Positions 1 to 64,000 of a stretch of DNA of 64,000 nt are shown here, piece by piece (position 1 is the stretch's first letter; each line of letters opens with the position of its first letter). The notes under the pieces are model-generated. The model had not been told where the DNA came from. It made no database searches and saw only the letters and a list, made by a program, of their open reading frames with translations. Source of the stretch: Sipunculus nudus (Eukaryota; Annelida; Sipuncula; Golfingiida; Sipunculidae); NCBI GenBank assembly GCA_026874595.1, contig CM049317.1, positions 34,996,901 to 35,060,900 on the forward strand. Direction: 5' to 3'. A program made the position numbers and the translations under genes.

Positions 1-2403
1 CATATCATTTGCATGAACTGGTAGATCTTGACAAGGCAAACATTTTAAGTGGTCATTTGAAATATTTTGGTCAAGAGTTGCAAAGTTAGGGTTGTTTGGA
101 TTTACCATACCCCTAATTATCTGCCTCCAGCTGTAAAAGTAGGTGTGGTTAAAAGTCCATGGGAGGTATCTTCCATCCCAGTTTTTTTGCTGGCAACATC
201 AATTTTCTGATTTGTTAGACTTAAGGCTACATAAAAATACCCATTAAAGTAAATCACAAGGGGGGTGCACTATGGCCCCCACTAGCCCATGGCCTATACG
301 GGCAGTTCCTCACCTCCCACCAACAGAACATTGCCAATTTAGTAATTATTCGATTGTTTTATGAATGTGTATCTGACAGATTGCTTTAATCTGTCTGTCA
401 ACATTCTCCCAAGGAGAGCACTGCATGGTCCAGTATTGAGTGTAATGTACTTTAAAGCATCAAGATTATTTTGAGACTTGTCACATGTAAAGCAAACATC
501 CTAAAACACATATGCATAATGGATTTTCAGAGATATAATCGAACTAACCTGAGAGTTTATAAAACCAAAACATGTGCAAACGTAAATTGTATACAATATA
601 TACTTCACACAAGTATTCATATATGTAGATTTTCAACATTATTTAACTTTACCTGTTCGAAATTTTAGCGATTTTCCACCTAATTTTATCAGTCATTATT
701 AATGTGTTTGATCATGTTAATTTAAATGAGATCTACAAGGTCGCCCAAGGTTTTTTTAATCGCAATAACACAATTTACTTGTTTTTTGTTGTTGTTTTAT
801 TAACAAACCGCATGGCCCAGGTAGTCCTGCTATATTTCACAGTTAGCTTTTACGCTTAAATTTATGATCGTTACGGATCCCTAATGTTTCCTTGCAATCT
901 ATTACACGGAACGGCTTTCTTTATTAAGTTTAGGCACTGGGAGCTCATACAGTTTTTTTTATGATTTCTTAGCATATTGCAAAAAAATATCTAATTTGCA
1001 AGGAACACTTAGGGCAGTGAAATTATCCCCCGAAGGAACACCTGTGGCAATGAGGGTCATATTCTGACACTCAGGAAACGTTTGTAATGAAAATCCAAGT
1101 TACTATATTTAGTTTATAAAGGGAGATTCTTTGATGTCAGGCTGTTAATTTGGCTCTCCTATTTTATACTTTATGTGCAAATCTAGGGAGTCGTTTCGGG
1201 AAGCTCGTGAATATGAATAAGCAATGAAGTCAGAGCAGCACGAACAATTGTACTACTAGGTCTCTGGCTGTCTGGCTGTCCCTAAACAGCTCGTCCGGGA
1301 CTCTACTCCTTCTTAATAAAAGATAACGGTGGAACTCTCCTCCCTCATGGACTAAGTATATTGTGGTTTTATTATTTATATGACTTTTTGGCATTGTAAT
1401 TGCTACAGAGTCAATACTTTAACTCTTTTGTATTCGTAATACCTTTGACGTAATGTACGGGTATATCTGGTTATGGTTCATGGCATATGGCCATACTTTT
1501 CGGAATAATATACCTGTTTTGTTCACTTTGCTTTTTTTTATACCCAGTATGTAACGTTTGAGGGTTTTATTCAATAATAACATGGAATTACAGTTATTTT
1601 TGACCAATTAAAAATCAGCATTTTTTATATTTGCGACAGTCAAGGTTAAAATTATGACAATAAAATGGGTATTTAATGTTCGTAACGTTGCATGTGTTTG
1701 TTTGGGTGGCTATGAATACTTTATAACTGCTTATATGTCTCTTGTTTTATTGCCTATTAAAACGTTGTACTAAAGCCACAATGGTCAAAAATAAAAGAAA
1801 AGTTATTGTTATAGTCCAATAGTTCCACGTTTTTCTCTTCGAATTTTCTTTTTTTTTCGAGTGTGTAAGTTATAGAACGTGTCATCAGTTTTCTAATGTC
1901 GTAGCCTGAGCTTTTGATATCAGGGTCGCTGGTAGGTTTTCACGCTTGTTGATCCTCTATGGAATGTCCTTCCAGAGCGTTATGTCGTCACGCAGGGACA
2001 CGGAATCACATGGCATGACTACGGCACCTGAGGTATTCTTGGTTATAAAGATGCGAAACCCAAGGACTAGTGTGGATGAAGATGCTGGATCGTGCTTAAG
2101 AATGCCAGGAAAAAAGCTTTATTACCCATGTCACAGAAATTAACCGGAATGCCGTAGCGTGAGAGTATGCCGTACGTCGTTATCACAGGGTCATAAATTA
2201 GTACTATATACCGTTATGCAAAAGAAGGCATGCCGAAACAACCGAAATATTTAATCTCAGATATTTTTTAAAATTAATCACTGTTTTTATATTTCGGCGG
2301 ATACATTTAGCCAAAATCTTACAAATACAAATACTTTTATCTTGTTCTCGATTATGTATACAGTGCTCTGTGTCTAAAATAGGAAAATATAGATTTTGAC
2401 AGT

Positions 2404-2447
2404 ATTATATATATACATAGATATATATTTATATATATATATATATA
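2404..2447. repeat. (TA)n microsatellite, interrupted
   Basis: Alternating TA with short interruptions (acatag, ttta). Confidence 0.85.
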
Positions 2448-3790
2448 GAAGTTTAACAATTTGACAGTTTCCAAATCTGTTTTAATAATGGTGTAATTAC
2501 ATTTTGTATTTGGCCCAGTTATATTTTTTCTTTTTCATTTTAATGTAATTGGACTACAAATTATAACACAGTGGTTATCAAGCACATTGTCTTGTAAGTG
2601 AAAGGGGAATGCACTGTTTGAGGAGTGTGTATAAATAAACCAGCTCACTTTTCCTTTCTCTCTACGTGTCGTAACTGACCAGCTCATCTTTTGTAAATGA
2701 TTTACATGGTTTATAAGGACCAGTGTGCATCTTTTCATAAACTCTCCATAAAGGTAATGGCGTAGAAAGCAAGGAGCTGAGGGGGCTACTCCGATATCAT
2801 TCTGCCAGCCTCCGCCGCCGCACCTGCGGCAACCCCCAGTATGACCTGGCCAAACCCATGGTGAACGCTTTGCAGGCTTAATAGAGAGACTGTACCCAAC
2901 AGTCCTTGGGCGCTCAAACGAGTGCACATATCGGGGTTCCTCGGTGTTATGACTAAGCCATGATAATAACACACTTAGGACGCGCATGAGTGGTAAACCG
3001 AGCCTGGTTCAAGCTCGGACTATTGCGTGAAAGCCCCTGTCACATTGTCCGAAACGTTGTAAATGAAAATTTAAATATTGCACTTGACTTGCCAAGTATT
3101 AAAAGTAGGGCGTTAGTCTCCACCAAAAATATCTCCACTGTAATTTGGCCATTTATATTGGACAATAAGTACAGCCTGGCGCTTGTGCTTCTACATGAAT
3201 TTTGTAACGTTATCTTGGTTAAAAACAATAAAAAATGCAACTTTGGGCTCTAGTATAACCCTTAATTATATTTTACAGGTTAGATGTCATGGCTGCTTTT
3301 CGTTTTCCGGCGTTGAATTAGGAGTTTTTGTTTTATGCAGATCAGGATGGGAAATTAAGTGTGACATACTTTGTCTGGACCGGTAATGGCGAAGTCAAAA
3401 AGGGGCAGGAAACAGTCTATCACTACCGCAAACATTCTATTATTCCTTTCAAATGTGATTCAGCGTCATATATATCATATCAGTTCTCATCTGAGATGAA
3501 CAAGGATTTCAGGACATCGTCTTAATTGGAAGTGCAGTGCTGTAGCGCCTTTGACAGTTTTATTGAGTAAGAGCGGAAGCTCAATTAACATTACTCGACA
3601 GTGCTCAAATTCATCGTGAAAGACATCATCTATAGCACGCTCGCTCTCATCTAAAGGTTAATTTATATGGATTATATAGTAAAAAACCAAGATCATTTGA
3701 GGTATTTTTAATTCTGATCTAATGCCAACTCCCCTAGTATTAATCACAGCTCTATGACCAGTAAATCATGATAAAATAAGGGTAAAATAC

Positions 3791-3826
3791 AGAAAAAAAA
3801 ACACACACACAGAAAGAGAGAGAGAC
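3791..3826. repeat. Compound A / AC / AG simple repeat
   Basis: A run of A, then five AC dinucleotides, then AG dinucleotides. Confidence 0.8.
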
Positions 3827-6514
3827 ACCGTAAGACTGATGAATGTTACATTCATTACACAAAGTACCGCCAGTGCCTGTAGACAGTTTATTTGACAGCA
3901 AAGCAGGGAGATACATGGCGTGCTTCCTGATCATGCAGAAAAACTGCCTCCTCTTGTTTTGAATCTATTTATCTAAGAAAACTGAGCCCTCTTTCTAAGA
4001 TGGTCGGGGGCATTTGTTCAGAGCTATGTCCTAAAATTGCTTACAACTCCATTAAAGTTGTTAAAATTCAAAATATAATGTTTTCGCAATGTTCATCCTT
4101 CAGTGTCCATATTCTGCTGCTTCATTATAACAGCCATCGAAAAACAAACAGTCCCAGTAGCTCGGTATTGTAGGCCGTAATGACCTACCTTCAAGTGTCA
4201 AAAACAAATTTAATTATATCTAAGGATATACAGATAAAGTTTCTGGGTCCACCCGTTACGATTTGTGTTTTGATAACGGACGACCAGACGGCCGAGCGGA
4301 CGATTGACAAAGCGTTATCCCTATTCCAAAGATGACTTGCAGTCAGTTTAGCTAAAACACTGATAAGATATATCATTAGTCTTTTATTAAGTATTTCATG
4401 AAAGGAAAACCAAGCAGCAAATTTTGATTAAAAGATCTATGTAAAAATTGATTTATTGCTTATGAAACATATTTTCTCTGTTAAACCCGGATACAAAAAC
4501 CTGTGTAAAGTTTCTGCTGCAGCAGAAGTTCGTATATTTTTTTTTACATCATTTAGATTTATGTAATAAAATGGCTTCAGTAACAATAGTGTCAGTTTCA
4601 CAAATTCGTTTTTGCAGAAAATGGTAGCCATATTTGAACACAAAAACCATAGTAGGACACATCTATAATGATTCATTGAAGCATTACATGGTGCTTGTTG
4701 TTCTTTCGGGTGAAAGTTATGGGTTTGTCCTTTTGCGACATGCCGTAAATTATAGCGTCGTGTCAGAATGAGGCAACAGGGTCTGAGACCAGAATAACGT
4801 GATTTACAGAGCACGTGATTGGGGCCCCTTGTTCACACGTGACTCTTGGCAACAAAGATCAAAAGCGGAGAAAACAATAATTTGCTTTGCTCTCTCAGGA
4901 CATCACTCCAGGAAAATTGCCTAATGATTTATGTCTGTTGACAGGTATCCTCAACCCTAAGGGAGACCATGCAAGCCTGCCATAAATATTACCAGCGCTT
5001 ATGAGATTGGAGGGCAAAACCGGTCACGTATTCTCTCCAATGGGGTTGTTTTTCATGCCCAAGAGGGCTGTTTATTTTTCAAACTGTGCTCAGGAATGAG
5101 CCTATAGATTCGAAGTTACATCTTAACGACACAGAGTAAATACAGTATGAAAGCCACAGTTTGTGGATTTCATTCTTTAATACTACAGTCGTGTTCTAAA
5201 TGATCTCTCGTGTGACAGTCATCCATTGTTGATTTAATAGGGACTTGTTTGCATTTAAACCTACTAAACATCAACCAGTTTTCCAGCAAATGACATTGTA
5301 GGCCAATGGTATTTAAACTAAGAAAATCCTCTGTCGCTGCCAGATAATAACAACAGTCACCTTGAGTGTATGAACTGGAATGCTTGTATTAAAGGACTTT
5401 GGTGCATTATGTCTAGTAACATTGCTTCACAAAAAGAGAAGACCTTTAAAGTGAATACCTATTTTGCCACATTTGCTTGAAAAGGAAAGAGATTTAAGTT
5501 TTCTCATGCCAAAGTCTTTTTTTTTATCCCGTGTCAGGGTTAGTATCTCGTGAGTAATCGATACTGTCGCATGAGATAAAGATGATTATCTCTGGGTCCT
5601 ATCCGAACCACCAAGTTTTATTTACTGATAAAGAATCCCTTTTGCAGCACAGGAATAATGGGTTGATGTGACTCGAATGCGACCCAAGAGACCGGCTAAC
5701 ATTAACTGGCCGTAGTCTACACTTACACAGCCATCTCTCAGGTCGGATTTGTAACGTTGCGGGTTTCACTATTTTTCTGCATTTTCGGCAAATCAATGTC
5801 CTTCGTTTTAAAGGCAGATACATTATACATGTTCTGTGTGGGGTAGATGAATTTCTACTGGTTGAATGATTAGATTGTTATGTCTACTTAAAGCGTCGAC
5901 GTAATATGAAAAATAAACACTTCATATACATCATTATGGTTAAAACATGGGGTTTATATATGTCAAGCCAATGCAGTGCAGTTTAAATAGCCTATTTATC
6001 ATCATTATAACTAACTGAATCGTTTGGGATAGCCATCTTATGCGTCCATTGTTTTAATCTCCATGTTTACTAGATCATTACTAGATAAGTGCATTACCAT
6101 GGAATCTAGATAATTAAAATCCTTAGAGATACTTTTATGGAGTAAGGTTCTGCGTTGAGGGATTTAACAATCTTCAAATGAAAACAATTAACTCGATTTT
6201 TCTAAATGAAGTTAAAGTGATCTAATTCATGCAAAATGTATTTTTTTCACGTCAGAATAAAATCTTTTGAAATGATCATCAGTACAAACACTTCTTGAGA
6301 AGAAATGAAGAAATACAATATGGATTTAAGAGATACGGTCTTTTAAAAAGCAGGTTCAGGTATCTAGAAAAATCATACCCTAATTGGTAATAATTTTTAA
6401 TACTGAAAACTAAAATGGAGAAAGTTCCACAATATGTTCAATCCTCCCATGCAGCATCCATCATATGTTTATCGTTCCCAGGGTCCACCCAGTTCTTCCC
6501 CCTACCCCACCCCT

Positions 6515-6660
6515 CCAATCATCATCAATATGTTCCCCCCTCAAATCGTCCACATATGTTCCTTCCTCCCGGTTTCCAACATACATTCATCCCTCTCAGC
6601 GTCCAACATACATTTCTCCCTCCCAGCATCAACCAAATGTTCCTCTCACTCAGCTTCCAC
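6515..6660 (+). repeat. Degenerate 27-bp C/T-rich repeat with an open Pro-rich frame
   Basis: About four to five imperfect 27-bp units. In the frame open from 6415 to 6741 they read as a nine-residue motif of the type QHTFxPxSx (PHMFLPPGF, QHTFIPLSV, QHTFLPPSI, NQMFLSLSF). Because 27 is a multiple of three, the frame is kept across units. A pyrimidine tract and CAG at about 6440-6452 could be a splice acceptor. No family is recognised, and the segment may simply be a C-rich minisatellite, so it is annotated as a repeat rather than a gene. Confidence 0.5.
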
Positions 6661-7645
6661 TGTCAGATTATAATTCACTCGGTGGTGCATGCTTTGTTGA
6701 GTTTTTGGGGTGTCAAGATTATTTCACATTTAATAACATAGTGCTATCCCGACGTTGCTTATCAGCTGCCTTACCAAGGTCATAAACTATGCGTTTCGGA
6801 TTTTTTTTTTATATTTAATGTTGACTAAAGTATCATTCTGTAAGAGCATTAGATATGCTTTACAGAGTACATTCGTTATTATAACAATATCATTTCGGAA
6901 GTTTTTCAGGTTTTTTTTCTTTATGTTTGTTTGAATCTATTAAATGTCTCATCTTTGTGAAAAAAAGAAAAAAAAATATTTAATTCATATATAATAAAAT
7001 AATTTGACCATACTGTTGAAAGTTTCAATGGAAGTCTTGTATTGCCCATGGTTTAGACGCCAGGCTCAAAACGTCCCTGACCGTTAAACTTTCTTTCTAT
7101 GAAGAGTGTTATAAGTTCTTGTTGGCCGTTGGTTTCTCGCGACAAACCTTCTCATAGCAACCCTTAGGATTCCATTACGGCAGTTTGATAAATCATGTAC
7201 CAAAGAAGTGCCATGGAGCTTTTTAGAAGTCCGTCACATGTTTTACGATCATTTGTGGTGTAGTACATTGAAAACAGTTCAAACCAACTAGATGATAAAC
7301 TAAATAGTAATGGACTAACTGTCTGAAGGCCACTTAGTGATACACAGGTAGCCATGGGAACGCAAGGCGGCTGCCATGATGTAGCAGGATTCTGACGTAG
7401 TTCTGTAATGCCCTCCACAAAGACTTACGACTTGAGTAATATATCAATAACAACGACGATCACTAACATTGTCACTAAAATAAAGTAGTTGGGAATTACT
7501 ACCTTTTTGCATGTATTTCCTGTCAAGAAAAATTTGACATGGCTACTTTTTTATTTAATTAATCATTTAATTCTTTTTAAACTTATAAATGATTTCTTAA
7601 AAACCTGAAACTTGAAATGTTTTATTTGTTGAAACGCCTACTATT

Positions 7646-7652
<7 letters not shown>

Positions 7653-7698
<46 letters not shown>
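7653..7698. repeat. (TA)n microsatellite
   Basis: About 22 uninterrupted TA dinucleotides. Confidence 0.95.
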
Positions 7699-7700
<2 letters not shown>

Positions 7701-8923
7701 GTGGCGTTGTACAAAGCATGGTTTATAATAGAACATTAAAAGTGCATTGTAAGATAGTAACTGACCAACATATAACAAGTTAAAGAGTGAGTAAAAATTT
7801 GTCATATAAAATGTAATTTAAGTACACATTTTTAATTTTGCATTCACGATAAAAATGGGATTGAATGGAAAATCCATCGCATTGTAAGCAGTTCTTCGGT
7901 AAACTTACCATTCAAACCTGATAACAACGCTAAGAAAGATACAATATAGGTGGCACGTATAGAAAATTTACAACACATGGCGTGAGTGTATGGAGGTTCT
8001 GTCAGACGCCGTGTCCTTAAGTTTTGTTTGAATCGCATAAATCGCATACGCATGTTAACGGAGGGGAAATTCAAAGGTTATAAGTCAGTTATAGAGTATA
8101 CCTTCTCCTGCAACTTTCTTTTGCTGCATACGTACTGCATACGTAATAGTATCACAGGCGTCCGTTTTCTAGCTTCATAACGCATACGGATATGCATATA
8201 AAGAAGGTTAAATTAACACCCGATGGTATAAGTAAATTCCTTATTTACAGAATTGTACACACGCGAGGTGATATGTGCTGACTTGATGAAGCTATCATTT
8301 TGGACTTAAGTTCTCATCATGGCCATGCATGTAGTCCAAACAATGAACCTTTTTGAAAACTCATATGACGTGAAGTCTAGCTTAGTTATTCAAGACACTG
8401 GGCTCCCCTTTACAAAATGAGCCCGGCAAATCCTGGTCACCATGCAGTCAATGGCCAGGGGATATTCCACTGGGTAAAATTCAAACCAATCAAGGTTTCA
8501 ATTTCAATTTGTCCGCTCATACACAAATAGTCAGTCAGATTCTGTGAAACCTCGGGGTCGGTGGTTTAAGGTATATGGCAAATAAACGGGTGACTTTACC
8601 CAAAACGGTTTGTACCGATTTATTGAAAGTTGACAGGTGAATATCCAATACATAATCTATAACATTTTGGATGTAGTCTGGATCACCATGTGCTTTTAAT
8701 TTTAATTTTTTTTCTGTATTGTGAGGTGTGACAGTTTCTTTTTTCCTGACTGACGGTCAGTGCCATTCACTTGTAATAGTGGCCGTCTTTATTCTGATAA
8801 GCTTAAGCTGAAGTGCGACCCAACGGTGCATGGAGTTGATAAACTGTCACACACATTAGAAGTATAGGAAATAGCAAGGTTTGATTGGTGTCTGGCTGGA
8901 GGCTTAGGTCTTTGACTACTCAG

Positions 8924-8941
8924 TTTTTTTTTTTTTTTTTT
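8924..8941. repeat. Poly-T tract
   Basis: An uninterrupted run of T of about 18 bases. Confidence 0.9.
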
Positions 8942-9192
8942 CTTATTTATTTCGTATGCAAAAGTGACATGAATTCGACATAATGAGGAGAAAGTTTTAG
9001 GAAGTTGTTTGTGTGGGTACGTGAAAGGGACAAGATAATCTGGTTTTGATGTGTACTCTCTCAAACAGAAATGTCCGAACATGTGGTCGTGTCATCCTTC
9101 AGGTAACATTGTATATTGATCTTTGCTTTCTCATAGCCCGAGAAAACACAGTTAATGAACTACATCACATGTCGTTTTTTCTTTTCTTGTAG

Positions 9193-9360
9193 ATAAATGT
9201 CAAAAGAAACGGACACCAACACTCTATGCTACCGGTGCAGTCAATGAGGTCTTCATCAAATATAATTTAGCATGTTTATACTGTGACGGATTGAAGTCGG
9301 AGTCAATTAATTGATATCGAATACATCATTAGTTATAAAAATCAACATAGCCGAGCAAAA
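9193..9360 (+). other. Likely 5' UTR part of the PDE11-like exon
   Basis: A strong 3' splice acceptor (pyrimidine run then CTTTTCTTGTAG) ends at 9192. It suggests that the coding exon starts at 9193 with about 168 bases of 5' UTR. The segment contains a stop (TGA 9292-9294) in the PDE frame. No upstream exon could be identified. A transcription start inside this interval is an alternative. Confidence 0.45.
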
Positions 9361-10185
9361 ATGGGAATAAGCCAGGCAAGCGTTGAGGAGTGGCTTGACA
9401 CCAATAATGAATGGGTACAAGAGTACTTTTTGAAGAAAGCCGATTTAATGTTGGTCAACAAATGGCTAGTGTCACGCGGATATCCCGTCATCCATGACTT
9501 CCTTCCGGAAAGTCGACGCAATTCTGCCCAGTCACAGGACAGCAGCGGTCACACGTCACCGGAAATGAAGTGTAGTGACTCGGTCTTCTTCAATGAGGTG
9601 AGAGATGCCAAACACTACAGATCCAACTCGAGGAAACACTTACGACAGGACTTTGCGCGATCTAAAAGACGGAGTATGTTCAGAACATGCGACTCCACGT
9701 CGTCCATAAGCTCCAGCACGACGGAGTCACGTCGCAGCAGTCTCAAAGACATGCGACAGTTCCTGTCACTGCCATCATCATCCGTTAATATGCTGAGCAT
9801 CCTCATACAATCAAAGGTACGGTTACCACGTTACGCCAGCAAGGATGAAGAGATAAAACGTGAACTGAGAGACTCGGATGACAAGGAATTCTTTCTGGAG
9901 ATTGTAAAAGATATTTCGCACGACCTTGACCTTAAAAGTCTGAGCGGGAAGATTCTTATGAACCTGTGCATTCTCCTGGATGCTGATAGAAGCTCTCTGT
10001 TCCTCGTGGAGGGACCCAAAGGAAAACAGAATCTCGTGTCTAAAGTATTCGATGCTTACAGCGGTACGCAGTTTTTGCCTTGCACAAGTAAAGGGGACAA
10101 TGTTGTTAAAATACCTTGGGGTAAAGGAATTATCGGACACGTGGCAGACACTGGACATTGTGTCAACATAACGAAGGCTAATAAG
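9361..10185 (+). CDS. PDE11A: PDE11-like dual cAMP/cGMP phosphodiesterase, first coding exon (partial gene)
   Basis: This exon encodes 275 residues of a cytosolic cyclic-nucleotide phosphodiesterase regulatory region. Full-length PDE11 enzymes hydrolyse cAMP and cGMP and carry two GAF domains before an HD-type catalytic domain. Seen here: an N-terminal helical segment (residues 7-38, VEEWLD...VNKWL), a basic Ser-rich linker (about 50-140), and the start of GAF-A from about residue 177 (EFFLEIVKDIS, DADRSSLFLVEG, WGKGIIGHV). The linker has RRxS-type kinase sites at Ser55 (RRNS) and Ser127 (RRSS). The QDFARSKR stretch near residue 97 and the GAF-A text match my memory of vertebrate PDE11A, long isoform, better than PDE5. 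The ATG has A at -3 and G at +4, and an in-frame TGA lies at 9292-9294 with no ATG between. The exon ends AATAAG|GTAAGT in phase 0, at the family's usual GAF-A boundary. The second GAF, the catalytic domain and the rest of GAF-A were not found in this window. Confidence 0.9.
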
Positions 10186-10191
10186 GTAAGT
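10186..10191 (+). other. Splice donor of PDE11-like exon
   Basis: GTAAGT follows AATAAG directly, close to the AG|GTAAGT consensus. Reading on gives only five more codons before TGA at 10201. The phase-0 break follows residue Lys275, where vertebrate homologues continue with an Asp-x-Arg-Phe-Asn type segment. Confidence 0.85.
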
Positions 10192-10563
10192 TCGATTTTG
10201 TGATAAACACATAAAACACTCGCGTATTTCACTCGCTGTCAAGACATTGTTTATCTAAATATTAATTGATATTTCTTTCCACGCCCTACTTTTTGTAGTC
10301 AAGCGTATCACGTTATTGTTTAATTGTTCGTGTCAGACACATCCTACCAGGATGACTGCTACATTAAGATGGATTAATTAGTGTTCAACTCATGCCAGGT
10401 TTGCGGACAAATGAATGTAAAGATATAAAGTATGCAAATTTCCGGTAAATCACTTTCGCTTTAACTACAATAAAAACAACGAGATTGTAATTTTTCGCAG
10501 GGGATTATTTTTCCGCACGGCATTAAATGAAATATTTATAAGGAAATCAGTCCTATCCCCATG

Positions 10564-10567
<4 letters not shown>

Positions 10568-10620
<53 letters not shown>
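10568..10620. repeat. (TA)n microsatellite
   Basis: About 26 uninterrupted AT dinucleotides. Confidence 0.95.
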
Positions 10621-10623
<3 letters not shown>

Positions 10624-11247
10624 GACACCTGCGCCGCATATATGCAGTTATACGGAAATTAACCTACATCCAGTCCGCCCATGTCATCTTTCCCCCAGTG
10701 TCAGCATATAAACCGTAGTTACCCAAAAAGGATGGCAGATTAAAACTTCCTTCCTCAAGTAGCTCAACTATCAACTTTTGGTAAAAAAGAAAACTAGCAG
10801 GATACCGTACACATAAATTTCTATTTGAAACCAACATTATCGTAACCCGCTTTAACGTATGTGACGCCCCTTTTTATTTCTGGTGGGTGTTGTGGGTATA
10901 TCATTGTACCAATCCATGACAGCCGAATAACAGTATTTGCCGAGAGCATAAACATTCATGTTATCATATAAATGAGCAAAAACGTCAAGAGCAGAAAAAC
11001 GTTTCACGTAAAGTAAGGGACTCTTCCAGCTTCTGCTTGACATTTTAAGCCATTTTAAGAGTGACGTCTATCTTATATGTGTTCTTTTTTAAACAATAAA
11101 TGAAAGCATGCCTATAGCAGCCATAAACTAACTAGAGAAGCTCGTTTTTAAGTAGAGCGTTCACTGAATTGTTAAAGATACGTCAAGTGAAGCTGTGGTA
11201 TATTACGATATACGGTGTTTCTTACCATGTTTTTTATTAAGTGAAAG

Positions 11248-11350
11248 GGGCGGATCCAGGATTCAGGAAAAATAGGGGTCCACCCCAGGAGCACAAATGA
11301 CAAATCCATTGGTCTTCAGGTCAGGAAGCGGGGAGGGGGGGGGGGGGTTC
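11248..11350. repeat. Diverged GCGGATCCAGG-type interspersed repeat
   Basis: Starts GGCGGATCCAGGATTCAGG and carries a G run (11332-11348) followed by TTCAAGG. The same opening, a G-rich run and the TTCAA motif recur at 30609-30720 and 31969-32080, so this is a third, diverged copy of that small repeat. Confidence 0.5.
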
Positions 11351-11649
11351 AAGGCCGCAAAAAATGATCTGAAAACCTTACAAAGGTTGCGGTGTTGCAG
11401 AACTATACAAAGGCACACTAAGCAAAACATGTAGGAGACTATAGACAGAGGCAGTGTTCGCGTCACATTTAGAACCGTCTCTTTTAAGTAAATAAAAAAG
11501 CTAAATAAGCTACGGCATGTGTAAAGATATATTAACCTAAATGCAATGAAAACATTCCCAACGTTGGCTTATAGGAAAAACGCTTACTATCATTCCTACA
11601 AGTTATAAACAAACGAAATAAGCTTACCGACATACAAACTTGTTACAGC

Positions 11650-12560
11650 AACAGAACATCTATCCTCTGGACAAATACCCAAGACAAATATACCCCTAAC
11701 AACTACCCCCCCGGAAAAATGCCCAAAATCTCCGAGACATTTAAACGGACGACAATGACCCCCAGACAATTTCCCCGATATAGCTTATTGTATATATTCA
11801 TGGAATATACTGCTTAATGTGCACAATTAACGAAAAATAAAGTTTCATTAAATGTATAAGATGGTAGGAGTGTAAATAAAAATAGGTTTAATCCAAAATT
11901 GGAATTCTATTATGCATCATGTAATCATGATGCTTGTATGAAAAGAGACTTTTCTAGCGAGTCTAATTTGTACCACATAATGTAAGATACCTACTTTAAA
12001 AAGGCTGCCTTCAGGGCACTGGACCTTGCATTTTATGGATGAGTGGCTGCGAGGTTAATAAGTATGGGTCCAAACTTGCTTACTCGCATAATTTATTCGT
12101 CTTGAGTTGATTTGGTACTACGGAAATCGGGACATATTGGATTATTAGACAGGCATTGTTTAGAACTTGCCAATATAAGAAACATTTAGTTAAATGGTTT
12201 TCCTTTGGTTTCACACTTCCTGTCTGTAAATATATTTGTTCTGATATATATTTTATATCACCTGTTTTTTTCTTCCAAGTAGTGTACACGTATTTTCACA
12301 CGGTTGAAATACATATTGGAAGAAACCCATCATCATGTAAAAATGTTGTCCATTTTTCTCGAATTCCAACTTCTACTTCAAAATGTTTTTTATACGATGG
12401 GGGATGGGGGTAATTGTCCGGGGGCGGACGGATGTCCGGTCAGCAACTGTCTCAGGGGGTAATGGCCTGAGGTTGTTTGTCTCGGGGATAATTGTCTTGG
12501 GCTAGTTGTCGGGGGAAGGGGGGGGGGGGTTAATTTTCCAGGAGATTGTTGACCTAGAGC
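11650..12560. mobile_element. Fold-back (long inverted repeat) element with C-rich and G-rich ends
   Basis: The left end (about 11650-11785) is C-rich, with motifs such as CCCAAGACAAATATACCCC and CCCCCAGACAATTTCCCC. The right end (about 12400-12560) is G-rich, with the complementary motifs GGGGATAATTGTCTTGGGC and GGGGGTAATTGTCCGGG. Each end is built from degenerate ~20-30 bp units with a GTTGTC/ATTGTC core. Inner flanks also match in inverted orientation (TTGGAATTC and ATCATGT motifs near 11898-11935 and 12330-12375). It has no coding capacity, which fits a non-autonomous fold-back or MITE-like element. Exact ends and target duplication are not resolved. Confidence 0.5.
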
Positions 12561-13234
12561 CACAGGTTACATAGAAAAAGAGATCAGTAAGCCAACCGGA
12601 TAATTATGACTCAACGGACCTCGGGAACAAGAAAATGGTGAGAGCATCAATTTTTTATTTTTTCCTTCTTTTTCTTCCTTACTGGCCGAGATAAAAAACG
12701 TGGAATTTTGAAAGCCTGCAAAAAAAATGAGTTACAATTACAATAATTGCACACAATTTAGTCCAATTTGTATTCCTTGAAGGATCATTTATAGAATTTT
12801 TACCATAAGCAATATACCGAGGACCAGTTCTTTATTTATAAAAAAAAATTATCCACGAAAAATAGGAGTGGGGAATCCGCAACAATTTATTCTTGTTTGC
12901 ATGGCCTTATCAATAATCTTATGAAAAAAACAACCAGTCCGAAGACCGGAGGAATCACCCCAAGAACCTAAATCAATAGGCTACCTGTCTCACGCACGAA
13001 TGAACGAAATTAAGATTTGACAATAACAAAGACCCAAAGTAGACCCAAAGATCTAATGTGACATCTTATGGTATTCCTGGCAATGAGGGCAAACCAACAT
13101 TATGGTCGATATTCCTGGGTGTGTAATCAACTCCATTACTGGTCCATCAACGTATAACACCGAGGAACCTCCAGCTCTCGTTTTGAGTGATGCATGGCTA
13201 TGGGATATACAACCTTCCCTTTAACCCTTCAAAG
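12561..13234. other. Non-coding stretch
   Basis: AT-rich sequence with short A runs. No exon, RNA gene or element ends recognised. Confidence 0.5.
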
Positions 13235-13345
13235 GGCTCACCCTGGTTTGGGACTGAACGTGAAAAATTCACCGCTCCTCGGCAAAGATTTGAACTCATG
13301 TGCTCACGGCTCTAAGTCTTGTGCACTACACTTAGACCTCAGAAA
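13235..13345 (-). mobile_element. tRNA-derived SINE (copy 1)
   Basis: On the minus strand the segment contains an A-box-like GGTCTAAGTG and a B-box-like GAGTTCAAATC (plus coordinates 13287-13297), spaced as in a tRNA with a long variable arm (Leu/Ser type). A body containing CCGAGGAGCGGTGA follows. A second copy with the same head, body and orientation lies at 26533-26640. This shows a dispersed family rather than a real tRNA gene. Ends are approximate. Confidence 0.6.
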
Positions 13346-15920
13346 CTGACGAAACCATAAAAACCCACACCCACGCAGGACATGCAAAGGTGGTAGACAC
13401 CGGGCCTGGGTGACACCAGAATGTAAAATAAGATAACATGAAGCGAGTGCTACCGCCCTGTCACGGTCCCAAAACGAACTTGAACTCTGCAAATGTACAT
13501 ACTTAGCTTAAAATTAGATAAGTCAGCATTAATAATAATTGAGGTGGTTACCTCCAATAAAAAAAGTGTATATTTCTTTTTTTTCTCGAGCCTTGTATTT
13601 TTTAAATATGTTGACAGGACCGTTGAATCAATGAGGAACGATACATGTGGACAGAGGGTATACATAAATAAAAACCGAAGCTTTTAATTATCATAAAAAA
13701 TGAAAACATAAATATCTAGTATTAAATAATATTTTACTGTATTTAGACATGGATCATATACTGATGCCCTCTCTTAACTGAGTCCCCAACACTCATTAAA
13801 CAATGGCATGAAAATCCCCCCCCCCCAAAAAAAAAAAAAAAAAACAAACAAAAAAAAAAACAGAGAGGCCAAGGTTCGCCCGTATGCTTCTGTGTGCACA
13901 CCACAAAAGCCAATAGCTGCTTGCAGAAATGTTCGGAGTCGGAACAGATATTGTCATCCTTAAGAATTCTTAAGGAGAAACTACTTTTGACAGTATTTAT
14001 ACGGTTCCGTATCTAGCGTGAATATCTATCTAGTGTTTTTTGCTTCAGGGTAATTTCATGAAAAGTATAAAACCTTAATCACAAGCAGTTAATCACAAGC
14101 CTGATAAGACTGATTTGTAAGGGATTAATTGTGAATGATCTCCACATGAAACAGGTCATGTCTGCGGAGAGAATACCGTTTAAAACATTTGATTTCGGAT
14201 TGGTACATAACACATTCCTCTTCTATCACCTCCTAATATTCAAGGTTGTTATACACTCCCTCTTAAGGTATATTTTCTTTAAAAATATGCAATGGCAGAT
14301 GCAGTGAAACTCCTTCTTATTCGCCATTGATATATGGTAGAATGACGTTTAAAGTACCTAAAGTGCCTTTTTATATCCAGCAAACCCATACCAGATTTTA
14401 AGGGAGTCTGAAATGTTTCTTTCTGAAAAGCAGACATCTCCTCATGGGTGTCAATCTTCCTTAAATGTGCGTAAAAGAAAAAGACTGATTGTGCATTGGG
14501 TGACAATATTGAATTTATGCTGGGTCTGTAATTCGATAGGGATGGGCCCTCATAGACACCAATGGTTCCTGTGAATTTGAGAACGATCAAACGTATTCCC
14601 CTTGAGATGCTGGACGCGAAGAAAATCACCGAGTGTGCTTTGGCGGTCATATTGTGTATTGGCCAGGTCTGTAATGTAATAAAGCTGGAGCTCTTATTGA
14701 CACCAGTCAGCCTGTTATCCTGAGAAAGATGAAATGCGTTCCGTTTGAGATACTTCGAGACAGAAGCACACCGAATTTGCGACAGCGGCTATATTTGAGT
14801 TCAAACAAATTCAGCCCTTATGGTCATCTCGGTGAATTTGGGAAAAGTCAAATGTATTCTTTTGAGATAATGCGCGCAAGAGAAAGCGTCACGGACGCAC
14901 GGATAATTCGAACGCTATATTTGGAATTTATGCAGGCCTGCACATGAAAAATTTTAGCACTGCATTCCAATACATAGATATAGGCAAAGATTAGACCACC
15001 CCATATTTATGAAACTACAAGAAGGATCTCCTTATTTGTATACATATATACAGTGACGGCTTTCAGAAGCGGGTATAATGAATACACCACAATGCCCGGA
15101 AGTATTCCAACATATCCTATTTATTATACTGATAGAACATCGATATTTCTATACATTTTTATAAAAGCATGACCTCAACCGCTGTTTATGAATGACGTTG
15201 GGAAAGGTTTTTCTTTCCTGAAGCCGCCCGGACAACACGATATGTGTATACAATGTTGAGAGTGATCAATAAGTCCGTATAGTTTCAGTGACATTAGAGA
15301 AACATAGACAGGGTCAGGCAAACATTCATGATTGTTTCTAGTTTTAGAGTCACTCGAGAAAGGACGTTATTCCGGCGTCCTCGGTTTAGGTTACCCCGTT
15401 TTATAGTGACACGTATGATTTATGTGTTGTTTTCACTCTTTGTCAGACTGGTAAAACAACATTACGAAAACACTCGTATGTATTAGTATCATTTTCAACA
15501 TATCCAGATTAATGCCAGCAAATAAGAACCCAAACTCGTCGATTATTGACGGGATCCAGACAGTCTTTGCGCTAATCACATTTGACAAAACCCTGACCTG
15601 TGTCTGTGTAGCCCAAAGTTCTCTTAAGATATGACAATAAATCTGCCTTAATTTAATAAATGCAGATTTTGGCTTCATATGGTAATAGGATTATCATTAC
15701 CTACAGGAACATGACAGCCTTTTCACATACTTGCAACTTGTTATTAGGGAACGTTTTGGACTTTTCCCACCATTGATCACCATGATTCTTTGCATGAATA
15801 TTGATCATGGAGTGATTCATCAGTTTCTACAGACTGGTGGCACCACCTGTATTTTTTCGATTTTTTTTTATGATTTTTTTTCTCTATTTTTTGAGACCTT
15901 TAAAGATGCGGTCATCTGTT
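13346..15920. other. Non-coding stretch
   Basis: Contains a C run followed by poly-A (13817-13860). Short open frames (such as 14279-14650 minus) have no recognised domain. No other feature seen. Confidence 0.5.
13817..13860. repeat. Poly-C / poly-A simple repeat
   Basis: A C run followed by nearly pure A, interrupted by two C residues. Confidence 0.85.
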
Positions 15921-16410
15921 AACAGGGCACAAATCGTAACGACTGGGCCTAAAATCTTGTTTCTTGACATGTAGGGAGGCTCATAAAAAGTCTCTTTGGA
16001 AACCTAAAATTAGGTCTCTGTTACCCAAAACCTCAGGCTTCGAAATACCCCCCAGAGTAATGGAAAATTTGAAACCAAAGCAGGGCCTAAATCGTAACTA
16101 TTGGACCTAGAATTTTCTATTTTGTCATCCAGGGAGGTCTATGAAAAGTCTTCTTGGAAACCTTAAATTAGGTCTCTGTTACCCATATTCTCCAAGCTAT
16201 GGGGCTTATAAACACCGCCCTGAATAGTTAAAAATTTGATACCAAAGCAGGGCACAAATCATAACCAATTGACCAAGAATCTTCTTACTTGACATCCTGA
16301 GAGTTACTCCAAAGTTCTCCTCAGAAACTTGAAAATTGGTCACTGTGACCTGCATTAACTGATTTACAGGCAATGTTTGAGCACTCCAGAAAAAATGCAA
16401 AATACACACT
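15921..16410. repeat. Diverged ~160-bp tandem repeat, three units
   Basis: The opening CAGGGCACAAATCGTAAC recurs at about 15925, 16081 and 16249, with shared downstream motifs (TTAGGTCTCTGTTACCCA, a GACAT/GTCATC-GGAGG segment). Period is about 156-168 bp, with substitutions and small indels. The flank just after it (16425-16460) has GGAACGGCTGGATGGATTGT, a phrase typical of the tandem cores of invertebrate interspersed repeats. No coding signal. Confidence 0.7.
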
Positions 16411-19400
16411 AATTGTCAGATCCCTCAGGAACGGCTGGATGGATTGTCATCAAATGTGGTGTGCTTATGGGTCTTGATAAACTTCAGGTAATACGCATGA
16501 ACTATGATATCACCTACATTATCTTAATTAGTTACTTGTTCAAGGACATGTTGTCAACATGCCAGTCGGCTGAGCGTCAAATCCAGTCAACAATTAGGAA
16601 TTATGATGGTAATATTTTGTATCTTATTTAAACGATTTTGATACCTTTGTGTTCGCATATGTATATATGTGTGTGTGTATGTCCCCTAACAAAAGTACTT
16701 ATTTAACAAAAAAATCAAAACCTGCATGTTAAAAAAATTCCAAAAAGTGCCAAATAGTCCGCTACTAAGAAAAGCCAATAACGCGATGGAAAGAAATATT
16801 TCTGTCCTTTCCAACGTATATAGTATATCGTACACTACACTCACCGAAAATAGAAGATAAAAAGAAAAATTCCATATATTGAGGCGAGATTCGTAAACCA
16901 AATTCCGAGGCTGTGTGTCATCCCTAGAGTAGGAAAATCAGAACAACTCTTACCCCATTTGATGAAACGAAAACCTTGCAAGTAGGTTCTGGCAGAAGCC
17001 TTTTACAGAGTGAATTGTAAGGAGAAAATGCCAAGCCGAATCTTGTCAGCAGGATAGCATTTCTAATCGGAGGACCAGGGTGTGTCTAAACATATCCACA
17101 ATGTACAGTCATTCAAACTGATGTTCCCGGCCATAGCAATGCCAGCCATTCTGTGTACATGAAACACTATACGACTGACGGTATGAATAATACAGATGGG
17201 ACTGAAATACCGCCACGGAAATATGCCCAACGGTACTCCTTAAGTATGTGACACAGGGCTTCCCATTTCTGTAAAATGCAGCACGTTTGGTGTTGGAACC
17301 CTTATACAAATTAGGTATATAACCAAAAGTAAAATATAAAGATACGCTGCTTTCTGAATGAAGGATGGCACTCGAATGGAACAACTTAATATATCTTTAA
17401 ACTCGAAGCTTTGGATTTTCAACTGTACTTGAATCTGCCAATCTACTTCAACTTTTCAAGAGTATCCTTAACATGCTCTTTTTGTAACTATTCCTTTATT
17501 TGTTCACCTCTGGAAATCAGCGGATATTGTGTCGTCTTCATAAAAGCGATTAAATCTGTATACACCTTCTACATTTATGGTAATGCAACTTTCTTCAGTA
17601 TCAACTATATTCCTAGAACTGAATACCAGGAATAAATCACCTACAGAATATAGTTTCAACATTTCGTACGGAACAACATTTAATTATAAGCATTTCGATG
17701 TATAAGTTTTGAAACTCCAAAATGGGTAGACTAGGTTGTAAAGGTCCTTTGAAAAAACTTGATAAAAAATGTCATCGTGATTCTTTATATATATGTGATA
17801 TATTTATATAATTTATATATATATATTTATGTGTGTGTATTAAATAAACAGTATTAATTGAAAACATATCAAATTTTCTTTTAATAGAATGAATCGAAAA
17901 TATTTTGCAAATTACGAGCGAATAAAACTATTATCTGCCTAAAACTGGCTCCTTTACGGATGGTCTGTCCTTATTTTTCTTTCTCCAACATGGAACTGAC
18001 TTGATGAATCATTCAACATTTACATTTTATAAGATTCCCATTAAAATAAGACTGTATCAAACTTGATTCGAAGGAAAATTTAAGTACGAGTAATGCCAGT
18101 TTGCGTCAGGTTACGTATACTGAATCTGCAGGCTAACGAAATAAATATAATATGGAAATACAGTAATCGATATATAGATGATTTGACAATTATATCCATT
18201 GATCATAAGGTCAAAATGAATTGGCATGATTCATATCTGAAAAACATAACACTTTTTTATTATGAGCATCTACTGGATATTATACTCAGGTATTATTGTT
18301 TATTTAAGCTGTTACGATGAAAAAGCTGAGGACGGTAACGCCTGTGTGTGTCATTTGAAGAATCTGTATATTGCTATCAACTTTGACATTAAGGTTCAAA
18401 GTTAATCTTACGGTTAAGTGGGAATCTCCGTGATGGCACACTACCGAGAGTGAGTGACATGATATTTCAAGTGATCAGGAATTCTGATCCCTGTCCGTGG
18501 CCCGATAAAATCCAGCAAAATCACCCACAGTATCCAGCTGCCCGGTGTGCCGGGTTTAGCCTTCTCATGTTATGGCGCCTTGTGAGAGTCAATTTGTTTA
18601 CCTCGCTGGGCATTGAACCTGAAGCCGAGGAACACAACCGGGTGTCATACCGATACTTCTGTTTGAAACTTAGTGCAATTTTAATTAATATGCCATCTTG
18701 CTTTACATTTAAACAGGCCCTGACTGTTTTCTCTTGTAAAATGTTCTCAACTCGAAGCTTGACGTTTTTAATTTCATAAAGAAGATGTAAAGATGTATGT
18801 TATATTGTTCATCTCATTGTGCCAAATTCTTGTTCATTTCTGACAGTTTATTCTTTTTTTTTATTTTGCACTACACAAAATTCCATAACAAAGCTGAGTT
18901 AGTGTTCGGATTAATTCTTTAATTTCTGATATTTTATAAGTGAACTATACTTTGGGTCATTTTGGTATTTACAGATTATTTTCTTAAATTTAAACAAGAA
19001 AAATACCGAAAATAGTCAAGTACCATATGCAATCCTGAAACAGTCCAAGTCCGTGTTTACCGCATTCAGTGTTTACTGCCAAGTTTTGAGATGTACCTGG
19101 TTGCACATTCGCTGGAATCACTTATTATAAAAGAAAACATATGAAGCCGTCTCTACCATCACAGATCGCTATATAATATATAGACAACTATTGCCACACT
19201 TTCCTTGGCCGTGTGGGTATCTCGACCAGACAACTCCATTGCGTAATAAGATTAAACCTTTCTCCTTTGAACTCGGAAACTATCCTGAGGCGTCTATAAA
19301 AAACTTCAAAAGGTGCTTTGATTCACTATAAATATAAATAACCCCCCCCCCCCCTTTGCACCCTGGCGGCCGGCTTTGTCGAGTTTATTGCAAGGCTCGT

Positions 19401-20173
19401 GAATTCACAGAAATGAATGGATCTTCTAGTGCAAAATTGATAGGCCAGCAACAGGTGCATATAGATTGGCTGACAGGCTACCAAACCACATGTTCGTAAA
19501 ATGGTCCCTTCCGGAGGTACAGTTTTAAGAGGCAAATGGCGTTTCTGCGTAAATATACGTGTTCACAGCGGCCCTGACCCGACCACAGCTGTCCCGGGCA
19601 GAATGTGCTCAATTTAATGAAAAAGCTAAGAGCTCGTTATAGATACAGATATATGTTATACATCTTTAAAGGGATTTTAAACATCTGATATTTTATATGT
19701 ACGATGTTCCCCTGATTTTCACATGGGAATTTACAGCTGAATTCATTTGTCCTCAGCTCTTATGAAAAGATAAAGTTTCCAAAAGCTATAAGAAACTGCA
19801 AAAAGGGCAGTCTGATTTAAGCTCCTGGTTAAGGTTACGTAAATACAGTTATTTAATATCAACAAAAAATACAAGCAATTCCCAGTATTATATCAATGAA
19901 CGGGTATAGATTGCCTAAAATACTAAATTTGCTTTTCCCATGTAGTTTATTACTATTGAATATTAACGTGTGTTTGTGTTTTTATATTTTGGTTAACATT
20001 TATTTTAACTTAATATTTTTAATTTACCCCTTAATGTTCAAATTGATATGATATCACTCTACACATAGTCAAAATATCTGTTTGTGATATTTACATTTAC
20101 TATAGAAGATCAAGTGGAGCCGTACATTTAATAAAATTTACAATTTAATTTTTAAACCAGCAACAGGTGTTAT
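16411..20173. other. Non-coding stretch
   Basis: No gene recognised. TA/TG-rich simple sequence occurs at about 16659-16681 and 17785-17840, and a C run at about 19342-19355. Open frames of 60-109 codons (for example 18450-18779 plus) have no family resemblance. Confidence 0.5.
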
Positions 20174-21186
20174 TGTATCCGCCAAAACGAAGTTTTGCGG
20201 ATACTATGTTTTTGACCGGGTTCCGCCGCCGCCGCCGCGTTCGTTTCCGGAGAACTCCTCTGAGACTACTGGACGGATTTTTCCGAAACTTACACAGATT
20301 ATCTGGTCACATGTGACCTGGTGCCTAACCAGGTGGCCTTGGCCTCTGACCTTTCCTCTCTGCCAAGCGTCCGTTTGTGCGTCTGTTTCCACACATAAAT
20401 CCACATATCTCGGGAACCATTTGACCGATCAGGAAAAAAATTTACACAAATGTAGGCCTTGGATAGCTTTATAACATAAACAAAAAAGGTGGCGGCACCT
20501 GCAACCGTGTTTGCACAGTGTCCATCTGTTCATCTGCCTTGGAATAAAATCACTCATATCTCTGCAGTCGTTTGACTAATTCACCTAAAATTCGGCATGC
20601 GTATACATCCTAGATAGCTTTCTTGATTTTATGACAGGTGGCGCCACTTACGATCACGTTAATGTTACAGACATCCAAGCTCATATATCAGGAACCGTTT
20701 GACCAATCAGGAAAAACATTTTACACAAATGTAGCCCTTGGATAGCTGTATAACATATACAAAAATGGTGGCGCCACCTGCAGCCATTTTTGCACAGCGT
20801 CCATCTGTTTGTCTGCTTTGGGTTAAAATCACTCATATCTCTGCAGTGGTTTGACCAAATTACCTGGAATTCGGCATGCGTATACATCCAGCATAGCTTT
20901 CTTGATTTTATGACAGGTGGCGCCATCTACATTCACGTTCACGATGTAGACATCCATGCTTACATCTCCGCACTCATATCTCTGCAGTGGTTTAACTTTT
21001 CAAACTGAAATATTGCATGTGTATACATCTTGGATAGTTTCTCGTTAAAATAACAGGGGGCCCAACCTACAATCATGTTTATGTGTCAGAGATCCATTCT
21101 AATATGTAACACATGTAACTCTATTTCCCCTTGCCACTCAATCCATGCCTCTCTTCATCCGTCCTACTCTGATTTTGGCGGATACA
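20174..21186. mobile_element. 1.0-kb non-autonomous element with perfect 14-bp terminal inverted repeats
   Basis: The left end TGTATCCGCCAAAA (20174-20187) and the right end TTTTGGCGGATACA (21173-21186) are exact reverse complements. The left end folds into a hairpin (CCGCCAAAAC GAA GTTTTGCGG). Next to the right end, GTAGTCG-CTTGT-CGACTAC forms another hairpin. A CCG tract follows the left end. The core holds two to three tandem units of about 280 bp, each with the phrases TTTGACC-ATCAGGAAA, CACTCATATCTCTGCAG and the palindrome GGTGGCGCC. No transposase. Terminal hairpins plus tandem core suggest a non-autonomous Helentron/Helitron-2-like or MITE-type element (inference). No target duplication is evident. 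Confidence 0.65.
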
Positions 21187-22446
21187 CGTAGTCGCTTGTC
21201 GACTACCCGTATTCTGTTTTTTTTTTAAATTATTGCTCACATTACCGGTGTTCTTTCACATTCAGCGTTATAACTTGAAATTAATTTTAAAATTGTTCAT
21301 TTTTATCCTCGAAATGGGATTTTAAATCTGCATCCGGTTCAGTACAGATGATCATCTGGATAAATCTATACGTGAAAGATAATTAACATATTTCAGGGAT
21401 AACCTCAAGTGGGGTTATCCTTTACGCCGGTATAAATCAGCCTGTAATTACACCGTGGGTGTGATGGTTAATTAAAGAGGATTGCTGTATATTGAGCACC
21501 ATGGTTAGCATTTCGGAACAAATATATCCTTTGTTTGAACAGGAAAATAACATAATGAATTAGAATTATACATTGTGTAAGAAGTGGAAAAAAGTGTAAG
21601 CATCGTGAAACAACACACGCCAGTGGTGGATACAATTTGTACCACGAACGTCGAGGTTTTACCGTCAGTTCTTTCGAAATAATATATCGCACAGCACGCC
21701 AAATGTACCTGAAGTAATGCAGAGTAATTATATACAAATTAGATTTTATCAAGGCTACACATTGCTGTGAAAATAAAGCTCAGCTATCATGACCGGCCAC
21801 GGTACTGCGAAGTAATGACGCCATTGATATTTGGGCCCATGGCTATTGAGATGCCTTCCGCTGAATCAAGAAGTTGGAAAATGTCAAGGTGAAAGAACGA
21901 CACGCAAACATACAATACAGGAGCTTCGGGTATCACTCTTTTTCTGCAGATGGCACGAAACGTCGTGTCGTAAGTAAAAGTTCCAAAGAGTCCCTGGAGG
22001 GTTAATATGGACGGAATCCCGCGCGGCGTTGCCCGTTATAGATAGTAAATGTAAACGTTATGCCGACTCGGCTATATGTATCGGGTAACTTTTTTCTTAA
22101 ATTACGGTTGCTAAATACCTGGGTTATTTTAATATCTGACATTTTGCTCTTCTTGTTCCATATGCTCTGATAAAAACTAATTTGACCCCAAAGTTTCTAA
22201 TATCGCTCCATGGTTCCCATTTAATATGGTTGAATTTATTCAGTTCATATTTGTCTTTCTATATACATTTACTTTGGATTTGGTAATAGGCCTAATTATA
22301 CCGGATTTTTTTCTTTAGATATTATACATTTACAATTTTGTTTAGGCAATTTTGTAGCCTGTGCAAAATTTCACCTATCACTGGTGTGATTCTGTTATCT
22401 TTTAACATAAAATGTTGTATCATGTCTTCATTTAATATTAACGCAC
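21187..22446. other. Non-coding stretch
   Basis: Begins with the GTAGTCG hairpin that adjoins the preceding element. No exon, RNA gene or repeat family recognised. Confidence 0.45.
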
Positions 22447-22890
22447 TATATGTCATGTTTAGAATTAATCAAAACTGGTAGAAATAATGTTAAATAACTA
22501 ACGGGTAGGATAGGCAAGTAGCCAAAAAATGTTCGATTTTGTATTATGAATCCACGTCGTCCCAGACACGAGGGTTTATATTCTACTGGGGCAACATCAT
22601 AGTCGCTGTGTCTGAATGCTAAGAAATTTAAAGTAAGTCTACAATTTGATGGAGGCAGTTATATATCAGGACCTCTGACTTCTAGGTCTACCATTGTTTC
22701 AAAAGGAATATCCCATAGGGGTCGATTCTTTGGCGTTTTCAATCACTGGTATGAAGATATCAACTTTGCCCTTATCACTTCGTATCAAGGGAATTCGGAG
22801 CACGTCTGATAAAGCCCGCGTTCTAGGTTTTCCAGCCATGCAGACACCGCAATAGACTTTAACAAGGCGACCTGAAGCTTTATTGGACAT
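22447..22890 (-). pseudogene. Possible degenerate coding segment, family unknown
   Basis: On the minus strand a 63-codon frame opens with ATG at 22890 and ends with TGA at 22699-22701, just after a TTTT run. If the run is read one base shorter, the frame continues for about 80 further codons to a TAG near 22447, broken by one TAA near 22638. Predicted text has no low-complexity bias, for example HSDYDVAPVEYKPSCLGRRG. This would fit a decayed gene with a homopolymer frameshift and one stop. It could also be a chance pair of open frames. No family is recognised. Confidence 0.2.
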
Positions 22891-23918
22891 AAAGGGCTAT
22901 ATGGCCAGACAGTGACTCTTCTGATGAGGAGGTAAAAAAGAAAAGGGGCGTGAGGGGATAGCCGGTGATGATGTTTAAAGACCCGGGATCCTGTTGAGTA
23001 CCATTTGGGTACATTTGACTGTGTTGAGGGGCCGAGGTTTACTGCTGAATCACTCCGGTTCAGTGGCTGTATAATTTACTTGGTTAGGGTAAATTGAGCC
23101 TTTGGCCACTCGTTTACAGCTTTCTGTCGCCTGTATAATAACACGGAACAGTAGCGACACTTTGTCGCGCTTCACACCGGACACTTGGTATTACATCACG
23201 TCGTGTCACATGTACCCCTGGCCAGTCTATCGCCAGGCGTTATCCCCACTCTTTCATTCAACCTCCTGTTGAATTAATTTACTGCTTTTATCGTTTAATG
23301 TTTTGACAATCCATATGGATACCCGGTATAATTTTTTTATGATACAGAAAGCTTTCATGGACAGCATTACTTAGAATTTTAATTAAGATCAATTTTTCTA
23401 ACATGTAATGATAATATATCTAATAAAAAGAAATAAATGTCAAGTCTTATCTGCTTTTAAGGTATCATTGTTGTCATTATTCCATAACTATTGATTAAAA
23501 AATAAAATTTCAGTTTTAGAGTATATAATAAGTATATTATAAAATAAAATATAATAATAATAAAAATATATAATAACATGTTAAAGGAAAATAAAAAAAA
23601 CGTTTTTGAGATGTTGTCATGTAGTTTAATACAAGTCCATTAAAAACCGCATTATTGTTGTGGGGTTTTAAAATAGTGTACCTCTTAAATAAAATTTAAA
23701 ATGTTACAAAATCATGAGCAAATGAAAAAATAGTTACAAATAATGTATGTCACCAGAAATATCACGGTACCAGGTTTAAAATAATGTACACTTATTATAT
23801 TATAGTATATTATAATAGGCTATAATATGAATTATAAGCACTTTTGAATTTAGGTTTAGACAATGGTACTTTAAAGGTACTTGATTGACTGCCGCAGTGT
23901 GTATTTTTGTCTTGTCTA
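22891..23918. other. Non-coding stretch
   Basis: AT-rich, especially 23280-23840, with A/T-only patches. No gene or element ends recognised. Confidence 0.5.
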
Positions 23919-24544
23919 TAGTCCTTTCCACCACTGCTATCCAACTGATTTTTCACGATTATGTCAAGTTAAGACAAACTCACCAATCAATTTAACAAAT
24001 ATGCACCAGTTGCAGAAATGGGAAAATGCGTTATGTTCGGTACCATAGCTGCTGATGATATAGATGTTATTTGGCATATTGTTTGACATGTCTCTTCTAA
24101 ACCCTAGATTCATGGCTTCCCCAACAATTGACCATTGTTTACCCTTCAGGGGTAAGGTTATTCGTAGTGTGTGACGTAATAGTGTGACGCGTGCAAGGGC
24201 GGGATAAAAAGCTCGGTGTTATCAGGGGTCGGGAGCTCTTGGTTATTGGTCCCGTGGTTTTGTGTGCCTCCTTTGTGCGTTACTTCTATTAAAGCGCCAT
24301 CACTGTTCCCTGTCATGAACATTCCACAGGTCTGTTTCCTTTGTGGTAAGATGTTTCTCATAGTTTCTCATAAGATGGTTTTCAATTGTTCTCAGGAAAA
24401 TTACACGAGTATTCCATTATTTCCAAATTTGTAAATTTCTCATTTGTTCTCTTTCTCTCCTAGGGACAAGTTTTAGCATTCTTTGACTTGCAAAAAATAA
24501 ATAATAATAATAAATCAGGTGGACAAGGGCAGTGGAAGTGACTA
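23919..24544. mobile_element. MITE copy 1 with TA target duplication
   Basis: Left end TAGTCCTTTCCACCACTGC and right end (reverse-complemented) TAGTCACTTCCACTGCCC pair as terminal inverted repeats of about 45 bp with mismatches. They extend into the TGTCCACCTGA motif. TA dinucleotides flank both ends (23917-23918 and 24545-24546), which is the Tc1/mariner-type target duplication. Internal sequence is collinear with the copy at 24771-25406 (shared TGACGTAA, AGGGGTC-GAGCTCTTG-TTATTGGTC and AAGATGT segments). No transposase, so non-autonomous. Confidence 0.75.
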
Positions 24545-24770
24545 TAATTAAAAGGTTTTCGAGTGAAACCACTCAAGCTTACAGACTCGGGGTATCTTTT
24601 ACCTCTGTCAGATAAATTTATTGGTTCTGTGGGGTGATAAATACAATCTAAGTACATTTGTTCCTTATAACAAGACCATGTGACACAAGTTACAATTTTG
24701 CACGAGCGCGAAAACTTGTCATTAAGGCAGAAAAATGTACATGTACTTGCCATGTATCACAAATAATTTA

Positions 24771-25406
24771 TAGTCTGTTCCAACACCCCCTGTCCACCTG
24801 ATATTTTTGCGATTATCTCTACATATGACAAATTGCCAAACAAAATTTGCACCAATGGCATAAAGAGACAAAAGCGTAATTTTCGGTACCTTGCCTACTC
24901 ACGAAAAAAATAAAATTATTTACCTTACGGCCTGGTTGACAAGTCTTATATATATCCGTGGTTCATGGCGTCCCTAATAAGTGGCCATTGTGTATATTCC
25001 TTTGATATGGATATAAAGTAATGTGACGTAACAGTGAAGCGCGTGCACGCGGAGAATACAAGTCACAGTGTGAACAGGGGTCAGCAGCTCTTGATTATTG
25101 GTCTTGTGAATCTTGGTGCCTCGATCTTTAGTACGTCACGGCTATTATGACGTCATCACAATTCCCAATTATGCCCATTTTACAGATTAGCGGCAAGATG
25201 TCGCTACAGAATAGACTAGTTACTCATAAAATGGTTTTAAATTGGTTACAGGAAAATGAAACAAGGTTAGGCTATTATTTCTATAATAGTTAATTACGCT
25301 TTTTCATCTTTCTGCCCTAACGTATAAAAGTATTGGCGATCTTTTAATTCGCAAAAAAAATAATAATCGCGAGAAAACATGTGGACAGGGGTGCTTGAAC
25401 GGACTA
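24771..25406. mobile_element. MITE copy 2, same family and orientation
   Basis: Terminal inverted repeats TAGTCTGTTCCAACACCCCC and (right end reverse-complemented) TAGTCCGTTCAAGCACCCC continue through TGTCCAC into GCGATTAT, about 45 bp. TA flanks both ends (24769-24770 and 25407-25408). It lies 226 bp from copy 1 in direct orientation and has clearly diverged from it. It includes a CRE-like TGACGTCA (about 25148-25155). No coding capacity. Confidence 0.78.
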
Positions 25407-25408
25407 TA

Positions 25409-26532
25409 GAAATTTCTACTGGTGTTCGCCCTCCTGATTTATAAAAGTAGACCAAGACGCTTGATTATGTTTTCTTTCGCGTTACTGGTCGCGCCCGGTG
25501 CAGGTTTATTGCGACTCTTTGTGGAAGTATGGAAACTGTGATAGACAGAAATCTTGGCAGTTTTATTAGATGTCGTGAGGAAATGTATACCTAACATGCC
25601 CAGCAAAAGAATGGTCCTCATTCAGCAGTATATCTGGTTACGCTTGTGCGAATGCTGGAACTCGATCTTCTTCCATTGTTCACGCCGAGAGAGTGCCCCA
25701 ACAACCCATTATGATAAACGATGGGAAGACCTTTGTTCAGATAACTTGAAAGACGCCAATGAAGATCACCTTATGATAAATTAAATCATATACTAGTGAA
25801 ACATGATTCGGGGTAAAGAATCTTTGTTCAAAAGAATCTCAGTTACCCGCGAATCTCTAGCGCTGGCGCAGTTTCAAGACATACAAGCTTAATTATATAT
25901 GCCTCCTTCTGTTTCAAGATCATATGACTTGTTTCAAACATGACGTGCTTTCATTAGATACTAACTTTCATTAGATCCTAACTTTGCCCCTAAATCAGGA
26001 GAATTTTGAGCTTGTTTCCTAATTCATTTTGTCAATAAATTGATATTAAATCAACATATAAGCATTACTTTCAATATAAGTTTATTAGGGATGCAGGGAT
26101 GATACAGGCACACGAATATAGAAAGTAAAACAAAGAAACTTTATTATGTTTCCAAAGAAAAAATATAATTTAACTGATAACAAATTAAATATTTTCATGA
26201 TTTTTCTTCTACAGTTTAAACTTTTGTCTTTTACATGATATAATAACACCTGATGATCTTCACCAGAGAAAATACCTTATGGTCGGAGTAACCGCCTCTT
26301 TTTAATTCAGGCTTTACTAAGTACTCTGCATATCTGCAGAAATCCATTTCGGTCTTGGACAACATGACAGAACGGTAGCTCACGGGTATCCTGGCTTCAA
26401 CCTCACTCGGTGTACTTTAGTGTGTAAATAATCCAATGCTAGGTCATAAAACTGATGATTCCCCGAAAGGCGCACCTGTTTATGATTGACACACGACATT
26501 GGGGCACAGTCTTCTCATTAAGCTTACAGAGC
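25409..26532. other. Mostly non-coding stretch
   Basis: A 76-codon plus-strand frame at 25554-25784 has unbiased composition but no recognised domain and no clear splice sites. The rest is AT-rich with no features recognised. Confidence 0.4.
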
Positions 26533-26640
26533 GCTCACCCTAGGTGTGACTGACCATGAAAAATATCACCGCTCCTCGGCCAAGATTAGAACTAACGCTC
26601 TCTCGGTTTGAGTCCTCTGCTCTCCACTGGAGAAGACACT
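26533..26640 (-). mobile_element. tRNA-derived SINE (copy 2)
   Basis: Shares with 13235-13345 the minus-strand head (GTTCTAATC as a diverged B box) and body (CCGAGGAGCGGTGA, then TTTTTCA), ending in AGGGTGAGC. Orientation is the same. It is diverged by substitutions and small indels, so not a recent insertion. Confidence 0.6.
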
Positions 26641-28598
26641 ATCTTTTTGGAAAAAAATATGGATCAGCATTGTCTCTAGGGATACCTTCAACACCTCCAA
26701 GGAAAGTCAATTTGACCATGGTGGTAAATTGGTATAACATTGTGTAATATATATATAATATATATAATGAGACTTTTCTAGATAAATCATACTACAAGTG
26801 ACATATGTGAAAAGGCCATTATTTTCGAACGCATAAGACATAATTTCTGAGACCTTTTCCTTCTATATTAGAGTATTCATTTATTGCACCGTGATGTGTT
26901 GCTTCAAATTTAATAATATGAGACCTTTATTGCAGAATACGATTTGTATATAGATACGGCTTACAGGGCGATGCCCTGGAAAACTTTTATCCGCAAGACG
27001 TGTTTTGGCTGCGTACGTGCTGGCATAAAAACAGGGTCACATGACGTAATAGCATTTTAAAACTTAGATCGTTTGTCATGTGGTATCTGAAATAGTTGCT
27101 ACAGCTTGAAAAACAATACAGTAAGAAAGTTTTTACACGGTGCATAAAAGAACCTCTCAAATCATGAATCAGCCGTGCGATGGTAGCGCGGTAATGTTTT
27201 GTTTGAAAATAGGAAGTAGAATAAATATGCCCGGGGGTATAATAAAATAGCTAAGAGCACTGTGCCTGCCCATAATACCGGAGGAAATGGATACGACTCT
27301 CTCCAGAACACGAGTGAAAAAGGAATATAACATGTAAAATTGGATTTATACTTCCATTTGTTCGCTTCTTCTTCATATAGAGCCGTCAATTTAAAATTTG
27401 ATGGTATCATATAGGTGCACATATACTGACATTTATTCCATTCGAATATTTAAAAAAAATACATTTTTTAATAAGATTAAAAATAACCTCAGAGTTATCA
27501 TACATTCCCCAGAAGACAACGCATTGTTGCGACATTGGAAGAAATGAATCAGCAAGTTATTGCCTGTTGCTATTCACCTCGTAAACCCCCTGGCGCGAAC
27601 AATTTGACCCCGGTGGCAAAGTAATATCAGAAGCAGTGTTATTCTTGGCATGGCAGCGTGAATTGTGATTTATACGGTGCTACGGTGTCGTCGGAATGGC
27701 GCTGATATTTCACCCATTCTTGTGCAAGAAATTTTCCCCCAGAAGGGTCCTTGTGTTTTTATGACGTAATGTGACATTTACACCTCACGCCACTAAGGTA
27801 TACACGACAGAGGAGCCCACGCTAAAGCTAATCTAAGAAGACAGACGGGAAGCGAATCAACTTGGAGGACCTGGGAAGGACCCATTCTAGGAGCCGCAAG
27901 GGACGGCCAAGCGTTTCAGCAACGCCTAGGAGACCGGCGTAATTAGTTTCATTCCTCGAGTAGCTGCCTGCAGACCAAGCGACCATTATGTCAACATGTC
28001 ATCAAGAATCGGATGCTTTTGACTTTGTGAACTGACACGGGAATTCGGTTAACCCGAGATAGTTAAACTTTTCCCCCCTGTGCTTCTCCAGTTCTGGTCA
28101 AACCCTTCCTCGATTATACTTATTTTAACACGCAAAATCTTATCTGTTCCTTACTTAATAACTTCAAATGAAGCGAAATGAAATGTTTGAGCGACATTCA
28201 GTGACACATTCCCTGCATGGGCCAGAATAAGGTATGTATTCTAACATCAAAGTTCTTCACTAGAAGGATTATTTATATTGAATCGTTTTACATTCTAATA
28301 TGTTATTTTAATCCATGATGAAAATGAGTTTTATAACAAAGACAAATGTAGGATGTTGGATGGAAGTTGGAAATGCGGGTCTGAATAGGAGGATGGCAGG
28401 TCCTGTCAAATACGGAGATTATTCAAGGTCCAGGCCACTGTAATAGTAACGTACATTTCTCCAATATAAATGGACTTTACGCTATGACTCATATCGATGA
28501 AGGGGCTCTATGTGAAAGACGTTAATGAATAATATACGTCACATTCTTGCCAAGTGGCAATCCACCGGATTATGGTATATTAATGACAGAGATATAGA

Positions 28599-28601
<3 letters not shown>
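26641..28601. other. Non-coding stretch with one exon-like patch
   Basis: No gene recognised. About 27780-28229 is less AT-rich than its surroundings and ends with AATAAG followed by GTATGT (donor-like, after 28230). This could be a 5' UTR exon of an unseen transcript. The only ATG frame there is very short (from about 27992, 15 codons). Support is weak. Confidence 0.3.

Positions 28602-28644
<43 letters not shown>
28602..28644. repeat. (TA)n microsatellite
   Basis: About 21 TA units directly left of the small TG...CA element. Confidence 0.95.
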
Positions 28645-28648
<4 letters not shown>

Positions 28649-28773
28649 ACGGGGTGACATAAAAGCGGACCGAACTGTCTCGCTGTTCGAGAGACTTGTG
28701 CGCCACCGACCTGTGTTCGACTCCCGGATCGGCCCAGGATTTTTCCCCTCATCAACAATTTGTCTTCGTAACA
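28645..28773. mobile_element. 129-bp element with TGTTACG/CGTAACA ends inserted in a TA tract
   Basis: Begins TGTTACG and ends CGTAACA (7-bp perfect inverted termini, TG...CA). TA microsatellites lie on both sides, so a target duplication cannot be told from the microsatellite itself. The interior has a Pol III B-box-like GTTCGACTCC (about 28717-28726) and an imperfect stem around TGTCTCGCTGTTCGAGAGAC. It may be a tRNA-related SINE fragment or a small LTR-type remnant. Family not identified. Confidence 0.45.
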
Positions 28774-28782
28774 ATATATATA

Positions 28783-28829
<47 letters not shown>
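28774..28829. repeat. (TA)n microsatellite, interrupted
   Basis: TA repeats with one TTTA interruption. Confidence 0.95.
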
Positions 28830-28833
<4 letters not shown>

Positions 28834-29489
28834 ACGTTACCTAATATCAACAGACCACGTAGTCGTGACGAGCATAAATTTATTCTTAAAACAATCCTAA
28901 CATTACAATTCACTAAATCAATACAGTTACACAGTATAACAACAGTACAACTGCAAATCAATGCAATTACACAGTATGATAAATTAACTGTACAGTACCT
29001 GGATACCACCACTGTCACAGCGACAACAGGTCCTTTAAAGCATATAATCCAGATGAACAGTTCACATAAATCTTCTCAGATAATAAAAGGTCCAATTCAG
29101 TCACAAAATTATGTTGTTGTAATCCAAAAGTGAAGTTCTCGAACAATGCCGAAAGCAAACTGGAGACAGGCCGCACTTAATCTTCATAGAGTTCGTAGAA
29201 TCCCTGAAACTACTGCAATTATCGGTTAGGTCCCAAAACTGGCTCACTCTCTTCCGTGTCCGGTGGAATATTTCTCTCTCCTCCCCCTCTCGACTCTAAA
29301 CACAGCCCCTTATTTATAACTTTTCACCTCTATCCGAGAACTTTCGATTTCACGAACGATCCAAAAGAACCCAACAATACATAATACACACGCCCAAGGA
29401 TCATACTTGAACAAAGAACGCTGTGTTTCTACACGTCAGACCCAACACGTGGGCCGGGCCAGCTCGCGCGGGACAATGCTAGCGCTACA
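28830..29489 (-). mobile_element. Possible solo LTR, minus strand
   Basis: Read on the minus strand, the segment opens near TGTAGCGCTAGCATTG and ends GGTAACGTAACA, giving TG...CA termini. It has a TATA-like TATAAATAAGG (complement of about 29303-29315) and an AATAAA signal (complement of about 28880-28885) in the order expected of a promoter and polyadenylation site in an LTR. The left edge abuts a TA tract. No clean 5-bp target duplication was found on the right, and no internal retroelement ORF is present. The call is therefore tentative. Confidence 0.35.
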
Positions 29490-29792
29490 CAGACACATGT
29501 AAGCTATATATACATAGATGTTAAGTAAGATATTTTCAAGTAGGCCTCATATAACATATGTAAAAGGTCCGTCCCAGAATATTTGCATCTTCTCGATGAC
29601 ATTTTTTTATTTAAGAGAAGTTTATCGTCGTCATAATAATTAATCATTCATTAATATTCTCTCCTCACATCTTATGATAACTGCAGGAAGTTCAAATGCA
29701 AATAGTGTTGTTTACGATGTGGGGAGACTTTATGATTGTGCATATCATCTATTCCTCCTTAGTTAAATTCACAAGATAAAGAACTATTTTTG

Positions 29793-29842
<50 letters not shown>

Positions 29843-29843
29843 T
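29793..29843. repeat. (ATA)n trinucleotide microsatellite
   Basis: About 17 ATA units. Confidence 0.95.
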
Positions 29844-30121
29844 GATATACATTTATATATTATATATAAATTTATACATATATATCTCATTTCCTATAAA
29901 TTGAATACAATGCATATATTGCAATACGTATCGCAATACGCTACCATAATTCGCAATATACATATCAATACGAAATTTGTAAATAACAAAATACGAAATA
30001 ACTAAAAAAATAACTATATTGACATTCAAAATGCCGTCACAAAATAATGTGAAAATCTCCATACGATAAAAAGTTATTTTTGAAAATTATTTTAAAAATA
30101 AAAATAATAATGATAATTTAT

Positions 30122-30173
<52 letters not shown>
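30122..30173. repeat. Compound (AC)n(AT)n microsatellite
   Basis: About eight AC units followed by about 18 AT units. Confidence 0.95.
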
Positions 30174-30176
<3 letters not shown>

Positions 30177-30608
30177 TCATTTCTTTTAAATTAAATAGAA
30201 TGGATATATCGCGATACGTATACGCTACCACATATCGCAATATACTGAAATACGGAATTTGTAGGCGATATCCAGCACTAAAAATAACTATATTTGCATT
30301 CAAAATGCCGTCACAAAATTATATGATAATCATAGCGTTGATTTGCTGCATTATTTATGAGTGAAATAGTCATTGTAGTCGAAACACAATCTCAAAAATA
30401 AACGCTGTTGAAAATCCTTATAAAAAACTAATGGAATGTGTTCAAATCAATATTATATAAGATGGCGTTTCAAATTGATGTTAAATATTCCCAGCCGTAC
30501 TTCAACGGTATTACATTAATCTCGCTTATGCTGTTAGCAAATAGACTCTTCCAAGAACAAACAGTTAACGCCAGTGTACACATTACACTACGTATGCGAT
30601 ACCAGGTG

Positions 30609-30722
30609 CGGATCCAGGATTTAGGTAAGGGGGTTCAACCGAGGAGGACTAATGTAACACCTATCAAATAAAAGGTTGCAGCTTCTGAAAAAGGGGGTCC
30701 GGACCCCCCGCATCCGCTTCTG
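30609..30722. mobile_element. Small GCGGATCCAGG-type repeat with palindromic right part (copy A)
   Basis: Starts GCGGATCCAGGATTTAGG. Near its right end are the perfect 16-nt palindrome GGGGGTCCGGACCCCC (30693-30708) and GCATCCGC, an inverted match to the left GCGGAT. An exact second copy sits at 31969-32082 because of the 1,360-bp duplication, and a diverged relative is at 11248. Short inverted ends and no coding content point to a MITE-like repeat. Confidence 0.55.
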
Positions 30723-31488
30723 CAGTGTACGCTTGAGATACCTTCCGTAACAGACGTAACGTTATGTGTGCACAATATTACTCAAAACGCACGCTTGATC
30801 AGCATGTTTGCAACCCCACTTTTTTCTGGGAACTGTCTGTTTAAATCTGATTTATGACCTTTGAAAACGCAGCTTGTACACATTTCGCTTCGTCTGCGTC
30901 ACTTAATGGATTTTGTAGTATCCCAAACGTTTTGCAGACGGAGTATTTATATATACACAGCTGCGCTTCAAGGCTCCGGTTTTTCCATGGAGGACATTGA
31001 ACTAAACGCTGTTAACACTTAACTACCACTTACGTCTAATTATTGATTGAATAGATAAGCCGTAGATAATTTTGCAAAATGAAAAATACTTTCTAAATTA
31101 AAACATCTTAATCACGAAAGGTTCAATACTACAACTAAAGGTATTAGAATACGCACACGTGTGTAAATATCTGCGTCTGTGTAATTAAACACAAAATTTA
31201 ATTATTTTAATGAATTATCGGAGTCACAGACCCTGTCAAATAGTTTCATATTAAATATTACTCACGATAAACTGATACGATCGCTCTCAGAATGAATTCA
31301 TCCAATCATAATTTTACAGTTGGTAATTTCCTTGCTTATCATGATTACCCAGTAACGCCATTAAAATACCATTTTTCAAATAACACAGTCTCCTGACCTC
31401 TGGTTAAAGGGCTTTGTCTGTCTCCGTACAATAGAAAACGCTACCCTGAGGCGAAAGCTGATACCCCCATATATTGTGTTTGGTAATT

Positions 31489-31780
31489 GTATCCCCCGAC
31501 AAAGTCGGGATACTATATATTAAGCACGGTCGCACCGCCGCCGACGCCGCCACCGCAGAGATTTTGTTTGGACGCGATAACTCAAAAAATATTTTACAGA
31601 TCTTTACTAAACTTGCGTGTATGATCATGGGGTCATGATCTTTACTATGAGAGTGGCCTTGACCTTGAATAAATCAGTTTTGGTGGAAAATCACACAAAG
31701 TCGTAAATATCTCAAGAAATCGTGCATTGATTGATCCAAAAAATCAACTTGACCGAAGATCTTGGATAGTCTTGTCATGT
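31489..31780. mobile_element. Hairpin-ended interspersed repeat, truncated copy
   Basis: Starts with the hairpin GTATCCC-CCGAC-AAA-GTCGG-GATAC (31489-31513), then a CCGCCG-rich tract and the phrases TGGCCTTGACCTTGAATAA and GACCGAAGATCTTGGATAG. It stops at the 1,360-bp duplication junction before its GGTGGCGCCACC motif. The architecture (GTATCC hairpin, CCG tract, TTGGATAG phrase) parallels the element at 20174. Confidence 0.55.
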
Positions 31781-31791
31781 ATGGAATGTCT

Positions 31792-33140
31792 TGGAATGTG
31801 TTCAAATCAATATTATATAAGATGGCGTTTCAAATTGATGTTAAATATTCCCAGCCGTACTTCAACGGTATTACATTAATCTCGCTTATGCTGTTAGCAA
31901 ATAGACTCTTCCAAGAACAAACAGTTAACGCCAGTGTACACATTACACTACGTATGCGATACCAGGTGCGGATCCAGGATTTAGGTAAGGGGGTTCAACC
32001 GAGGAGGACTAATGTAACACCTATCAAATAAAAGGTTGCAGCTTCTGAAAAAGGGGGTCCGGACCCCCCGCATCCGCTTCTGCAGTGTACGCTTGAGATA
32101 CCTTCCGTAACAGACGTAACGTTATGTGTGCACAATATTACTCAAAACGCACGCTTGATCAGCATGTTTGCAACCCCACTTTTTTCTGGGAACTGTCTGT
32201 TTAAATCTGATTTATGACCTTTGAAAACGCAGCTTGTACACATTTCGCTTCGTCTGCGTCACTTAATGGATTTTGTAGTATCCCAAACGTTTTGCAGACG
32301 GAGTATTTATATATACACAGCTGCGCTTCAAGGCTCCGGTTTTTCCATGGAGGACATTGAACTAAACGCTGTTAACACTTAACTACCACTTACGTCTAAT
32401 TATTGATTGAATAGATAAGCCGTAGATAATTTTGCAAAATGAAAAATACTTTCTAAATTAAAACATCTTAATCACGAAAGGTTCAATACTACAACTAAAG
32501 GTATTAGAATACGCACACGTGTGTAAATATCTGCGTCTGTGTAATTAAACACAAAATTTAATTATTTTAATGAATTATCGGAGTCACAGACCCTGTCAAA
32601 TAGTTTCATATTAAATATTACTCACGATAAACTGATACGATCGCTCTCAGAATGAATTCATCCAATCATAATTTTACAGTTGGTAATTTCCTTGCTTATC
32701 ATGATTACCCAGTAACGCCATTAAAATACCATTTTTCAAATAACACAGTCTCCTGACCTCTGGTTAAAGGGCTTTGTCTGTCTCCGTACAATAGAAAACG
32801 CTACCCTGAGGCGAAAGCTGATACCCCCATATATTGTGTTTGGTAATTGTATCCCCCGACAAAGTCGGGATACTATATATTAAGCACGGTCGCACCGCCG
32901 CCGACGCCGCCACCGCAGAGATTTTGTTTGGACGCGATAACTCAAAAAATATTTTACAGATCTTTACTAAACTTGCGTGTATGATCATGGGGTCATGATC
33001 TTTACTATGAGAGTGGCCTTGACCTTGAATAAATCAGTTTTGGTGGAAAATCACACAAAGTCGTAAATATCTCAAGAAATCGTGCATTGATTGATCCAAA
33101 AAATCAACTTGACCGAAGATCTTGGATAGTCTTGTCATGT
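31792..33140. repeat. 1,360-bp tandem duplication, copy 2
   Basis: Matches copy 1 from its first base to CTTGTCATGTA at 33140. Beyond that, copy 2 continues into the rest of the hairpin-ended element (GGTGGCGCCACC at about 33151-33162), whereas copy 1 stops at the junction. So copy 2 holds the original right flank, and the copy 1 boundary is the duplication junction. Confidence 0.9.
31969..32082. mobile_element. Small GCGGATCCAGG-type repeat (copy B)
   Basis: Identical to 30609-30722. It was duplicated together with the surrounding block and is not an independent insertion. The palindrome is at 32053-32068. Confidence 0.55.
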
Positions 33141-33314
33141 ACCGGAAACTGGTGGCGCCACCTATTATCCTTTTCTTGTTTTCGTGCAGTTTAATACCGC
33201 CACACTCTTAGAAAAAAAAAGGATTCCAACTAGAACCTAAAAGGGTTCTTCAGAGTGGACTGAGTGGGGAACTTTTTAAGGTTCAAGCTAGAACCATAGG
33301 CAAATGTATTGTTT

Positions 33315-33479
33315 CTATGTATACAAATCTTCAAACGAAATGTCGGCATAGAATCGATGAGCTGTATGATCGGCGATATAGTCCAAACACTGCGACGGTC
33401 GAACTAATCTTTGATTCCGTGTCATCATATCCCTTAATTGCGTGATGCGTGCTTGGTAGGAAAGGTACGGAGAATCGTT
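33315..33479 (-). CDS. Candidate terminal coding exon, unknown protein
   Basis: On the minus strand a good acceptor (CTCTTTTTTTCAG) precedes 33479. One frame stays open for 54 codons to TAG at 33315-33317 (starts NDSPYLSYQARITQLRDMM, ends FEDLYT). Its phase 0 joins the phase-0 end of the exon candidate at 33989-34077. The stop lies just inside the left arm of the 2.3-kb element. A second frame is also open for about 48 codons, so the coding frame is not certain. No domain or family is recognised. It could be a gene carried by the element, or chance. Confidence 0.28.
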   Translation of the reverse strand, partial: NDSPYLSYQARITQLRDMMTRNQRLVRPSQCLDYIADHTAHRFYADISFEDLYT

Positions 33480-33567
33480 CTGAAAAAAAGAGATGAAATA
33501 TATATTACCAGCAGTTGAGAATTAATTAACATACGATGTTTCTAGTCTGTGAAGTCGCTAATTGGAA

Positions 33568-33571
<4 letters not shown>

Positions 33572-33623
<52 letters not shown>
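33572..33623. repeat. (TC)n microsatellite
   Basis: About 26 uninterrupted CT dinucleotides. Confidence 0.95.
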
Positions 33624-33627
<4 letters not shown>

Positions 33628-33988
33628 GGGGACTTCATTTTGAATGGCGATGTTGTTAATATTACAATGTTTTGACAATTGTCCCGAAATATTTTTAACA
33701 CGAAAAATGTTAAATCATACGAACTGCAGTTAATGAATACAATAAGTATTATAAACATGTACTTTTCACAAAGGTATTTTAACACAGAATGCGTGATTAT
33801 TTTTACTTTTTCCTAATTGCCTTATAATACTTATTACCTTGCTTTCAAATTATTTGTAGTCTCCTTATATAGTTATAGGTGGTTAACACAGACAAAAATA
33901 CCTGTTTTTTTTGCTTTGTGATACACAATGCCAAGTGCATTATTAAAAACATTTTTTATGATTTAGAAATTACTCCTGAATAACGTAC

Positions 33989-34077
33989 CATGTTATAATC
34001 GTCAGCCCGATTACAACAGAAATCCACTCTTCCTTTTTCATTTTCTTTCTCGCTAGCCAGGCAGATGTATCTGGTTC
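33989..34077 (-). CDS. Candidate internal coding exon, unknown protein
   Basis: The acceptor TTCTCTTTGCAG precedes 34077, and ATG|GTACGT forms a donor at 33989/33988. The 89-nt segment reads TRYICLASEKENEKG... in the frame that joins the downstream exon candidate. A diverged copy of this block lies at about 34548-34620 with an acceptor in the same place. The first two differences between the copies are silent in this frame (ACC/ACA Thr, TAC/TAT Tyr), which slightly favours it. Another frame is also open but would meet TGA at the splice junction. Confidence 0.28.
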
Positions 34078-34547
34078 CTGCAAAGAGAAAGAATGAATGG
34101 GTGACCAGTATATTCTGTACTTGGTAATAAACGTAACTAATCAATACAACACCAGTTTAATTAGAGGACGCCTTAAACGAATGTGTACTTTAGCGAAACC
34201 ACACAGTGAGAGGCCAATTCTGTCCCGCGTGTCCATAGGTAGTGAAAACGCCAATACTAAAGTTTCCAAAACAAAATATAGACATAAACAAAATAGAATG
34301 AATATGTTTGTATTGGATTACATCGGTGTATCAATATAATTAATAAGCAACCTTGTCTTATTCTTTTAAATGTATTGTATGATCCTCACAATTAGATGTA
34401 AATATAGACATAAAAACCTTAGATATATGTTTTGTGATACACAATTCCATGTGTATTGGTACCACTTGACAGGTTACAATTTAGTTATAACTCTGGAATA
34501 ACTTTAAAACACGATATGAAAACTAACCTTTTCATAGGAAATTTAGT

Positions 34548-34620
34548 GTCAAATTCTTTTTCATTTTCTCTCTTAATAGCCAGGCAGATATATCTTGTCA
34601 CTGCAAAGAGGAATGCACGT
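34548..34620 (-). other. Duplicated exon-like block inside the 2.3-kb element
   Basis: On the minus strand TCCTCTTTGCAG is followed by a segment matching the 33989-34077 block (TRYICLAIKRENEK in the matching frame). The flanking introns are also recognisably related (CCAGGCAGAT-TATCT, TTGGTAATAA, TTTTGTGATACACAAT), so a tract of about 350 bp was duplicated roughly 540 bp apart. Its donor (AAAAG|GTTAGT) leaves a phase that does not fit the next candidate exon. It may be an alternative or decayed exon. Confidence 0.35.
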
Positions 34621-35228
34621 GTTAATTAAATAAAGTCTACGCTTGGTAATAATTAGCCTACTATATAACACCGAGTTAATTACAGAACACCTTCAGTCAG
34701 TGTGCAGTTGGGTGTGACTGTTTTGTCCAAAGGCCAAAGTGTTGAAAATCCCCAGCAGTTTTCAAAACGGTGCTCTTATTTCTACCATTTACTGACTTAA
34801 CTTAAAATAACAAGGCTTGTGTTCTTTTGCCTAATGTAAAATAAATTATTTGTCGAACAGTCTGAAGAAATGACAAAGGATAGAGACTTGTAAACAGTGT
34901 ATACAGGTTGTTAATGTTATGAATGTATTCCATGTATAACCGTCCAGCTTGTTCTGTTTCAGTCAATTTTCACTTTTGTTTGTTGACTGTTCCTTTACAA
35001 TGCTGGAACTGTTTTTAATTCTGCTTGTGTTACTATGAACTTTTATTACTTTCCTGCAACGAATATTGCACGCAATAGCATGTTTATCATGGGACATTGT
35101 CCCGGTTTAAATTAATTGAACGTAACTCCGTTCGCAGACAGAGACTTGTTCAGAGGACAGTTAATCTCTAGACATATAGCTTTGACGTTTTTCACTTGAA
35201 ATTAAATTATATATAAACATCAGTCTTA

Positions 35229-35300
35229 CCTCATATACTGTGTTTCCTCTTCTCACATATCGAGCAACCAAAACAACCCAACCGTTGACTTCACTAGTTC
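35229..35300 (-). other. Candidate 5' exon with strong splice donor
   Basis: On the minus strand the segment ends TATATGAG|GTAAGACT, a strong donor at 35229/35228. It lies just downstream (in minus sense) of an NRF-1-like palindrome. No ATG opens the only long frame here, so if real it would be mostly 5' UTR. The upstream limit is unknown. Confidence 0.25.
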
Positions 35301-35311
35301 AAATAAAGCTG

Positions 35312-35323
35312 CGCATGCGCATA
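35312..35323 (-). promoter_or_regulatory. NRF-1-type palindrome TGCGCATGCGCA
   Basis: The 12-mer TGCGCATGCGCA is a perfect palindrome and matches the known metazoan NRF-1 consensus YGCGCAYGCGCR. In this AT-rich region such a CpG-bearing palindrome is notable. It sits between the right arm of the 2.3-kb element and the candidate 5' exon, where a promoter for the minus-strand transcript would be expected. Binding is inferred only from the motif. Confidence 0.4.
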
Positions 35324-35884
35324 CTAATCATCTTGGTATCCTGTCAAAGCACGGGTTCCATCTAGAACCTCATTATGAGTTGTGGTCATGGCACGAACCG
35401 CCAGGTTCCATCTGGAACCTATTCACGGGGAAAAGAGTTCCAGAAAGAACCATGGTTCTATCCAGAACCTTTTGGGTTCTTAAAAGAACCATCAAGAACC
35501 CTCTTTTCTTAGAGTGCATCATTGCCACTTAACAGTATTCTGAGCAATACAGAAAACCTAATCGACAGATTTCTTTCACATAGATATGGGATGATGTATG
35601 GTGGCTTTGACCTTGAATATTGCCATATATAGTGAAATTCACACAAATTCTTAAATATCTCAAGAAATCTTGCATGGTATAGTCCAAAAATTAAATTGAC
35701 CGAAGATCTTGGATCTCTTTGTCCTCTGCAAAAGACAGGTGGCGCCGCCTTGAGTCGTTTTCTTGTTTTTGCGCCTTTAATTACCCCACCATTGCCACTT
35801 GACAGTACTGTGAGCATTATAAGTCTAAAACTAATGGACAGATTGGGCTGAAATTGTGCATGTCCTTTGATCTTACGCTCCCGA

Positions 35885-35934
35885 GGCAGCGGAAATCTTT
35901 CGCTTCTAAAGAAGCTACTGATTTTTCCGCTGCC
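35885..35934. repeat. Two-tier hairpin (GGCAGCGGAAA ... TTTCCGCTGCC)
   Basis: An 11-bp perfect outer stem (35885-35895 with 35924-35934) encloses an inner GCTTC-TAAA-GAAGC hairpin (35902-35915). It lies inside the hairpin-ended repeat. It may be an element-internal fold or the end of another small insertion. Confidence 0.6.
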
Positions 35935-36663
35935 TGCTTTGACCGTTTATGATGCACTTAAACACTAGGTGGTGGGCCTGTCTGCTGGAAAAAACCGCTG
36001 ATGTGACTAGCAGCCAACCAAATGCCAGTCAACAAACACTCGACAAGCATCAGGCTCCGCCCAGAAACCACGTATGGGGCCATTCTCTCTGAGCCTGCTC
36101 AAACTGTTGCCGGGGCGATGAGCTGTCTCTAAAAACGAAATTGTATTCTCGTAAGCCAGACAGGTGGCGCCACCTACCTTCCCGTTTTTGTAGAATGATC
36201 TATTGCCCTTTTTGAGGAGTGATTTGCCCTATTTTCCTGAAATTGTGCATATCCATAATTCTTGGACTCCTTCATTTTGTACTCAATACATATGGCGCCA
36301 TCTGCAATCGTTTTGCCGTAGCGTTCATCTGTACATGTGCTTTGGGTTAAATTTTCTCATATCTCCGGAGTGGTTCATGGTATTGGTCTTAAATTTGGCA
36401 TGTCTATCCATCTTGAAAAATTTTCTCGTAAACCAGACAGGTGGCGCCACCTTCCTTCCTGTTTCCGTAAAATAAATCCATGCTCTTTCCTCAAGAGTGA
36501 TTCACCGTATTATCCCCCATATTTGGTGAAAAATATTGTTTTTCTGAAGTTGATAGATGGAAGAAACCATGTTCGCTTACCAAGTGTCAGTATATGCTGC
36601 TGAAGATGGGGAGCCTGTTCTTAAAATGGAGGGGGGGGGGGGAGTTAATTCTCTGGGGACACT

Positions 36664-36851
36664 ATGGCACCTGCGGTGCCAAGATATATCGAGTTTGACA
36701 ATGTTTTCATACTATGTCAACACAAAAGTACAGATGAACATGACAGAAATAGATACAAACGTAAGTTTTGTTGGGGTAATATGACAAATGTTCCTCTTGC
36801 CTCTGTGTAGGTCTTTTTGACCCGACGTATCTTGTCACGAACACAGGCTAA
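36664..36851 (+). other. Weak candidate short coding segment
   Basis: ATG at 36664 opens a frame (MAPAVPRYIEFDNVFILCQH...) to a donor-like AAAC|GTAAGT at 36760/36761. A 50-bp gap ends at an acceptor-like CTCTGTGTAG (36801-36810). Joining gives RLFDPTYLVTNTG and then TAA at 36849-36851. Without splicing the frame ends at TAG 36808-36810. A different frame is open from 36817 to 37224 (135 codons, no domain). The total product would be about 45 residues, with no known family. It could be a decayed gene or chance. Confidence 0.18.
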
Positions 36852-38642
36852 AGAGAACCTAATGAAGACGGATCGACCGGGCAGAAGATGTTTTGACAAG
36901 TACCTTGAAATGCTATTGAGATTTCACAAGCCCTGGTGTGTTTTTTCACTGCATCTGTTATTTTTTGCTGTGTCTGTCATCAGTTATTCCCTAAGGGTGC
37001 CTGGGCGGCATTGGCGAGTAATGATCACATTATCCCAAAACTTAACATGCCTACCCTGGACGGACTTATATTTATCAGGCTCCGGGCATATAATATCTTA
37101 TATTACAGGCTTGCAGTTCACGAGGTTTATGACGGCAATGTACAGAGAAAATGGTACGCTTAACGCGAAAGAAATTCCCATGGAACCAACCAACCCAAGG
37201 AAACCTGGACCATTATCTAAATAACATAGTCGTGGTCCCATTTTACATGATTCTTTTGACTTATTTTTTTATAATTGTGTAGCTTGAAAGATCGTATGCC
37301 CGATCCATCGTCTAGCACTTGTGTTAAATATCCTTTTTCACAATAGAGAATAAATTAAATAGATTGTACTCTCTTAATGTGAGCTTACGCGAATTTGCGA
37401 CAAACCATTTGATAGTAAAGGAGCACACGTTTTCGTGATGTTTTTTGTTGTTATTTAATAAGGAGTTAAATAAGGTTTATTAAAGAGTAACATCATATTT
37501 TCGATATATTTCATCGGTGTAGTTACAGTATACTCTTAAGAACAAGATACAGGGATAAGAATATGCAGCAAAGAAACCCGGATGGCACTTACAATTGGCT
37601 GTAGGCCGTTCGTTTGATAATTATGGTATGGCCTTTACCTTAAGTCCGTATACCGGAAGAAGTGATAGCGATTGTAAGAAAAAAAAGCGTCATCGCCTGG
37701 GGAACTACCACCTTCAAACTGTATTAGAGCCAGTTGTAAGGTTTTCTCGAAGGTGTTTTCAGTTGGAACATCATATGAATACCAAAGGTCTTGAACATGG
37801 ACGGTGATTGACTACACTTACAAGTTTTGGATCTGGTGTTCATCTTGGAATTCTTATCGCCCATACTTCTGACCTTAAGACTTAAAAATGTTGTCCAGGA
37901 ATCAGTATTAGAATTTACGTCGGAGCGGTGAAAAGTCGACCTTATGAAAAACAGGCGTAGAATAAAATAATCATGATTCAGAAGGGCTTTGTTTAAAAAG
38001 AATCCGGTGTCGACTTAAAAGAAAATGTGTTTCGGTGTATCCATGAACTGATAAAAAAAAGAATCAAGAAAAGGATGGAAGGCTGGATAGAAGCTGCTAT
38101 GAAATTTTGTTCATAATTTAGCCCGACGCCCAGTGAAATAGAGAGATTTGTCTTTAGGATTGTTTCATGTTCACACACACTCACAAACCTTTAATAAAAT
38201 GGAATAACCCCTAGTGTAGTTCATTTGCGATAGCATGCATTTGCAATTAAAAAAAAAAATTTCAGGGGGATCATGCAACTGACCTTTGAATTAGTGCCAA
38301 ATTGGTTTACGGTGTGTGTTTCTTTTAGAAACAAAACTGTCCAGGATTCAGATCAAACCGCTGCTCATAACGTAGTATATTCGCCAATATTAAAAATGAG
38401 AGTCATTTTTCATTTTATATATGTAGAATCCTGGGTATTACAGCTAAAGACGGGATATTGAATTTTTACATGAGATGAACTGATTGAATGGTTTTTGCTA
38501 TTATAAACTCGTAAAACGGTATCACAGAGATGCTCTATTTTTTTCTAGCTTAAGTCTATAATTTAAGTATGCAGCAATAACTAAATAATAGAAAAAAACT
38601 GACAATAACAACAAGCCTCGTCAAAATATCAATAACATTGCA
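36852..38642. other. Non-coding stretch before the minisatellite
   Basis: No supported gene. A 135-codon frame (36817-37224 plus) lacks any recognised domain. AT content is high, and no repeat family is recognised up to the first degenerate 35-bp unit. Confidence 0.45.
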
Positions 38643-41439
38643 AGTGTACCGTAACTGTGAGGGGATGAATGTGAACCTTTATACCCGAACTGTAATGCCA
38701 GAAATGTGTACCTTTAAACCCTTACAGTTAGGCCAGGAATGTGTAACTTTATACCCTTACTGTTAGGCCAGGAATGTGTACCTTTATACCCTTACTGTTA
38801 GGCCAGAAATGTGTACCTTTACACCCTTACAGTTAGGCCGGAAATGTGTACCTTTATACCCTTACTGTTAGGACAGGAATGTGTACCTTTACACCCTTAC
38901 AGTTAGGCCAGGAATGTGTACCTTTATACCCTTACTGTTAGGACAGGAATGCATACCTTTATACCCTTACAGTTAGGCCAGAAATATGTACCTTTATACA
39001 CTTACAGTTAGGCCAGGAATTTGTACCTTTATACCCTTACTGTTAGGAGAAGAATGTGTACCTTTATACCCGTACTGTTAGGCCAGGAATGTGTACCTTT
39101 ATACCATTACAGTTAGGCCAGGAATGTGTACCTTTATACCCTTACAGTTAGGCCAGAAATGTGTACCTTTATACCCTTACAGTTAGGCCAGAAATATGTA
39201 CCTTTATACCCTTACAGTTAGGCCAGAAATATGTACCTTTATACCCTTACAGTTAGGCCAGAAATATGTACCTTTATACACTTACAGTTAGGCCAGGAAT
39301 GTGTACCTTTATACCCTTACTGTTAGGCCGGGAATGTGTACCTTTATATCCTTACTGTAAGGCCAGGAATGTGTACCTTTATATCCTTACTGTTAGGCCA
39401 GGAATGTGTACCTTTATACCCTTACTGTTAGGCCAGGAATGTTTACCTTTTTACCTTTACTGTTAGGCTAGGAATGTGTAACTTTATACCCTTACAGTAA
39501 GGCCGGGAAGGTGTACCTTTTTACCCTTACAGTTAGGCCAGGAATGTGTACCTTTATACCCTTACTGTTAGGCCAGAAATGTGTACCTTTATACCCTTAC
39601 TGTTAGGCCGGGAATGTGTACCTTTATATCCTTACCGTTAGGCCAGAAATGTGTACCTTTATACCCTTACAGTTAGGCCAGGAACGTGAACCTTTATACC
39701 CTTACTGTTAGGCCAGAAATGTGTACCTTTATACCCCTACAGTTAGGCCGGGAATGTGTACCTTTATACCCTTACTGTTAGGCCGGGAATGTGTACCTTT
39801 ATATCCTTACTGTAAGGCCAGGAATGTGTACCTTTATACCCTTACTGTTAGGCCAGGAATGTGTACCTTTATACCCTTACAGTTAGGCCAGGAATGTGTA
39901 CCTTTATACCCCTACAGTTAGGCCGGGAATGTGTACCTTTATACCCTTACTGTTAGGCCGGGAATGTGTACCTTTATATCCTTACTGTAAGGCCAGGAAT
40001 GTGTACCTTTATACCCCTACAGTTAGGCCGGGAATGTGTACCTTTATACCCTTACTGTTAGGCCGGGAATGTGTACCTTTATATCCTTACTGTAAGGCCA
40101 GGAATGTGTACCTTTATACCCTTACTGTTAGGCCAGGAATGTGTACCTTTTTACCCTTACTGTTAGGCCAGGAATGTGTACCTTTATACCCTTACTGTTA
40201 GGCCAGGAATGTGTACCTTTATACCCTTACTGTTAGGCCAGGAATGTGTACCTTTATACCCTTACTGTTAGGCCAGGAATGTGTACCTTTATACCCTTAC
40301 TGTTAGGCCAGGAATGTGTACCTTTATACCCTTACTGTTAGGCCAGGAATGTGTACCTTTATACCCTTACAGTTAGGCCGGGAATGTGTACCTTTATACC
40401 CCTACAGTTAGGCCGGGAATGTGTACCTTTATACCCTTACTGTTAGGCCGGGAATGTGTACCTTTATATCCTTACTGTAAGGCCAGGAATGTGTACCTTT
40501 ATACCCTTACTGTTAGGCCAGGAATGTGTACCTTTTTACCCTTACTGTTAGGCCAGGAATGTGTACCTTTTTACCCTTACTGTTAGGCCAGGAATGTGTA
40601 CCTTTATACCCTTACTGTTAGGCCAGGAATGTGTACCTTTATACCCTTACTGTTAGGCCAGGAATGTGTACCTTTATACGCTTACTGTTAGGCCAGGAAT
40701 GTGTACCTTTATACCCTTACTGTTAGGCCAGGAATGTGTACCTTTATACCCTTACTGTTAGGCCAGGAATGTGTACCTTTATACCCGTACTGTTAGGCCA
40801 GGAATGTGTACCTTTATATCCTTACTGTAAGGCCAGGAATGTGTACCTTTATACCCTTACTGTTAGGCCAGGAATGTGTACCTTTATACCCTTACAGTTA
40901 GGCCAGAAATGTGTACCTTTATACCCTTACTGTTAGGCCAGGAATGTGTACCTTTATACCCTTACTGTTAGGCCAGGAATGTGTACCTTTATACCCTTAC
41001 AGTTAGGCCAGAAATGTGTACCTTTATACCATTAAAGTTAGGCCAGAAATATGTACCTTTATACCCTTACAGTTAGGCCAGGAATGTGTACCTTTATACC
41101 CTTAATGTTAGGCCAGGAATGTGTACCTTTATACCTTTACTGTAAGGCCAGGAATGTGTACCTTTATACCCTTACTGTTAGGCCAGGAATGTGTACCTTT
41201 ATACCCTTACTGTTAGGTCAGGAATGTGTACCTTTATATCCTTACTGTTAGGCCAGGAATGTGTACCTTTATATCCTTACTGTTAGGTCAGGAATGTGTA
41301 CCTTTATATCCTTACTGTTAGGCCAGGAATGTGTACCTTTATACCTTTACTGTAAGGCCAGGAATGTGTACCTTTATACACTTACAGTTAGGCCAGGAAT
41401 GTGTACCTTTATACCCTTAATGTTAGGCCAGGAATGTGT

Positions 41440-44400
41440 ACCTTTATACCTTTACTGTTAGGCCAGGAATGTGTACCTTTATACCCTTAATGTTAGGCCA
41501 GGAATGTGTACCTTTATACCTTTACTGTAAGGCCAGGAATGTGTACCTTTATACCCTTACTGTTAGGCCAGGAATGTGTACCTTTATACCCTTACTGTTG
41601 GTCCAGGAATGTGTACCTTTATACCTTTACTGTAAGGCCAGGAATGTGTACCTTTATACACTTACAGTTAGGCCAGGAATGTGTACCTTTATACCTTTAC
41701 TGTTAGGCCAGGAATGTGTACCTTTATACCCTAAATGTTAGGCCAGGAATGTGTACCTTATTACCCTAACTGTTAGGCCAGGAATGTGTACCTTTATATC
41801 CTTACTGTTAGGTCAGGAATGTGTACCTTTATATCCTTACTGTTAGGCCAGGAATGTGTACCTTTATATCCTTACTGTTAGGCCAGGAATGTGTACCTTT
41901 ATATCCTTACTGTAAGGCCAGGAATGTGTACCTTTATACCTTTACTGTTAGGCCAGGAATGTGTACCTTTATACCCTTAATGTTAGGCCAGGAATGTGTA
42001 GCTTATTACCCTTACAGTTTGGCCAGGAATGTGTACCTTTATATCCTTACTGTTAGGCCAGGAATGTGTACCTTCATATCCCAACTGTTAGGCCAGGAAT
42101 GTGTACCTTTAGACCCTAATAATAAGTCCAGGAATGTGTACCTTCATATGCCAACTGTAAGGCCTGGAATGTGTACCTTTATACCCTTACTGTTAGGCCA
42201 GGAATGTGTACCTTTATACCCTTACTGTTAGGCCAGGAATGTGTACCTTTATACCTTTACTGTAAGGCCAGGAATGTGTACCTTTATACACTTACAGTTA
42301 GGCCAGGAATGTGTACCTTTATACCTTTACTGTTAGGCCAGGAATGTGTACCTTTATACCCTTACTGTTAGGCCAGGAATGTGTACCTTTTTACCCTTAC
42401 TGTTAGGCCAGGAATGTGTACCTTTATACCCTTACTGTTAGGCCAGGAATGTGTACCTTTATACCTTTACTGTAAGGCCAGGAATGTGTACCTTTATACA
42501 CTTACAGTTAGGCCAGGAATGTGTACCTTTATACCTTTACTGTTAGGCCAGGAATGTGTACCTTTATACCCTTAATGTTAGGCCAGGAATGTGTACCTTA
42601 TTACCCTTACTGTTAGGCCAGGAATGTATACCTTTATATCCTTACTGTTAGGTCAGGAATGTGTACCTTTATACCCTTACAGTTAGGCCGGGAATGTGTA
42701 CCTTTATACCCTTACAGTTAGGCCGGGAAGGTGTACCTTTATACCCTTACAGTTAGGCCAGGAATGTGTACCTTTATATCCTTACTGTTAGGCCAGGAAT
42801 GTGTACCTTTATATCCTTACTGTTAGGCCAGGAATGTGTACCTTTATACCTTTACTGTTAGGCCAGGAATGTGTACCTTTATACCTTTTACTGTTAGGCC
42901 AGGAATGTGTACCTTTATATCCTTACTGTTAGGCCAGGAATGTGTACCTTTATACCTTTACTGTTAGGCCAGGAATGTGTACCTTTATACCCTTAATGTT
43001 AGGCCAGGAATGTGTACCTTTTTACCCTTACTGTTAGGCCAGGAATGTGTACCTTTATATCCTTACTGTTAGGCCAGGAATGTGTACCTTTATACCCTTA
43101 CTGTTAGCCCAGGAATGTTTACCTTTTTACCTTTACTGTTAGGCCAGGAATGTGTAACTTTATACCCTTACAGTAAGGCCGGGAAGGTGTAACTTTTTAC
43201 CCTTACAGTTTTGCCAGGAATGTGTACCTTTATACCCTTACAGTTAGGCCAGGAATGTGTACCTTTATACCCTTACAGTTAACCCAGGAATGTGTACCTT
43301 TATACCCTTACAGTTAACCCAGGAATGTGTACCTTTTTACCTTTACTGTTAGGCCAGGAATGTGTAACTTTATACCCTTACAGTAAGGCCGGGAAGGTGT
43401 AACTTTTTACCCTTACAGTTTTGCCAGGAATGTGTACCTTTATACCCTTACAGTTAGGCCAGGAATGTGTACCTTTATACCCTTACAGTTAGGACAGAAA
43501 TGTGTACCTTTATACCCTTAAAGTTAGGCCAGGAATGTGTACCTTTATACCCCTACAGTTAGGCCGGGAATGTGTACCTTTATACCCTTACAGTTAGGCC
43601 AGGAATGTGTACCTTTATACCCTTACAGTTAGGCCAGAAATGTGTACCTTTATACCCTTACTGTTAGGCCAGGAATGTGTACCTTTATACCCTTACTGTT
43701 AGGCCAGAAATGTGTACCTTTATACCCTTACAGTTAGGCCAGGAACGTGTACCTTTATACCCTTACTGTTAGGCCAGAAATGTGTACCTTTATACCCCTA
43801 CAGTTAGGCCGGGAATTTGTACCTTTATACCCTTACTGTTAGGCCGGGAATGTGTACCTTTATATCCTTACTGTTAGGCCAGAAATGTGTACCTTTATAC
43901 CCTTACTGTTAGGCCAGGAATGTGTACCTTTATACCCTTACTGTTAGGCCAGGAATGTGTACCTTTATACCCTTACTGTTAGGCCGGGAATGTGTACCTT
44001 AATATCCTTACTGTAAGGCCAGGAATGTGTACCTTTATACCCTTACTGTTAGGCCAGGAATGTGTACCTTTATACCCTTACAGTTAGGCCAGGAATGTGT
44101 ACCTTTATATCCTTACTGTAAGGCCAGGAATATGTACCTTTATACCCTTACTGTTAGGCCGGGAATGTGTACCTTTATATCCTTACTGTTAGGCCAGGAA
44201 TGTGTACCTTTATACCCTTACTGTTAGACCAGGAATGTGTACCTTTATATCCTTACTGTTAGGCCAGGAATGTGTACCTTTTTACCTTTACTGTTAGGCC
44301 AGGAATGTGTACCTTACTACCCTTACAGTTAGGCCAGGAATGTGTACCTTTATATCCTTACTGTAAGTCCAGGAATGTGTACCTTTATATCCTTACAGTT

Positions 44401-45115
44401 AGGCCAGGAATGTGTACCTTTATACCCTTAATGTTAGGCCGGGAATGTGTACCTTTATATCCTTACTGTTAGGCCAGGAATGTGTACCTTTATACCCTTA
44501 CTGTTAGGCCGGGAATGTGTACCTTTATATCCTTACTGTAAGGCCAGGAATGTGTACCTTTATACCCTTACTGTAAGGCCAGGAATGTGTACCTTTATAC
44601 CCTTACTGTTAGGCCGGGAATGTGTACCTTTATACCCTTACTGTAAGGCCAGGAATGTGTACCTTTATATCCTTACAGTTAGGCCAGGAATGTGTACCTT
44701 TATACCCTTACTGTTAGGCCAGGAATGTGTACCTTTATATCCTTACTGTTAGGCCAGGAATGTGTACCTTTATACCCTTTCAATTAGGCCAGGAATGTGT
44801 ACCTTTATATCCTTACTGTTAGGCCAGGAATGTGTACCTTTATACCCTTACAGTTAGGCCAGGAATGTGTACCTTTATATCCTTACTTTTAGGCCAGGAA
44901 TGTGTACCTTTATACCCTTACTGTTAGGCCAGGAATGTGTACCTTTATATCCTTACTGTTAGGCCAGGAATGTGTACCTTTTTACCTTTACTGTTAGGCC
45001 AGGAATGTGTACCTTTATACCCTTACACTTAGGCCAGGAATGTGTACCTTTATATCCTTACTGTAAGGCCAGGAATGTTTACCTTTATATCCTTACAGTT
45101 AGGCCAGAATGTCTA
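41440..45115. repeat. 3,675-bp higher-order repeat, copy 1
   Basis: 105 units' worth of sequence, matched by the following block at offset 3,675. It includes one 36-bp unit (42881), one 34-bp unit (45101) and the distinctive GACCCTAATAATAAGTCC and CTTCATATGCCAAC units. The 34-bp unit AGGCCAGAATGTCTACC marks its end. Confidence 0.85.
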
Positions 45116-48100
45116 CCTTTATACCCTTACTGTTAGGCCAGGAATGTGTACCTTTATACCCTTAATGTTAGGCCAGGAATGTGTACCTTTATACCTTTAC
45201 TGTAAGGCCAGGAATGTGTACCTTTATACCCTTACTGTTAGGCCAGGAATGTGTACCTTTATACCCTTACTGTTGGTCCAGGAATGTGTACCTTTATACC
45301 TTTACTGTAAGGCCAGGAATGTGTACCTTTATACACTTACAGTTAGGCCAGGAATGTGTACCTTTATACCTTTACTGTTAGGCCAGGAATGTGTACCTTT
45401 ATACCCTAAATGTTAGGCCAGGAATGTGTACCTTATTACCCTAACTGTTAGGCCAGGAATGTGTACCTTTATATCCTTACTGTTAGGTCAGGAATGTGTA
45501 CCTTTATATCCTTACTGTTAGGCCAGGAATGTGTACCTTTATATCCTTACTGTTAGGCCAGGAATGTGTACCTTTATATCCTTACTGTAAGGCCAGGAAT
45601 GTGTACCTTTATACCTTTACTGTTAGGCCAGGAATGTGTACCTTTATACCCTTAATGTTAGGCCAGGAATGTGTAGCTTATTACCCTTACAGTTTGGCCA
45701 GGAATGTGTACCTTTATATCCTTACTGTTAGGCCAGGAATGTGTACCTTCATATCCCAACTGTTAGGCCAGGAATGTGTACCTTTAGACCCTAATAATAA
45801 GTCCAGGAATGTGTACCTTCATATGCCAACTGTAAGGCCTGGAATGTGTACCTTTATACCCTTACTGTTAGGCCAGGAATGTGTACCTTTATACCCTTAC
45901 TGTTAGGCCAGGAATGTGTACCTTTATACCTTTACTGTAAGGCCAGGAATGTGTACCTTTATACACTTACAGTTAGGCCAGGAATGTGTACCTTTATACC
46001 TTTACTGTTAGGCCAGGAATGTGTACCTTTATACCCTTACTGTTAGGCCAGGAATGTGTACCTTTTTACCCTTACTGTTAGGCCAGGAATGTGTACCTTT
46101 ATACCCTTACTGTTAGGCCAGGAATGTGTACCTTTATACCTTTACTGTAAGGCCAGGAATGTGTACCTTTATACACTTACAGTTAGGCCAGGAATGTGTA
46201 CCTTTATACCTTTACTGTTAGGCCAGGAATGTGTACCTTTATACCGTTAATGTTAGGCCAGGAATGTGTACCTTATTACCCTTACTGTTAGGCCAGGAAT
46301 GTATACCTTTATATCCTTACTGTTAGGTCAGGAATGTGTACCTTTATACCCTTACAGTTAGGCCGGGAATGTGTACCTTTATACCCTTACAGTTAGGCCG
46401 GGAAGGTGTACCTTTATACCCTTACAGTTAGGCCAGGAATGTGTACCTTTATATCCTTACTGTTAGGCCAGGAATGTGTACCTTTATATCCTTACTGTTA
46501 GGCCAGGAATGTGTACCTTTATACCTTTACTGTTAGGCCAGGAATGTGTACCTTTATACCTTTTACTGTTAGGCCAGGAATGTGTACCTTTATATCCTTA
46601 CTGTTAGGCCAGGAATGTGTACCTTTATACCTTTACTGTTAGGCCAGGAATGTGTACCTTTATACCCTTAATGCTAGGCCAGGAATGTGTACCTTTTTAC
46701 CCTTACTGTTAGGCCAGGAATGTGTACCTTTATATCCTTACTGTTAGGCCAGGAATGTGTACCTTTATACCCTTACTGTTAGCCCAGGAATGTTTACCTT
46801 TTTACCTTTACTGTTAGGCCAGGAATGTGTAACTTTATACCCTTACAGTAAGGCCGGGAAGGTGTAACTTTTTACCCTTACAGTTTTGCCAGGAATGTGT
46901 ACCTTTATACCCTTACAGTTAGGCCAGGAAAATGTACCTTTATACCCTTACAGTTAACCCAGGAATGTGTACCTTTATACCCTTACAGTTAACCCAGGAA
47001 TGTGTACCTTTTTACCTTTACTGTTAGGCCAGGAATGTGTAACTTTATACCCTTACAGTAAGGCCGGGAAGGTGTAACTTTTTACCCTTACAGTTTTGCC
47101 AGGTATGTGTACCTTTATACCCTTACAGTTAGGCCAGGAATGTGTACCTTTATACCCTTACAGTTAGGACAGAAATGTGTACCTTTATACCCTTAAAGTT
47201 AGGCCAGGAATGTGTACCTTTATACCCCTACAGTTAGGCCGGGAATGTGTACCTTTATACCCTTACAGTTAGGCCAGGAATGTGTACCTTTATACCCTTA
47301 CAGTTAGGCCAGAAATGTGTACCTTTATACCCTTACTGTTAGGCCAGGAATGTGTACCTTTATACCCTTACTGTTAGGCCAGAAATGTGTACCTTTATAC
47401 CCTTACAGTTAGGCCAGGAACGTGTACCTTTATACCCTTACTGTTAGGCCAGAAATGTGTACCTTTATACCCCTACAGTTAGGCCGGGAATGTGTACCTT
47501 TATACCCTTACTGTTAGGCCGGGAATGTGTACCTTTATATCCTTACTGTTAGGCCAGAAATGTGTACCTTTATACCCTTACTGTTAGGCCAGGAATGTGT
47601 ACCTTTATACCCTTACTGTTAGGCCAGGAATGTGTACCTTTATACCCTTACTGTTAGGCCGGGAATGTGTACCTTTATATCCTTACTGTAAGGCCAGGAA
47701 TGTGTACCTTTATACCCTTACTGTTAGGCCAGGAATGTGTACCTTTATACCCTTACAGTTAGGCCAGGAATGTGTACCTTTATATCCTTACTGTAAGGCC
47801 AGGAATATGTACCTTTATACCCTTACTGTTAGGCCGGGAATGTGTACCTTTATATCCTTACTGTTAGGCCAGGAATGTGTACCTTTATACCCTTACTGTT
47901 AGGCCAGGAATGTGTACCTTTATATCCTTACTGTTAGGCCAGGAATGTGTACCTTTTTACCTTTACTGTTAGGCCAGGAATGTGTACCTTACTACCCTTA
48001 CAGTTAGGCCAGGAATGTGTACCTTTATATCCTTACTGTAAGGCCAGGAATGTGTACCTTTATATCCTTACAGTTAGGCCAGGAATGTGTACCTTTATAC

Positions 48101-48790
48101 CCTTAATGTTAGGCCGGGAATGTGTACCTTTATATCCTTACTGTTAGGCCAGGAATGTGTACCTTTATACCCTTACTGTTAGGCCGGGAATGTGTACCTT
48201 TATATCCTTACTGTAAGGCCAGGAATGTGTACCTTTATACCCTTACTGTAAGGCCAGGAATGTGTACCTTTATACCCTTACTGTTAGGCCGGGAATGTGT
48301 ACCTTTATACCCTTACTGTAAGGCCAGGAATGTGTACCTTTATATCCTTACAGTTAGGCCAGGAATGTGTACCTTTATACCCTTACTGTTAGGCCAGGAA
48401 TGTGTACCTTTATATCCTTACTGTTAGGCCAGGAATGTGTACCTTTATACCCTTTCAATTAGGCCAGGAATGTGTACCTTTATATCCTTACTGTTAGGCC
48501 AGGAATGTGTACCTTTATACCCTTACAGTTAGGCCAGGAATGTGTACCTTTATATCCTTACTTTTAGGCCAGGAATGTGTACCTTTATACCCTTACTGTT
48601 AGGCCAGGAATGTGTACCTTTATATCCTTACTGTTAGGCCAGGAATGTGTACCTTTTTACCTTTACTGTTAGGCCAGGAATGTGTACCTTTATACCCTCA
48701 CACTTAGGCCAGGAATGTGTACCTTTATATCCTTACTGTAAGGCCAGGAATGTTTACCTTTATATCCTTACAGTTAGGCCAGAATGTCTA
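45116..48790. repeat. 3,675-bp higher-order repeat, copy 2
   Basis: Tandem copy of the previous block (36-bp unit at 46556, 34-bp unit at 48776). It is followed by unrelated unit order (alternating ATACCC/ATATCC units), so the higher-order repeat exists as two copies here. Confidence 0.85.
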
Positions 48791-51700
48791 CCTTTATACC
48801 CTTACTGTTAGGCCAGGAATGTGTACCTTTATATCCTTACTGTTAGGCCAGGAATGTGTACCTTTATACCCTTACTGTTAGGCCAGGAATGTGTACCTTT
48901 ATATCCTTACTGTTAGGCCAGGAATGTGTACCTTTATACCCTTACTGTTAGGCCAGGAATGTGTACCTTTATATCCTTACTGTTAGGCCAGGAATGTGTA
49001 CCTTTATACCCTTACTGTTAGGCCAGGAATGTGTACCTTTATACACTTACTGTTAGTCCAGGAATGTGTACCTTTTTACCTTTACTGTTAGGCCAGGAAT
49101 GTGTACCTTTATACCCTGACAGTTAGGCCAGGAATGTGTACCTTTATATCCTTACTGTAAGGCCGGGAATGTGTACCTTTATATCCTTACAGTTAGGCCA
49201 GGAATGTTTACCTTTATACCCTTACTGTTAGGCCGGGAATGTGTACCTTTATATCCTTACTGTTAGGCCGGGAATGTGTACCTTTATACCCTTACTGTTA
49301 GGCCGGGAATGTGTACCTTTATATCCTTACTGTAAGGCCAGGAATGTGTACCTTTATACCCTTACTGTAAGGCCAGGAATGTGTACCTTTATACCCTTAC
49401 TGTTAGGCCGGGAATGTGTACCTTTATATCCTTACTGTTAGGCCAGGAATGTGTACCTTTATACCCTTACTGTTAGGCCGGGAATGTGTACCTTTATATC
49501 CTTACTGTTAGGCCAGGAATGTGTACCTTTATATCCTTACAGTTAGGCCAGGAATGTGTACCTTTATACCCTTACTGTTAGGCCGGGAATGTGTACCTTT
49601 ATATCCTTACTGTTAGGCCAGGAATGTGTACCTTTATACCCTTACTGTTAGGCCGGGAATGTGTACCTTTATATCCTTACTGTAAGGCCAGGAATGTGTA
49701 CCTTTATACCCTTACTGTAAGGCCAGGAATATGTACCTTTATACCCTTACAGTTAGGCCAGGAATGTGTACCTTTATACCCTTACTGTTAGGCCAGGAAT
49801 TTGTACCTTTATACCCTTACTGTTAGGCCAGGAATGTGTACCTTTATACCCTTACAGTAAGGCCAGGAATGTGTACCTTTATATCCTTACTGTAAGGCCA
49901 GGAATGTGTACCTTTATATCCTTACAGTTAGGCCAGGAATGTGTACCTTTATACCCTTACTGTTAGACCGGGAATGTGTACCTTTATATCCTTACTGTTA
50001 GGCCAGGAATGTGTACTTTTATACCCTTACTCTTAGGCCGGGAATGTGTACCTTTATATCCTTACTGTAAGGCCAGGAATGTGTACCTTTATCCCCTTAC
50101 TGTAAGGCCAGGAATGTGTACCTTTATACCCTTACTGTTAGGCCGGGAATGTGTACCTTTATATCCTTACAGTTAGGCCAGGAATGTGTACCTTTATACC
50201 CTTACTGTTAGGCCAGGAATGTGTACCTTTATATCCTTACTGTTAGGCCAGGAATGTGTACCTTTTTACCTTTACTGTTAGGCAAGGAATGTGTACTTTT
50301 ATACCCTTACAGTTAGGCCAGGAATGTGTACCTTTATATCCTTAATGTAAGGCCAGGAATGTGTACCTTTATATCCTTACAGTTAGGCCAGGAATGTGTA
50401 CCTTTATACCCTTACTGTTAGGCCGGGAATGTGTACCTTTATATCCTTACTGTTAGGCCAGGAATGTGTACCTTTATACCCTTACTGTTAGGCCGGGAAT
50501 GTGTACCTTTATATCCTTACTGTAAGGCCAGGAATGTGTACCTTTATACCCTTACTGTAAGGCCAGGAATGTGTACCTTTATACCCTTACTGTTAGGCCG
50601 GGAATGTGTACCTTTATATCCTTACTGTAAGGCCAGGAATGTGTACCTTTATACCCTAACTGTTAGGCCGGGAATGTGTACCTTTATATCCTTACTGTAA
50701 GGCCAGGAATGTGTACCTTTATACCCTTACTGTTAGGCCAGGAATGTGTACCTTTATACCCTTACAGTTAGGCCAGGAATGTGTACCTTTATATCCTTAC
50801 TGTAAGGCCAGGAATGTGTACCTTTATACCCTTACTGTTAGGCCGGGAATGTGTACCTTTATACCCTTACAGTTAGGCCAGGAATGTGTACCTTTATATC
50901 CTTACTGTTAGGCCAGGAATGTGTACCTTTATACCCTTACTGTAAGGCCAGGAATGTGTACCTTTATACCCTTACAGTTAGGCCAGGAATGTGTACCTTT
51001 ATAACCCTACTGTGAGGCCAGGAATGTGTACCTTTATATCCTTACTGTTAGGCCAGGAATGTGTACCTTTTTACCCTTACTGTTAGGCCAGGAATGTGTA
51101 CCTTTATATCCTTACTGTAAGGCCAGGAATGTGTACCTTTATACCCTTACAGTTAGGCCAGGAATGTGTACCTTTATAACCCTACTGTAAGGCCAGGAAT
51201 GTGTACCTTTATATCCTTACTGTTAGGCCAGGAATGTGTACCTTTTTACCCTTACTGTTAGGCCAGGAATGTGTACCTTTATATCCTTACTGTAAGGCCA
51301 GGAATGTGTACCTTTATACCCTTACTGTTAGGCCAGGAATGTGTACCTTTATACCCTTACTGTTAGGCCAGGAATGTGTACCTTTATACCCTTACTGTTA
51401 GGCCGGGAATGTGTACCTTTATATCCTTACTGTAAGGCCAGGAATGTGTACCTTTATACCCTTACTGTTAGGCCAGGAATGTGTACCTTTTTACCCTTAC
51501 TGTTAGGCCAGGAATGTGTACCTTTATACCCTTACTGTTAGGCCAGGAATGTGTACCTTTATACCCTTACTGTTAGGCCAGGAATGTGTACCTTTATACC
51601 CTTACTGTTAGGCCAGGAATGTGTACCTTTATACCCTTACTGTTAGGCCAGGAATGTGTACCTTTATACCCTTACTGTTAGGCCAGGAATGTGTACCTTT

Positions 51701-52779
51701 ATACCCTTACAGTTAGGCCAGGAATGTGTACCTTTATACCCCTACAGTTAGGCCGGGAATGTGTACCTTTATACCCTTACTGTTAGGCCGGGAATGTGTA
51801 CCTTTATATCCTTACTGTAAGGCCAGGAATGTGTACCTTTATACCCTTACTGTTAGGCCAGGAATGTGTACCTTTTTACCCTTACTGTTAGGCCAGGAAT
51901 GTGTACCTTTTTACCCTTACTGTTAGGCCAGGAATGTGTACCTTTATACCCTTACTGTTAGGCCAGGAATGTGTACCTTTATACCCTTACTGTTAGGCCA
52001 GGAATGTGTACCTTTATACGCTTACTGTTAGGCCAGGAATGTGTACCTTTATACCCTTACTGTTAGGCCAGGAATGTGTACCTTTATACCCTTACTGTTA
52101 GGCCAGGAATGTGTACCTTTATACCCGTACTGTTAGGCCAGGAATGTGTACCTTTATATCCTTACTGTAAGGCCAGGAATGTGTACCTTTATACCCTTAC
52201 TGTTAGGCCAGGAATGTGTACCTTTATACCCTTACAGTTAGGCCAGAAATGTGTACCTTTATACCCTTACTGTTAGGCCAGGAATGTGTACCTTTATACC
52301 CTTACTGTTAGGCCAGGAATGTGTACCTTTATACCCTTACAGTTAGGCCAGAAATGTGTACCTTTATACCATTAAAGTTAGGCCAGAAATATGTACCTTT
52401 ATACCCTTACAGTTAGGCCAGGAATGTGTACCTTTATACCCTTAATGGTAGGCCAGGAATGTGTACCTTTATACCTTTACTGTAAGGCCAGGAATGTGTA
52501 CCTTTATACCCTTACTGTTAGGCCAGGAATGTGTACCTTTATACCCTTACTGTTAGGTCAGGAATGTGTACCTTTATATCCTTACTGTTAGGCCAGGAAT
52601 GTGTACCTTTATATCCTTACTGTTAGGTCAGGAATGTGTACCTTTATATCCTTACTGTTAGGCCAGGAATGTGTACCTTTATACCTTTACTGTAAGGCCA
52701 GGAATGTGTACCTTTATACACTTACAGTTAGGCCAGGAATGTGTACCTTTATACCCTTAATGTTAGGCCAGGAATGTGT

Positions 52780-55700
52780 ACCTTTATACCTTTACTGTTA
52801 GGCCAGGAATGTGTACCTTTATACCCTTAATGTTAGGCCAGGAATGTGTACCTTTATACTTTTACTGTAAGGCCAGGAATGTGTACCTTTATACCCTTAC
52901 TGTTAGGCCAGGAATGTGTACCTTTATACCCTTACTGTTGGTCCAGGAATGTGTACCTTTATACCTTTACTGTAAGGCCAGGAATGTGTACCTTTATACA
53001 CTTACAGTTAGGCCAGGAATGTGTACCTTTATACCTTTACTGTTAGGCCAGGAATGTGTACCTTTATACCCTAAATGTTAGGCCAGGAATGTGTACCTTA
53101 TTACCCTAACTGTTAGGCCAGGAATGTGTACCTTTATATCCTTACTGTTAGGTCAGGAATGTGTACCTTTATATCCTTACTGTTAGGCCAGGAATGTGTA
53201 CCTTTATATCCTTACTGTTAGGCCAGGAATGTGTACCTTTATATCCTTACTGTAAGGCCAGGAATGTGTACCTTTATACCTTTACTGTTAGGCCAGGAAT
53301 GTGTACCTTTATACCCTTAATGTTAGGCCAGGAATGTGTAGCTTATTACCCTTACAGTTTGGCCAGGAATGTGTACCTTTATATCCTTACTGTTAGGCCA
53401 GGAATGTGTACCTTCATATCCCAACTGTTAGGCCAGGAATGTGTACCTTTATACCTTTACTGTAAGGCCAGGAATGTGTACCTTTATACACTTACAGTTA
53501 GGCCAGGAATGTGTACCTTTATACCTTTACTGTTAGGCCAGGAATGTGTACCTTTATACCCTTAATGTTAGGCCAGGAATGTGTACCTTATTACCCTTAC
53601 TGTTAGGCCAGGAATGTATACCTTTATATCCTTACTGTTAGGTCAGGAATGTGTACCTTTATACCCTTACAGTTAGGCCGGGAATGTGTAACTTTATACC
53701 CTTACAGTTAGGCCGGGAAGGTGTACCTTTATACCCTTACAGTTAGGCCAGGAATGTGTACCTTTATATCCTTACTGTTAGGCCAGGAATGTGTACCTTT
53801 ATATCCTTACTGTTAGGCCAGGAATGTGTACCTTTATACCTTTACTGTTAGGCCAGGAATGTGTACCTTTATACCTTTTACTGTTAGGCCAGGAATGTGT
53901 ACCTTTATATCCTTACTGTTAGGCCAGGAATGTGTACCTTTATACCTTTACTGTTAGGCCAGGAATGTGTACCTTTATACCCTTAATGTTAGGCCAGGAA
54001 TGTGTACCTTTTTACCCTTACTGTTAGGCCAGGAATGTGTACCTTTATATCCTTACTGTTAGGCCAGGAATGTGTACCTTTATACCCTTACTGTTAGCCC
54101 AGGAATGTTTACCTTTTTACCTTTACTGTTAGGCCAGGAATGTGTAACTTTATACCCTTACAGTAAGGCCGGGAAGGTGTAACTTTTTACCCTTACAGTT
54201 TTGCCAGGAATGTGTACCTTTATACCCTTACAGTTAGGCCAGGAATGTGTACCTTTATACCCTTACAGTTAACCCAGGAATGTGTACCTTTATACCCTTA
54301 CAGTTAACCCAGGAATGTGTACCTTTTCACCTTTACTGTTAGGCCAGGAATGTGTAACTTTATACCCTTACAGTAAGGCCGGGAAGGTGTAACTTTTTAC
54401 CCTTACAGTTTTGCCAGGAATGTGTACCTTTATACCCTTACAGTTAGCCCAGGAATGTGTACCTTTATACCCTTACAGTTAGGACAGAAATGTGTACCTT
54501 TATACCCTTAAAGTTAGGCCAGGAATGTGTACCTTTATACCCCTACAGTTAGGCCGGGAATGTGTACCTTTATACCCTTACAGTTAGGCCAGGAATGTGT
54601 ACCTTTATACCCTTACAGTTAGGCCAGAAATGTGTACCTTTATACCCTTACTGTTAGGCCAGGAATGTGTACCTTTATACCCTTACTGTTAGGCCAGAAA
54701 TGTGTACCTTTATACCCGTACAGTTAGGCCAGGAACGTGTACCTTTATACCCTTACTGTTAGGCCAGAAATGTGTACCTTTATACCCCTACAGTTAGGCC
54801 GGGAATGTGTACCTTTATACCCTTACTGTTAGGCCGGGAATGTGTACCTTTATATCCTTACTGTTAGGCCAGAAATGTGTACCTTTATACCCTTACTGTT
54901 AGGCCAGGAATGTGTACCTTTATACCCTTACTGTTAGGCCAGGAATGTGTACCTTTATACCCTTACTGTTAGGCCGGGAATGTGTACCTTTATATCCTTA
55001 CTGTAAGGCCAGGAATGTGTACCTTTATACCCTTACTGTTAGGCCAGGAATGTGTACCTTTATACCCTTACAGTTAGGCCAGGAATGTGTACCTTTATAT
55101 CCTTACTGTAAGGCCAGGAATATGTACCTTTATACCCTTACTGTTAGGCCGGGAATGTGTACCTTTATATCCTTACTGTTAGGCCAGGAATGTGTACCTT
55201 TATACCCTTACTGTTAGGCCAGGAATGTGTACCTTTATATCCTTACTGTTAGGCCAGGAATGTGTACCTTTTTACCTTTACTGTTAGGCCAGGAATGTGT
55301 ACCTTACTACTCTTACAGTTAGGCCAGGAATGTGTACCTTTATATCCTTACTGTAAGGCCAGGAATGTGTACCTTTATATCCTTACAGTTAGGCCAGGAA
55401 TGTGTACCTTTATACCCTTAATGTTAGGCCGGGAATGTGTACCTTTATATCCTTACTGTTAGGCCAGGAATGTGTACCTTTATACCCTTACTGTTAGGCC
55501 GGGAATGTGTACCTTTATATCCTTACTGTAAGGCCAGGAATGTGTACCTTTATACCCTTACTGTAAGGCCAGGAATGTGTACCTTTATACCCTTACTGTT
55601 AGGCCGGGAATGTGTACCTTTATACCCTTACTGTAAGGCCAGGAATGTGTACCTTTATATCCTTACAGTTAGGCCAGGAATGTGTACCTTTATACCCTTA

Positions 55701-56105
55701 CTGTTAGGCCAGGAATGTGTACCTTTATATCCTTACTGTTAGGCCAGGAATGTGTACCTTTATACCCTTTCAATTAGGCCAGGAATGTGTACCTTTATAT
55801 CCTTACTGTTAGGCCAGGAATGTGTACCTTTATACCCTTACAGTTAGGCCAGGAATGTGTACCTTTATATCCTTACTTTTAGGCCAGGAATGTGTACCTT
55901 TATACCCTTACTGTTAGGCCAGGAATGTGTACCTTTATATCCTTACTGTTAGGCCAGGAATGTGTACCTTTTTACCTTTACTGTTAGGCCAGGAATGTGT
56001 ACCTTTATACCCTTACACTTAGGCCAGGAATGTGTACCTTTATATCCTTACTGTAAGGCCAGGAATGTTTACCTTTATATCCTTACAGTTAGGCCAGAAT
56101 GTCTA
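52780..56105. repeat. Higher-order repeat copy 3 (shortened, 3,325 bp)
   Basis: Corresponds to copy 1 at offset 11,340 up to 53450 and 10,990 afterwards. It has lost the sequence equivalent to 42111-42460, including the TAATAATAAG unit. Confidence 0.82.
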
Positions 56106-59100
56106 CCTTTATACCCTTACTGTTAGGCCAGGAATGTGTACCTTTATACCCTTAATGTTAGGCCAGGAATGTGTACCTTTATACCTTTACTGTAAGGCCA
56201 GGAATGTGTACCTTTATACCCTTACTGTTAGGCCAGGAATGTGTACCTTTATACCCTTACTGTTGGTCCAGGAATGTGTACCTTTATACCTTTACTGTAA
56301 GGCCAGGAATGTGTACCTCTTTACACTTACAGTTAGGCCAGGAATGTGTACCTTTATACCTTTACTGTTAGGCCAGGAATGTGTACCTTTATACCCTAAA
56401 TGTTAGGCCAGGAATGTGTACCTTATTACCCTAACTGTTAGGCCAGGAATGTGTACCTTTATATCCTTACTGTTAGGTCAGGAATGTGTACCTTTATATC
56501 CTTACTGTTAGGCCAGGAATGTGTACCTTTATATCCTTACTGTTAGGCCAGGAATGTGTACCTTTATATCCTTACTGTAAGGCCAGGAATGTGTACCTTT
56601 ATACCTTTACTGTTAGGCCAGGAATGTGTACCTTTATACCCTTAATGTTAGGCCAGGAATGTGTAGCTTATTACCCTTACAGTTTGGCCAGGAATGTGTA
56701 CCTTTATATCCTTACTGTTAGGCCAGGAATGTGTACCTTCATATCCCAACTGTAAGGCCAGGAATGTGTACCTTTAGACCCTAATAATAAGTCCAGGAAT
56801 GTGTACCTTCATATGCCAACTGTAAGGCCTGGAATGTGTACCTTTATACCCTTACTGTTAGGCCAGGAATGTGTACCTTTATACCCTTACTGTTAGGCCA
56901 GGAATGTGTACCTTTATACCTTTACTGTAAGGCCAGGAATGTGTACCTTTATACACTTACAGTTAGGCCAGGAATGTGTACCTTTATACCTTTACTGTTA
57001 GGCCAGGAATGTGTACCTTTATACCCTTACTGTTAGGCCAGGAATGTGTACCTTTTTACCCTTACTGTTAGGCCAGGAATGTGTACCTTTATACCCTTAC
57101 TGTTAGGCCAGGAATGTGTACCTTTATACCTTTACTGTAAGGCCAGGAATGTGTACCTTTATACACTTACAGTTAGGCCAGGAATGTGTACCTTTATACC
57201 TTTACTGTTAGGCCAGGAATGTGTACCTTTATACCCTTAATGTTAGGCCAGGAATGTGTACCTTATTACCCTTACTGTTAGGCCAGGAATGTATACCTTT
57301 ATATCCTTACTGTTAGGTCAGGAATGTGTACCTTTATACCCTTACAGTTAGGCCGGGAATGTGTACCTTTATACCCTTACAGTTAGGCCGGGAAGGTGTA
57401 CCTTTATACCCTTACAGTTAGGCCAGGAATGTGTACCTTTATATCCTTACTGTTAGGCCAGGAATGTGTACCTTTATATCCTTACTGTTAGGCCAGGAAT
57501 GTGTACCTTTATACCTTTACTGTTAGGCCAGGAATGTGTACCTTTATACCTTTTACTGTTAGGCCAGGAATGTGTACCTTTATATCCTTACTGTTAGGCC
57601 AGGAATGTGTACCTTTATACCTTTACTGTTAGGCCAGGAATGTGTACCTTTATACCCTTAATGTTAGGCCAGGAATGTGTACCTTTTTACCCTTACTGTT
57701 AGGCCAGGAATGTGTACCTTTATATCCTTACTGTTAGGCCAGGAATGTGTACCTTTATACCCTTACTGTTAGCCCAGGAATGTTTACCTTTTTACCTTTA
57801 CTGTTAGGCCAGGAATGTGTAACTTTATACCCTTACAGTAAGGCCGGGAAGGTGTACCTTCATATCCCAACTGTAAGGCCAGGAATGTGTACCTTTAGAC
57901 CCTAATAATAAGTCCAGGAATGTGTACCTTCATATGCCAACTGTAAGGCCTGGAATGTGTACCTTTATACCCTTACTGTTAGGCCAGGAATGTGTACCTT
58001 TATACCCTTACTGTTAGGCCAGGAATGTGTACCTTTATACCTTTACTGTAAGGCCAGGAATGTGTACCTTTATACACTTACAGTTAGGCCAGGAATGTGT
58101 ACCTTTATACCCTTATTGTTAGGCCAGGAATGTGTACCTTTATACCCTTACTGTTAGGCCAGGAATGTGTACCTTTTTACCCTTACTGTTAGGCCAGGAA
58201 TGTGTACCTTTATACCCTTACTGTTAGGCCAGGAATGTGTACCTTTATACCTTTACTGTAAGGCCAGGAATGTGTACCTTTATACACTTACAGTTAGGCC
58301 AGGAATGTGTACCTTTATACCTTTACTGTTAGGCCAGGAATGTGTACCTTTATACCCTTAATGTTAGGCCAGGAATGTGTACCTTATTACCCTTACTGTT
58401 AGGCCAGGAATGTATACCTTTATATCCTTACTGTTAGGTCAGGAATGTGTACCTTTATACCCTTACAGTTAGGCCGGGAATGTGTACCTTTATACCCTTA
58501 CAGTTAGGCCGGGAAGGTGTACCTTTATACCCTTACAGTTAGGCCAGGAATGTGTACCTTTATATCCTTACTGTTAGGCCAGGAATGTGTACCTTTATAT
58601 CCTTACTGTTAGGCCAGGAATGTGTACCTTTATACCTTTACTGTTAGGCCAGGAATGTGTACCTTTATACCTTTTACTGTTAGGCCAGGAATGTGTACCT
58701 TTATATCCTTACTGTTAGGCCAGGAATGTGTACCTTTATACCTTTACTGTTAGGCCAGGAATGTGTACCTTTATACCCTTAATGTTAGGCCAGGAATGTG
58801 TACCTTTTTACCCTTACTGTTAGGCCAGGAATGTGTACCTTTATATCCTTACTGTTAGGCCAGGAATGTGTACCTTTATACCCTTACTGTTAGCCCAGGA
58901 ATGTTTACCTTTTTACCTTTACTGTTAGGCCAGGAATGTGTAACTTTATACCCTTACAGTAAGGCCGGGAAGGTGTAACTTTTTACCCTTACAGTTTTGC
59001 CAGGAATGTGTACCTTTATACCCTTACAGTTAGGCCAGGAATGTGTACCTTTATACCCTTACAGTTAACCCAGGAATGTGTACCTTTATACCCTTACAGT

Positions 59101-60900
59101 TAACCCAGGAATGTGTACCTTTTTACCTTTACTGTTAGGCCAGGAATGTGTAACTTTATACCCTTACAGTAAGGCCGGGAAGGTGTAACTTTTTACCCTT
59201 ACAGTTTTGCCAGGTATGTGTACCTTTATACCCTTACAGTTAGGCCAGGAATGTGTACCTTTATACCCTTACAGTTAGGACAGAAATGTGTACCTTTATA
59301 CCCTTAAAGTTAGGCCAGGAATGTGTACCTTTATACCCCTACAGTTAGGCCGGGAATGTGTACCTTTATACCCTTACAGTTAGGCCAGGAATGTGTACCT
59401 TTATACCCTTACAGTTAGGCCAGAAATGTGTACCTTTATACCCTTACTGTTAGGCCAGGAATGTGTACCTTTATACCCTTACTGTTAGGCCAGAAATGTG
59501 TACCTTTATACCCTTACAGTTAGGCCAGGAACGTGTACCTTTATACCCTTACTGTTAGGCCAGAAATGTGTACCTTTATACCCCTACAGTTAGGCCGGGA
59601 ATGTGTACCTTTATACCCTTACTGTTAGGCCGGGAATGTGTACCTTTATATCCTTACTGTTAGGCCAGAAATGTGTACCTTTATACCCTTACTGTTAGGC
59701 CAGGAATGTGTACCTTTATACCCTTACTGTTAGGCCAGGAATGTGTACCTTTATACCCTTACTGTTAGGCCGGGAATGTGTACCTTTATATCCTTACTGT
59801 AAGGCCAGGAATGTGTACCTTTATACCCTTACTGTTAGGCCAGGAATGTGTACCTTTATACCCTTACAGTTAGGCCAGGAATGTGTACCTTTATATCCTT
59901 ACTGTAAGGCCAGGAATATGTACCTTTATACCCTTACTGTTAGGCCGGGAATGTGTACCTTTATATCCTTACTGTTAGGCCAGGAATGTGTACCTTTATA
60001 CCCTTACTGTTAGGCCAGGAATGTGTACCTTTATATCCTTTCTGTTAGGCCAGGAATGTGTACCTTTTTACCTTTACTGTTAGGCCAGGAATGTGTACCT
60101 TACTACCCTTACAGTTAGGCCAGGAATGTGTACCTTTATATCCTTACTGTAAGGCCAGGAATGTGTACCTTTATATCCTTACAGTTAGGCCAGGAATGTG
60201 TACCTTTATACCCTTAATGTTAGGCCGGGAATGTGTACCTTTATATCCTTACTGTTAGGCCAGGAATGTGTACCTTTATACCCTTACTGTTAGGCCAGGA
60301 ATGTGTACCTTTATATCCTTACTGTAAGGCCAGGAATGTGTACCTTTATACCCTTACTGTAAGGCCAGGAATGTGTACCTTTATACCCTTACTGTTAGGC
60401 CGGGAATGTGTACCTTTATACCCTTACTGTAAGGCCAGGAATGTGTACCTTTATATCCTTACAGTTAGGCCAGGAATGTGTACCTTTATACCCTTACTGT
60501 TAGGCCAGGAATGTGTACCTTTATATCCTTACTGTTAGGCCAGGAATGTGTACCTTTATACCCTTTCAATTAGGCCAGGAATGTGTACCTTTATATCCTT
60601 ACTGTTAGGCCAGGAATGTGTACCTTTATACCCTTACAGTTAGGCCAGGAATGTGTACCTTTATATCCTTACTTTTAGGCCAGGAATGTGTACCTTTATA
60701 CCCTTACTGTTAGGCCAGGAATGTGTACCTTTATATCCTTACTGTTAGGCCAGGAATGTGTACCTTTTTACCTTTACTGTTAGGCCAGGAATGTGTACCT
60801 TTATACCCTTACACTTAGGCCAGGAATGTGTACCTTTATATCCTTACTGTAAGGCCAGGAATGTTTACCTTTATATCCTTACAGTTAGGCCAGAATGTCT
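56106..60900. repeat. Higher-order repeat copy 4 (lengthened, 4,796 bp)
   Basis: Corresponds to copy 2 plus an internal tandem duplication of 1,121 bp (56731-57851 repeated as 57852-58972). This explains the two 36-bp units at 57546 and 58667. Confidence 0.85.
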
Positions 60901-61466
60901 ACCTTTATACCCTTACTGTTAGGCCAGGAATGTGTACCTTTATATCCTTACTGTTAGGCCAGGAATGTGTACCTTTATACCCTTACTGTTAGGCCAGGAA
61001 TGTGTACCTTTATATCCTTACTGTTAGGCCAGGAATGTGTACCTTTATACCCTTACTGTTAGGCCAGGAATGTGTACCTTTATATCCTTACTGTTAGGCC
61101 AGGAATGTGTACCTTTATACCCTTACTGTTAGGCCAGGAATGTGTACCTTTATACACTTACTGTTAGTCCAGGAATGTGTACCTTTTTACCTTTACTGTT
61201 AGGCCAGGAATGTGTACCTTTATACCCTGACAGTTAGGCCAGGAATGTGTACCTTTATATCCTTACTGTAAGGCCGGGAATGTGTACCTTTATATCCTTA
61301 CAGTTAGGCCAGGAATGTTTACCTTTATATCCTTACTGTAAGGCCGGGAATGTGTACCTTTATACCCTTACTGTTAGGCCGGGAATGTGTACCTTTATAT
61401 CCTTACTGTAAGGCCGGGAATGTGTACCTTTATACCCTTACTGTTAGGCCGGGAATGTGTACCTTT

Positions 61467-62990
61467 ATATCCGTACTGTTAGGCCAGGAATGTGTACCTT
61501 TATACCCTTACTGTTAGGCCGGGAATGTGTACCTTTATACCCTTACTGTTAGGCCAGGAATGTGTACCTTTATACCCTTACTGTTAGGCCAGGAATGTTT
61601 ACCTTTATACCCTTACTGTTAGGCCGGGAATGTGTACCTTTATATCCGTACTGTTAGGCCAGGAATGTGTACCTTTATACCCTTACAGTTAGGCCGGGAA
61701 TGTGTACCTTTATACCCTTACTGTTAGTCCAGGAATGTGTACCTTTATACCCTTACTGTTAGGCCAGGAATGTTTACCTTTATACCCTTACAGTTAGGCC
61801 GGGAATGTGTACCTTTATATCCGTACTGTTAGGCCAGGAATGTGTACCTTTATACCCTTACTGTTAGGCCGGGAATGTGTACCTTTATACCCTTACTGTT
61901 AGTCCAGGAATGTGTACCTTTATACCCTTACTGTTAGGCCAGGAATGTGTACCTTTATACCCTTACTGTTAGGCCGGGAATGTGTACCTTTATATCCTTA
62001 CTGTAAGGCCAGGAATGTGTACCTTTATCCCCTTACTGTTAGGCCAGGAATGTGTACCTTTATATCCTTACTGTTAGGCCAGGAATGTGTACCTTTATAT
62101 CCTTACTGTAAGGCCGGGAATGTGTACCTTTATACCCTTACTGTTAGGCCGGGAATGTGTACCTTTATATCCTTACTGTTAGGCCAGGAATGTGTACCTT
62201 TATCCCCTTACTGTTAGGCCAGGAATGTGTACCTTTATACCCTTACTGTTAGGCCGGGAATGTGTACCTTTATATCCTTACTGTAAGGCCAGGAATGTGT
62301 ACCTTTATCCCCTTACTGTTAGGCCAGGAATGTGTACCTTTATCCCCTTACTGTTAGGCCAGGAATGTGTACCTTTATACCCTTACTGTTAGTCCAGGAA
62401 TGTGTACCTTTATACCCTTACTGTTAGGCCAGGAATGTGTACCTTTATACCCTTACTGTTAGGCCGGGAATGTGTACCTTTATATCCTTACTGTAAGGCC
62501 AGGAATGTGTACCTTTATACCCTTACTGTTAGGCCAGGAATGTGTACCTTTATATCCTTACTGTAAGGCCGGGAATGTGTACCTTTATACCCTTACTGTT
62601 AGGCCGGGAATGTGTACCTTTATATCCGTACTGTTAGGCCAGGAATGTGTACCTTTATACCCTTACTGTTAGGCCGGGAATGTGTACCTTTATACCCTTA
62701 CTGTTAGGCCAGGAATGTGTACCTTTATACCCTTACTGTTAGGCCAGGAATGTTTACCTTTATACCCTTACTGTTAGGCCGGGAATGTGTACCTTTATAT
62801 CCGTACTGTTAGGCCAGGAATGTGTACCTTTATACCCTTACAGTTAGGCCGGGAATGTGTACCTTTATACCCTTACTGTTAGTCCAGGAATGTGTACCTT
62901 TATACCCTTACTGTTAGGCCAGGAATGTTTACCTTTATACCCTTACAGTTAGGCCGGGAATGTGTACCTTTATATCCGTACTGTTAGGCC
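61467..62990. repeat. 175-bp (5-unit) sub-repeat inside superunit 2
   Basis: The unit variant ATATCCGTAC occurs at 61467, 61642 and 61817, and again at 62622, 62797 and 62972. Spacing is exactly 175 bp within each group, and the groups are 1,155 bp apart. I did not see this variant in superunit 1, so it is a local, recent expansion. Confidence 0.8.
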
Positions 62991-64000
62991 AGGAATGTGT
63001 ACCTTTATACCCTTACTGTTAGGCCGGGAATGTGTACCTTTATACCCTTACTGTTAGTCCAGGAATGTGTACCTTTATACCCTTACTGTTAGGCCAGGAA
63101 TGTGTACCTTTATACCCTTACTGTTAGGCCGGGAATGTGTACCTTTATATCCTTACTGTAAGGCCAGGAATGTGTACCTTTATCCCCTTACTGTAAGGCC
63201 AGGAATGTGTACCTTTATACCCTTACTGTTAGGCCGGGAATGTGTACCTTTATATCCTTACTGTTAGGCCAGGAATGTGTACCTTTATACCCTTACTGTT
63301 AGGCCGGGAATGTGTACCTTTATACCCTTACAGTTAGGCCAGGAATGTGTACCTTTATATCCTTAATGTAAGGCCAGGAATGTGTACCTTTATATCCTTA
63401 CAGTTAGGCCAGGAATGTGTACCTTTATACCCTTACTGTTAGGCCGGGAATGTGTACCTTTATATCCTTACTGTTAGGCCGGGAATGTGTACCTTTATAC
63501 CCTTACTGTTAGGCCGGGAATGTGTACCTTTTTATCCTTACTGTAAGGCCAGGAATGTGTACCTTTATACCCTTACTGTAAGGCCAGGAATGTGTACCTT
63601 TATACCCTTACTGTTAGGCCGGGAATGTGTACCTTTATATCCTTACTGTAAGGCCAGGAATGTGTACCTTTATACTCTAACTGTTAGGCCGGGAATGTGT
63701 ACCTTTATATCCTTACTGTAAGGCCAGGAATGTGTACCTTTATACCCTTACTGTTAGGCCAGGAATGTGTACCTTTATACCCTTACAGTTAGGCCAGGAA
63801 TGTGTACCTTTATATCCTTACTGTAAGGCCAGGAATGTGTACCTTTATACCCTTACTGTTAGGCCGGGAATGTGTACCTTTATACCCTTACAGTTAGGCC
63901 AGGAATGTGTACCTTTATATCCTTACTGTTAGGCCAGGAATGTGTACCTTTATACCCTTACTGTAAGGCCAGGAATGTGTACCTTTATACCCTTACAGTT

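Follow-up and report, generated by a model that had tools for sequence, protein, structure and literature searches.

A ~44.8-kb array of 35-bp repeats in a phosphodiesterase gene intron of Sipunculus nudus and its probable origin from a small transposon-like element

A single intron of a PDE5/11-type cyclic-nucleotide phosphodiesterase gene in Sipunculus nudus holds a head-to-tail array of 35-bp units. The array adjoins the degraded core of a dispersed element, of which un-expanded copies exist elsewhere in the genome, and most of it lies in blocks that recur, nearly identical, inside the array. We conclude, with a probability of roughly 0.8, that a small non-autonomous transposon-like element in the intron gave rise to the array from its 3' subterminal repeat, followed by enlargement through block duplication.

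Extent of the array and its position in the host gene

The window, i.e., the whole stretch of 64,000 nucleotides that was analyzed, corresponds to C12:34996901-35060900 in an assembly of 1.43 Gb and 153 contigs, in which contig C12 comprises 78.55 Mb. Positions termed "extended" carry the window numbering past its edge, in a joined 92.1-kb stretch that includes adjacent contig sequence. The main features are as follows:

9361..10185, + strand: PDE5/11-type cyclic-nucleotide phosphodiesterase, coding exon in which the first GAF domain begins (phmmer)
10186..64000, on to extended 89059, + strand: intron of the PDE5/11-type gene, 78,874 bp (splice sites and reading frame)
38667..64000, ending at extended 83478 (C12:35080378), + strand: 35-bp minisatellite array, consensus GAATGTGTACCTTTATACCCTTACTGTTAGGCCAG

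Within the window, TRF reported the array at 38667-64000 with a period of 35, 723.8 copies, 92% matches, and 0% indels. The 723 units counted there were of 112 kinds, and 694 of them matched the consensus at at least 31 of 35 positions (lowest, 24). The preliminary description had given ~720 units, an abrupt left start, and an array of at least 25 kb that runs off the window edge. All of this was confirmed, and continuation of the array to C12:35080378 nearly doubled its size. Its full extent in the joined stretch was 38667-83478 (C12:35035567-35080378; 44,812 bp and 1,280.4 copies by TRF), after which non-array sequence resumed. The start had been placed at 38643, a position that stands if a degenerate half-unit is taken in, and that does not agree with the TRF start at 38667.

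Across the whole array, 1,238 of 1,280 units matched the consensus at at least 31 of 35 positions (0 to 4 differences), again with a lowest value of 24. No N was present anywhere in these units, and 14 single-base phase shifts were counted. The edges were slightly more diverged, with means of 32.5 (first ten units) and 32.7 (last twelve) versus 33.3 of 35 in the interior, and the longest perfectly periodic tract measured 219 bp. With head-to-tail units of 35 bp, 1,280 copies, and 92% matches, the array belongs to the minisatellites (VNTRs), whose units measure ~10 to 100 bp. In this one assembly, the flank was matched at 100% once, and no second haplotype was seen.

The frame at 9295-10200 matched PDE5 chains over residues 194-295 (phmmer, E=2.5e-18), and no Pfam family was obtained for it at E<=0.001. 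Its first ATG lies at 9361, and the exon ends with GCTAATAAG followed by GTAAGT (codons GCT AAT AAG, then GTAAGT), which places the splice donor GT at 10186. The next exon (C12:35085960-35086118), 5.6 kb beyond the array end, is preceded by TTTTGTAG, and the boundary reads TTTTTTTTGTAG followed by GAT CCA CGA. The reading frame carries on from the first of these exons into the second, with canonical splice sites on both sides. A human PDE11A fragment served as tblastn query; its residues 21-74 aligned at extended 89060-89221 (56% identity, E=5e-15), and residues 1-18 aligned at 10126-10179, the end of frame 9295-10200, with an E of 0.31 that is weak alone. No PDE catalytic-domain motif was found in the 92-kb stretch. 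Since the exons on both sides are consecutive in one frame, the array lies within one intron, of whose 78.9 kb it occupies 57%. The earlier suggestion of an intronic block of a PDE11-like gene was thus borne out. Most likely the array has no dedicated function, and its most probable consequence is a greatly lengthened intron.

Other repeats were also observed. The same intron contains a separate 33-bp minisatellite of 7.2 copies (C12:35085148-35085382; extended 88248-88482), ~580 bp before the next PDE exon. At 20404-20960, the window holds two copies of a 279-bp unit with the palindrome GGTGGCGCCACC, and positions 1-887 of locus L029 carry a 277-bp tandem repeat with GGTGGCG, possibly of one family with the 279-bp unit.

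The dispersed element, related arrays, and un-expanded copies

A 141-bp stretch of the array, used as query in a genome search, gave 369 matches, part of which were listed. Among the matches listed, identity of at least 86% occurred only within this C12 array, and nine other places on seven contigs had 71-82% identity. The search was weak on repeats (39 of 62 candidates scored, with the query's own place absent from the list), so that a single locus is not proven by its result. A chromosome-wide satellite, which had been under consideration, is not supported by these identities, within the limits of a search weak on repeats. Distinct arrays with 35-bp units were found at C6:8.73M, C3:20.17M, C14:28.38M, C2:62.93M, C10:32.96M, C8:46.80M, and C8:32.01M, and arrays with units of 73 bp and 72 bp at C4:53.63M and C8:76.786-76.832M, respectively. 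Eight other 35-bp units (from these seven arrays and C6:40.57M) aligned to the C12 unit without gaps at 24-30 of 35 positions; when one unit was shuffled 2,000 times, the best score was 22 of 35. This comparison covered the 35-bp units only. A comparison of downstream flanks yielded four short matches, all between other loci; the strands of L018 and L020 were assigned in it by a narrow margin.

The array with the 72-bp unit (L017-L018, C8:76785864-76831650) is a second giant one, of ~45.8 kb as judged from its two ends and the matches between them. By eye, its unit resembles the 5' region of the element described below. L015 (C2:62.93M) also holds tandem repeats around a 21-bp palindromic unit, TAGTAATTCGTGCGCACGAAT, at 6558-6710 and 7639-7728.

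The upstream flanks of several arrays have a degraded sequence in common, which in the window gives rise to two features:

38120..38650, + strand: degraded core of a transposon-like element, ~1 kb long, dispersed and non-coding; left end approximate, 3' end running into the array
38643..38701, + strand: degenerate half-unit followed by the first unit, where the element's 3' subterminal region meets the array

A core model (HMM) with L015 as its seed drew only on loci that the array unit had retrieved; the present locus and those retrieved with its flank were excluded. It matched 38363-38567 (E=1.5e-15) and 38208-38284 (E=4.7e-5), with no other match at E<=1 in the 38.7 kb of left flank or the 8.6 kb of right flank. 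The window's flank also aligned to a copy at C15:33.26M from about 38120 to the first array units. The AT-rich sequence beside the array, previously taken as unique, is a degraded copy of the dispersed element.

Six further loci were found using the window's flank, among them L027 with its own 35-bp array and L024 with a short 52-bp repeat. For the reverse test, a model was built from four of these copies that were counted as un-expanded (L023-L026). It matched six of ten array loci (L013, L014, L015, L016, L019, and L020), equal to six of nine arrays since L017 and L018 are the two ends of one array, and the nearest match in each lay 13-103 bp from the array edge. There was no match in L012, L017, L018, and L021, and none in shuffled loci at E<=0.1. 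At this locus the same model, its first 136 positions unmatched, hit 38224-38648 with E=3e-39, a figure favored by selection because the copies had been found with this very flank; the unbiased figure is therefore the E of 1.5e-15 from the array-loci model. By the L023-L026 model, three of the nine other arrays (C6:8.73M, C8:32.01M, and C8:76.79M) were without a core, and the one at C6:8.73M was matched at 7.9e-14 by one other model.

Patchy and at 63-77% identity, the core homology is, by sequence, old. The longest stop-free stretch in seven element copies examined was 82 aa, and these copies are therefore non-coding. Neither terminal repeats nor a target-site duplication could be delimited; similar end sequences were visible by eye in a few copies. 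The right end of the array showed nothing recognizable as an element end. Arrays adjoin the core on one side. At L014 (C14) the array adjoins the core's 5' end, and at the other loci it is found on the 3' side (e.g., C12, L015, and L019). Among the copies examined, no single one had long arrays on both sides of the core.

Segments resembling the unit exceeded 20 shuffles each in all five un-expanded copies (L023, L024, L025, L026, and L028). They spanned 0.91 to 4.4 unit lengths, the weakest being that of L025 (36 versus 24). In the copy at C15:33.26M, the segment AGAAAGTTGTACCTTTATACACTAATAGTTATGGCCGGAA corresponds to the array unit. In the window, the first array unit matches the consensus at 30 of 35 positions, and the junction aligned with the unit-like segment of L023. 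Two marks of a transposon-derived repeat were thus found: the array adjoins a dispersed element, both here (E=1.5e-15) and at six of nine other arrays, and the un-expanded copies carry the monomer (5 of 5).

The unit in un-expanded copies sits among short repeated motifs of the pattern ~GGYAGGAA, which was chosen after reading the sequences. Motif spacings in L023 were 17, 35, 21, and 17; an exact spacing of 35 bp was present in three of the five un-expanded copies (L023, L025, and L028) and absent in L024 and L026. Spacings of 21, 17, 35, 35, and 35 in L015 run into its array. Those of L016 cycle through 35, 21, and 17 twice before becoming irregular, and 35+21+17 equals its 73-bp unit. We read these spacings as setting the unit length, presumably via slippage or unequal exchange between motif copies.

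Functions of the unit itself were considered separately and rejected. A core, CCTGCCCTAACnGTTAGGGCAGG, that suggested a hairpin or palindrome was seen by eye in relatives, and the C12 dimer folded no better than shuffles; of nine units folded, only that of L020 stood out (-14.3 versus -7.2, sd 3.4). Protein coding was dismissed as well, the forward frames of 92-139 aa at 39887-63721 (those of at least 90 aa were listed) resulting from 3 x 35 = 105 and TAG-losing variants.

Growth of the array and alternative readings

Much of the array proved to be internally duplicated, as illustrated by the following blocks:

41452..45158, + strand: example of block duplication, near-identical to 45127-48833 at a distance of 3675 bp (105 units)
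46112..51334, + strand: largest duplicated block, 5,223 bp, near-identical to extended 73516-78738 at a distance of 27,404 bp

Exact shared 100-mers were joined over gaps of up to 150 bp. By this measure, blocks of at least 500 bp with a further copy inside the array account for 87% of its length, and blocks of at least 1 kb for 83%. Duplicated blocks measured 0.5-5.2 kb, were 99.4-100% identical, and formed pairs at many different distances. The first pair above was 99.73% identical over 3707 bp, with 10 scattered differing positions, and the largest 99.77% identical, with 12; in the four block pairs inspected, copies differed at 9-14 positions scattered along the block. Recent growth of the array appears to have occurred largely by block duplication.

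According to the origin that we propose, a small non-autonomous element, ~1 kb long, non-coding, and resembling a DNA transposon, would have inserted into the intron of the PDE5/11-type gene. As in its relatives, several ~GGYAGGAA copies would have been present in its 3' subterminal region, spaced by, for example, 17, 35, and 21 bp. Where two of these copies stood 35 bp apart, slippage or unequal exchange between them may then have duplicated the interval and fixed the unit length, with unit-scale slippage producing an array. Later block duplications of multi-kilobase size (0.5-5.2 kb, 99.4-100% identical) would have brought it to 44.8 kb. A wider reading, which we hold tentatively and rate somewhat below even odds, is that the element family acts as a minisatellite seed. 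Its spaced motifs (17, 35, and 21 bp) would set a unit length of 35, or of 73 = 35+21+17, in arrays born separately at many loci and on whichever side of the element. If this were true, one genome would contain replicate array births ranging from ~1.5 units (C6:40.09M) to ~1,280 (C12). Such a series would show how minisatellites begin and how some of them, inside genes, reach satellite scale through duplication of kilobase blocks.

Alternatively, an independent 35-bp satellite may have come first and picked up the element or received it by insertion into the repeat, as in capture of the miDNA4 type. The compared units are all exactly 35 bp long despite differences of 14-31% from the C12 unit, which a shared ancestral array would also fit, and three of nine other arrays have no core beside them. 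However, un-expanded copies hold the unit within a longer motif pattern, repetition of the whole pattern makes up a 73-bp array, and the C14 array adjoins the opposite (5') end of the core. Both the motif pattern and the side on which the C14 array lies are better explained by repeated birth from the element than by capture, which we consider unlikely. The length of the array might also be due in part to an assembler that put near-identical multi-kilobase blocks in tandem, blocks of up to 5.2 kb at 99.4-100% identity being hard for any assembler. We judge such an expansion very unlikely in an array that is free of N and whose two boundaries, together with both neighboring exons, lie on one 78.55-Mb contig. 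Moreover, its block copies differ at scattered positions (9-14 in four pairs), the distances between paired blocks vary widely, and a second array of the family, at C8:76.786-76.832M, is of similar size.

A selected role has also to be weighed, in which the units would be protein-binding sites acting on the PDE gene or would accumulate as many transposase-binding sites. Transposase-binding sites often lie in subterminal regions of transposons, and the amplified unit derives from such a region. Excerpts of published accounts argue for subterminal sites of this sort in Galileo and Tetris (PMC4079207) and relate that gene expression can vary with arrays of this kind, as for the intronic VNTR of human CACNA1C (PMC13131567). 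Against a selected role, the fold of the C12 unit dimer was not above shuffles (-2.9 versus a shuffle mean of -5.3), no RNA family matched within the window at Rfam gathering scores, and the array frames are explained by the period; we regard it as highly improbable. Satellite-scale length would fit a centromeric, pericentromeric, or subtelomeric satellite, and a unit search weak on repeats may have missed copies elsewhere. Yet the array lies at 35.04-35.08 Mb of a 78.55-Mb contig, in one intron with canonical splice sites, and among the matches listed its relatives on seven other contigs are divergent (71-82%). Since it is inside one intron and mid-contig, the centromeric role raised in the preliminary description is unsupported and the subtelomeric one was not borne out. 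We consider a satellite of any of these kinds extremely unlikely.

Comparison with known systems

Transposon-born tandem repeats are well documented and large intronic arrays are on record, so that the present case is of a known kind. Excerpts of the account of Tetris/TIR-220 in Drosophila virilis (PMC4079207) describe a foldback-type element with terminal inverted repeats, target duplications of 8-10 bp, and a unit of ~220 bp in up to 66 copies in beta-heterochromatin. As far as these excerpts extend, Tetris and the element studied here are alike in being non-autonomous, in tandem repeats of the end region that expanded within the element, and in copies without transposase; in both, the repeat shares a stretch with the element end. 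Unlike the repeats described for Tetris, those reported here have a unit of 35 bp, ~1,280 copies, and a position in a gene intron. In Xenopus, excerpts on Xmix MITE/Xstir and miDNA4 (PMC9659126, PMC12628747) describe tandem repeats that stem from a MITE or are carried by one, and the model given for miDNA4 attributes array growth to short direct repeats on both sides of the monomer. These direct repeats are much like the spaced motifs of the S. nudus element, a likeness drawn by description only and from another host.

Two systems of Crassostrea gigas are close in other respects. The Cg_HINE Helentrons are portrayed in excerpts of their account (PMC7492417) with monomers averaging 140-180 bp in a central array, the longest of 29 monomers. 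They have in common with the present family many dispersed arrays on non-autonomous elements and an element flank adjoining the array. Unlike these central arrays, those of S. nudus are subterminal, on either side of the core. CgiSat01, according to excerpts (PMC8268682), is a transposon-associated satellite that has, as here, one array of similar length (232 monomers, ~40 kb). In contrast to the array in the PDE intron, however, that long array is standalone with an assembly gap, and element-associated arrays reach at most 89 monomers. TRACT, the human CACNA1C intronic VNTR (PMC13131567), is likewise intronic, with a unit of 30 bp and a size of 3-30+ kb; population data exist for TRACT, and the abstract of that report does not mention a transposon origin.

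In a keyword search of open-licence papers, the 35-bp repeat was not named in titles or abstract openings, which is no proof of its absence from print. The S. nudus case is notable for its copy number, for its place in an intron, and because likely starting states have survived alongside finished arrays. The beginnings of a minisatellite, and the reason for its unit length, can seldom be observed, since the starting state is lost. The un-expanded copies preserve a likely starting state, which allows comparison, between loci of a single genome, of how such arrays arise, acquire their unit length, and grow. With ~45 kb of array in one intron of a signaling gene, S. nudus also provides a case for asking about effects on transcription or splicing.
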